A stretch of 41,286 nt of DNA from an uncultured Rubritalea sp. (lineage in GTDB: Bacteria; Verrucomicrobiota; Verrucomicrobiia; Verrucomicrobiales; Akkermansiaceae). The translations under genes were made by a program, and so were the position numbers. The stretch is from positions 1 through 41,286 of the forward strand of contig CAKZNV010000046.1 of NCBI GenBank assembly GCA_937132085.1, in the 5' to 3' direction. The notes under the pieces were generated by a model. It had not been told where the DNA came from and did no database searches. It saw only the letters and a list, made by a program, of their open reading frames with translations. This document shows positions 1 to 41,286 of the stretch, in pieces (position 1 is the first letter of the stretch; each line of letters opens with the position of its first letter).

Positions 1-18
1 GTAGGTCGTCGCCAGGTT
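1..18 (+). rRNA. rrf: 3' end of 5S ribosomal RNA (partial)
   Basis: The first 16 bases, GTAGGTCGTCGCCAGG, match the conserved 3' end of bacterial 5S rRNA: GUAGG, five or six variable bases, then GCCAGG, as in E. coli GTAGGGAACTGCCAGG. The terminal CCAGG normally pairs with the 5' end of the molecule, which lies outside the window. A strong intrinsic terminator follows a few bases later, as expected at the end of an rRNA operon. A tRNA 3' end (seven bases, discriminator, CCA) was considered but fits less well. The exact 3' base is uncertain by two or three positions. Confidence 0.72.
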
Positions 19-23
19 ATTAT

Positions 24-59
24 GCCCTTAGTTAGCTAACGCTAACTAAGGGCTTTTTT
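24..59 (+). terminator. Rho-independent terminator after the 5S rRNA
   Basis: A perfect 13-bp stem (24-36 with 41-53, GCCCTTAGTTAGC) encloses the four-base loop TAAC and is followed by six T residues at 54-59. This is a textbook intrinsic terminator reading on the plus strand. It would end the rRNA transcript and separate it from the murG operon. Confidence 0.93.
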
Positions 60-130
60 GTGGTTGGTGTAAGGCTAGAGTTATATGTAGATTACTATTT
101 ACAAGTATTTAATACTTCCTTACTATTCTG

Positions 131-157
131 TTGGTATGAGAAGTGAATACGTATAAT
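131..157 (+). promoter_or_regulatory. Candidate promoter of the murG-ftsA operon
   Basis: A consensus -10 box TATAAT lies at 152-157. A partial -35 match, TTGGTA at 131-136, is 15 bp upstream, shorter than ideal. Transcription would start near 164, about 29 bases before the murG ATG. It lies between the rRNA terminator and the first cell-wall gene, where a promoter is needed. No clear Shine-Dalgarno sequence precedes murG. Confidence 0.45.
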
Positions 158-192
158 AATAGGGGCTAATATTTTAAGTTAAGCATAAAAGT

Positions 193-1263
193 ATGAAAGT
201 TATAATAGCATGTGGGGGAACTGGGGGGCATTTATTTCCTGGTGTGGCTGTGGCTCAGGAGTTGAAAAACCGTGGGCATGAGGTTAAGTTGTTGATTTCG
301 CAGAAGAAAGTAGATGCACGTGCTAGTGAGAAGTATAAGAATTTGGATTTTGATACTGTTCCGGCAGTGGCTAAACCAAAAACATTGTCTTTGAAAATGA
401 TTCCATTTATGTGGAAGATGTGGAGGACGATTGGACAGTGTAAAAAAATGCATAAATCGTTTGCTACTGAGGCTGTGATTGGTATGGGTGGATTTACTTC
501 TCTTGCACCAGTTTTAGCTGGTCATAAGATGGGAGCTAAGTCTTATGTGCATGATAGTAATGCATTGCCAGGTAAAGCTAATCGACTTACTTCGCGATGG
601 TGCGATGGTGTGATGTTAGGTTTTGAGGCAGCAAGGGGATTTTTTCCTAACAATGCCGTGGAAATTACAGGAACTCCGGTTCGCGAAGAGATTGAGAATC
701 TACCTGAGCGAGTTGTTGCTGCAGAGAAATTAGGTCTCAATGCTGATTTGAAAACTGTCTTGGTGATGGGTGGTAGCCAGGGGGCTAAGAAGCTAAATGA
801 CCTAGCAGTAGGAGCAGCTAAGGCAATGCCTGGTGTTCAATTTTTACATATCACAGGTAGTTCTGATTTCGATCGTGTGTCTGATAAAGTATCGTCTTCT
901 AAGAATCATAAAGTTTTGGCTTTTTGTGATGACATGGCTGCTGTGTATGCAGTGAGTGATATGGCTATTATGCGTAGTGGCGCTTCTAGTCTCTGTGAAA
1001 TTTCTTATGTTGGATTAGCTAGCATTTTAGTGCCTTATCCTCATGCGGCGGACGATCACCAGACTAAGAATGCAGAAGTTTTTGAGAAAGCTGATGCGGC
1101 GTTATTACGTCAAGAGAAAGAGATAGATGCAGGCTCTTTGGTTGCGGATATTACATCAGTGCTAGATGATACAGAGAGGTTAGTAAATATGTCAGCGGCA
1201 GCTGAGAGCTTGTCGGTTAAGAATGCAGCCTCGATTATCTGCGCAGTGATTACAGGACGATAA
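193..1263 (+). CDS. murG: MurG, lipid II-forming GlcNAc transferase
   Basis: MurG transfers GlcNAc from UDP-GlcNAc to lipid I to make lipid II on the inner face of the cytoplasmic membrane. The 356-residue length is normal for the family. The N-terminal glycine-rich loop GGTGGHLFPG (residues 8-17) forms part of the lipid-acceptor side. The second Rossmann domain begins with MGGSQGAKKLN near residue 192. A MRSGASSLCE segment followed by PYPHAADDHQ matches the UDP-GlcNAc-binding C-terminal region of GT28 enzymes. It is the first gene of the operon and is followed after 18 bases by murC-murB. The ATG at 193 begins exactly at the conserved N-terminal strand, so the start is secure although no strong ribosome binding site is visible. 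Confidence 0.97.
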   Translation: MKVIIACGGTGGHLFPGVAVAQELKNRGHEVKLLISQKKVDARASEKYKNLDFDTVPAVAKPKTLSLKMIPFMWKMWRTIGQCKKMHKSFATEAVIGMGGFTSLAPVLAGHKMGAKSYVHDSNALPGKANRLTSRWCDGVMLGFEAARGFFPNNAVEITGTPVREEIENLPERVVAAEKLGLNADLKTVLVMGGSQGAKKLNDLAVGAAKAMPGVQFLHITGSSDFDRVSDKVSSSKNHKVLAFCDDMAAVYAVSDMAIMRSGASSLCEISYVGLASILVPYPHAADDHQTKNAEVFEKADAALLRQEKEIDAGSLVADITSVLDDTERLVNMSAAAESLSVKNAASIICAVITGR

Positions 1264-1281
1264 AAGAATTTTAATTTTAAG

Positions 1282-3585
1282 ATGAAAATAAAAGAATTAA
1301 GCAAGAGACTAACTGAGAGAGAGAACCCTATGCGTGTGCATTTGATTGGGGTTGCTGGTAGCGGGATGAGTGGTCTGGCGTTATTACTTTTAGGTATGGG
1401 GCATCGTGTTAGCGGCTGTGATCGAGTGACTAGTCGAGAGACTGAGCGAATGCAGGGATTAGGTCTAATTTTCAGTAGCCCGCATAATGAAGAGAGTATT
1501 GAAGACGCTGATGTTGTCGTGTTTAGCTCGGCTATCAGAGATGAAAATGTAGCTCTAGCTGGAGCTAGAAAGCGCAACATTCATTGTATTCGTAGAGCGG
1601 AATGTTTGGCTGCTATTTTAGGAACTAAGAAGGGAATTGTGATCAGTGGAACTCATGGAAAGACGACTACGTCTGCTATGTGTGCTCATTTGTTACGCCG
1701 AGGAGCAGTGAACCCTAGTCATTATGTGGGAGCGGAAATTCCAGTTTTAGGGACGAATGCGCATTGGGCAGAGGACGGAGAACTGATGGTTGCTGAAGGG
1801 GATGAGAGTGATGGGACACTAGCTCTGTATAGCCCTGAACATGCTGTGGTTCTAAATATGGAGGAGGAACATTTAGATTTCTACTCTGGTCTAGATCATA
1901 TCAAAGAGGTGTTTAATACTCTACTTAATCAGACTTCTGGGCAAATTATTTACTGCAAGGAATGTGAAAATTCTACTGATGTTTGTAGCGTTAGGGAGAA
2001 TAGCATTTCGTATGGCTGGAGTGATGCTGACTTTGTGGCTTCTGATTTACGAGAGTCTGGAGGAACGGTAGCTTTTACAGTTAGTAATAGAGGAGAAGTT
2101 TTAGGCCGTGTGGAGCTTGGTATTCCAGGTAAGCATAATGCTTTGAATGCTCTGGCTGCGTTGGCTGTAGCTCATGAGTCTGGTGTGCCTTTCAATGATT
2201 GCGCTAGAGCTCTGGCTACTTTTGCTGGCGCTAAGAGGCGATTCGAAACTAAATATTTATCTGAGCAATTACGTATCATAGATGACTATGGTCATCACCC
2301 TACTGAGGTTGCTGCTACGTTACAGACAGCCAGAAGTTTAAATCCTGAGAGAATTGTTGTGGTTTTTCAGCCTCATAGATTTAGTAGAACTCAGAAGTTA
2401 GCGAGTGAATTTGGAGCAGTATTACAAGCTGCAGACAGAGTTTTTGTTTGTGATATTTATCCGGCCAGCGAACTACCTATCGAGGGAATCACTGCACAGA
2501 CGATCGTAGATGCAATGAAAGAACATGGTGATGTTAAGGCAGAAACTGTTGGTGCTGTTTCTGAGTCACATTACGCCGTAGGAAATGCTCTTAAACCTGG
2601 TGATATGTTGATTACTCTAGGTGCTGGGAATGTGCATGAAATTGGCACGAAAATCACTAGAGATTCTCAAGTGTTAGAAGAGATTTTACGCTTTTCGAAT
2701 GATTCAGATGCTATCGGTGAGCTGTATGAACCAATGAGAAAGCATTCAACGATGTTGGTCGGTGGCCCTGCCCAGTTCTGGGTTGAGCCATCCACTTATG
2801 AAGGTTTTTCTAATATTGTGAAATATTGTCGTAATCGTGGTATTCCAGTGAGAGTCGTTGGACGTGGATCTAATCTTTTAGTTAAGCAGGGAGGTATTCC
2901 TGGTGTGGTTATACACCCTAGTCGTGGAGTATTTGGGGAAGTGTCTGTTAGTGGAGATGTTCTTACAGTTGGATCTGGAGTTAGATTTAAAAAGGTAGCT
3001 AGCGTGGCTCAGCAACATGGTCTAACAGGCTTTGAATGGATGGAAGGAATTCCTGGGAATGTCGGCGGTGGTCTGCGTATGAATGCAGGGGCTATGGGCT
3101 CAGAGAGCTTTGATCAAGTTGTTGATGTTACATTCTTAGATGAGGATGGAGAAATTCGCACAAGAACCAATAAAGAGATTATTTCTCACTATAGAAATGT
3201 TCCTGAGTTAAGACGTAATTTTGCTCTGTTAGCGCGATTTAAAGGAGGTAAAGCTGATGCTGAAGTAATCAAAGCGAAGATGGCTGAGTCTATGGAGAAG
3301 CGCAAAAACTCACAACCTAGAGCAGCCAGCGCAGGTTGTATATTCAAGAATCCTGAAGAGATGCCAGCTGGTAAGTTAGTAGATGTGATGGGCTTTAAAA
3401 ATAAATCTGTAGGTAAAGCACGAGTATCACTTGAGCATGGAAATTTCATTGTTAATGACGGCAAAGCAACAGCTGATGAGGTGTTGGAATTGATTAGCCA
3501 AATTAGAAGGAAAGCACGTGAGGAGAAAGGGATAGAACTGGATACTGAAGTGCAGATAATAGGAGAAGATGAATCATTATTTTAA
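1282..3585 (+). CDS. murC-murB: MurC-MurB fusion: UDP-MurNAc--L-alanine ligase / UDP-MurNAc dehydrogenase
   Basis: One 767-residue protein joins two consecutive cytoplasmic steps of peptidoglycan precursor synthesis. Residues 1 to about 465 are MurC, which adds L-alanine to UDP-MurNAc. They include the nucleotide loop GVAGSGMSG (23-31), the ATP-binding GTHGKTTT (123-130), and DDYGHHPTEV of the C-terminal ligase domain. Residues from about 478 are MurB, the FAD enzyme that reduces enolpyruvyl-UDP-GlcNAc. They include GRGSNLL (about 526), GNVGGGLRMNAGAMG, Tyr637-Arg638, and a C-terminal Glu756. Cys686 (SAGCIFKNP) occupies the position of the E. coli proton donor Ser229. MurB makes the substrate of MurC, so the fused order is the reverse of the reaction order. 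An internal Met17 preceded by GAGAGAGA is a possible alternative start, but E. coli MurC also has an N-terminal extension. Confidence 0.96.
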   Translation: MKIKELSKRLTERENPMRVHLIGVAGSGMSGLALLLLGMGHRVSGCDRVTSRETERMQGLGLIFSSPHNEESIEDADVVVFSSAIRDENVALAGARKRNIHCIRRAECLAAILGTKKGIVISGTHGKTTTSAMCAHLLRRGAVNPSHYVGAEIPVLGTNAHWAEDGELMVAEGDESDGTLALYSPEHAVVLNMEEEHLDFYSGLDHIKEVFNTLLNQTSGQIIYCKECENSTDVCSVRENSISYGWSDADFVASDLRESGGTVAFTVSNRGEVLGRVELGIPGKHNALNALAALAVAHESGVPFNDCARALATFAGAKRRFETKYLSEQLRIIDDYGHHPTEVAATLQTARSLNPERIVVVFQPHRFSRTQKLASEFGAVLQAADRVFVCDIYPASELPIEGITAQTIVDAMKEHGDVKAETVGAVSESHYAVGNALKPGDMLITLGAGNVHEIGTKITRDSQVLEEILRFSNDSDAIGELYEPMRKHSTMLVGGPAQFWVEPSTYEGFSNIVKYCRNRGIPVRVVGRGSNLLVKQGGIPGVVIHPSRGVFGEVSVSGDVLTVGSGVRFKKVASVAQQHGLTGFEWMEGIPGNVGGGLRMNAGAMGSESFDQVVDVTFLDEDGEIRTRTNKEIISHYRNVPELRRNFALLARFKGGKADAEVIKAKMAESMEKRKNSQPRAASAGCIFKNPEEMPAGKLVDVMGFKNKSVGKARVSLEHGNFIVNDGKATADEVLELISQIRRKAREEKGIELDTEVQIIGEDESLF

Positions 3586-3605
3586 TGTATAATTAAGAGT
3601 AAAAG

Positions 3606-4526
3606 ATGGATAAGAATTTAAAAATAGCAGTAGCAATGGGTGGCCCAGGATCTGAGCATGATGTCTCGATGGCCTCCGGTAAGGGAGTGTTAGATGCGTT
3701 AAACAACGCTGGATGTAATGCTGTCGAACTCATTGTAGTAGACCATGAAATAAAGGTTCCAGAGGGAATCGATGTCGTTTTCAATACTATACATGGAACT
3801 TATGGTGAGGATGGAGAGATGCAAGCTCAGCTAGAGAAGCTAGGCGTTGCATATACTGGAGCGGGTAGTCAGAGCAGCGAGATTGCATTTGATAAGGTTC
3901 TTAGTAAGGAAAAATTTATCGCAGCAAATGTGCCAACTCCCGCTAGTGAGATAGTAGACTGCACAGCAGGTCTGAAGATGCCAGTAATGGATCTTCCTTA
4001 TGTAGTGAAACCGCCACGTGAAGGATCTAGTGTCGGTGTGCATATTGTGCGCACTGAGGAAGAAGCTACTGCTGCCATGGAGGATGCTATAAAGTATAGT
4101 GATGACGTTCTGATCGAACAATTTGTAGAAGGCAAGGAGCTAACAGTAGGTGTGATCAATGGTGAAGTTTTACCAGTAGTGCATATCGCTCCTAGAAGTG
4201 GTTTCTATGATATGAGCAATAAGTATCCGTGGATGACAGGTGACGGTGGGACTGATTATTATTGCCCAGCAGAGCTTAGTTACGAAGAGACTAAGGCTGT
4301 GCAAGATGCTGCTCTAGCTGCTCATCTTTCCTTAGGTGTCGAAGTTTATAGTAGGGTAGATATTCTGTTAGATGATAGTGGGATGCCATACGTGCTAGAA
4401 GCGAATACTATACCAGGAATGACTGAGAGTAGCTTGCTACCAAAAGCAGCAAAAGAAGCTGGCTATCCATACGCTGAGCTTTGTATGAAAATCATCGATA
4501 TTTCTATGAGCACACCAAGGTGCTAA
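3606..4526 (+). CDS. ddl: D-alanine--D-alanine ligase
   Basis: Ddl is an ATP-grasp enzyme that joins two D-alanines for the pentapeptide stem. The 306-residue length equals DdlB-type enzymes. Visible family features are MGGPGSEHDVSMASG near the N-terminus, the HGTYGEDGEMQ segment (about residues 59-69), VVKPPREGSSVGV in the ATP-grasp loop (about 133-145), and the metal- and ATP-binding end VLEANTIPGMTESSLLPKAA. It follows murC-murB by 20 bases in the same orientation, with AAGAG upstream of the ATG as a modest ribosome binding site. In Chlamydia, a related lineage, MurC is fused to Ddl instead; here ddl is separate. Function is assigned with high confidence from motifs and context. Confidence 0.96.
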   Translation: MDKNLKIAVAMGGPGSEHDVSMASGKGVLDALNNAGCNAVELIVVDHEIKVPEGIDVVFNTIHGTYGEDGEMQAQLEKLGVAYTGAGSQSSEIAFDKVLSKEKFIAANVPTPASEIVDCTAGLKMPVMDLPYVVKPPREGSSVGVHIVRTEEEATAAMEDAIKYSDDVLIEQFVEGKELTVGVINGEVLPVVHIAPRSGFYDMSNKYPWMTGDGGTDYYCPAELSYEETKAVQDAALAAHLSLGVEVYSRVDILLDDSGMPYVLEANTIPGMTESSLLPKAAKEAGYPYAELCMKIIDISMSTPRC

Positions 4527-4556
4527 TAGAAAAATCGGGAAATGAGAGGATAAATA

Positions 4557-5567
4557 ATGTTTCGTAAGAAAAAAACAACTAGAGTAAGAGGTAACCGCAG
4601 ATCTAAAAATGATAGAGTTCTGCATCTAAAGGTGACCTCTCCTAGAATCGTGTTCTTTCAGAGTCTCAAGGCTCTACGAGGAATGACGAAAACGTTGATT
4701 ATTCTATCAGTGGTTGGAGTGGGGATCTGGTATGGGTCTATGGCTATTCATAAGCACTTTAATGACAATGAGGAATTTGCTGTGCAATATGTGCCTGTGA
4801 CTGATTTCGAAGGAGGAGAGACTCAGGTATTGTCTAAGAAGCGAGTCTGGGAATTATCTGGAATCGATTTTGATAGCACTATTTTTCAGGCTGATCTGGA
4901 TGATGTAGAGAAAAAGCTAGGTGATCGCCCAGAAGTCATTAGGGTGGAAGTCACGCGTAAGCTGCCACATACGATAGAAATCAAACTAGAAGAGCGTGTT
5001 CCTATCGCTTGGCTTTCATGCACAAATTTAGGCTTAGCTGGTAGAAATCCTTATAAGGGGGTTTTGTTAGATGAACATGGAGTTCCTTTTCAGAGTCATA
5101 TGGGATTTTGGAATATTGCTAAAACTCTTCCAGTGATCGAGCTTCGTGAGACAGGAGCTAGTGATTTTGTTTTAGGCCAGAAAATGGCTAATAAAGATGC
5201 TCCAAGAGCACTAGATTTCGTGAAAAAGCTCAAGAGTATTAATATGCAAGGCTGGGCCATTGATCGTGTTTATGTAGAAAATTATTACACCTTGAATGTT
5301 CTAACAACTGATGGAGTTCAGGCTCAATTCTCAATGTATGATCATGATATTCAGCTTAATAAGTATGTGCTAGCTCGTGATCATGCTATAAGTCATGGAG
5401 AAGAGCTTGCATGGATAGATTTACGACCTAAGACTAATAATCCCTGTCGCTATAAGAGCGGTGGAGCTGTAGAGATTCACCGTCCTCATGAGAGAAGACA
5501 GATTGAGCAGAGATCGCAAGGCGGATTAGATTCGACTACAAGAAGCATTTTGGGTAGAGACAATTAA
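4557..5567 (+). CDS. ftsQ: FtsQ/DivIB-type cell division protein
   Basis: FtsQ is a bitopic inner-membrane protein that links early and late divisome proteins through FtsB and FtsL. This 336-residue product has a strongly basic cytoplasmic tail (residues 1-44), one transmembrane helix at about 45-64, then a periplasmic region. A POTRA-like part follows (about 85-150; VWELSGIDFDSTIFQADLDD, then VIRVEVTRKLPHTIEIKLEERVPIAW). This last pattern is typical of the FtsQ beta domain boundary. The C-terminus is polar and basic. GAGAGG lies about 10 bases upstream of the ATG. It sits between ddl and ftsA, the usual place in the division cluster. Sequence conservation in this family is low, so the call rests on topology, the POTRA-like pattern and position. 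Confidence 0.9.
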   Translation: MFRKKKTTRVRGNRRSKNDRVLHLKVTSPRIVFFQSLKALRGMTKTLIILSVVGVGIWYGSMAIHKHFNDNEEFAVQYVPVTDFEGGETQVLSKKRVWELSGIDFDSTIFQADLDDVEKKLGDRPEVIRVEVTRKLPHTIEIKLEERVPIAWLSCTNLGLAGRNPYKGVLLDEHGVPFQSHMGFWNIAKTLPVIELRETGASDFVLGQKMANKDAPRALDFVKKLKSINMQGWAIDRVYVENYYTLNVLTTDGVQAQFSMYDHDIQLNKYVLARDHAISHGEELAWIDLRPKTNNPCRYKSGGAVEIHRPHERRQIEQRSQGGLDSTTRSILGRDN

Positions 5568-5578
5568 GAAAGTAACAG

Positions 5579-6799
5579 ATGGCAAAGTCAACAATACACG
5601 TAGGGCTAGAAATAGGCACCAGCAAGACATGCATGGTGGTTGGAGAGGTGAAGGCAGATGGCTCAGTGAAGATTCTCGGAGTAGGAGAGACTAAGAGTGT
5701 GGGTGTGCGCAAGGGGGAAATTTCTGATTTTCACCAGGTTAGAACCTGTGTTCGTGAAGCATTATTAGAAGCTGAGGATTTTTGTGATGTGGATATCAGC
5801 AGTGTCGTGTTAGCTGTGACAGGATCACACATCGAGGGTATCAATAACCGTGGAACGTATCGTTTACCAGAGGATGCTAATGAGGTAGAGGAAGAGCATA
5901 TCGATGAGGTGAAAGAAATAGCTCAGGATATAGCGATCCCTACTGATAATGTTTACTTACACAATGTGGTGAGAAAATACATCTTAGACGATCAGCAGCA
6001 TGCTACTAAGCCACTTGGTCTTATTGGTAAATCATTAGAATCTGATTTCCATATTATTCATGGTGTGCGTAGTCGTATCCAGAATAGTATCAAATGTGTT
6101 AGAGAAATTCCTTTAGATGTAGATGAGGTCGTTTTTGCCCCTATCGCTTCTGCGCAGATTGCTTTAAACCGTGAGCGCAAAGATGAAGGAGCACTCGTTA
6201 TCGACATCGGCGGAGGAACCACTGATTATGTTCTTTATATTAATGGGGCTATTGAAGCGTCTGGATGTATTCCTGTAGGGGGAGATCATATTACTAACGA
6301 TATTCACTTAGTGACTCATATTCCTTTATCTAAAGCTGAGCAGGTGAAAAAGACTGAAGGCGATGCTTCTGGTGACCCAGCGAAGTCAGTAGGAGTTGTG
6401 ACCGTTAATGATGAAAATGGTTTCACGGAAAATGAAATTAAAAGGTCACTTCTAAATGATGTGATTCGAGGGCGACTTGAAGAAACTCTCTACTTTGTAA
6501 AAGAAAAACTCCCTGAAGAAGCATTGAAAAGTGTGGGGACAGGTGTATTTTTGACAGGGGGAACAAGCTTGATGAGAGGTATTGGCGAACTCACGAATGA
6601 GGTGTTTGGTCTACCAGTGTATCGTCCAGAGCAGCCAGAAGTGAGTGGTGTGCAGACCTATTTCAGAGATCCTCAATATTCTACTGCAGTCGGTTTAATC
6701 CGATTTGCTCAGATCCTAGAAGAGGAAAATAGCCATAAGAAAACCAACAAAGGTTTTATGAAGAGGCTTTCTAAACTATTGCCGTTTGGTTCACAGTAG
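5579..6799 (+). CDS. ftsA: FtsA, actin-like membrane anchor of the Z-ring
   Basis: FtsA is an actin-family ATPase that tethers FtsZ to the membrane and recruits later division proteins. The 406-residue protein shows the phosphate-1 strand VGLEIGTSKTCMVVGEV at the start, the SHS2 (1C) insertion with ITGSHIEG-like AVTGSHIEGINN (about 82-93), phosphate-2 VIDIGGGTTDYVLY (about 207-220) and an adenosine-type motif GVFLTGGTSLMRGI (about 320-333). The C-terminal GFMKRLSKLLPFGSQ is a short amphipathic basic helix, the membrane-targeting element of the family. It follows ftsQ by 11 bases. ftsZ, which normally comes next, is absent from the following 34 kb. Confidence 0.97.
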   Translation: MAKSTIHVGLEIGTSKTCMVVGEVKADGSVKILGVGETKSVGVRKGEISDFHQVRTCVREALLEAEDFCDVDISSVVLAVTGSHIEGINNRGTYRLPEDANEVEEEHIDEVKEIAQDIAIPTDNVYLHNVVRKYILDDQQHATKPLGLIGKSLESDFHIIHGVRSRIQNSIKCVREIPLDVDEVVFAPIASAQIALNRERKDEGALVIDIGGGTTDYVLYINGAIEASGCIPVGGDHITNDIHLVTHIPLSKAEQVKKTEGDASGDPAKSVGVVTVNDENGFTENEIKRSLLNDVIRGRLEETLYFVKEKLPEEALKSVGTGVFLTGGTSLMRGIGELTNEVFGLPVYRPEQPEVSGVQTYFRDPQYSTAVGLIRFAQILEEENSHKKTNKGFMKRLSKLLPFGSQ

Positions 6800-6869
6800 C
6801 CCTCTCTTAGACTGCTCAAGAGGCTTATGGATTGACTCTCTTTGTCGGACCCTCTAGCGTGGTAGTAAT

Positions 6870-7706
6870 ATGAGAATTTCTGCTGCTGTGTTTAGTATAC
6901 TTTGTTTAGCGATGAGCTGTGTCATGGCTGAGCGCTTACCGCTTCTGAAGACTAAGAACTGGACTAGTTATCATGCTGTCTCCAAGGGGATCCATCATGC
7001 AGTGGGGATTGGGGTGGATGGATCAGTAGATCTTTATTTCCTAAAGAGAGGTAAGAAGGACAACATTAGCTGGCCAGTTGAAATGCGTGTTCGTATAGAG
7101 AGAAAGGCCAAGCCAGCTAAAGGGAAAATCACTAAGTGGGTGAATAAGAAGGTGAGGAAAGATAGCTTTGTCCTACCCCCAAAGGCCTCTGATGATATTG
7201 AGGAGTTGACCTTGATAGGGGAGGTCACAGGTGGAACTAAGTTTCAGTTAGATTTCAAATTCACGAAAGCAGGCGTGCTGCTTAGTGGAAAGATATTAGA
7301 TGAGCCGACTGATGCTGATTATAGAATTATTTTAGAAAGCGATATTGAGAAGTTATCTACTATTTCAACTGCGGACAGTAAAGATGTGAAGAAAGTGAAA
7401 TCCAAGACTCGGGGTGATGAGTTGAATATAAGCACAAGAAATGAAAAAGAGCTTAGAGTGAAGTTCTATGAAGTAGTAGATGTGAAGTTATTAGAAAAGG
7501 CTCAGGTGACAGCAGTCGAACTAAAGGCTAAGAAAATTGGCCGTAAAAAGCTGAGCTGGAGTTTAGCTAACAAAAAGATGGGTCAGCTCAATATAGAGTG
7601 TAAGGCAGACAATGGAATGCCATACGCAGGATTTACGATCACTACGATGCTCTATGATGAATCAGGGAAGCAGCTCGGTGAAGGGATACTGTTAGAATAT
7701 AAGTAA
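6870..7706 (+). CDS. Secreted protein of unknown function
   Basis: The 278-residue product starts with a signal peptide, MRISAAVFSILCLAMSCVMA, with likely cleavage after residue 20 (VMA-E). The mature part is rich in lysine and in alternating hydrophobic and charged residues, which suggests beta-strands, and it has no recognisable catalytic motif. The last part (about 215-278) has a sequence resembling small beta-sandwich domains. It lies 70 bases downstream of ftsA in the same direction, so it could be at the end of the division operon or have its own promoter. A link to cell division is not supported by sequence. It faces the next gene tail to tail with an 11-base gap. Confidence 0.8.
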   Translation: MRISAAVFSILCLAMSCVMAERLPLLKTKNWTSYHAVSKGIHHAVGIGVDGSVDLYFLKRGKKDNISWPVEMRVRIERKAKPAKGKITKWVNKKVRKDSFVLPPKASDDIEELTLIGEVTGGTKFQLDFKFTKAGVLLSGKILDEPTDADYRIILESDIEKLSTISTADSKDVKKVKSKTRGDELNISTRNEKELRVKFYEVVDVKLLEKAQVTAVELKAKKIGRKKLSWSLANKKMGQLNIECKADNGMPYAGFTITTMLYDESGKQLGEGILLEYK

Positions 7707-7717
7707 GTCGGGATTCC

Positions 7718-8656
7718 CTAGAAAAAGCTCTTCGCCCAGCCTATTAGCGCAACAGCGTTCTCTGAGCATAGATTTACCCACTGATAAGCGTAGTCTTTTA
7801 TACTTAGCTCTTTGGTCGACATGCAGAGCATTGTCGCTAGTAGTAACACATTTGCCAGATAGATAATGGTTAGAGAAAAGAATGAGCCATTTTCTTTTAG
7901 ATCAGGTTGGTCCCTAGGTATCATCCACAGCGTCCATGCGAGATGAAATGTCCAGCTAGCTCCGATAGTCAGATAGAGCGCAAGATCGTGGTAGGGGCCA
8001 TCCCAAAAGTTTCTCAGAATTATTGAGACGCCTAATAGCAAGAGTGACCAAAACGGAACGAAGTAAGGAGAAAGTGCAATGAGGATGTTAGATTTATTCG
8101 TGACTACAAATCCGCCGTCCTTCGTTACCTTAAACTCTGAGACCTTACCTCCACAGAGATAGATAAAGAAGGCATGAGTAAGCTCGTGACCTAATACATA
8201 AATATAGAGGAAGAAGCTTCTAGCTAGACCTGAGAAGAACCAGCCAAGCATCAAAAATACGCCTATACAGAAGAACTGAAATTCAGGGATTTTAATCAGT
8301 GAGCTCCAGTAGTTAGTTTGTAATCCAGAGGTGTTGCCAATATCAAAAAGAGCAATGGTAGAAATGAAACATGGAAATAGAAGGATAAGCCCGATGAGAC
8401 TACGTATGATCAGGTTCGTCGTGCTGAGCTGATAGTCGGTGATATTATCACTGGAAATTGCTGCTTTAACAGATGTGAGACCTCTTCTTTTCCATGATCT
8501 AGCATTACTACGCTGGTGAGCTCTAGTGTTAGCAGACTTGATACTATCCCATAGACCAGATTTATGACGTTTATTAGAACCACGACGAGAACGACTACCG
8601 CTATTAGCAATAGATGTTCTTTGTCTTTTTCTACGATTTTTTCTGTCCCTGCGCAT
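7718..8656 (-). CDS. Integral membrane protein with HExxH motif, M50-like metalloprotease candidate
   Basis: The 312-residue protein has an extremely basic, Arg/Ser-rich cytoplasmic tail (about residues 1-65) followed by about five hydrophobic helices (82-105, 127-150, 190-214, 222-246, 260-280). In the loop after helix two, residues 157-161 read HELTH, a zinc-protease HExxH motif at the end of a hydrophobic stretch and followed by a GG-K segment. This is the arrangement seen in site-2-protease (M50) families and their inactive relatives. A clear third metal ligand (NPDG or similar) cannot be identified; RDQPDL near 248-253 is the best candidate. It is read in the same direction as, and 128 bases after, another membrane protein. 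The start is the ATG before the basic tail, which itself resembles a nucleic-acid-binding or anchoring tail. No substrate can be named. Confidence 0.75.
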   Translation of the reverse strand: MRRDRKNRRKRQRTSIANSGSRSRRGSNKRHKSGLWDSIKSANTRAHQRSNARSWKRRGLTSVKAAISSDNITDYQLSTTNLIIRSLIGLILLFPCFISTIALFDIGNTSGLQTNYWSSLIKIPEFQFFCIGVFLMLGWFFSGLARSFFLYIYVLGHELTHAFFIYLCGGKVSEFKVTKDGGFVVTNKSNILIALSPYFVPFWSLLLLGVSIILRNFWDGPYHDLALYLTIGASWTFHLAWTLWMIPRDQPDLKENGSFFSLTIIYLANVLLLATMLCMSTKELSIKDYAYQWVNLCSENAVALIGWAKSFF

Positions 8657-8784
8657 CTCTTAAAGTAACTTAGATTAGCCAATAGCTTTAGAAATGTCGA
8701 TATTTAAGCTTACCTAATATCGGGTGTGGACATGCTAAGTATTTACAACTGATGCAAGAAATGCGCACGAGTAATGTGGCTACT

Positions 8785-9474
8785 CTATTCTGAGATTCCA
8801 ACAGATGAATCAAGCTTAGGTTTGCCGAATACTAGCGTTCCTTTTGAGTCTGTTGAGCCTTTCTCGATTTCAGCAGTAGTGAGGTGTTCGTAGTTAGGAG
8901 GATCAGTCTTCATTAGGTTCAGACCTAGTGCTACCGAGCCCATACCCACAAACAAGCAGAACGCTATTAGAGTTTGCATGTAAGGTAACTTTCTTTGCTT
9001 AACCTTAATACAGGAAAAGATAATAGGTGCTGCTAGTATCGCAGCTACGATGAGAACTAAGCTGACATAAGATACTTCATAGATATTACTACCATTGCCG
9101 ATCCATAGGCAAAGTAGTAACCCACAGCTACCGAGTAAAAGTATGAAGTTTGCAGAAACTGCGGCGATGGCCCTCTTTATGTAAACTTTTTTCAAGGTGT
9201 CTTGCTCAGAATTTGCATTAGCTTGATATCTAATTCGCGATTTAGCAGCATGCATCTTTCTTTTGTTAAGGGCATCACCTTTAGTGAAATTTTTGAATTC
9301 CTTCTGTTTAAGATCTTCGACACGTGTGATCAGATAGATAGCGATCATGAGGTCATAGTTACCAGCGCTTTTTTGTAAAGCTAGTTCATGACATCTAGAT
9401 TCTAGATTGTTCGTGGCGATTTCTTTATCTACTCTACTGTAGATGTTTTGTTCACTCTGGGTTTGAGTTGACAT
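8785..9474 (-). CDS. Multispanning membrane protein of unknown function
   Basis: The 229-residue product has a soluble, charged N-terminal half (about 1-100) with helical character, then three predicted transmembrane helices at about 103-125, 134-155 and 166-187, then a polar tail of some 40 residues. No conserved enzymatic motif is visible. It is upstream of, and in the same direction as, the HExxH membrane protein, so the two may be co-transcribed. A 16-bp tandem repeat directly abuts its start codon, and no Shine-Dalgarno sequence is seen there. It diverges from the gene at 9779. Confidence 0.75.
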   Translation of the reverse strand: MSTQTQSEQNIYSRVDKEIATNNLESRCHELALQKSAGNYDLMIAIYLITRVEDLKQKEFKNFTKGDALNKRKMHAAKSRIRYQANANSEQDTLKKVYIKRAIAAVSANFILLLGSCGLLLCLWIGNGSNIYEVSYVSLVLIVAAILAAPIIFSCIKVKQRKLPYMQTLIAFCLFVGMGSVALGLNLMKTDPPNYEHLTTAEIEKGSTDSKGTLVFGKPKLDSSVGISE

Positions 9475-9510
9475 GGGGTTTAATTCGATTGGGGTTTAAT
9501 TCGATTGGGG
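9475..9510 (+). repeat. 16-bp tandem direct repeat at the start of the 229-residue membrane protein gene
   Basis: The unit GGGGTTTAATTCGATT occurs twice in immediate tandem (9475-9490 and 9491-9506) followed by a further GGGG (9507-9510). It touches the start codon of the minus-strand gene, so its transcript would carry the repeat just ahead of the ATG. A related string, ATTGGGGATGA, recurs at about 9503-9513 and again near 9672-9682. It may be a duplication slip or a regulatory repeat. Confidence 0.85.
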
Positions 9511-9778
9511 ATGATTATTCTAACTTTGTAGGTTAAAATATCATTTCAACATTCCATTTGAATTTTTATAAATCTCGGGAGGAGCTTTATCTAGTCTACC
9601 TCTTGTGGGGGATAGTAGGGCTATATCACGTAGATATATTTATAGAGTTGTTTTAAATTCATTGAAACTCAATTGGGGATGAAATTTAATACATATTAAG
9701 TATTTGTGTGATATTGTCAAACTTTTAGTAGACTTAATTTAATCTAACTAACTTATCAGCATATATTAACAATTAAAA
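9511..9778. promoter_or_regulatory. AT-rich divergent intergenic region with candidate promoter
   Basis: This AT-rich spacer separates two divergent membrane-protein genes. On the plus strand, TTGTCA (9714-9719) and TTTAAT (9738-9743) are separated by 18 bp and match five of six positions each of the -35 and -10 consensus, placing transcription start about 30 bases before the TTG start at 9779. No equally good promoter was found by eye for the minus-strand gene. No RNA gene or obvious hairpin terminator was recognised in the rest of the stretch. Confidence 0.4.
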
Positions 9779-10747
9779 TTGACTAAATTAGTAGGTGTTG
9801 CTAAGAAGGGAAAAGCACCCCAACACCCCTTGATAGATAATACACATAGTAATTTTATCGCGTCTGATAATAATTCCTCTGATTTACCGCAGTTCACTTC
9901 TATAGAATCACTGCCGGTAACAGATGAAACGCCTCAGCGTCTAAAAGAGTGTGTCTATGAAATACCTCAAGGTGCGAGTGGTCAGGATGTCTATACATGT
10001 AGAGCTGCACTATGGGGCCTGATGTTTATTATGTCTCTAGCTGGCATACTAGCAGTTTACCTTCATCACAAGAAACATTACTTAGACCCTATTGAGCTAA
10101 GTAAGATGAAAAGTGACTACTTGAAGTCAGAAGCTGAATCAGAAAACAATGGAGAGAAGAGACTAGAACAGGGACTTTACTCTACAAACATTGAAAATAT
10201 AGCGAGTCGTTGCGCTCGTATGGCAAGTGCTGAAAACAGTTTTGCGATCTTTGAAAACGGAACTTGCGTTTTAGTATTGGAGCCCATTCAAGATCCAGTG
10301 GTTTCAGCTAAGTCTACGCTGCAGATTCTAGCAGACCCTCATACGTCATTTCATGTTAAGGCTATGAATAATAACAATTACTTGGTTATTTTTAATAAGT
10401 ATATTTTCGTTTGGCTATTCGCAGAGGATATTGCAAAAGCTAAAATAGCGATCATGGACGATTCAAGGTTAGACTCTAATCGACCGACTGCGAATGCTAA
10501 GCTTAAGATGTCACCGTTTGAGCAGAGGCTGGGTAAGTTAGCAAGATTACTCATGGTTAAAGACAGCCAAGATTTGGAGCTTAAAGAGCTGATACGTAAG
10601 GAAAAGACAGATGGCCAAGCAGCTACTGGACCTAATAATGGAGCTCTTAAAAAATCAGCTGCTCCAGCGGCAGCATTCTCATTAGATTCTACTAGGAATA
10701 CAGACTCTGGTAGTTCAATGCTCATGCAGGCTAAACCAAATCAATAA
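9779..10747 (+). CDS. Single-pass membrane protein of unknown function
   Basis: The 322-residue reading frame begins at TTG (9779); the first usable ATG lies inside the hydrophobic segment and would disrupt it, so an upstream non-ATG start is needed. The N-terminal 75 residues are polar and predicted cytoplasmic, one transmembrane helix spans about 76-96, and about 225 residues follow. The C-terminal tail is low-complexity (AAAPAAAF, DSGSS). No catalytic motif is visible and I do not recognise the family. A candidate promoter is described just upstream. It is followed after 58 bases by the DUF900 lipoprotein gene in the same orientation, but the two are not necessarily related in function. 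Confidence 0.7.
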   Translation: MTKLVGVAKKGKAPQHPLIDNTHSNFIASDNNSSDLPQFTSIESLPVTDETPQRLKECVYEIPQGASGQDVYTCRAALWGLMFIMSLAGILAVYLHHKKHYLDPIELSKMKSDYLKSEAESENNGEKRLEQGLYSTNIENIASRCARMASAENSFAIFENGTCVLVLEPIQDPVVSAKSTLQILADPHTSFHVKAMNNNNYLVIFNKYIFVWLFAEDIAKAKIAIMDDSRLDSNRPTANAKLKMSPFEQRLGKLARLLMVKDSQDLELKELIRKEKTDGQAATGPNNGALKKSAAPAAAFSLDSTRNTDSGSSMLMQAKPNQ

Positions 10748-10805
10748 GACACGATTGTCTGGGATCTTTAGGAAAACACTAGAGGGATTAATAGCTTAAA
10801 CAAGT

Positions 10806-12080
10806 ATGCGAAAAAAACTGCGAAACCTAGCCTCCTCTGCGTTATTGATGTGTGTTCTGAGTAATTGCGCTGACTATGCTGAACCAGGAAAGACAGTCCT
10901 TGCTCCGACTCCTATAGCGGTTGTTTTTAACACTGATCAGAAAGCGCAACCTATACGCACTATGGACCTGGCTACTAATGTGCCTGTCTTCATTTGTAGT
11001 AGTCGAAATAAGCTAGAAAACTCTAACAGGGTTGATCCATTTGGTAATAAACGCAGCCAGCATCTAGTGCCCTATCTGGCTGAAGCAAGCGTGTCTTTCA
11101 AACACATCGAAGGCTTAGCTGCGATCAGATCTGAGTCATTGACTGCCATTACTAGAAAGAGGACAAAGGTAACTTTAGAAAGTCTCAAGATTTATAAGAG
11201 CCCAAATGTGACTCCGTTTTCTTCCGATAGGGCCAAGAAAAAAGCCTTTGAAACAAATGGCTGGCTCCAAGCAATTAGGAAGAAGCTAGATCAAGGAACG
11301 AGACGTGAAGTCACTGTTTTTGTTCATGGGTATAATACGCATTTGGTTTCTAACACGGAACTTCTAGCGGAGGTTTCTCATTTTCTTGGTAGAGATGGAG
11401 CTGTGATCAACTACGAATGGCCCTCAACGGGGAAGCTGCTGGGTTACGCTCAGGACAAGGGGAATGCTGAACATGGAACACGGATGTTCCGTAGTTTTAT
11501 CAGCAGGATTGCTATCACTACAGGCGCTAAGAAAGTGCGCATTATCGCTCATAGTGCGGGAAATCCTATCGTAGTGAATGCTCTCAAGGAACTTCGATTG
11601 AGTAACAAGAATCTAACAGCTAATCAGCTCCATGCTAAATATAGGATTTCGCAAGTGATCATGGCTGCCCCAGATATGGACTCTATGAGCTTTATGAATG
11701 CTGTGTTCGATCGCTTCTATGAGATGACTCCTAATGTCACCGTGTATGCGTCGCCAGAGGATAAGGCATTGTTGTTTTCTAGTAAATTGTTTGGCTTCTC
11801 TAGACTCGGTAATGCTATCGGTGGATTCACTGATTGGGAAAAAAATGCACTTAGAGTAGCTAAGAGCGTCCGTCTAATAGATGTGACTGTCTCGCAGAAA
11901 TACTATGGCAGCTGGCTTGGGCATGGCTATTTCCATCGTGATCCATGGGTGAGTTCAGATATATTACTGAGCGCCACTCGGCCAGATCCTAAGAGCCGCG
12001 GCTTAGTCAAAAATAAAGATAATGTGTTCTGGGAATTTCCAGAGAATTACCCACAAAGGCTTCAATCGATCAAACGTTAA
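10806..12080 (+). CDS. Lipoprotein alpha/beta hydrolase, DUF900 type
   Basis: The 424-residue product has a lipoprotein signal peptide with lipobox LSNC and lipidation at Cys21, so it should be anchored to the cell envelope. Its core resembles the DUF900 branch of alpha/beta hydrolases: strand plus oxyanion region VFVHGYNTH (about 170-178), nucleophile elbow AHSAGN with Ser250, a following aspartate in AAPDMDS (Asp290) and a late histidine in GHGYFH (His373). These give a plausible Ser-Asp-His triad. The elbow reads A-H-S-A-G instead of the classic GxSxG, common for this branch. The substrate is unknown; esterase or lipase activity is the usual guess. It ends 7 bases before the convergent phosphatase gene. 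Confidence 0.85.
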   Translation: MRKKLRNLASSALLMCVLSNCADYAEPGKTVLAPTPIAVVFNTDQKAQPIRTMDLATNVPVFICSSRNKLENSNRVDPFGNKRSQHLVPYLAEASVSFKHIEGLAAIRSESLTAITRKRTKVTLESLKIYKSPNVTPFSSDRAKKKAFETNGWLQAIRKKLDQGTRREVTVFVHGYNTHLVSNTELLAEVSHFLGRDGAVINYEWPSTGKLLGYAQDKGNAEHGTRMFRSFISRIAITTGAKKVRIIAHSAGNPIVVNALKELRLSNKNLTANQLHAKYRISQVIMAAPDMDSMSFMNAVFDRFYEMTPNVTVYASPEDKALLFSSKLFGFSRLGNAIGGFTDWEKNALRVAKSVRLIDVTVSQKYYGSWLGHGYFHRDPWVSSDILLSATRPDPKSRGLVKNKDNVFWEFPENYPQRLQSIKR

Positions 12081-12087
12081 GGTCGCT

Positions 12088-13563
12088 CTATCGCTTCTCT
12101 ATCGCGATGACTGTGATGTCATCGGTTTGCTGGTGACTAGATACGAATTTCGCTAAATCTTTGTGGATAGATTTGACGATGTTTTCAGCTCCATTTGGTG
12201 CTGCCTTTTTGAAGGTGTCGACCATTCGTTCACTGCCGTATTCGTCTAGATCAGGATTCAGAGCCTCGGTAACTCCATCTGTATACAGCAGAAGACAATC
12301 TCCAGCATGTAGTTCTATATCATGGATTTTGGTGACCCTTGCGAAGACGTCGCCATCATCTAGACCGATGGCTAAGCCAGGTGGCTTTACCCACTCAATA
12401 GAATTATTTTTCCTATAGAGAGGGGCAGGGTCATGGCCGGCACAGACCATCTGGATACTGCCATCTTTGTCGTTTAAGATGTAAACAGCTAAGCTGATAA
12501 ACATGTCTTCTCTGATATCAGCGTAGATTTGCTTATTCACTCTAGTGAGCGCTTTGAGCGGATCTTGTTCTCTGAGTATTTCACAGCGCAGAGCACTACG
12601 GCACATTGCCATCAGCAGTCCAGCCGCCACACCTTTACCTGTGACGTCTGCTATGACGACCGCAGTTCTACCATCGGCTAGAGGGATGTAGTCAAAGTAG
12701 TCACCACTGATGATCTTAGCTGGTTTGTTTGTTCCTAAAATACGGTAACCTGGGATGTCAGGATCTTTATCAGGCAAGAGTATGCTCTGGACTTCTCTCG
12801 CGATACGTAGCTCAGTTTCGAATTTACGTTTCTCGTTTGCCTCATGGTGAATTTTTGCATTACCGAGAGCAAACCCTGACTGCTCACTGGCTGATTGGAA
12901 AAGTTTAAACTCGTTACTAGTGAACAGTGGCTTAAAATGTGTGCGAGCGATGACGATGACACCGAGATCTTTTCCTCCGTAGCTCAGCGGCGCTATCATT
13001 GCTGAAATGTTATCTTTGTAGAGGACGAATGCGTCACGAAAGGCATCGTGGTTTTTTACATCAGGCACTAGCTGAGGCACACCACTAGAGAGCACGCTAC
13101 CTAGCATGCCTTCATCGGCTGGTATTTTACTCAGCCTAATAGCGCTTTTGATAGCTTGTTCATTTTGGCGAGCTTTCTCTACTACTTCTACCGGGAGGCC
13201 GATTAGTTGAGGGCAATTCTCACTCAGGTAACTAGGTATGAGATAATGCTTGTTCGCACTGAGTAAATAAATAGCTCCACCGAGAGCATCGACCACTTCT
13301 ACTAAGCCATCTACGATTTCACGATGCAGCTTTCCTTCAGAATGATCTTCTTCTAGGGCGATTCCTAGCATGTGAAGGAATTCAAACATCTTGTTCTCCT
13401 CACCTTCAATGAGTTCTTTTTCCGATTTGATTTCTTTGAGTGATTTATCAGTATTACGAAGAGTGGTATAGAGATAGATAATGACTAACAGGCTCGCAGC
13501 TAGACCGAGGGTCATAATGGGTTCGCTAAACAAGCTAGCTGATATGGTGGAGGTGCTCATCAA
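12088..13563 (-). CDS. GAF-domain PP2C-type (SpoIIE/RsbU-like) serine phosphatase
   Basis: The 491-residue protein starts with one transmembrane segment (about 16-34), then a short coiled region, a GAF sensor domain (about 70-235) and a PPM/SpoIIE phosphatase domain (about 255-491). Metal-binding aspartates are visible in SGDYFDY (Asp288), ADVTGKG (Asp306), LLYTDGVTEA and the C-terminal QQTDDITV (Asp481-Asp482). Such proteins dephosphorylate an anti-anti-sigma (STAS) protein in response to a signal sensed by the GAF domain. The STAS gene lies immediately upstream, 38 bases away in the same direction, which supports this pairing. The signal is unknown. A kinase/anti-sigma partner is not encoded in the window. 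Confidence 0.92.
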   Translation of the reverse strand: MMSTSTISASLFSEPIMTLGLAASLLVIIYLYTTLRNTDKSLKEIKSEKELIEGEENKMFEFLHMLGIALEEDHSEGKLHREIVDGLVEVVDALGGAIYLLSANKHYLIPSYLSENCPQLIGLPVEVVEKARQNEQAIKSAIRLSKIPADEGMLGSVLSSGVPQLVPDVKNHDAFRDAFVLYKDNISAMIAPLSYGGKDLGVIVIARTHFKPLFTSNEFKLFQSASEQSGFALGNAKIHHEANEKRKFETELRIAREVQSILLPDKDPDIPGYRILGTNKPAKIISGDYFDYIPLADGRTAVVIADVTGKGVAAGLLMAMCRSALRCEILREQDPLKALTRVNKQIYADIREDMFISLAVYILNDKDGSIQMVCAGHDPAPLYRKNNSIEWVKPPGLAIGLDDGDVFARVTKIHDIELHAGDCLLLYTDGVTEALNPDLDEYGSERMVDTFKKAAPNGAENIVKSIHKDLAKFVSSHQQTDDITVIAIEKR

Positions 13564-13601
13564 GCTATCTGGATACTATTGAGAAGAGTCAAACTGTCTA
13601 G

Positions 13602-14123
13602 TTAGCGTTTAAGCTGTCTATTTGCTAGTTCTGCTTCTAGGACATCTAGCACAGTTGAAAATTTCTCATCATTGCTATCATCTGCTTCACAGAGCTGCTT
13701 ATGGGCATCAAACACATGCTGTGTCTTATCTATGCTTGAAGACGTTTGGCATGGCTTCAAGCTAGAGCGGATGCTCTCTTCTTGAGCCTTCCAGATAGGT
13801 TCCTCTGGATCGATGTCTATTAGCATGCTGAGACCTAGGTCTTCAAGTGAGCGTCTGGTCTTATCAGAAGCGCTAGTGACCTGTAGTGAGGCATCATTTA
13901 GCTTAGCGAGTTTCATCGCTATTCCAGCCATGGTTCCCATAAATGTAGAGTCCATACCTGTGCATGTTTCTAAATCTACAACGATAGTGCTGATTCCATT
14001 GTTGATGGATTGTTCAGCCCATTGCTTCATCTGAGGACTATTCACAAATGAGCCTTTGCCTTCGCATCGGATCCATGTGAAACCTTCAAAATTTGCTACT
14101 AAGATGGGATTAGGTAAACTCAC
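13602..14123 (-). CDS. STAS-domain anti-sigma factor antagonist-like protein
   Basis: The 173-residue protein has a STAS domain over about residues 1-115. It has the characteristic strand VVDLETCTGMDSTFMG, in which Ser59 or Thr60 corresponds to the phosphorylated serine of SpoIIAA/RsbV, followed by a helix and the RRSLEDLGL segment. About 60 extra polar, partly acidic residues follow the STAS fold; their role is unknown. Together with the downstream PP2C phosphatase it makes two of the three parts of a partner-switching circuit. Phosphorylation would release an anti-sigma kinase encoded elsewhere. Its ATG is preceded by a 172-bp spacer holding an inverted repeat. Confidence 0.88.
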   Translation of the reverse strand: MSLPNPILVANFEGFTWIRCEGKGSFVNSPQMKQWAEQSINNGISTIVVDLETCTGMDSTFMGTMAGIAMKLAKLNDASLQVTSASDKTRRSLEDLGLSMLIDIDPEEPIWKAQEESIRSSLKPCQTSSSIDKTQHVFDAHKQLCEADDSNDEKFSTVLDVLEAELANRQLKR

Positions 14124-14204
14124 TGTTAGACGGACTGTTTTTAATTCAGAGTCCCGTTAACATTAATTGAACATTCAGTTTCGTCAACATGAAACGATGT
14201 CTTT

Positions 14205-14275
14205 CGCCATAAATAAACTGCATTTTGAGTCGTTATTATCATGTATAAATTAATACAGTAGTTTGATTTATGGCG
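14205..14275. promoter_or_regulatory. Imperfect inverted repeat between the GH20 and STAS genes
   Basis: CGCCATAAATAAACTGC at 14205-14221 pairs with GTAGTTTGATTTATGGCG at 14258-14275, with about two differences. The 36 bases between are AT-rich. The repeat is downstream of the minus-strand GH20 gene and upstream of the STAS gene. No U-run follows on either strand, so a classic intrinsic terminator is unlikely. A paired operator or a long mRNA stem are both possible. Confidence 0.5.
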
Positions 14276-14295
14276 TTGAGTTGATGGAATCGCTA

Positions 14296-16533
14296 TTATT
14301 TCTTCTTGATCAGGACAACGCCATTGGAGTCTGAGCTGAGGTCACCGTAGATCATTGCTTTGATTTTAAAGGAAGCTCCAGTCTGATAGCTGTCTATTTT
14401 AATAGTGTAAGTATTGTTCTTAGATTGCCCACCAGTGAAACCTTTGTGCTTGTCTTCAGCAACTTGCTTAACATCGTTTCTAACTACGGTGATACCATCT
14501 ATATCTAGTCTAGATTTACCGCTTTCATAGAGGAAGGTGACAGTGTATTCGGCATTGCTATCGATTTTACCTGTAGCGTCGAAGATGACTTCCATCGGCT
14601 TCTTGTCACCGACTTTACCTGATTTCCACTTGCCGATGACTTGACCGTATTTAGAATAGTCTTTCACCTTCTTACCGTAGTTGACCACGAGGCTGCCTTG
14701 CTTTTCAGTAGCGCTAAAGGTCGCTACTTTTATCGGGGTGCTACTTGGGACAATAAGCTCAGACTCTAGAGTTTTAGATTCGAAAGTAGGATTGCTTCCA
14801 TCTGTCGTGTATCTGATAGTTCCGCCTAAAATAGCTGGCTTGCCTGTGTAGCGATTACCTCCTTTTACTACATCCATGACTAGCTCGGGAGTAGGCTTAC
14901 GGTAGTTATAGCCTGCATGTTGGTATCGGATATACTGAGTAGCCATACGATTTTTAAAGTCACCGTAATTTTTGCGCTCCATTTTAGTCCAGCCCACTTC
15001 AGCAAGTGCTGCCATTCTAGGTAGAGTGAGGTAGTCGACATAAGCTTCTGATGCTGTAGTGCCTTTACCAGGCTTGTCAGCTAGCTGCTCCGCATTATGG
15101 AGAAAGCGGTCAGTCCAGAGACAACCATTAGGTCCGAGGATATTCTTAGCAGCTGGAGTGCCTCTGATTTCCTTAGGTGTGGGATCCCAGTTGTAGGCAG
15201 CTGAGAGTGTGACAGGGGCTAGCCAAGTTGCAGCTGGCGGCTCTCCTGGGAGTCTGCTCTCTGGTGTGTCGAAATAAGTGTGATGGATAAGTGATGACAT
15301 CACTGGGTTACCGTGTTTGGCGGCATCTATGCTGTGGTGAGCCTTATGCCAGGTCATGATTCCTGCTTTGTTAGAGACCCCACATTCGAGAATTTCTGCC
15401 CAGCCGAGAATCTTCTTATCATGCTTTTTGAGATAGTTTTCGAGTCGAGTAGTTGCCCAGCCTTGGAGTTGCTGAGGAGTTTTGAGACCTTCTGCCTTCA
15501 TCTTCGCTTGGCAATGCTCACATTTGTTCCATCGTTGATAGCGAGCCTCATCACCACCGATGTGGATGTATTTACATGGGAAAAGAGTCACGACTTCGTC
15601 CATCACGTCTTCTAAGAACTTCCATGTAGTTTCTCTACCTACACAGTAAATTTCAGGAGAAATGGAGTGACGTTCTGGGACTTTAAATTGTTTACCAGTG
15701 CAGCCTAGATAAGGGTATGCGGCAAGAGCTGATAGAGTGTGAGCTGGAACTTCGATCTCAGGCACTACGATGATATTTCTCGCAGCTGCATAGGCTACTA
15801 CTTCTTTGATTTCCTCTTGAGTGTAGAATCCACCATGACGCTTATCACCTTCACCTCTCCAGGCTCCGATCTCTGTAAGCTTAGGGTATTTTTTGATTTC
15901 AATACGCCAGCCACAGTCATCGATCAAGTGCCAGTGGAATACATTGAGCTTATGCTTGGCCATCATATCTATGTATTTCAGCACGTATTCTTTCGTCATG
16001 AAGTAGCGGGAAACATCTAGCATTATGCCTCTCCATTCATAGGTAGGTTCATCCGCTATTTTCACTGCTGGGATAGAGCGAGCAATTTGTTCTTTGCTCA
16101 TCAGCTTTTTTACAGTTTGCTGAGGATCAACAGGTAGAAGCTGAAGTAGAGTCTGGCTGCCGTAGAAGTATCCACCTAACTTAGATGCCGAGATGATAAC
16201 TCCTTTTTCGTTAGCTACTAATTCGTAGGCTTCAGCATGATCGATCGTTGATGATTTTGAGAAGTGAATCGAGTTCTCAGTAGCTGCTTCAGCTTGAGTG
16301 ACGATGATTTTATGTTGTAGATCAGCCTCTAGAGATGCAGCTAGCATCTCTGCGCTAGCTTTAGCTATAGGGTCTGCGTAGGTGATCTTAGTCTTATAAC
16401 TAAGGCTAAATGCTTCACCGTCCTGTAGTTCAACAGATTGAGGTAATGGAATAAGGCTAAGCTCAGTTGATTGTGCTAGGGCCGTCATTCCTATCATTAA
16501 GTATAGAAAGGTAAGTAGTTTCTTCATGAACAT
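14296..16533 (-). CDS. Secreted GH20 beta-N-acetylhexosaminidase
   Basis: The 745-residue enzyme would release terminal beta-linked GlcNAc or GalNAc from glycans. A signal peptide (about 1-20, ending TALAQS) directs it to the envelope. The N-terminal GH20b-like domain (about 25-155) is followed by the TIM barrel (about 155-525) with HWHLIDDCGWRIEIK and the catalytic pair Asp328-Glu329 in HIGGDEAR, which supports substrate-assisted catalysis. A chitobiase C-terminal domain (about 545-625, ending in a TDGSNPT-type strand) and a further 120-residue region with sandwich-like strands follow. MFMKK gives two closely spaced start options. It is read 24 bases after the SRPBCC gene. Such enzymes serve degradation of mucin, chitin or host glycans in this phylum. 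Confidence 0.94.
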   Translation of the reverse strand: MFMKKLLTFLYLMIGMTALAQSTELSLIPLPQSVELQDGEAFSLSYKTKITYADPIAKASAEMLAASLEADLQHKIIVTQAEAATENSIHFSKSSTIDHAEAYELVANEKGVIISASKLGGYFYGSQTLLQLLPVDPQQTVKKLMSKEQIARSIPAVKIADEPTYEWRGIMLDVSRYFMTKEYVLKYIDMMAKHKLNVFHWHLIDDCGWRIEIKKYPKLTEIGAWRGEGDKRHGGFYTQEEIKEVVAYAAARNIIVVPEIEVPAHTLSALAAYPYLGCTGKQFKVPERHSISPEIYCVGRETTWKFLEDVMDEVVTLFPCKYIHIGGDEARYQRWNKCEHCQAKMKAEGLKTPQQLQGWATTRLENYLKKHDKKILGWAEILECGVSNKAGIMTWHKAHHSIDAAKHGNPVMSSLIHHTYFDTPESRLPGEPPAATWLAPVTLSAAYNWDPTPKEIRGTPAAKNILGPNGCLWTDRFLHNAEQLADKPGKGTTASEAYVDYLTLPRMAALAEVGWTKMERKNYGDFKNRMATQYIRYQHAGYNYRKPTPELVMDVVKGGNRYTGKPAILGGTIRYTTDGSNPTFESKTLESELIVPSSTPIKVATFSATEKQGSLVVNYGKKVKDYSKYGQVIGKWKSGKVGDKKPMEVIFDATGKIDSNAEYTVTFLYESGKSRLDIDGITVVRNDVKQVAEDKHKGFTGGQSKNNTYTIKIDSYQTGASFKIKAMIYGDLSSDSNGVVLIKKK

Positions 16534-16557
16534 AATACTACAACAGAATTTTTTCTC

Positions 16558-17022
16558 TTACAGAGAAAATTTGTCATTCAACACAGTTTTTCGGTATTCG
16601 AAGATTTGCTCTAACTTTTTCCTCACAAATAGAGCATGAGCTACATTACCAAAGATGCCGAAAGGTAGAGCATAGTGAATAAGATCTTTCATTAAAACAC
16701 CGCCCTCTACTTCTTCAAAGGAATGGCGGTGATGCCATATTTTATATGGTCCGTGGCGTTGATCATCTATAAAATATTGTTTGCTCTTCATGTGCGTGAT
16801 TTCAGTCACCCAGCTGAGCCAGATTATAGGTATTACCTTGATCTTGTAACTGATGATCTGCCCCTCAGTCATTGTGTCATCACTGCAGGTGAGAATTTTG
16901 AAACCAATGCCCTTAGGGGTGAGCTCTTCTAGGTTCAGAGGATTAGAGAAGTATTGCCAGGCTTCATCTAGCGAGATTGGAAGCAGTTGCTCAGACTCTA
17001 GGGTGTGTAGTGCTTTTGGCAT
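16558..17022 (-). CDS. SRPBCC (START/Bet v1-like) family protein
   Basis: The 154-residue protein fits the SRPBCC fold of ligand-binding proteins: an N-terminal strand with QLLPISLDEAWQYFSNPLNLEELTP, a curved sheet with a VTEITHMKSKQYFIDDQRHGPYKIWHHRH segment, and a long C-terminal helix. Similar proteins with the HRHxF pattern are often annotated as cell-division-inhibitor-like or cyclase-like, without known ligand. Its ATG lies at the edge of a perfect 28-bp palindrome, so its expression may be controlled there. It lies 61 bases after the DoxX-like gene and 24 bases before the GH20 gene. The ligand cannot be named. Confidence 0.85.
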   Translation of the reverse strand: MPKALHTLESEQLLPISLDEAWQYFSNPLNLEELTPKGIGFKILTCSDDTMTEGQIISYKIKVIPIIWLSWVTEITHMKSKQYFIDDQRHGPYKIWHHRHSFEEVEGGVLMKDLIHYALPFGIFGNVAHALFVRKKLEQIFEYRKTVLNDKFSL

Positions 17023-17047
17023 ACTTTCAGTATATACTGAAAGTATG
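17020..17047. promoter_or_regulatory. Perfect 28-bp palindrome covering the SRPBCC start codon
   Basis: The half-site CATACTTTCAGTAT (17020-17033) is followed by its exact reverse complement (17034-17047), with no spacer. The minus-strand ATG of the SRPBCC gene is the outermost three bases (17020-17022). A dimeric repressor site is likely. On the minus strand a candidate promoter, TTGTGA and CATACT with 16 bp between, puts its -10 box inside the palindrome. As RNA, the same sequence would bury the AUG in a stem. Confidence 0.8.
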
Positions 17048-17083
17048 ATCTATGGAATGAGAATCACAATTTAGAGCTATTTT

Positions 17084-17464
17084 CTAATCAAGCATTCTAG
17101 CGATAGATTTGATCTGGCTTCTTCTAAGAAAGATAATTACAGCAGCTAGGATAACGAGGAGGATAGGGGCGAAGGAGAACATTTCCGAAAATCCTAGTTT
17201 AGTAAAATGGGCGATGATTGCGCCCATCATGACACAGAGGGAGAGCAGAGCTCCGTGAATGATAGCTTGTGGAATAAGTAAGAGTAAGCAGGCGATGGCT
17301 TCTAAAAAACCAATGACATATCTACCAGTCGGCTCCATGTCTAAATCTGTGAAAAGTTCGATAGATTCAGGATGATCGGTTAGCTTAAAATAAGCAGCTG
17401 GTGCTAGGAGAGCTACGATACAGAGCTGTAGAAACCAGCTAAGAAGGTGAGTTGATTTAGTCAT
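17084..17464 (-). CDS. DoxX-like integral membrane protein
   Basis: The 126-residue protein has four hydrophobic segments (about 8-28, 46-66, 68-88, 97-114). Its pattern of a short first helix, a KLTDHPE loop and GRYVIGFLEAIACLLLL matches the DoxX family. DoxX proteins are small four-helix membrane proteins linked in some bacteria to oxidoreductases or redox homeostasis. It follows the glutamate-synthase-like gene by 27 bases in the same direction, which fits such a partnership. The last residues are basic. Activity is unknown. Confidence 0.82.
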   Translation of the reverse strand: MTKSTHLLSWFLQLCIVALLAPAAYFKLTDHPESIELFTDLDMEPTGRYVIGFLEAIACLLLLIPQAIIHGALLSLCVMMGAIIAHFTKLGFSEMFSFAPILLVILAAVIIFLRRSQIKSIARMLD

Positions 17465-17491
17465 GGTAGATGATTGTTAAAATTGGTGGGT

Positions 17492-19033
17492 TTAATACTC
17501 GCTGGTTTCCTTCACAATGAACTGTATCTGGTCTGAGAGTGCGGTGTCGGATGGGATGTATAGATGATCAATGTTGATGTCCTTAGCTTCACGGATGCCT
17601 GATGCGGCTAACATTTCGTAGAAATCATGCTCTAAGCCGTTGACGTAGTTTGCGATACGAGTTGATTTTTCTTCTACATCGAGTCCTCTCTGTAGTTCTG
17701 GATCGTGAGTGGTGATGCCAGCTGGGCAGGTGTTATTGCCACAGAGCATGGACTGGATACAGCCGAGAGCTAGCATGAAGCCTCGTGCTGAGCAGACCGC
17801 ATCCGCACCTAGAGCTAGGGCGATGAATTGCTTGTTAGAGTTGATGAGTTTACCGGATGCTAGGATCTTAGTGCGGTTACGGACACCTTCATCTGTTAGA
17901 ATCTTATTAGCAGAGTAGATAGCAGCCATCAGAGGCATGCCATAGCCATCCATAAAGGCCTTAGGCGCTGCCCCTGTGCCGCCTTCTGCTCCATCGATCG
18001 CTATGTAATCTGGGAAGATATCTTGTGCTTTCATTTCACGGATTATCTCTCTGAACTCTGTGGTCTTGCCTACACAGAGCTTAATACCGCATGGGATCTG
18101 CGTCAGATCTTGGACTCGTTTGATGAATTTGATAGTGGATTCTCCGTCAGTGCATTCGATATGGTGCGCTGGTGAGACCACATCCACACCCATAGGCACA
18201 GAGCGTAGCTCGGAGATCTCTTTGGTGATTTTCTCTTTAGGTAGTAGTCCGCCTTTACCTGGCTTAGCACCTTGGGAGAGTTTTATTTCTATCATCTTGA
18301 TAGAGTCATTAGCAATGAGGTCTAGCAGAAGTTGATCATTCAGTGAGCCATCATCATTTCTGACTCCAAATTTCGCAGTTCCCATCTGGAAAATTAAATC
18401 ACCGCCTTCTTCCATATGGTATTTAGGAGTGCCACCTTCGCCAGTATTCATCGGGATGCCAGCTAACTTAGCTCCGCGAGTCAGTGCTCGCACCGCATTT
18501 TCACCCAGAGCACCATAGCTCATGGCACTGATCATGTAGGGTTTAGTGATCGTGAATGCTTTCTTCAGGCCCCTCTCTTCGCCGAATGTTAGAGAGAATG
18601 GTGTGATCTGATCCATATTCACTGGATACATCGAGTGGCGGATTTTGATTTCTGAGTTATCAAAGTCTAGTTGAGATCCGAACGATGAAGCTGAGTCCAC
18701 TCCTTTAGCCTTACGATAAATCTCTGAGCGTTCGATTCGGTTGAATGGACGTTCTTCAGTATCGTTAGCGAAGAGATACTGACGCATTTCTGGGCCGATG
18801 CTTTCTATAAAGTAGCGAGCCTGTCCGAGGATGCCAAAGTTCCTTAGAATGGTGTGCTTACGCTGGATGTGGAGATAGAATAAATTTACCACAGTCAGTA
18901 ATATAAACGCCACCGTGAGGAAGTGAAAATAGAAGCTCACATAGACTCCACCGACAAAGAACAATACCGCCAGCGAAGGGATCGCCATGTTTGCAAATTT
19001 AGAAACTTTATGTAGATCAACAGAACCAGCCAT
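17492..19033 (-). CDS. Membrane-anchored FMN/Fe-S glutamate-synthase-like protein
   Basis: The 513-residue protein resembles the FMN-binding domain of glutamate synthase (GltB central/FMN part). Two hydrophobic segments near the N-terminus (about 17-33 and 36-52) anchor it. The catalytic domain shows SAMSYGALG (near 170), EGG-type MNTGEGGTPKYH, IKLSQGAKPGKGG, DGAEGGTGAAPK (about 347-358) for FMN phosphate binding, and a cysteine triplet spaced C-x5-C-x4-C (Cys425, 431, 436), the spacing that binds the 3Fe-4S cluster in GltS. The glutaminase and GltD parts are missing, so it is unlikely to be a complete ammonia-transferring enzyme. Proteins of this class are widely annotated but not biochemically assigned. 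The DoxX-like gene follows. Confidence 0.92.
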   Translation of the reverse strand: MAGSVDLHKVSKFANMAIPSLAVLFFVGGVYVSFYFHFLTVAFILLTVVNLFYLHIQRKHTILRNFGILGQARYFIESIGPEMRQYLFANDTEERPFNRIERSEIYRKAKGVDSASSFGSQLDFDNSEIKIRHSMYPVNMDQITPFSLTFGEERGLKKAFTITKPYMISAMSYGALGENAVRALTRGAKLAGIPMNTGEGGTPKYHMEEGGDLIFQMGTAKFGVRNDDGSLNDQLLLDLIANDSIKMIEIKLSQGAKPGKGGLLPKEKITKEISELRSVPMGVDVVSPAHHIECTDGESTIKFIKRVQDLTQIPCGIKLCVGKTTEFREIIREMKAQDIFPDYIAIDGAEGGTGAAPKAFMDGYGMPLMAAIYSANKILTDEGVRNRTKILASGKLINSNKQFIALALGADAVCSARGFMLALGCIQSMLCGNNTCPAGITTHDPELQRGLDVEEKSTRIANYVNGLEHDFYEMLAASGIREAKDINIDHLYIPSDTALSDQIQFIVKETSEY

Positions 19034-19142
19034 AAAAACAAATTAGAACTCCATGAGAATTACGCAAGCTAGAAGAGCTAGTATCATTTCCTGATCAGTC
19101 TATTTGATTGACACAGAGGGCATCCAAGATCATTTAATTATT

Positions 19143-21116
19143 ATGAATTTAACACTTTTCCCTTTGCTAGCATGCTTGTCTGTTCTCGTGAGTAGCATTG
19201 GTTTTGCTAAAGAGCGTGAGACATTTAGTCCTAACGAAGCGATTCTAGAAGTGGTGCACCATTTCAAGATTGAGATAGATCTTAGCCAGAAGCTTATCTA
19301 CCGAGGTGATGTATTATTCTCTCCACTCGGACAGCTCGGAGCCTATGCCGTTTCTATGAAAGAGAAGCCTGGTCTGTTTATTTTTGAAAGCTATCGAGGT
19401 GGCTCAGCTCGTTTGCATGGGCTTAAAAAATGGGATCAAATCATTTCCGTAAATGGAAAAAAACTAGGAACGATAGATGGAACAAATGATGAAGGCCCTA
19501 TCGTGATCTTCGGGTTAGAGTTAGATAAAGCAGAAGGACGCTCGATGAAGCTGGAGTTAGAGATCAAGAGAGACGGGGAGCCGATGCCTATCACGATAAA
19601 CCTTAAAAGAAGTCGTGGCACATTCGAGACCTCAGATCCTCTCACAGGCTCTAAAGGCCAGAAATTAATGGATCAGGCGTTGAAAGAGCTTAAAGATAGT
19701 CAAACAGGGAATGGCTTGTGGAAGTGCGGCTATGGGAGCGAATACACGAGCTATTTAGCTGGTCTCGCATTGCTCAGCACGGGTGATCCTAAGCATCTAA
19801 CAGAAATTAAAAAGTGTGCTCGGGCTTGCATGAAAATTGATGAATATAATTGGACTTGGGGACTAGCCATGAACACGATATTCTTGTCTGAATACTTTTG
19901 GGCGACGGGAGATATCTTAGCGTATCGAAAGCTAGAGGAACTTTCCGAGGAACTCTCTAAATGTGTAGGTCCTACGGGGGGGATTGGTCATAAATACACA
20001 GCAGGCACTTATGATAGCGATAGCTTCGGCGCTCCGAGTGTGCTCTGTCAGCTAGCTTGGTCAGCTTGTGCTCAGTGCTTAGTAGCTGTGGACAATGAGA
20101 GCCGGACTAGGAGCTTTCACAGGATTTTGGGAAACCCACATAGAACTGATTCTAATAACGTGAACTATGGAGGGAGCGCCTATAGAGGAGGCCTTGGTGA
20201 ATCAGCTTTTAGAACTTCTGCTTATGGGTTATCATTAGGTCTCTCACGTTGGGAACCTAAAGTTTACCGTAACATCATCAGCTTGTTAGAGAAAGATTAT
20301 CGTCAGTTCCGATACATTCACTCTACACCTTCACAGGGCACGATCTTCTCAGCACTGTGTCTCGCTCAGGGGAGTAAATCTGGCTATGATGAATATCTGA
20401 ATTACGTCAAATGGAGACTAACTGTAGCTTGGGAAGATGATAAAACGATCCATTACATCCACCCTAAAAAAGCACGCTACAATTTCCCCGGCGGAGGCGG
20501 TTGGGGTGGTGATAGTGTGATCGGATTTAAGAATCTATCACTCATTGAGACCATCATTATCCTTAATGCGAAGAAGCGTAAATTGCTCATGCAGGGCAAT
20601 CGTGAAATGGGCTGGATGACTAAGAAAGATTCAGAGGAAACTAAGGCGGATATCTATGCTCTGCACCATAAGGAATACGCGAGAGCTCTTAAACAAGCGG
20701 AGAGCTACGTGCGCTCAGGGCAGCCGAAGCAAGCAATGAAGTTTCTTAGTGGATTAGAGAACAAGTATAGCTATACGTCGACTAGAGCTAAGCTTCAGGA
20801 AGTTCGCAGCAAGCTAGAAGATCATCGTGAGTGGGAGACCTATCTGAAAAGACACAGAGAAAAAGAAGCGGCAGAGTATCTGGAGTGGGCGATAGGATTG
20901 CGCACGACTGTTAGGAAAAAATACTTACTTCAATTGATTGAGTATTTCCCTGAAACACATGCTGCGCATAAGGCGACGATCATGCTGAAGACTGAGGAGA
21001 AGAAAGCCAAAGACGACGCTAAGAATAAAAAGAAGGAAAAGAAGCAGGAACAAGACGATCTAGAGAAACAAAAAAAGGAAGAAGAGAAAAGAAAAAGGCG
21101 AATGAAGAAGCCTTAG
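19143..21116 (+). CDS. Secreted PDZ / alpha-alpha-toroid protein, DUF6288-like
   Basis: An open frame begins at TTG 19104, but the ATG at 19143 starts a good signal peptide (MNLTLFPLLACLSVLVSSIGFAK), so this start is preferred; the product is 657 residues. After the signal comes a PDZ-like domain (about 40-160) with GGSARLHGLKKWDQIISVNGK, then a Trp/Tyr/Gly-rich region (about 165-460) with helical repeats resembling an alpha-alpha toroid (SDxxGLWxxGYG-like), then a coiled Lys/Glu-rich tail (about 580-657). I believe this matches the planctomycete/verrucomicrobial family DUF6288 but the name is from memory. No enzymatic residue is assigned. It diverges from the glutamate-synthase-like gene. 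Confidence 0.8.
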   Translation: MNLTLFPLLACLSVLVSSIGFAKERETFSPNEAILEVVHHFKIEIDLSQKLIYRGDVLFSPLGQLGAYAVSMKEKPGLFIFESYRGGSARLHGLKKWDQIISVNGKKLGTIDGTNDEGPIVIFGLELDKAEGRSMKLELEIKRDGEPMPITINLKRSRGTFETSDPLTGSKGQKLMDQALKELKDSQTGNGLWKCGYGSEYTSYLAGLALLSTGDPKHLTEIKKCARACMKIDEYNWTWGLAMNTIFLSEYFWATGDILAYRKLEELSEELSKCVGPTGGIGHKYTAGTYDSDSFGAPSVLCQLAWSACAQCLVAVDNESRTRSFHRILGNPHRTDSNNVNYGGSAYRGGLGESAFRTSAYGLSLGLSRWEPKVYRNIISLLEKDYRQFRYIHSTPSQGTIFSALCLAQGSKSGYDEYLNYVKWRLTVAWEDDKTIHYIHPKKARYNFPGGGGWGGDSVIGFKNLSLIETIIILNAKKRKLLMQGNREMGWMTKKDSEETKADIYALHHKEYARALKQAESYVRSGQPKQAMKFLSGLENKYSYTSTRAKLQEVRSKLEDHREWETYLKRHREKEAAEYLEWAIGLRTTVRKKYLLQLIEYFPETHAAHKATIMLKTEEKKAKDDAKNKKKEKKQEQDDLEKQKKEEEKRKRRMKKP

Positions 21117-21126
21117 ATACTAAGCT

Positions 21127-21687
21127 TTATTTCTCTTCTTCATCAGTGATCCAATCCCAAGTGGTGATTTTCTCATCACTGATCGAGAGAAAAACACGGC
21201 GGATATGTTTGCCAAAGAGGTCACCTATTTCGATGCTGACCTCACCTTCGTAGCGATCCTCGATCTTGTGAATGCTTTGCTCCTTGAGCGCCCATTCGAT
21301 GATGTTGTCTTCTTTGAATGGGATGTGGTTTCCAGCTTCGACAGATGCTGTGATGATGCGCTCGAAGTCTGCAGCAGATAGCACGATCTCAGGTTCTTTG
21401 TCAGGGATGACAGGATCTACCTTAGGTATCTTATTTGGCATGGGTGCGACTGGAACTTTAGGCACATTTTTCTCTGCAATAAGCTCTGGGATTTTAATGA
21501 TAGGCTTCTTCTCTAAAGGCTTCTCAATGGTCTGCTCTATAGGCTCGTCTTGATTGGTTAGTTCACTCTCTTCTTCCTCGACAGGTAGAGGTGGCAACCC
21601 TGCTAGCTTTAACAGATGCGGAGCTAGTGAGGGATGAAATATGTATCCTATTACAGCAAGCATGAGTAGGATGTTAAGTTTCTTCAT
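21127..21687 (-). CDS. Small membrane-anchored proline-rich protein
   Basis: The frame extends to 21711, but the internal ATG at 21687 is preceded by AGGGAG and starts a hydrophobic anchor (MKKLNILLMLAVIGYIF), so I prefer the 186-residue product. After the anchor follows an acidic Glu-rich part and a Pro/Lys/Ile-rich linker with repeated KPxIKIPE/VPKV elements (about 35-100), then a compact domain (about 105-186) that ends EEEK. The linker resembles periplasm-spanning segments like those of TonB, but no TonB C-terminal motif is seen. It is downstream of the HEAT-thioredoxin-DsbD gene by 68 bases and co-oriented, so it may belong with it. No known family recognised. Confidence 0.72.
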   Translation of the reverse strand: MKKLNILLMLAVIGYIFHPSLAPHLLKLAGLPPLPVEEEESELTNQDEPIEQTIEKPLEKKPIIKIPELIAEKNVPKVPVAPMPNKIPKVDPVIPDKEPEIVLSAADFERIITASVEAGNHIPFKEDNIIEWALKEQSIHKIEDRYEGEVSIEIGDLFGKHIRRVFLSISDEKITTWDWITDEEEK

Positions 21688-21755
21688 GCTCCCTAATAGT
21701 GTTTTTCTCAAGCATTGCCAAACCTATTTAGTGGGCGTTTAGACCATGCTCTATG

Positions 21756-24700
21756 CTAAACTGATGGATAGATCTTTTCTAATAGCACTGAGATCTGTCC
21801 AGAGAAGAGGAGGATGGCTGCTAGGGCGAAGAATAGGATCGCGGTCATTAGCTTGATCTTGGAGGTGTGATTTGTCTGGAAGTTGATCAAGGCATTGCTC
21901 TTCATTCCAGTCATAGCTAGTGCGAAAATTACGATCAGTGGTAGCACGAAGGCGATGTTGTAGATGACTAGCATCGTGACGGCGTCTTGGCTTCCTTCAT
22001 TGATTTTATAAATGATCGGAGCATAGACCTGACCGGTGCAGGCTAGTTCTAACACAGAGATAACGATGCCTGAGCCGAATGCAGCGAGGACGTATAGGCT
22101 GGACTTGGAATTCTTACGGATGACTCCACGGATCTTCTTTTTGAGGAAGCTCGGTAGCTGGAGTGTCATGTCTTCTAGTCGACCTTGGCGAGCTCTCCAC
22201 CAGTCACGGAGTGAGAGGACCGCTACTAGTAAGGCAAAGCCAGCGAAGACGTAGTTGAGTGCATTTCTGACCCACTGATACTGGGTGTTCTCTGTGAGGT
22301 ATTTGAGAGCCTCGCTGAAGATAAGTCCGAATGATAGGTAGGCGAGGAATACTGCTAGGATGAATGCGAAGCCGACCATGAAGATCTCTTTAGCGGATCG
22401 CTTAGCAACGGTGAGGTAGGAGAGGAAGAAGATGATAGTAGCGAAGGCGCATGGGTTGATGCCGTCCAGCAGTCCACCTGCGATGACGATGGGTAAGGTT
22501 AGATCGTTGTAAGCTTTCTCAGTTTCTTGTTTAGCAGCGATGACTTCTTTCTCAGATTTAAAGCCAAACCATTCCTTCTTCTCAGGAGAAATCATTGTAT
22601 TCGCTAGAAGTCCAGCCAGGTCTTTAGGATTGATCTTAGAGCCTACTAGGAAGCCTTCTGAGGTAAAGACAGCTGGAGCTTTGCGGATCTGTGTGGATGG
22701 GACATTGAGTTTGTTAGAGAGGTGATTGTTCAGCAAGATACCTTCATTCTGATCCACGTATTCACGCTTGATTTCGAGTAGTGGGAAATCTTTTTTCATG
22801 TCCTTGAGGTAGCCTTCGACTTGGAGGCATTTCTTACAGCCTGCTTTCTCGAAGAATACGACGACTAGTTTTTCACGTGTAGAGGCTAGCTCTAGTTGCT
22901 TCTCAGGAGTGGTGAGGTGCTGAGGTTCTTCAGAGGCGTCTGAGGTCTTCGCTAAGCCTGCGAATGTGGTGAAGCCAGCGGATGCAGTTTTGTCATTACT
23001 ACCACCAGAGCTAGCGAAGTGCTTTAGGATGCGATCGTGATAGCTAGGGTTGATGGTTTTGAAGTCTACATAGGCTAACAGAGGGCGCATTCCTTTACCC
23101 ATGTTAGAGTAGTTGCTCTGGATGAGCCTAGAGAGTCTCTCCGTGACCTTGGCGTCTTTAGGTTGCTTCGGGATGAGGTTGGTAAATTTCTGTAGGTCTA
23201 TCGTTCTAGAGTGAGACAGCAAGCTGAGCATGGCTTCGAAACGATTCTCAGCAGACGGGTCGTTGTTGGCGGTGCTTTGTAGTGCTTTCTCTAAGACCGG
23301 GTTGAGCCTTCTCATGTTTTTGTCACTGAAGTATTGCTGGTCTTCTTTGAGCTTTGTGTCAGAGAAAATGTTAGACCAGGTGGAGTCTGCTCTGGTGGTG
23401 GTATTCGCTAGGGCTGCTCGCACCTGTGGGTTAGAGTCATTCATGAGCTTGCTGATGTTTTCTATCTGCCACTTTGATCCCATGATACCGAGAGTTCTCC
23501 ATGCCGCTCTACGAACCCATGGATTTTTAGAGCTGGTGAATCTAGCGATGAGCTCCGAGTCCTGCTCATGGGCAATTTTCTGAATGAGAATGAGGCTGAG
23601 AATGCGAACTTCATCATCGACTTCTTCCTTATTGAGCTGCTCAAGACACCAGGAATAGAAGATTCTCATTGTGCCTGCATTCGATGCAGCGCTCTCGGTG
23701 CGATAGGTGTAGGCATCTGAACCTCTCACTTTAGAGCCTTCAGATGTGATTGATTTCAGAGCCTTGTAGACCATGAGAATATTCTGCTCATGTGAGAATG
23801 AAGCTTTGATTGCTGCGGAGCGGATTTCGCTAGATTGATCCTGAAGTAGCGCCTCCAAGATAGGGACTGACTCAGCTTGTCTTGGATTATAGAGAGCCTC
23901 TGCGAGTGATGCTCGTTTACTGATTGGCATTTGAGGAATGCTGTCCTTGATGAGTTTGAGTCCTCTAGAGTCACCAGATTTAGTGAGGATGAGCGCGATC
24001 TGGAACGCTCTGTCTGAGCTAGCGTCAGCCACTGCGATTTCATATAACGTGGTAATCAACGTGGCTAAACCTCCAGTGGAAGTTGCTGATTTTCCTGCTA
24101 ATGGGATGATGGTCAGAGCTTTGCCATTGTTTGGTTTGAGGAAAGCATCATAGAGCGGATCTAGCTCAGTTTTGCTACGTGAAGGGAGAGCCGCGATCGT
24201 TCCTTCTTTAAGCTGGCGCAGCTGAGGATCTACTTTCTTAGAAGAGGGGAGTTCGATGCTGTTGACGATGGCGTCAATTTGCTCAGATTTTTTTGTTCTT
24301 AGCGCATCTGTTAGAGTGTTGGCTACGAAATTGTTCCCCGTTTTACTGTCGCTGTTACAGAGTAGTCTGAGTGCAGCACAGGCTACATCTTGGTTCTTGT
24401 TTCTGGAGAAATCAGCGAGAATTTTTAGTTGGTCTTCATCTGAGCTGCTGAATGCCTTTAATGAAGAGATGATAGTGTCTGGATCTCTGGTTTTGAGATG
24501 TTTGAGCAATTCTGGTGGTAGAGCATCAGACATTTCGATGAATGCCTGAGTCAGTGAACCTACCATTTCATCGTTCTTCAGATAGAGTTTTTTCAGAGTA
24601 GCTTCTGCTTCTTTGATGTTGAGAGCTACTGCGGTCTTGATGGTGTGGTGACGGACGAATTCATCATTGTCATTTTCTAACAAGTAGATGATGTCGTCTT

Positions 24701-25874
24701 TGGCTTCTTTGACTTTTTGCTTTGCTGTGTATTGCAGTGCTGCGACTCGGACTCTCCAGCGGCTGTCCTTTAGTAGCTTGATGATTACGAGAGATTCAGG
24801 GCTAGCCTTCTTTTTAGATTTTGAGGTGCCGTAGTCACCAAAAGGGTCATCATTATCTCCGCCTAGGAGTTTTCCTATGGCAGAAATGGAGGCAATAACG
24901 AGGTCTTCGTCTTTATGGTTGAGGAAGGTCTTTATGATTTCTAGCGACTTGTCACCGCCGATGTCTTTAAGGTTTTTGATGCCAACGTGGATGACGTTGA
25001 TGTCTTTTTCTTGTTTCAATCTCTCAGCGACGAAGGGAAGAGTCTGTGCTCCGCCTACGGTGAGGATCGCATCGATTGCTGTTTCACGGATCAGTGCATC
25101 GGGGGCATCGATGTAGTCTCTGATGATAGGTATCGTGATTAGCCCCAGCTTCTTTAAGCGAGAGAGGGCTTCGATTTGTTGGTCTCTATTGCCGAGAACT
25201 AGATCTCTGGAAAGCTGGGCGGCATAGTTCTGAGATGCCTTAGTTAGCACTAGTTCGTATTGCGCTTGCTTGAGCTGAGCTGCTTTGTTTTTAGGTAACT
25301 CAGGGTGATCTGTTAGAAATTGCTGAATGGATGCGACTGCGTTGAAGTTGTCGCTTTTGAGCATTCGTATTGCCCTAGCGATACGTGAACGATCGTCTGA
25401 GAGCAGTTGCTGGATGTAGAGTTGGACTTTCTCAGCACTTAGTTTGGATGACTTTTTATCGAGGACCTTAGCATCGTTGCTTGCCCATTGTTTCCATAGT
25501 TTGAGAGCTTCTGCATTCGTTTCAGCACCCTTCTCACCTGGTTTAGCCCATGGGTTGATCCATGGATTGTAGCCAAAGTCGCCACCACTGACGTCTTCTA
25601 GTAGCTCGATCGCTCCTAGCCTCACAGAGAGCTGTGGGTGCTCTAGAAGCAGAACGAGAGACTGCTTAGGGTAGTTTTTTCTTTTGTTAAGTGCCTCCTC
25701 TATCTTCGGTCTCCATTCGATGTCAGAGAGCTTAGACATAGCATTTGCCCACTGTTCGGCAGTGGCTTTACCTGTTCTGAGGTCTGAGGTGAGTGTAGCG
25801 TCATCCTGCGCATGTAGGATCGATGAGCTAAGTAGGCTGAGAGCTACACTGGTAATGAAGAGTCTTTTTTTCAC
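21756..25874 (-). CDS. HEAT-repeat / thioredoxin / DsbD-CcdA fusion protein
   Basis: The 1372-residue protein has four parts. A signal peptide (about 1-22, ending LHAQ) exports it. About 900 residues of alpha-helical HEAT-type repeats (about 60-940) form a probable periplasmic scaffold. A thioredoxin-like domain (about 985-1105) contains KLVVVFFEKAGCKKC with Cys1013 and Cys1016. The last part (about 1125-1372) has six or more transmembrane helices and two conserved cysteines as in DsbD/CcdA: GINPC (Cys1142) and LELACTGQVYAP (Cys1279). In DsbD this pair moves electrons from cytoplasmic thioredoxin to a periplasmic thiol domain; here the CKKC domain is the likely receiver. The HEAT part has no cysteine motif and would hold a target. 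CKKC is an unusual active site. Gene ends 286 bases downstream of the Bat-type operon. Confidence 0.9.
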   Translation of the reverse strand: MKKRLFITSVALSLLSSSILHAQDDATLTSDLRTGKATAEQWANAMSKLSDIEWRPKIEEALNKRKNYPKQSLVLLLEHPQLSVRLGAIELLEDVSGGDFGYNPWINPWAKPGEKGAETNAEALKLWKQWASNDAKVLDKKSSKLSAEKVQLYIQQLLSDDRSRIARAIRMLKSDNFNAVASIQQFLTDHPELPKNKAAQLKQAQYELVLTKASQNYAAQLSRDLVLGNRDQQIEALSRLKKLGLITIPIIRDYIDAPDALIRETAIDAILTVGGAQTLPFVAERLKQEKDINVIHVGIKNLKDIGGDKSLEIIKTFLNHKDEDLVIASISAIGKLLGGDNDDPFGDYGTSKSKKKASPESLVIIKLLKDSRWRVRVAALQYTAKQKVKEAKDDIIYLLENDNDEFVRHHTIKTAVALNIKEAEATLKKLYLKNDEMVGSLTQAFIEMSDALPPELLKHLKTRDPDTIISSLKAFSSSDEDQLKILADFSRNKNQDVACAALRLLCNSDSKTGNNFVANTLTDALRTKKSEQIDAIVNSIELPSSKKVDPQLRQLKEGTIAALPSRSKTELDPLYDAFLKPNNGKALTIIPLAGKSATSTGGLATLITTLYEIAVADASSDRAFQIALILTKSGDSRGLKLIKDSIPQMPISKRASLAEALYNPRQAESVPILEALLQDQSSEIRSAAIKASFSHEQNILMVYKALKSITSEGSKVRGSDAYTYRTESAASNAGTMRIFYSWCLEQLNKEEVDDEVRILSLILIQKIAHEQDSELIARFTSSKNPWVRRAAWRTLGIMGSKWQIENISKLMNDSNPQVRAALANTTTRADSTWSNIFSDTKLKEDQQYFSDKNMRRLNPVLEKALQSTANNDPSAENRFEAMLSLLSHSRTIDLQKFTNLIPKQPKDAKVTERLSRLIQSNYSNMGKGMRPLLAYVDFKTINPSYHDRILKHFASSGGSNDKTASAGFTTFAGLAKTSDASEEPQHLTTPEKQLELASTREKLVVVFFEKAGCKKCLQVEGYLKDMKKDFPLLEIKREYVDQNEGILLNNHLSNKLNVPSTQIRKAPAVFTSEGFLVGSKINPKDLAGLLANTMISPEKKEWFGFKSEKEVIAAKQETEKAYNDLTLPIVIAGGLLDGINPCAFATIIFFLSYLTVAKRSAKEIFMVGFAFILAVFLAYLSFGLIFSEALKYLTENTQYQWVRNALNYVFAGFALLVAVLSLRDWWRARQGRLEDMTLQLPSFLKKKIRGVIRKNSKSSLYVLAAFGSGIVISVLELACTGQVYAPIIYKINEGSQDAVTMLVIYNIAFVLPLIVIFALAMTGMKSNALINFQTNHTSKIKLMTAILFFALAAILLFSGQISVLLEKIYPSV

Positions 25875-25947
25875 AAGATAGAGGTGATGTTTTGTTTTCT
25901 CTGTTAGGAGTTTTTAAAGTTTAAGATATGTAATGGTGTTTCTTTTG

Positions 25948-26031
25948 GGAGCGGGTAGCGAGAAGCGGGGAGCACGTTAGAGCAGTTCTTCAACGATTTC
26001 TATGAGCTTCCCGCTTCGTGCTTCTCGCTCC
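25948..26031. repeat. Palindromic interspersed repeat, copy 1
   Basis: Imperfect 28-base arms (25948-25975 and 26004-26031) pair at about 22 positions around a 28-base loop, forming a long hairpin. The right arm contains GCTTCCCGCTTCGTGCTTCT followed by CGCTCC and matches copy 2 (38911-38937) in 25 of 26 bases on the same strand. It lies beyond the 3' end of the Bat-type operon and upstream of the HEAT fusion gene. This resembles REP or MITE-type elements. It may work as a terminator or mRNA stabiliser. Confidence 0.8.
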
Positions 26032-26126
26032 TATATTTAGGATTGGAGAGCGCATAAACTACCTAAATACCATACTGGTTTATTAAGTAAGTTAGTGGAG
26101 GATCGCGTAAGCGAGGATGTTTGCAT

Positions 26127-26143
26127 TGATTCGGACCGAATCA
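26127..26143. terminator. Hairpin at the end of the Bat-type operon
   Basis: TGATTCGG (26127-26134) and CCGAATCA (26136-26143) form a perfect stem around one base, 18 bases beyond the stop codon of the last operon gene. The flanks (GGAGGCGATG on the minus strand and CATCCTCGC) extend pairing with gaps. No U-run follows, so it may be a 3'-end stabiliser or repeat remnant instead of an intrinsic terminator. Confidence 0.45.
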
Positions 26144-26160
26144 CGGATTTCATCGCCTCC

Positions 26161-26739
26161 TCAACAACAACAACCTTCGGTATGTGTCGTATCGTTTAAG
26201 CCATCAGGTGTGTAGCAGACTACTAGCTTGCCATTGACTGTGATGCCTTGGAGCTTGGTCGTTCTTCCGCTCTTACATTGGAGTTCTTTGACATTGAAGA
26301 TCGTTTTGAAGAGTCCGTGGTCTTGCTTGATGTCTTTGAGTGCGTCTTTCTTGAAAATACGCTTGATTTCACGTTCAAATGCCTTTGCCCAATCTTCGTC
26401 TGAGCAAGATGGTGATGCGAGTAAGAATCCGCCGTTCTCTAGATACTTCTTCAGGTTCTTGCGTTCCTTAGAGGTAAGAGTGAAGTCACCTTCGCCAGTC
26501 ATGATAACGAATGGGAACTTGAATAGCTCATCCGCAGCCATTTTCACGGCTTTGAATCTGCGTTCTGTAGAGATACTGGTCTTTTGCTGGACCGTGGTGA
26601 GAAACTCATCACTGAAGCACTCGCTAGTCTTGGTGCCAGCGTAGATGAGGTTTCCACACTGCACAGCACCTTCTTTGGCTGTCACTAGCGCTGCGGTGCA
26701 GGCTAGTAGTGTGAGTATTAGTTTTAGTGTTTTCATCAT
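26161..26739 (-). CDS. DUF4159-type secreted protein with Cys-Cys-Cys end
   Basis: The 192-residue product has a signal peptide (about 1-21, ending LVTAK). Its body, with FPFVIMTGEGDFTLTSKERKNL, KKYLENGGFLLASPSCSDEDW and FEREIKRIFKKD, matches DUF4159, a flavodoxin-like or amidotransferase-like fold common at the end of Bat/MoxR operons in these phyla. The chain ends TEGCCC, three cysteines immediately before the stop, and several further cysteines occur in the body. It is the last gene of the operon (33 bases after DUF4175). Function is not established. Confidence 0.85.
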   Translation of the reverse strand: MMKTLKLILTLLACTAALVTAKEGAVQCGNLIYAGTKTSECFSDEFLTTVQQKTSISTERRFKAVKMAADELFKFPFVIMTGEGDFTLTSKERKNLKKYLENGGFLLASPSCSDEDWAKAFEREIKRIFKKDALKDIKQDHGLFKTIFNVKELQCKSGRTTKLQGITVNGKLVVCYTPDGLNDTTHTEGCCC

Positions 26740-26772
26740 ATTGATTCTATTTGGGTTTAAATGTAGATTAGC

Positions 26773-29556
26773 TTATTTTTGTTCCTCTGAGTAGAAGCGT
26801 TTGACGGCGTCTTTGTATTTGTCAGGAACATTCGTGCGGGTAGATTGGTTGGTGTTAGTGTCACGTTTTTTGCTAGATTCGATAGAATTTTTTCCAGAGA
26901 GTTTTGGTGTTCGACCATTGCCTTTTCCTAAGCCATTACCTTTCCCTTTGCCTTTACCAGCACTACCAGGTGACTGATATTCATTTCGTGATGGTCCGAA
27001 CATGGGAGCGTTGCCTCTGTTGAGACCATCACCTCCACCGCCGAAGCCACCTTGGCCTCCACCATTTTGACCCATGCCTCCTTTGCCACCGCCCCCACCT
27101 TTGGCTTGTTGGAGTAGAGCTTGGAGCATTTGCTTCATGGCTTCTTCCATGTCTTCATCAGCATCTTCTGGTGGTTTAGGTGGTTTAGGTGGGCGACCAT
27201 TGATCATATCTGCAAACTCATTGTCTTCCATGTCGATGAGTTCCTTCATCAGTGTGTAGGCTAGGTAGGCATGATTTACGGCATCGTGGGATTTGCCATT
27301 GGTGCATGAGAGAGTCGCCGCGTCCATTGGATCAGGGATGTTGAGTTGTTGCATTTTTTCTAGGAAAATATCACAGTCATGTGCCAGCTCAGCATATTCT
27401 TCAGGGAGAGCTGCCGCCGCTTTCTTGAGATCTTTGGCAAATTGCTCTAGCTGCTTTTTATTCTTCTGCTGAGTTTGGCCTAGTGGCTCTAACTGACCCA
27501 CATTGCGGCGGATGCCTTTGCTTAGTTCTTGAGCAATTCTAGTGATGCGAGAGGCGATTGATTTCTGGTTGTTATAGAGCTTTAAGAAGACCGCCGCTTG
27601 CTGAGCCACGTCACCCCAGAGTTTAAGCTTTTCTGCTTGGTCTTCGAGTTCTTGCGCCTCCTCTTGGTATGGGCGTAGACGTTCAATGAGGATATTGATG
27701 ATATTGTCATTGGGATTTGTCCCAGAGTTGAAGTCCATAGCGCTGAGGTCTTCTAGGTTTGTTAGAAGTGTTTGTGCAGTTTGTTCGGCTATTTTAGTGA
27801 GTTCTTTTTCTGTTTCGAATGCTTCAAAATCTTGACTGATCCTGAACACTTCTTCACGTGAAGCAGAGTGTGTTTTAAAGGCATGTTCTCTGGCTCCTTT
27901 GAAGGTTTCTAGCTGCTCTTTCTTGTTAGCTATTTTGAACTCTTCTAGTGAGGCTATGGCTTCTTTGATCGCTTTATTAAGGGCTATATAGCGGATGTTG
28001 AATTGCTCCATCTTTAGCTTACTGCGGAGTCTCGCTGCGTATTCCTCTTCGGAAATGATTTCTACTCGGACTACTGATGAGGTTCCGATGCCTAGCAGGG
28101 ATGGGTTCTTGTCATTGGACTCTAGGTAGAATTCTAGGATGTCTTTTGGCTTCACTCCGATGCTGCTGAGGTCGAGTTGTTGTCTGAATTCGTATGTGTC
28201 TGATTGCACGGACTGAGCGATGATTTTAGCTCGGTCACGGTAGCCCTGTAGAGTGCGCACGAGGTAAACATCACTTAGTTCGTAGTCGTCTTCTACAGAT
28301 CCTTTGAGAGGGATGATAGAGTTCGGTGTGGCTTGCACATACTTGGCTGGGAAGGAAATGTCGGCCACTGGAGCGAGATCTGCTCTAGTTAGAATACTGA
28401 ACTGAAGCGGAATCGCAGAAATCGTTCCTCGGACATCGTTGATATTACAGGTGATGTTAGAGGATTGAGTAGCTAGCCAGGTGAAAATCACTTGATTCTT
28501 GCTCTCAGAGCTGGTGGTGGCAGAGACGAGTTCGTTTAGATCAGGTTGCTTATCAGAAAGTTCAGTGATGTTAATTTCTCCTGCTGAAAGTGGTCTGTTA
28601 GAGGTGACTGTTAGAGTGATGGTTGAGCCATGGATTGCCTTGATCTCGTTGCCTTCGAGTGGGAACTCTATCGGCTTGCGTTTAGTGTAGCTTGGCGGTG
28701 TGATTCTGATGACTGCGTTGGTGAATTTAGGCTGGAGTAGGACGTTGATCTTCTTCCACTCGCTACGAGCTTTACCTGTTGAGAAGGAATACTCTAGGTC
28801 TGTGACTACGCTGTTAAACTTCTTTGAGAAGACATTGTGTTCCTCTTGGAAGGTGTTGATGCGTTCTACATCGTTGGTATTCGGGTCTCTGACTAGGCAA
28901 ATGACATCTTCTTCGATTTCAGCGCCAGTGATTTTGACACGGACTTGATTACTCGAACCATAGATGGTGTTTTCTTCTGTCTGAGTGATTTCAAACTGCA
29001 GGGGAGAATACGGTGGAATGTCCTGAGATGGGTGAGTGAGGCGATTATAGACAGTGTCAAATGCTTGTGGATGGATCGTTCTGAGACCAAAGATTGTAGC
29101 CGCAACAGCTCCTAGTCCTAGAATGCCGTAGCCGAGTTGTTTGAAGGGGATTTTGCTCTTTAGAGGGATGCCTTTGAGTTCTTCCGCAGCTTTCTCCTGA
29201 GCCAGCTCACTGAGGTAGCCTTGGAGTGGTGAGATGGATTCTTTTGTGCTGAGGTCTGCTGCTGCTCGGATGTTGTTGGCTGGGTTTGCAGAGGCTTGGT
29301 CAGCGAGTGATGCGATGGTCGGTTGTGGGGTGCGGATCGCTTTGACGATAAGGAATAAAGCAGCTAGAGCTGTGAAGCCGAAGATGATGTAGTTGGCTAG
29401 AGTTCTGGCAGAATTATCCATCGCCCACACTGAGTCAGCTAGTCCGTAGAGGATCATGGCTAACAGAAAGAGGACGGCTACCAAGAGGATAGTCTTGAGG
29501 CATTTTCCAATGACCCAAGTGCGCTTGTAGCTGGAGATGGCTTTTTGGTAATTCAT
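26773..29556 (-). CDS. DUF4175-type membrane protein
   Basis: The 927-residue protein has two hydrophobic helices near the N-terminus (about 22-42 and 53-72), a third at about 131-151, then a large periplasmic part with beta-rich domains (about 180-470), a long coiled-coil-rich region with many Glu/Lys/Gln (about 490-770) and a low-complexity Gly/Asn/Lys-rich tail (about 800-900). This order is the DUF4175 pattern found beside BatA/VWA genes. The Gly-rich tail (for example KGGGGGKGGMGQNGGGQGGF) is in frame with good codons. It follows the VWA gene by 18 bases. Its partners are likely the VWA proteins. Confidence 0.88.
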   Translation of the reverse strand: MNYQKAISSYKRTWVIGKCLKTILLVAVLFLLAMILYGLADSVWAMDNSARTLANYIIFGFTALAALFLIVKAIRTPQPTIASLADQASANPANNIRAAADLSTKESISPLQGYLSELAQEKAAEELKGIPLKSKIPFKQLGYGILGLGAVAATIFGLRTIHPQAFDTVYNRLTHPSQDIPPYSPLQFEITQTEENTIYGSSNQVRVKITGAEIEEDVICLVRDPNTNDVERINTFQEEHNVFSKKFNSVVTDLEYSFSTGKARSEWKKINVLLQPKFTNAVIRITPPSYTKRKPIEFPLEGNEIKAIHGSTITLTVTSNRPLSAGEINITELSDKQPDLNELVSATTSSESKNQVIFTWLATQSSNITCNINDVRGTISAIPLQFSILTRADLAPVADISFPAKYVQATPNSIIPLKGSVEDDYELSDVYLVRTLQGYRDRAKIIAQSVQSDTYEFRQQLDLSSIGVKPKDILEFYLESNDKNPSLLGIGTSSVVRVEIISEEEYAARLRSKLKMEQFNIRYIALNKAIKEAIASLEEFKIANKKEQLETFKGAREHAFKTHSASREEVFRISQDFEAFETEKELTKIAEQTAQTLLTNLEDLSAMDFNSGTNPNDNIINILIERLRPYQEEAQELEDQAEKLKLWGDVAQQAAVFLKLYNNQKSIASRITRIAQELSKGIRRNVGQLEPLGQTQQKNKKQLEQFAKDLKKAAAALPEEYAELAHDCDIFLEKMQQLNIPDPMDAATLSCTNGKSHDAVNHAYLAYTLMKELIDMEDNEFADMINGRPPKPPKPPEDADEDMEEAMKQMLQALLQQAKGGGGGKGGMGQNGGGQGGFGGGGDGLNRGNAPMFGPSRNEYQSPGSAGKGKGKGNGLGKGNGRTPKLSGKNSIESSKKRDTNTNQSTRTNVPDKYKDAVKRFYSEEQK

Positions 29557-29574
29557 GGTGAAAGTTATTGGTGA

Positions 29575-31773
29575 TTAGATGAGTCCGCTGCGGCGTCTGA
29601 CCCACCACTCGGTGGCTAAAATAAATAGAATGATAATAGGAACGAACCAAAGTAACCAGCTGGATTTCCAGATGGATTCTGATTTTGCTTCATGATGAGA
29701 CTTTTGGCTGAACATCTCATTGAGGAATGTAGTGAGTTCACTTTCATCAATGACTCTTCCGCCAGTGGATTCGCAGAGCTCGCTGAGGAATACTGGATCT
29801 GGGTTGAGGTTGTCTTGTTCAGTGGGTGGTGCCTTGACTTGGATGTTCAGGACGGGAGCAGGTGATTTGTCGTCGGTATTTAGGGTGACAGTGTAGCGTC
29901 CGGGTTCGGAGGGTTCAAAGGAGCATTTCCAGGTAGGTTTACCGGCGACTGGCACCGAGCTAGCTGGATTCAGCTGGATGGGTTCTTTGCCTTCTGCGGT
30001 GATGGTGACGGTAGGCTTTGGTGATTTCTTAGTGCCACGGTAGCTGATGGAGAATGATACTGGCTCTTGGAGGTCTACTGTCTGGCTGGATGTGTGGATG
30101 GAGTAGTCGTGACCAGGTAGGAACTCTGAGTAAGCGACCATCCATTGGATCATCTGAGTCCAGAATTCTTGATACATGTTGCCTAGCTCTCTGGCTTCTG
30201 GGTAGAAATCCCACTTCCAGAGACCGTCCGCATTGACTAGTCCTGTGACGCCTTGACCGTAGCGGCGCACCATGAGGAGAGGGAATTTACCTTTGTTGCT
30301 CGGTAGTGATCCTTCAGCGAGGATTCGGGTGAAGGGTTTGACTGAGTCGACTCGGTGAGCGTCTTTCAGGCTAGGTAGAGATTGCCAAATAGGGCTGTTA
30401 GGCTCTGGCAGTGCTTGGCCGAATAGTCCTGCGTTTTGTCCATCCGCTGTAGGAGCGATGTTGAATTCTGAGGTGTTGCCGCTAGCCCAGTTGACTGGTT
30501 CTAGGGTCTCTAGCGCTTCGACTCTACCTGAGTAAGGTTTTCCTCTGGCGAACAAAATAGCGCCACCTTGGTCTCTAACAAAACTCTTGAGAGCCTCGAT
30601 GCGCTGCTCAGTGAGGAAGTGCTCGGCGTTCTTGCCGAAGATGATGAGGTCGTAGTGAGAGAGTGCTTCTTTGGTATCGGGGAAGATAGCATCGCTGGAG
30701 GCTACTGGTTCAGATTGGTCAGAATCTATACGGAACCAACGAGTTTCACTGAGTCTGTGCACTGAGTGAACATCCATGTGACCTTGCTGACGGAGTAGCT
30801 GAGCGAGGAATTTAGAGTCCCAATACGGTGCTGCTTCGGCGATGAATACGCGTGTCTTGGTCTTTAGAATACGAATGTTAATCTGGTCTGCGTTGTTGCT
30901 AGCGATTTGCTCACCTGCAGCTTTGCCAATTTTAAGATGCAGGATAGCAGTCTTTTCTGGGGCTTTGACTGAGAATGTGTGGAGCTTCTTTTCGTTATTC
31001 TTGATCTCTAGTTGTTGATTAGCGAGCTCTTTGCCTGCGTTGTCTGTTAGAGTTAGATTGACGGACTGATTGCCTAGATGTTGGTTCTCGATGACTGCGG
31101 TGATCTGGATGTTCTGACCTGGGAATGCAGTGATGGTGTTTCTGCTAGATTTCAGTGAGAGATCACTCTTGCGAACATCTTTACCGATACTGATAGCGTA
31201 GATAGGTGCATTGTTGGCTCTGGATAGTAGGCTGAGAGTGGAATTCTTAGGAGCTAAGGTTTGGCGACCGTCAGTGAGGACGATGAGTGCTTCAGGTGAG
31301 TCACCACCAGATTGTAGTTTAGTGAAAAGATTTGTTCCAGAGCGGTGCAGGTTAGAGTTGTTGCCGTCAGCTTTGAGGTCTGTTAGCTCGTTTAGTTTAC
31401 GACTATCTTCTGCGAATCCGTAGAGCTCGGTAGTGATGCTATTTTCCTCAGCGGCTTTGTTGATTTCGCCAGTGAGTAGCTGCGCTTTATCAGATCTGGT
31501 GAGTTTGGTTTGCAGATTGATGGTCGCCATGGAGGCTGACTCATCGATTAAGACTGGGTAGAGACGTGGCTTGGTTTGGACAGTTTCGACCCACTTGCCT
31601 GGATTTAGGAGAAAGGCGCAGAGAGCGATGAGTGCGAGAGTTCTGAGCACGATGAGTAGCTTGCGGATACCACTGCTCGCATGATGAGAGGATCGCCAAG
31701 ACGCATAGATGCCTAGCCCGATGATGAGGATGATCAATGGGATCAAGATTGGTAGATCGAGGACGGGCTTCAT
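29575..31773 (-). CDS. VWA-domain membrane protein with C-terminal anchor
   Basis: The 732-residue protein starts with two transmembrane helices (about 8-24 and 38-56), then has a von Willebrand A-like domain with metal-site motif LIDESAS (Asp77, Ser79, Ser81), a beta-sandwich region, a class I amidotransferase-like region (about 320-560; YDLIIFGKNAEHFL, GGAILFARG) and a C-terminal transmembrane helix (about 703-722). VWA proteins bind ligands through a metal ion. Its start codon overlaps the stop of the upstream BatA-like gene by four bases (31770-31773, ATGA-type), which signals translational coupling. A single reading frame carries the whole protein. Confidence 0.88.
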   Translation of the reverse strand: MKPVLDLPILIPLIILIIGLGIYASWRSSHHASSGIRKLLIVLRTLALIALCAFLLNPGKWVETVQTKPRLYPVLIDESASMATINLQTKLTRSDKAQLLTGEINKAAEENSITTELYGFAEDSRKLNELTDLKADGNNSNLHRSGTNLFTKLQSGGDSPEALIVLTDGRQTLAPKNSTLSLLSRANNAPIYAISIGKDVRKSDLSLKSSRNTITAFPGQNIQITAVIENQHLGNQSVNLTLTDNAGKELANQQLEIKNNEKKLHTFSVKAPEKTAILHLKIGKAAGEQIASNNADQINIRILKTKTRVFIAEAAPYWDSKFLAQLLRQQGHMDVHSVHRLSETRWFRIDSDQSEPVASSDAIFPDTKEALSHYDLIIFGKNAEHFLTEQRIEALKSFVRDQGGAILFARGKPYSGRVEALETLEPVNWASGNTSEFNIAPTADGQNAGLFGQALPEPNSPIWQSLPSLKDAHRVDSVKPFTRILAEGSLPSNKGKFPLLMVRRYGQGVTGLVNADGLWKWDFYPEARELGNMYQEFWTQMIQWMVAYSEFLPGHDYSIHTSSQTVDLQEPVSFSISYRGTKKSPKPTVTITAEGKEPIQLNPASSVPVAGKPTWKCSFEPSEPGRYTVTLNTDDKSPAPVLNIQVKAPPTEQDNLNPDPVFLSELCESTGGRVIDESELTTFLNEMFSQKSHHEAKSESIWKSSWLLWFVPIIILFILATEWWVRRRSGLI

Positions 31774-33839
31774 GAAATGGTAGATGTGTTAGAGCTAGGT
31801 TTGTTGCGCTTGGTAGTAGCGGCGAATGCCTCTGCAATGAGGAGTAGGAGGACTGCTGAGACTAGCCACGGCCACATTGGGATGCCTTGAGAAAGGGCTT
31901 CGGCTTTTAAAATGTCGGACGCTTCGGCAGACTGACCTTGCTTGAGTGCAGCAGGGTCAAGGAGGCTGAGATCAGATTCGCTAGTGGGGAAATTGACAAA
32001 GTTGGTGTGAGCGATGGTGTTACCAGTGCGCCACTCGAAGATTCCCGGTGTTGCTGGGACGGTGCTTTGTAGTGAGGCACCTTGCTTGGTATTAGAGAGC
32101 TTGATGGCCCAGTTTTCACCGCTGAGTGGGTGGAGCGCTACGGTGCTAGGGTCTATGTTCTCAGGCACTAACCAATTCACTGGGCTGCCAGGTAGTAGTT
32201 CAAACTGGAGATTCATTTTCGATGGCTGAATGTAGAGTAGTAGCTCTGCCATGAAGGTGACGAATGGCTCTTGGCTGATCCAGTCTGAGAGGTTTGGGTC
32301 GAAGGGGAGGTTCCAGATGAGTCGCTTTGATTTGCTCGATGACTTACTGGTGTTATTGAGCAAGATAGCAGGAATTTTGTCGGTGTAGCTGATGATCGAT
32401 GCGTTGAGCCATTCGCTAGGTAGCTGGAATCTCTGTCGGAAATTCCCCTGAGCTGGATTACCAAATTCTCCAGAGCTAAAGATACTGAAGAGTGATGAAG
32501 TTTCTTTAGTAATGCCTGCTCTCCAGCCTTCTGGGTTGTCTTTCTGGGTGAGTGCGTTTGAGCTGGCTGGTAGATTTAGTAGCTGTTGGAGCTGCTGAAG
32601 TTGGCAAGACGATGATGGTGTTACGATGATCGTGGTGCCGTTGTTAGAGAGTTTTGTTAGAGTCTCGATGTCTTGGCCATTCCACTCATGGATGAAGAGG
32701 ATATCATGCACTCCCACAGGTGGGATTTCTGCGGTGACTGTGTGGCTAAGCCATGGCAGAGCAGAGGCTAGGCGTTGGAGGACGGAAGCTGGGCCGTGAA
32801 CTTTAGATTTAGCTTCTGCTGGAGAGGCTCCTAGTGGTGTGAGTGAGCAGAGGCTTAGAGATTCTCGCACAGGAATGATGGTGAAGCGCTCGTCGTCACC
32901 TTTGAAACTATCTTCAGTCAGTGAGGCTGTGACAGCTACGTCGCCATGATGGCTGAATTGGGTGCGAAATTCGACTTCAGTTTGTCCATTAGCAGGGATC
33001 TCGATGTCTTTAGACTGACGACCTCCGCCAGCGTTGAGATAGATGGTGGTGGACTTAGGCTTGTTTGAGAAGTTCTTGATTTGGCAGGAAATAGCTACGT
33101 CTTGACCAGTCACTGGTGAGCTAGGTGTGGTGGCGATTGAGCTGATCGCTATGTTGGCGAGGTCAGTATCGCCGACTGCTAGTTTAGTGAACTTGATGGC
33201 TTCTGGGACGTCTAGTTCTGCATTTTCCCAAGCTTGCTTCTGGAAGTCGGAAATGATGATGATCTCACGGTTACCGTTGACGTTCTTTAGCTGCTCTAAG
33301 GCTAGCTTGATAGACGCTGAGATAGCGCCCACATCTGAAGTCGGTTCAGCAGTTTGTAGTGATTCTTTGAGGAAAGTGAGGTTTGGTCCCGGAGCAGGGA
33401 AGACAGCGTTAGGAGTTGAGTTGATCCAGATGATGTTCGCATTGTCTGGTTTGAGCTTGGTGAGGAGTTCAGAGGCTTCATTGCATGCTTCAGTGAATCG
33501 TGATGTGCTGCCTTGTTGGGCGCTCATGGAGGCAGAACGATCGATGATGATGATTACATTATCATCCGCACCAGCGATGCGGTTAGGGTCTTCTGAGACT
33601 AGAAATGGCTGAACGAAAATAGCTAGCAAGGCTGCGGCAGCTAGTGTGCGTAGGAGGAGCACGAGCCTGTCTTGAGGTTTGCGGACTCGTGACGTTTTCT
33701 TGATGATGCGCTTGAGGAATGTGATGTCTGAGAAGCGGTGCTTGGGTGGGCGGCTTCTGGCAAACAAGTGCACAAGTATAGGAATGGCAGCGAGTGCCAT
33801 GAGCCAGAAGAGTGCAGGATTATTATAAAGTAGTGACAT
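31770..33839 (-). CDS. BatA-like VWA-domain membrane protein
   Basis: The 689-residue protein begins with the BatA N-terminal motif (NPALFWLMALAAIPILVHLF, transmembrane about 8-27, then RFSDITFLKR), a second helix at about 60-80, and a VWA domain with the metal site IIDRSAS (Asp100, Ser102, Ser104). A large part from about 280 to 640 has beta-rich, CARDB-like and amidotransferase-like stretches. A last helix occurs at about 655-675 followed by a basic polar tail. BatA is the core membrane subunit of the aerotolerance operon. Its VWA and helix order match. The gene follows the DUF58 gene by 16 bases. Confidence 0.9.
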   Translation of the reverse strand: MSLLYNNPALFWLMALAAIPILVHLFARSRPPKHRFSDITFLKRIIKKTSRVRKPQDRLVLLLRTLAAAALLAIFVQPFLVSEDPNRIAGADDNVIIIIDRSASMSAQQGSTSRFTEACNEASELLTKLKPDNANIIWINSTPNAVFPAPGPNLTFLKESLQTAEPTSDVGAISASIKLALEQLKNVNGNREIIIISDFQKQAWENAELDVPEAIKFTKLAVGDTDLANIAISSIATTPSSPVTGQDVAISCQIKNFSNKPKSTTIYLNAGGGRQSKDIEIPANGQTEVEFRTQFSHHGDVAVTASLTEDSFKGDDERFTIIPVRESLSLCSLTPLGASPAEAKSKVHGPASVLQRLASALPWLSHTVTAEIPPVGVHDILFIHEWNGQDIETLTKLSNNGTTIIVTPSSSCQLQQLQQLLNLPASSNALTQKDNPEGWRAGITKETSSLFSIFSSGEFGNPAQGNFRQRFQLPSEWLNASIISYTDKIPAILLNNTSKSSSKSKRLIWNLPFDPNLSDWISQEPFVTFMAELLLYIQPSKMNLQFELLPGSPVNWLVPENIDPSTVALHPLSGENWAIKLSNTKQGASLQSTVPATPGIFEWRTGNTIAHTNFVNFPTSESDLSLLDPAALKQGQSAEASDILKAEALSQGIPMWPWLVSAVLLLLIAEAFAATTKRNKPSSNTSTIS

Positions 33840-33855
33840 GAAATTGGTAAATGAC

Positions 33856-34728
33856 TTAGTGAGCTAGTCGGTCAAAGAGGGTGAAGTAGGATTCTTGGGT
33901 GGAAATGAGGGTGTAGTCTACCTTTCTAGACGCAGCAAGTGAGCGTAGAGCTTTAGTGTGTGCCTTGAGTTCATCTTGCCAAGTCTGCTTGATCGATGAG
34001 GTGTGAATCGTGATTTTCTCATCGGTCTCCATGTCAGTAAACATAGAGAGCCCACGGTCTGTTAGATTCATTTCTCCTGGGTCTAAGACATGGAAGAGAT
34101 GAATGCGGAAGCCTCGGTGAATGTAAGGATTGAGCGCTTGGAAGATCTGCTTTGGCTCATCGAAGAAGTCAGAAAGGATGACGATGGTTCCTTTGCGCTT
34201 GATGAGTGGGTTGGCTCTTTTTAGTGACTCAGCGAGTGAGGTCTGGGAGCCGGGTTGGTTCTTCTCTAGCAGATTTAAAATGCTGTGCAGATGTTTCCTA
34301 GTAGATCCTGGAGGTAAGTGATGGCGGATGTCTTTGTCGAATATCTGTAGTCCCACTTGATCGTTCTTGCTGACGATGAGGTAAGAAAGACAGGCTGCGA
34401 AGAATGACGAATATTCGAGCTTAGTTAGCTCAGATTTTTCCTTGAATCCCATCGATGCAGAGGAATCGACGAAGATGGTGCATTCGAGGTTAGTTTCCTG
34501 CTCAAAGGTCTTCAAATAATGCCTGTCCGAACGTGCGAAAACTCTCCAGTCCACCATGGATGGATCATCACCCGGTGTGTATTGGCGGTATTCATGGAAT
34601 TCAGTCGAGGAGCCACGCTGCTTAGAGCGGTGGCGTCCAGAGAGATATCCTTCGACAAGTGCTTTGGCTCCGAACTCATAGTTGCGGAGCTTGTTGATGT
34701 CTTCAGGTTTTAGATATTTGAATTGCAT
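33856..34728 (-). CDS. DUF58 family protein
   Basis: The 290-residue cytoplasmic protein has the family signature of DUF58: RQRGSSTEFHEYRQYTPGDD followed by PSMVDWRVFARSDRHYLKTF (about 36-75) and a VWA-like region with FVDSSASM (Asp88, Ser90, Ser92) and IVILSDFFD. DUF58 proteins are encoded between MoxR and BatA genes in almost all Bat-type operons, as here, and are thought to bind the MoxR ATPase. The gene begins 23 bases after moxR and ends 16 bases before the BatA-like gene. No transmembrane segment is visible. Confidence 0.93.
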   Translation of the reverse strand: MQFKYLKPEDINKLRNYEFGAKALVEGYLSGRHRSKQRGSSTEFHEYRQYTPGDDPSMVDWRVFARSDRHYLKTFEQETNLECTIFVDSSASMGFKEKSELTKLEYSSFFAACLSYLIVSKNDQVGLQIFDKDIRHHLPPGSTRKHLHSILNLLEKNQPGSQTSLAESLKRANPLIKRKGTIVILSDFFDEPKQIFQALNPYIHRGFRIHLFHVLDPGEMNLTDRGLSMFTDMETDEKITIHTSSIKQTWQDELKAHTKALRSLAASRKVDYTLISTQESYFTLFDRLAH

Positions 34729-34751
34729 GAACGGCTGGGTTTAGAGGGAGA

Positions 34752-35735
34752 TTAAGGAAGGATCTTCTTGATGATGTCGTCTTCTGTGATGCCTTCACCA
34801 GTAGCATTGTAGTTCGGTGTGATGCGGTGGCGTAAGATAGGGAGTGCTGCGTCACGTAGCTCATCCATCGATGCTGCTGGCTTGCCTCTTAGTAGTGCGA
34901 GCGCTCTAACAGCCTTAGCAAGACACTGAGAAGCACGAGGGCCAGCTCCGTAGGAAATGTAGTTGTTTACAAACTCAGAAGCGTGTTCAGAACCAGGACG
35001 GGTAGAGTGAACGAGCTTTAGAATGCCTTTGACCACGCTCTCAGGGAGTGGGACGTCGATCGTTGCATCTTGCAGTTCAAGAACTCCAGCTGTGTCTAAA
35101 ATTGGGCTAGCTGTTGGTAAGTTTTTACCAGTCGTGAGGTTAACGATTTGCTCTTCTTCCTCGATAGTTGGGTAGCCGATTCTGATGTTGTAGAAGAAGC
35201 GGTCAAGCTGAGCTTCAGGAAGCGGGTAAGTGCCTTCATGCTCGATCGGGTTCTGGGTGGCAAAAACGATGAATGGCTCTTCGAGCTTACGGGTTTTGCC
35301 AGCGACGGTGACCTGCTTTTCCTGCATCGCTTCTAGTAGAGCGGCTTGAGTCTTAGGTGGAGTTCGGTTGATCTCATCAGCGAGGATGAGGTTAGAGAAG
35401 ATAGGTCCTGGTGTGAACTCGAATCCTCTGCCACCAGCACTATCTGTCTGGAGGATCTCAGAACCTACGATGTCTGTAGGCATGAGATCTGGTGTGAACT
35501 GGATACGCTGGAATTTTAGCCCTAGGATGTGGCCGAGAGTGGACGCTAGAAGTGTCTTAGCGAGACCGGGAACACCTTCGAGAAGGCAGTGACCTTTACA
35601 GAGGAGTGAGACTAGCATTTGTTCTACTACTTCATCTTGACCTACGATGACTCGTGCAGTTTCTTTTCTGATGTTCGAGACTTGGTCTTGGACTTTCTGC
35701 CATTGTTCAGCAGGGGCTGTGTTTGTTGTCGTCAT
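34752..35735 (-). CDS. MoxR-family AAA+ ATPase
   Basis: The 327-residue ATPase has Walker A GVPGLAKT (residues 54-61), Walker B LILADEINR (about 112-120), sensor 1 in VFATQNP and a C-terminal lid domain with GAGPRASQCLAKAVRALA. This is the MoxR arrangement, including the insertion of TPPKTQAALLEAMQE. MoxR ATPases act as chaperones that assemble or remodel VWA-protein complexes. In this operon the substrates would be the DUF58, BatA and VWA proteins encoded next. The ATG is preceded by a long AT-rich spacer after the 1008-residue protein gene (28 bases). Probably soluble. Confidence 0.95.
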   Translation of the reverse strand: MTTTNTAPAEQWQKVQDQVSNIRKETARVIVGQDEVVEQMLVSLLCKGHCLLEGVPGLAKTLLASTLGHILGLKFQRIQFTPDLMPTDIVGSEILQTDSAGGRGFEFTPGPIFSNLILADEINRTPPKTQAALLEAMQEKQVTVAGKTRKLEEPFIVFATQNPIEHEGTYPLPEAQLDRFFYNIRIGYPTIEEEEQIVNLTTGKNLPTASPILDTAGVLELQDATIDVPLPESVVKGILKLVHSTRPGSEHASEFVNNYISYGAGPRASQCLAKAVRALALLRGKPAASMDELRDAALPILRHRITPNYNATGEGITEDDIIKKILP

Positions 35736-35763
35736 ATTGATCGTGTTTTTTTTAGTTTTAAAT

Positions 35764-38700
35764 TTATTGTGCTTCGATTGCTTCTAAGGATTCTTCTTCT
35801 ACAGGTTCATCCTCTTCAGTTTTTTCGTTTTCTTTTGCCTGTTTTAAAGTCTGATCATAATACTCCTTGAGCGTGTCGAAGGGCAGAGCATCGAAGGCGG
35901 CAGCGCTGTCTTTGAGGCTAGGATAGATTTTATAAATCTCATCTAACATCTTCTTGCGCTTGTCCTTATTTGCTTCTCTTTCGGCTTCTATTTTAGCGAG
36001 CTTCTCCTTGTTTTGAGTAAAGATCAGGAGGTTGTCAGGATGGTCGTCTTCTGTAGTCCAGAACGATTCAATGTCAGAAATCTTAGCTGATTCTTTGGGC
36101 GAGTAGGCAAATGAAGTAGTTTCTGATGAATTGTAATCATGGGTCGCTACCATGGCAAATGCTGGGATGGAGCCATCTTTCAGCTGCTTTTCCATATCAG
36201 TGAGCTTATCATGTGCCTGTAGAGTTATTGGGCTGATGTAGAACTCATAGCCTGGCAGGATCATTCCAGAGGTGATTGAAACAGTGAAGCCTGCAAAGTC
36301 GTCACTATTTTCTAGTGCGAGTTTGGCAATTTTTTCAGCAGTCTTGGCATCATGTTTCTCACCGATGATTGTGGTAAGGTGTTCGATGATCTTCTTCAGC
36401 TTAGCTTCAGGCATTTTGGCTAGGTTTTGATAGGAACTGAATCCGAGAATGTGCTTAGCTGCTTTTTGTAGCGACTCTATATCATCGGTGACCTCCGAAA
36501 TAGCTAGTCTCTCCGAGATGGTGAGTTTTTCTAGAGCTGGGCGAATTTCGATTGGTTTGAAAGAGGCGAAGTTCTTAGTGATTTCTTGCAAACGGTTTTC
36601 ACTCACATCATCTGCACTAGGGATCGGACTTACCTTTTTACCATCTAACAAATCGTTCGCTCTGGTGATGAGAAGTGTTTTGTATTCTTCGGCAGTGAGG
36701 TATCTCTGCAGTGTCGTGATTTCTGCGTAGCTGTGTGCTGAGTGAAACAGTTTGCTGATGATAATGGCCACTCTTTGTTGCGTGCTTACAGAGCCGTAAT
36801 AGCTAGCGGCTTGCTCATCTTCTATGCTTAGCAATTTCCGCCAATCTTGTAGCTCATACTTACTCAGCTTAGGTGTTGGCTTAGCATTTGGTTCATCAGC
36901 ATCGAGAGCGTCAGCTCCATCGTCTTTGTAGGCTAGTTTCTGTAGAGAGTTTAAAATCAAGTTGCGTTTCTTTTTATCTTTCGTTTTTGCGGCGGCATAG
37001 ACGAACTTGGCACTAAATTCGCTAAGTTCTTTAGTGTTTAGAGCTACAGCTAGTTGCTCTAAAATATCGGCAGTTTTAGCGTCTTTTTTAGCGAGGTTAG
37101 TAAGCAGCTGATTGATGTCGAGCGGCTGAGTGTAGCGTCTTAGCTTAGCGATGAATTTCTTAGTCCCACCTTTTTGTTTAATACTATATTGACCACTACT
37201 TATATATTCATCACCAGTAGCTTCACCTATTTCTTCACGTAGGTTCTTTTCGTATTGATTTAGGAAATCAGCCGCCTTCTCTCTACGTTTAACGATGAGG
37301 GATTTGACTATATTATAAAAAGAGCTCGGAGTTTCGCTGCTTAGAATGCTTTTTTCTAGAAGAGCGATACTCTCATCTGTGTTCTGGGTGATCAGACTAT
37401 TTGCTAGATTGACCATATAGGGGGAATCCGTGTTTTGGAGATAGACTTTAGTAAGCTCTATTTTAGAGAAATTGCGGTGTCTTTTCCACCAGTCTAGAGC
37501 CAGAGTCTGAAGCTGTTTCACAGGTAGATCTCGTGTTTCTTCTTTGGAGAGAGGGAGAGCATTTTTGACTAAAGAACTAGCTTGTTCCCCTCTGGTAGAA
37601 GGTTTCGATAAGTTCTCATAAGCATCTAGTGCGGATTCTCCACTGACACCGCGAGCGCCGAAACCAGAGCCGAATGGGTCATCTGATGAAAATCCACTCA
37701 TGTCACTGTAGCTCTCATTAGAAGAAGGCATCAACACTCGATCATCCATGAGTGCTACCAGAGCGATGAATCCGTCCATGCCATGATAGGTAAGTTGGTC
37801 TAGAGGTGAGGCGTTTTTGTTTGCTTCTTGTTTGTTGATCAGGAAGAGCGGATCCACACTGTAGTATGCATTTGGGCTGTCTGGATTGCTTTTGAAATCT
37901 GCAGAGGACTTGATGAGCTTGAGTATCTCTGGGCTAAATGTATGATCTGCAATCTCTGGGATAGGTGCCAGTTTCCCTTCAGCACGGTCTTTCACACGTG
38001 GTATCAGTATTGCTAAGCCAGCCTGATCGTCCCAGCCACGTGGGAACTTTTTCTGCAGAGTTTGTAGTGCTGTTAGATAGGCTTTCCAGTCTCCTGATTT
38101 TTCAAACTTGGTGAACACTCTTTCATACTGAGTAGTAGCGACACGGTCAATGAGGGCATCAATGATTTCTTCCGGGTCATCGTGATTGATGAAAAGCGTA
38201 TTCATTAGGTCTGTTGCTTCTTTTTGATAGCCTGAATGATATGCTAAGTTAGCAATCGCTAGAACGACTGAGGCTTCTTGAGTCCCATAGTAGCGCCAAT
38301 CCGAATCGTTGCTTGTGACTTGTCGTAGGAGCCATGTTTGGAGCTTTTTGATGTCTTTCTTGATATCTACATTCTTCATTTTTCCGCTAAGAATGAGCTC
38401 GTTGTCACTATTGTAGCGTTCGCCTCTCTTTTTAGTATAGGTAAACTCTAGTCCGCCTATTAGTATGAACCTTCCTGGTTTCGAGGCGTCTTTATTGGGA
38501 ATGTAAAAGCCATTGCCAGCGATGCCAGGCTTGTCATCATAGTGACTGACGAAGTTATAATCTGAGTAGGAGTAGTCTAGATTGTCAGTTGATAATTTTA
38601 CAAATTTTGCTCCTCTAGCATTTGGGAAGCCTAGAGATAGCAACTTCTCGATCGCTGGCTTATAGTCTGCCTTGTCTTTAGTGGTAGACTGAGAAAGCGC

Positions 38701-38790
38701 TTGGTTGCTATTGAAAAGCATAACACTGAACATCGCTATTATCGTGAAGACAACACTTCTGGTATTCAATGGTGAGACACATTCATTCAT
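35764..38790 (-). CDS. Large secreted protein of unknown function, first gene of the Bat-type operon
   Basis: The 1008-residue protein has a signal peptide (about residues 8-34, ending ALSQS). The body is long, charged and helical, rich in Lys/Glu/Asp/Leu/Ala, and lacks any motif I recognise. The pattern of many short amphipathic helices (for example about 400-700) hints at TPR or HEAT-like repeats. The C-terminal 40 residues are highly acidic (NEKTEEDEPVEEESLEAI). It is followed by moxR after 28 bases in the same direction, so it is probably the first gene of the operon, with copy 2 of the palindromic repeat in its upstream region. A role in binding Bat-complex substrates is an inference from context only. 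Confidence 0.75.
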   Translation of the reverse strand: MNECVSPLNTRSVVFTIIAMFSVMLFNSNQALSQSTTKDKADYKPAIEKLLSLGFPNARGAKFVKLSTDNLDYSYSDYNFVSHYDDKPGIAGNGFYIPNKDASKPGRFILIGGLEFTYTKKRGERYNSDNELILSGKMKNVDIKKDIKKLQTWLLRQVTSNDSDWRYYGTQEASVVLAIANLAYHSGYQKEATDLMNTLFINHDDPEEIIDALIDRVATTQYERVFTKFEKSGDWKAYLTALQTLQKKFPRGWDDQAGLAILIPRVKDRAEGKLAPIPEIADHTFSPEILKLIKSSADFKSNPDSPNAYYSVDPLFLINKQEANKNASPLDQLTYHGMDGFIALVALMDDRVLMPSSNESYSDMSGFSSDDPFGSGFGARGVSGESALDAYENLSKPSTRGEQASSLVKNALPLSKEETRDLPVKQLQTLALDWWKRHRNFSKIELTKVYLQNTDSPYMVNLANSLITQNTDESIALLEKSILSSETPSSFYNIVKSLIVKRREKAADFLNQYEKNLREEIGEATGDEYISSGQYSIKQKGGTKKFIAKLRRYTQPLDINQLLTNLAKKDAKTADILEQLAVALNTKELSEFSAKFVYAAAKTKDKKKRNLILNSLQKLAYKDDGADALDADEPNAKPTPKLSKYELQDWRKLLSIEDEQAASYYGSVSTQQRVAIIISKLFHSAHSYAEITTLQRYLTAEEYKTLLITRANDLLDGKKVSPIPSADDVSENRLQEITKNFASFKPIEIRPALEKLTISERLAISEVTDDIESLQKAAKHILGFSSYQNLAKMPEAKLKKIIEHLTTIIGEKHDAKTAEKIAKLALENSDDFAGFTVSITSGMILPGYEFYISPITLQAHDKLTDMEKQLKDGSIPAFAMVATHDYNSSETTSFAYSPKESAKISDIESFWTTEDDHPDNLLIFTQNKEKLAKIEAEREANKDKRKKMLDEIYKIYPSLKDSAAAFDALPFDTLKEYYDQTLKQAKENEKTEEDEPVEEESLEAIEAQ

Positions 38791-38842
38791 AGATAGAGTG
38801 ATAAATAGTTATTCAAACCTGTGCAATGAAATAATAAGGGGT

Positions 38843-38861
38843 CACTTTACATGGTAAAGTG
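38843..38861. promoter_or_regulatory. Short inverted repeat upstream of the 1008-residue gene
   Basis: CACTTTAC and GTAAAGTG form a perfect eight-base stem around ATG (loop), 53-71 bases upstream of the minus-strand start codon. It could be an operator or a transcript hairpin, or part of the adjacent repeat, which begins at 38862. Confidence 0.5.
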
Positions 38862-38937
38862 GGAGCAAGGAGCGAAAGCAGGAAGCCGCAAGCGTTTGAC
38901 GGGGCGTAAGGGCTTCCTGCTTCGTGCTTCTCGCTCC
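38862..38937. repeat. Palindromic interspersed repeat, copy 2
   Basis: Arms at 38862-38887 and 38911-38937 form a long imperfect hairpin (about 22 paired positions around a 23-base loop). The right arm, GCTTCCTGCTTCGTGCTTCT followed by CGCTCC, matches copy 1 at 25 of 26 bases in the same orientation. It sits in the 384-bp divergent region between the operon's first gene and phoH. The rest of that region is AT-rich without an RNA gene that I can see. Confidence 0.8.
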
Positions 38938-39107
38938 AAAAGTTAAGATCTAGCTTCTCCGTAACCTGACTTAACCACGTGTTATTGCTCTGTAACACCC
39001 AGTTTGATCATAGATAGTGTTAGATAGATTTAGATTGCTTTATTTTAAGGAATGTTTTTAAGTTAGGTAGATTGAATAAATTTTTGCCATCTTTAGATCA
39101 ACTTAGC

Positions 39108-39122
39108 TGTCCATTTTGGACA
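39108..39122. promoter_or_regulatory. Possible operator upstream of phoH
   Basis: TGTCCA and TGGACA form an inverted repeat separated by TTT, 53 bases upstream of the proposed ATG at 39175. Its position and symmetry would suit a dimeric regulator. Short repeats like this also occur by chance, so this is tentative. Confidence 0.35.
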
Positions 39123-39174
39123 CAATGGTCGTGGCCAGTGGAGGGAAGTGTTTGTGGAATGTTAAATCTACCTT

Positions 39175-40734
39175 ATGTTAGATATGAAAAATAATTTTAT
39201 GATAGAGACAACTGAAAACCAAGTGAGCGATAATGTGAAATGTGCCAAGGTGGAGTCATCATCAGGTGCGTCGAAGAAGTCAAACCAACCTAGAAAAAAT
39301 AGGCTAGAGGAATTTGGTCTTAAGGCACCTAGTGGGGGAGCCAAGAATTTCGTGCTCGATACGAATGTGCTGCTCCACGATCCAGGTTGTCTGAATCGAT
39401 TCGACGATAACCATATCTGTATCCCAGCCGATGTTCTCAGTGAGCTAGATAAATTTAAGAATGAGCAAACCGAGCGTGGAGCCAATGCCAGACAGGTGCA
39501 CCGTAAGCTAACAGAAATTTTCTCACAGGGAGAGAGCGTGACGCAAGGTGTGACTACAGAAGGTGGCGGCACTGTGCGTCTAGTTATTTATGACCCGACT
39601 TTCTGTATGGAGAACAGTGAGATGCTCGCCCAGTTTCTACGCATCTTCCCAGATAAAGCCAGAGTGGATCACCGCATCTTAGCTGTGTCCCTGCTACTAG
39701 CTGAGCACAATGAAGCACCAGTCGTGCTAGTGACTAAGGATCTGAACATGCAGCTCAAAGCGAAAGCAGTTCACATCGTTTGTGAAGATTACCTGAACGA
39801 TAAAGTAGATCCTAAAGAGGTGAACAACTATGACATCTACCCAGTGGATGTGGATCCTGCCGAGCTACAGAGATTCGCCAGTAGCGGCCATTTAGAGCTG
39901 CCTCATGAGCGCAGAGACGGTGTGGTTCTAAATCAATACGTGCTACTCAAAGCGAGTGAAAAGCAGACAATGCCAGCGAGGCTAGATGCGGAAGGATTCT
40001 TCGTCAGACTACAAATCCCAGAAGTGCTACGTATCCCAGATGGTCACCATTTGAAGCCGCTGAACCTTGGGCAGAAATGTTTGATCGATGCTCTACTCAA
40101 CCCAGATATTTCACTCGTGACCTGTTACGGTCAGGCGGGAACAGGTAAGACACTTGTCGCCGTAGCAGCCGGTCTGCATGAGATGTTCAACAGACGCTAC
40201 AATGGACTCACCATCAGTAGACCAGTAGTAGCGATGGGCGAGCAGTTAGGATTCTTACCAGGTGATCTTGATGACAAGATGCGCCCATGGTTGCAGCCTA
40301 TCTACGATGCGCTAGAGCTACTCATGGCGCCTGCTGCTAGCAGTAGCCAAGCTCCACGTAGAAAACAATCTAAGAAAGAGGACGAGCAGAAATCAGGCAA
40401 AGCCTACGAACATCTCGTTGAGCAAGGCATCCTAGAAATCGAAGCCCTTTGTTATATCCGTGGTCGTTCGATCCCTAACAGATTCTTCATACTCGATGAA
40501 GCCCAACAGCTCACACCACAGGAAGCCAAGACCATCGTTACCCGTATGTCCAGAGGCTCTAAGCTAGTCATGGTAGGCGATCCTGCGCAGATCGATAACC
40601 CATATGTAGATAGCCGCAGTAACGGATTAGTTTACACCAGAAACCGACTCAAAGGCCAACCATTCACCGCCCACATTTCACTCAGCAAAGGCGAACGCAG
40701 CCCACTAGCCGAAGCTGGTGCACAGTTGATGTAG
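39175..40734 (+). CDS. PIN-domain PhoH-type ATPase
   Basis: The 519-residue protein joins an N-terminal PIN nuclease-like domain (about 57-180; FVLDTNVLLHDP with Asp62, then PADVLSELDKFK and VLVTKDLNMQLKAK) to a PhoH ATPase domain (about 290-519; Walker A GQAGTGKT at about 320-327, Walker B FFILDEAQQ at about 437-445, then SRGSKLVMVGDPAQID). This is the PhoH2/YlaK architecture of putative RNA helicase-nucleases linked to RNA turnover and stress. Three near starts (Met1, Met4, Met9) exist; the first ATG is listed. A Ser/Lys-rich linker of about 35 residues precedes the PIN domain and another low-complexity insert lies near 385-405. The gene diverges from the Bat-type operon. Confidence 0.94.
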   Translation: MLDMKNNFMIETTENQVSDNVKCAKVESSSGASKKSNQPRKNRLEEFGLKAPSGGAKNFVLDTNVLLHDPGCLNRFDDNHICIPADVLSELDKFKNEQTERGANARQVHRKLTEIFSQGESVTQGVTTEGGGTVRLVIYDPTFCMENSEMLAQFLRIFPDKARVDHRILAVSLLLAEHNEAPVVLVTKDLNMQLKAKAVHIVCEDYLNDKVDPKEVNNYDIYPVDVDPAELQRFASSGHLELPHERRDGVVLNQYVLLKASEKQTMPARLDAEGFFVRLQIPEVLRIPDGHHLKPLNLGQKCLIDALLNPDISLVTCYGQAGTGKTLVAVAAGLHEMFNRRYNGLTISRPVVAMGEQLGFLPGDLDDKMRPWLQPIYDALELLMAPAASSSQAPRRKQSKKEDEQKSGKAYEHLVEQGILEIEALCYIRGRSIPNRFFILDEAQQLTPQEAKTIVTRMSRGSKLVMVGDPAQIDNPYVDSRSNGLVYTRNRLKGQPFTAHISLSKGERSPLAEAGAQLM

Positions 40735-41045
40735 AGCGGAAATTATCTACACAGATTTAGTAGAGGCGAGCGTTGGCTGCTAGACATTTTATGGAGCTAA
40801 AGCTCCGTCATAGGTCATGGGTTGATTCGTCATTTGTCCAGCATGTGAGCCACGTGGCGGCGGTTTCAAACCGCCCCGCCAAGCTCCAATACCCAGGCAT
40901 GCCCTACCTGGGCTACACATCATAGCCCAGGGTCAGGCAGCCTCAACGAGGCAACGCAGCCCTGGGACGTTCCCCCCAACAACCCCAGCCCTGAATGGGC
41001 GACATAAAATCTATTTGTTAGAGGATCAAAAGGGAGAAAACTGAT
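40735..41045. repeat. GC-rich intergenic region with several hairpins
   Basis: No gene is apparent. Three clear palindromes occur: GGAGCT/AGCTCC (40793-40806), GGCGGTTT/AAACCGCC around one base (40859-40875), and CCTGGGCTA/TAGCCCAGG around seven bases (40907-40931). A further GCCCTGGGA near 40958 repeats the CCTGGG theme. The base composition is much more GC-rich than the neighbours. Similar short inverted modules built from CCTGGGCTA-type arms are, from memory, dispersed in genomes of this phylum. The first could act as the phoH terminator but has no clear T-run. Confidence 0.55.
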
Positions 41046-41074
41046 GTGCAAGGTTTATTTGGACCACTTTTGGT

Positions 41075-41286
41075 TTAGTTTTTGTAATAATTATTTTCGA
41101 AATTAGATGGGCTTTGATAGCCTAAGGATGAGTGCTTACGGTGATGATTGTAATAGCTTTCGATATATTCAAAAAGTTCGGTTTTAGCATCTTCGTAATC
41201 AGCAAATCGTCCGCCCTGTAATGTCTCTGCCTTGATCGTTCCTATGACTGATTCTGTCCAGGCGTTGTCGTAGGGATTCGCTCTGC
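41075..41286 (-). CDS. IS3-family transposase, C-terminal part (cut by window edge)
   Basis: The last 69 codons of an open frame on the minus strand read RANPYDNAWTESVIGTIKAE and then YYNHHRKHSSLGYQSPSNFE, ending NNYYKN and TAA at 41075. This is the conserved end of the IS3-family OrfB integrase domain: DNAxxES with the third catalytic glutamate, and YxxxHRxHSxLGYxSP. The 5' part of the gene lies beyond the window. The left end of the element is presumably close to 41042-41050 (CTGATGTGCAAGG), where the TG terminus of such elements would lie, but this is not certain. Whether it is intact cannot be judged. Confidence 0.93.
   Translation of the reverse strand, partial: RANPYDNAWTESVIGTIKAETLQGGRFADYEDAKTELFEYIESYYNHHRKHSSLGYQSPSNFENNYYKN

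Follow-up and report, generated by a model that had tools for sequence, protein, structure and literature searches.

Thiol-reducing electron carriers of the DsbD/CcdA/ScsB group combine a membrane domain containing two key cysteines with a fused thioredoxin CxxC, and in E. coli DsbD the thioredoxin comes after the membrane domain. DsbD and CcdA feed CcmG or Sco-type proteins, relatives of DsbD serve several partners, and HEAT solenoids often hold varied clients. Bat (Bacteroides aerotolerance) operons, in which MoxR, DUF58 and BatA/VWA genes lie side by side, have an unsettled role: in the portion of PMC3557215 consulted, a B. fragilis bat mutant is told of as partly rescued by reducing agents, with export of reducing power being proposed, whereas deletion of all bat genes of Leptospira biflexa left growth and oxidative tolerance unchanged. 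Known prokaryotic selenoprotein families are marked by an in-frame UGA, Cys homologues, a SECIS-type hairpin and a cysteine-rich redox-type motif. The locus described here, in an analysed window of 41,286 nucleotides from an uncultured Rubritalea sp., shares features with all three systems.

The gene at 21756..25874 (minus strand, as are all features given below) is one open frame with a GTG start, encoding 1372 residues. Its N-terminus, as read from the sequence, is signal-peptide-like (residues 1-22, 25809..25874; charged, hydrophobic and ending ILHA) and is followed by HEAT-type helical repeats at about residues 35-970 (22965..25772), a thioredoxin-like domain at about residues 1003-1094 (22593..22868) and a DsbD/CcdA-like membrane domain at about residues 1108-1368 (21771..22553). 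A preliminary description had proposed such a HEAT scaffold joined to a thioredoxin and a DsbD-type membrane carrier, and this is borne out by Pfam, alignment, structure modelling and PDB matches. The N-terminal part scored over cut-off against Pfam HEAT_2 (104.9 bits) and HEAT (61.1 bits). In the structure model, covering residues 173-1372 (mean pLDDT 81, pTM 0.59), helical repeats run up to about residue 970, the strand/helix order at about 1003-1094 is thioredoxin-like, and several long helices are found from about residue 1108. The best PDB fold matches of the model were mostly HEAT solenoids (SF3B1, CAND, karyopherins, the PP2A A subunit and alphaRep), and the protein is, as modelled from residue 173, a HEAT-repeat solenoid of repeated helix pairs. 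The isolated thioredoxin domain matched Pfam thioredoxin/glutaredoxin families below cut-off (best E 0.027) and PDB thioredoxins and glutaredoxins were matched in a profile search; its CxxC (Cys1013, Cys1016; 22827..22838) is placed by the model in a thioredoxin fold. The isolated membrane domain scored under the curated cut-offs of both DsbD_TM (E 2.1e-05; 24.4 bits, cut-off 27.1) and DsbD_2 (E 1.4e-04; 22.2 bits, cut-off 24.9) and is for that reason named DsbD-like only. It has the conserved DsbD/CcdA-type pair Cys1142 (NPC) and Cys1279 (ACT), and no DsbD/CcdA membrane-domain structure was among the 60 PDB matches listed for the fusion profile search. The protein thus resembles the DsbD/CcdA/ScsB reductases in its two-cysteine membrane domain and fused thioredoxin, and differs from them in having, where DsbD has a small N-terminal domain, about 950 residues of HEAT repeats, in the placing of its thioredoxin before the membrane domain, and in its close partner gene.

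A frameshift artefact joining separate genes, the concern raised at the outset, was ruled out by full-length fusions in many genomes, including 10 other colinear copies (33-61% identity) without internal stops, and by this sequence comparison the fusion is a conserved one. All four cysteines lie where the preliminary description had placed them, and their columns were invariant both in an alignment of the 11 full-length copies and in a 42-row alignment that adds partial rows. The middle residues of the CxxC varied across the 11 rows (KK, SQ, KE, RE, SE, PE, DV or EE), so that the CKKC site, initially remarked on as uncommon, is no property of the family and was rejected as a hallmark of the fusion. 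The architecture itself also varies: in G004, a relative, two frames make up the gene and the break falls directly before the CxxC, and a second, N-terminal thioredoxin domain was present in 3/3 longer fusions scanned. Four HEAT proteins (G079, G212, G217 and G248) kept the CxxC with DsbD motifs absent, which suggests that DsbD is not in every case the electron source.

Directly upstream lies a gene (26092..26739) on which the preliminary description was silent, as it was on the wider gene row and on the UGA. Read through an in-frame UGA, it encodes an exported protein of 215 residues that Pfam assigns to DUF4159 (PF13709; 87.8 bits, cut-off 25.9), that was modelled at a mean pLDDT of 88.9 and that is a predicted selenoprotein with Cys homologues. 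The alignment shows the tetrad motif GCCC[U/C]GG; Cys112 is invariant, and Cys28 and Cys41 nearly so. The tetrad was found in 26/26 DUF4159 copies scoring at least 230 bits and in 0/4 of the next copies, and the other DUF4159 regions read (20/20) held 0-3 cysteines, too few for a tetrad. The uncharacterised structure 4i66 (Hoch_4089) scored 59.5 bits against the family profile and matched the DUF4159 model at E 5.6e-13 (TM 0.70/0.74), but it is without the tetrad in the alignment; the tetrad and Cys28/41/112 belong to the present protein. Searches of the open-licence literature returned nothing on DUF4159, on DUF4159 as a selenoprotein, or on DsbD with HEAT repeat and thioredoxin in "Verrucomicrobi".

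The fusion is the last gene, directly after DUF4159, of a row that starts with a gene for a 1008-residue protein (35764..38790; no Pfam match). There follow a MoxR-type AAA ATPase (34752..35735; AAA_3, 210.4 bits), a DUF58 protein (33856..34728; 160.3 bits), a BatA-like protein with a VWA domain (31770..33839; BatA 50.8 bits, VWA_2 45.2 bits), a 732-residue protein with only sub-cut-off Ig-like, Filamin and CARDB matches (29575..31773) and a 927-residue protein with no Pfam family over cut-off, homologues of which lie directly upstream of DUF4159 in relatives (26773..29556). MoxR, DUF58 and BatA/VWA genes together are the make-up of a Bat operon, and unlike the described Bat operons the present row continues into the tetrad DUF4159 and the thioredoxin-DsbD fusion. 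Its order was kept in 7/7 relatives with wide regions, as was the place of the 1008-residue gene (7/7, one of them a weak match, E 2e-07, with its region cut). The 217 bp between DUF4159 and the fusion, the widest gap in the row, count against assuming co-transcription. Short dispersed repeats were also seen in the stretch upstream of the fusion, with no tie to mechanism.

We lean, with modest confidence, towards a two-gene redox module at the end of a MoxR-Bat row, in which the fusion is anchored in the membrane and supplies electrons to the exported CCC[U/C] DUF4159 protein; this very large protein would thus probably move electrons from the inside of the cell to the outside. Built on the domains, the invariant cysteines, the tight linkage, the UGA/Cys exchange, the SECIS-like hairpin and the Sec machinery genes, this reading predicts the topology, a physical contact between the two proteins, the path of the electrons and the final substrate. 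Electrons from a cytoplasmic reductant would pass to the DsbD-type membrane cysteines Cys1142/Cys1279, from these to Cys1013/Cys1016 of the periplasmic thioredoxin, and from its CxxC to the tetrad of DUF4159, which ends here in a predicted Sec; this relay from DsbD-type electrons through thioredoxin to the CCC[U/C] site is the concrete prediction. The HEAT solenoid would most likely dock DUF4159, alone or assembled with Bat proteins, close to the thioredoxin site, and the tetrad would most likely serve as a thiol/selenol reductase or as a peroxidase, with oxidised proteins of the periplasm or small oxidants as substrates. The invariant relay cysteines, the linkage counts, a second tetrad type with an electron-transfer neighbour, the extra thioredoxin domain of longer fusions and the partial rescue of the B. 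fragilis bat mutant support this electron supply. It is weakened by the absence of an oxidative phenotype in the Leptospira biflexa bat deletion, as given in the consulted part of PMC3557215, by the sub-cut-off Pfam matches of the thioredoxin and membrane domains, by the HEAT proteins without DsbD motifs and by the loci, given below, in which fusion and tetrad gene do not go together. A predicted selenoprotein family would in this way be connected with MoxR-Bat genes and with an electron carrier of its own, and the pairing of the fusion with a DUF4159 that appears to bear Sec suggests a specific function for an operon that has long been puzzling.

The four adjacent cysteines, together with the conserved Cys112, Cys28 and Cys41, could instead bind a metal or cluster that is inserted with MoxR-VWA (Bat) help, the fusion only keeping thiols or selenol reduced for loading. 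The presence of MoxR, DUF58 and BatA/VWA in the gene row is in keeping with such a metallation module, as is the insertion of metal by MoxR-VWA pairs in NorQD (from the portion of PMC9976466 consulted). We nevertheless consider it unlikely, as Pfam recognised no metalloprotein family among the gene-row proteins and adjacent cysteines also suit thiol/selenol chemistry.

The linkage of the fusion to the tetrad DUF4159 was read from a contig scan that confirmed 578 stretches, of which the best 80 gave 37 full-length and 43 partial loci. In these, a CCC[C/*]GGxE motif lay within 1.5 kb upstream of 36/37 full-length fusions and of 0/43 partial loci, 35 of which had more than 1 kb upstream and at least three of which (L071, L076 and L081) have frames cut at the contig end and cannot show an upstream gene. 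One locus (L072) has a fusion without a nearby tetrad motif. The suggestion that the fusion is a self-contained machine holding a large periplasmic target is made doubtful by the small DUF4159 partner directly upstream in 36 of the 37 full-length loci; so close a genetic partner suggests that the target is likely to be small and specific. Among 288 genomes of the phylum, a tetrad DUF4159 was present in 19/19 genomes with a HEAT-type match, as assigned from match positions (G283, with its HEAT frame further downstream, being left out), vs 7/269 others. In an order-level sample of 386 genomes, 43/49 testable type-1 tetrad copies were followed by the fusion; two of the 51 copies (G597 and G480) lie at contig ends and were dropped from the adjacency count. 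Both searches scored part of the first-look candidates per genome, which makes absences soft; the locus sets overlap, with the same contigs under two names (e.g. L051/G009, L053/G005 and L052/G583), and the linkage counts share phylogeny, so that loci are not independent and p-values overstate independence. Six genomes of one genus (g3) had a tetrad reading NCCCC and no adjacent fusion, and three tetrad proteins (G290, G242 and G071) had neither the fusion nor the UshA-like partner described below adjacent. Judged by this linkage, the fusion is the inherited partner of the small exported DUF4159 protein.

Thioredoxin-DsbD proteins without HEAT repeats (L091-L130; Chloroflexota, Poribacteria, Thermodesulfobacteriota and others) have the same thioredoxin-membrane unit, their best segments being 33-41% identical to the fusion within the best 80 of 578 stretches, but show no CCC[C/U]GGxE motif in their loci. 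DsbD alone was rejected as a marker of the module on the partial loci without the tetrad motif. These comparisons bear on whether the fusion is rather a general periplasmic thiol reductase, its solenoid binding many oxidised exported or Bat-complex proteins and its adjacency to DUF4159 reflecting shared regulation only. Mean column identity is lower over the whole fusion (29%, from the 42-row alignment with partial rows) than in DUF4159 (50%), and the varied clients of HEAT solenoids and the several partners of DsbD relatives would fit such a role. A general reductase is nonetheless improbable in our view, given the close coincidence of HEAT-type gene and tetrad DUF4159 across the phylum sample and the lack of the tetrad motif in all 43 partial thioredoxin-DsbD loci among the best 80 of 578 stretches.

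The in-frame UGA (26161..26163) is predicted to encode Sec193, in GCCCUGG, at the place where relatives have Cys, and is followed by a SECIS-like hairpin of 7 bp with a GUC loop (26127..26143). Bacterial SECIS elements have a loop of 3-9 nt, a stem of 4-16 bp, a G within the first two nucleotides of the loop and a position 16-37 nt past the UGA (consulted portion of PMC13188914); the hairpin agrees in loop, stem, loop G and spacing, the last being about 24 nt as read from the sequences. Pairing was kept at 5-7 of 7 pairs in 12/12 UGA copies, with compensatory changes, and at no more than 4 of 7 in 13/14 Cys copies selected as a control. In 10/10 folded copies with pairs available the loop was 3 nt long, or 5 nt in one of them. 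The Cys copy G004, which falls inside the UGA group, kept 6 of 7 pairs and its Cys codon is read as a recent change; in another Cys copy (L062) the hairpin folds in a shifted register, and over the Cys set a -1 slide paired 59.2% vs 43.9% in the true register. Folding energy did not separate the groups: the minimum free energy expected of a SECIS, -7.5 kcal/mol or lower, was reached in 8/12 UGA copies (42-45 nt stretch; the other four at -5.2 to -7.0) and also, through other folds, in 7/14 Cys copies. On an unrooted tree the label U needs two changes and fits one gain and one loss, the group with the UGA copies being supported at 80/84 only. This genome encodes SelA (502.6 bits), SelB (305.6 bits) and a tRNA-Sec (58.3 bits; SeC(tca) by ARAGORN), and SelA was present in 10/11 UGA genomes vs 10/49 Cys genomes of the order sample. 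Because of the UGA/Cys exchange, the shared hairpin and the SelA, SelB and tRNA-Sec of this genome, the protein appears to be a selenoprotein with Sec as the last tetrad residue.

A genuine stop at the UGA, with the gene truncated in this genome and the downstream codons a relic, would fit the ordinary ORF call, which ends there and loses the last tetrad residue and the C-terminal helix. It is highly improbable given that the UGA copies shown all keep the downstream frame and end alike, and given the compensatory changes in the hairpin shared by 12 copies, the SelA in 10/11 UGA genomes of the order sample and the Cys of relatives at exactly this position. A sequencing error is likewise unlikely, from the 12 copies, the Cys exchange and the shared hairpin. 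The predicted tetrad DUF4159 selenoprotein family is absent from NCBIfam, and in the consulted part of PMC13188914, a 2026 catalogue, Table 1 with its 119 families and subfamilies has no entry for DUF4159/PF13709 or CCCU.

In a second (CCCC) tetrad type, the next gene encodes a UshA-like protein instead of the fusion in 16/19 cases. The redox role becomes testable because tetrad proteins of one kind have electron-transfer neighbours of two different sorts. We tentatively extend the module to a broader proposal, whose chances we place somewhat short of even, in which the tetrad DUF4159 proteins would be selenol/thiol enzymes of a new periplasmic class and would perform the actual work of these Bat-type rows, with two interchangeable electron supplies, HEAT-thioredoxin-DsbD in type 1 (its solenoid acting as the dock) or a UshA-like multihaem cytochrome in type 2. 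The UshA-like neighbours are relatives of NF041198, given as a predicted selenoprotein family in the catalogue table of PMC13188914 (consulted in part), and scored 222-250.5 against it, below its cut-off of 275. Unlike that family, the three neighbours read carry Cys, and all three scanned have a cytochrome c554 domain (3/3).

The gene at 21756-25874 (-) was found to be a single uninterrupted frame of 1372 aa with a GTG start and a signal-like N-terminus, and its preliminary description as a fusion of HEAT repeats, a thioredoxin domain and a DsbD-like membrane domain was borne out by this frame, by Pfam and by a structure model of residues 173-1372. HEAT families scored well above cut-off (HEAT_2 104.9 bits, Pfam), the isolated thioredoxin domain gave weak Pfam matches, and the isolated membrane domain matched DsbD_TM (E 2.1e-05) and DsbD_2 (E 1.4e-04), both under the curated cut-offs. 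The model (34-row alignment; mean pLDDT 81, pTM 0.59) displayed helical repeats in the N-terminal part from residue 173 on, as proposed, then strands and helices in a thioredoxin-like order and finally long helices, with HEAT solenoids in the majority of the Foldseek matches listed. Among the 60 PDB matches listed for a 22-row profile of the thioredoxin-membrane unit, thioredoxins and glutaredoxins dominated over the first domain, the top match was a short alignment with a construct of cytochrome c555, and structures of a DsbD/CcdA membrane domain were absent from the list. The four cysteines named earlier (Cys1013 and Cys1016 of the CxxC, Cys1142 and Cys1279) were correctly positioned and were invariant in 11/11 full-length rows, and also in a 42-row alignment with partial rows included. 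A second, N-terminal thioredoxin domain preceded the HEAT part in the three longer fusions scanned (loci L059:5512-10071, L067:5530-10191 and L083:5476-9885); a Pfam scan did not find one in the window's fusion. Loci L177, L184, L185 and L186 encode HEAT proteins with a CxxC and a C-terminus without DsbD motifs.

The fusion was matched at E 0.001 or less in 15/58 relatives (this genome counted), 14 of them convincing and the fifteenth (genome G057) a 56-residue piece with two stops. A search of genome contigs confirmed 578 loci, of which the best 80 were kept. Of these, 37 were full-length (match beginning by query residue 100 and reaching residue 1300 or beyond); their record titles name Verrucomicrobiota, Lentisphaerota or Kiritimatiellota, or no phylum, and include Rubritalea sp., Akkermansia glycaniphila and Verrucomicrobium sp. 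The other 43 were partial, chiefly the thioredoxin-membrane unit, many from other phyla. A frameshift artificially joining separate genes was ruled out by the full-length copies in many genomes. In genome G004 (L010 and L016) the fusion gene lies in two frames with the break just ahead of the CxxC, a sequencing error or a real loss.

The fusion ends a row of genes, all (-), in the order 1008-aa gene, MoxR, DUF58, BatA/VWA, 732-aa gene, 927-aa gene, DUF4159 and fusion, with 217 bp between the last two. By tblastn with the window's proteins as queries, the order from the 1008-aa gene to DUF4159 was kept in 7/7 relatives with wide regions, and the order from the 732-aa gene to the fusion in 8/8 more distant, hand-picked loci. 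In the intergenic stretch 25900-26070, short pieces recur at six further sites of this genome, including 38912-38949 in the window.

The DUF4159 frame (192 aa) ends at a TGA within TEGCCC-TGA-GGDEI, from which reading continues to a TAA. This in-frame UGA of the GCCCUGG motif, at 26161-26163 (-) and outside the coordinates first described, is predicted to encode selenocysteine (Sec); in relatives the codon was TGA or TGC/TGT, with the same flanks. GCCC[U/C]GG was invariant across a 39-row DUF4159 alignment, as was Cys112, with Cys28 and Cys41 nearly so; a group from genus g3, outside this alignment, reads NCCCC. In the DUF4159 model (mean pLDDT 88.9) confidence was lower around the CCC[U/C] tetrad, with block means of 68 and 75 over residues 181-200; the modelled fold was nearest to 4i66, an uncharacterised protein.

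Linkage changed the meaning of the fusion, for which one earlier reading was a self-contained thiol-reducing machine holding a large periplasmic target: the architecture stood, and the fusion now appears to form a conserved redox pair with the neighbouring DUF4159. The motif CCC[C/*]GGxE lay at most 1.5 kb upstream in 36/37 full-length loci from the best 80 of 578, the sole one without it being a Kiritimatiellae fusion (L072:5389-10158); it was found nowhere in the 43 partial loci from the same 80 (35 with more than 1 kb upstream). Among the 288 genomes of the phylum sample, DUF4159 reached at least 230 bits in 26, all 26 with the tetrad motif, and the next four lacked it; a HEAT-type match (assigned by our own reading) occurred in 19 genomes, all among those 26, with both genes side by side on one contig in 18. 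Other DUF4159 regions had 0-3 cysteines in 20/20 read (three more, with short flanks, were skipped). The order sample (386 genomes) contained 65 tetrad copies in 60 genomes: 51 of type 1 (one truncated) and 14 of a second type, CCCC; 11 of the copies have TGA. The fusion directly followed 43/49 type-1 copies with room (27/32 from one neighbour check, plus 13, plus three from other searches), with G248, whose HEAT-thioredoxin gene is on a different contig and lacks the DsbD part, counted as a miss. All six misses belong to genus g3 and read NCCCC; G622, also of g3, reads GCCCC with the fusion present, and likewise G077, G269 and G293.

By tblastn, a protein resembling UshA followed the type-2 tetrad in 14/14 order copies and in two phylum-sample genomes, G283 and G277; the loci with this arrangement include L139, L178-L180 and L220-L231. 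Each of the three such proteins scanned had four CxxCH and a cytochrome c554 domain that passed its cut-off, and scored 222-250.5 bits against NF041198 (cut-off 275), the UshA-like family listed as a predicted selenoprotein in PMC13188914. Thus one of two unrelated electron-transfer proteins usually adjoins the tetrad protein. By tblastn, neither partner adjoined the tetrad DUF4159 in G290, G242 and G071. A separate thioredoxin is encoded downstream in G283, G277 and G432, and at L182:3271-4262 (G242) MsrB and MsrA come next after the CCCC-DUF4159 gene.

DsbD carries electrons from the cytoplasm through membrane cysteines to a thioredoxin CxxC and on to a target. This chemistry makes such a route the natural reading of the fusion and the tetrad its natural target: electrons would pass from the cytoplasm via the DsbD-type membrane cysteines and the CxxC to the DUF4159 tetrad. 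We consider it very probable that the two proteins act together, and lean modestly towards the fusion passing electrons to the tetrad. The main rival is a metal role for the tetrad, suggested by the capacity of MoxR-VWA pairs to insert metals (PMC9976466). The Bat link of the row is context for electron transfer, not proof: PMC3557215 recounts that reducing agents gave partial rescue of a B. fragilis bat mutant and that an export of reducing power had been proposed, but in that paper's own work Leptospira biflexa with all bat genes deleted had no growth or oxidative phenotype.

A SECIS-like hairpin after the UGA supported the prediction of Sec. In all 12 UGA copies (nine from the 58 relatives; L052, which by length and sequence is G583's contig; G489; and G612), 5-7 of its 7 pairs were kept; 94.0% of hairpin cells paired, seven cells showed a double change (shuffled mean 2.5), and a slid register paired at most 48.8%. 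Paired cells, double-change cells and covariation score exceeded all 500 shuffles, values that relatedness can inflate; the counts of pairs with a double change (reached by 302/500) and of pair types (500/500) were not above shuffles in these 12 copies. The same columns paired in 43.9% of cells in 14 Cys copies, similar to shuffles, and 13/14 retained at most four pairs. Folding energy alone did not separate the groups (-7.5 kcal/mol reached by 8/12 UGA and 7/14 Cys copies). Loop, stem and spacing lay within the SECIS limits published in section 5 of PMC13188914. On the 39-row tree two changes of U/Cys were needed, and Cys copy G004, which retains six of seven pairs, sits among ten UGA copies (group support 80/84); this is also the genome with the split fusion.

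This genome encodes SelA (502.6 bits), SelB (305.6 bits) and tRNA-Sec. SelB was over cut-off in 9/9 UGA genomes of the relatives set, 30/58 relatives overall and 2/14 controls, and tRNA-Sec in 9/9, 38/58 and also 5/14. SelA was found in 117/386 order genomes, and in 10/11 TGA genomes compared with 10/49 other tetrad genomes, the sole TGA genome without a match being G583, 86% complete. Judged from sequence, the DUF4159 neighbour is a predicted selenoprotein in this genome and, as far as these sources go, a new one: neither Table 1 of PMC13188914 (119 selenoprotein families/subfamilies) nor a term search of its text gave an entry for DUF4159, PF13709 or CCCU, the read-through protein had no meaningful match in NCBIfam release 20.0 (top score 13.3 bits, cut-off 105), and full-text literature searches, within the sources covered, found no mention of DUF4159, alone or with selenoprotein.

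Elsewhere in the window, 1282-3585 (+) joins Mur ligase and MurB-type domains in one frame, 19104-21116 (+), near the fusion on the opposite strand, encodes a DUF6288 protein with a PDZ-like stretch, and 39175-40734 (+), past the first gene of the row, encodes a PIN-PhoH protein.
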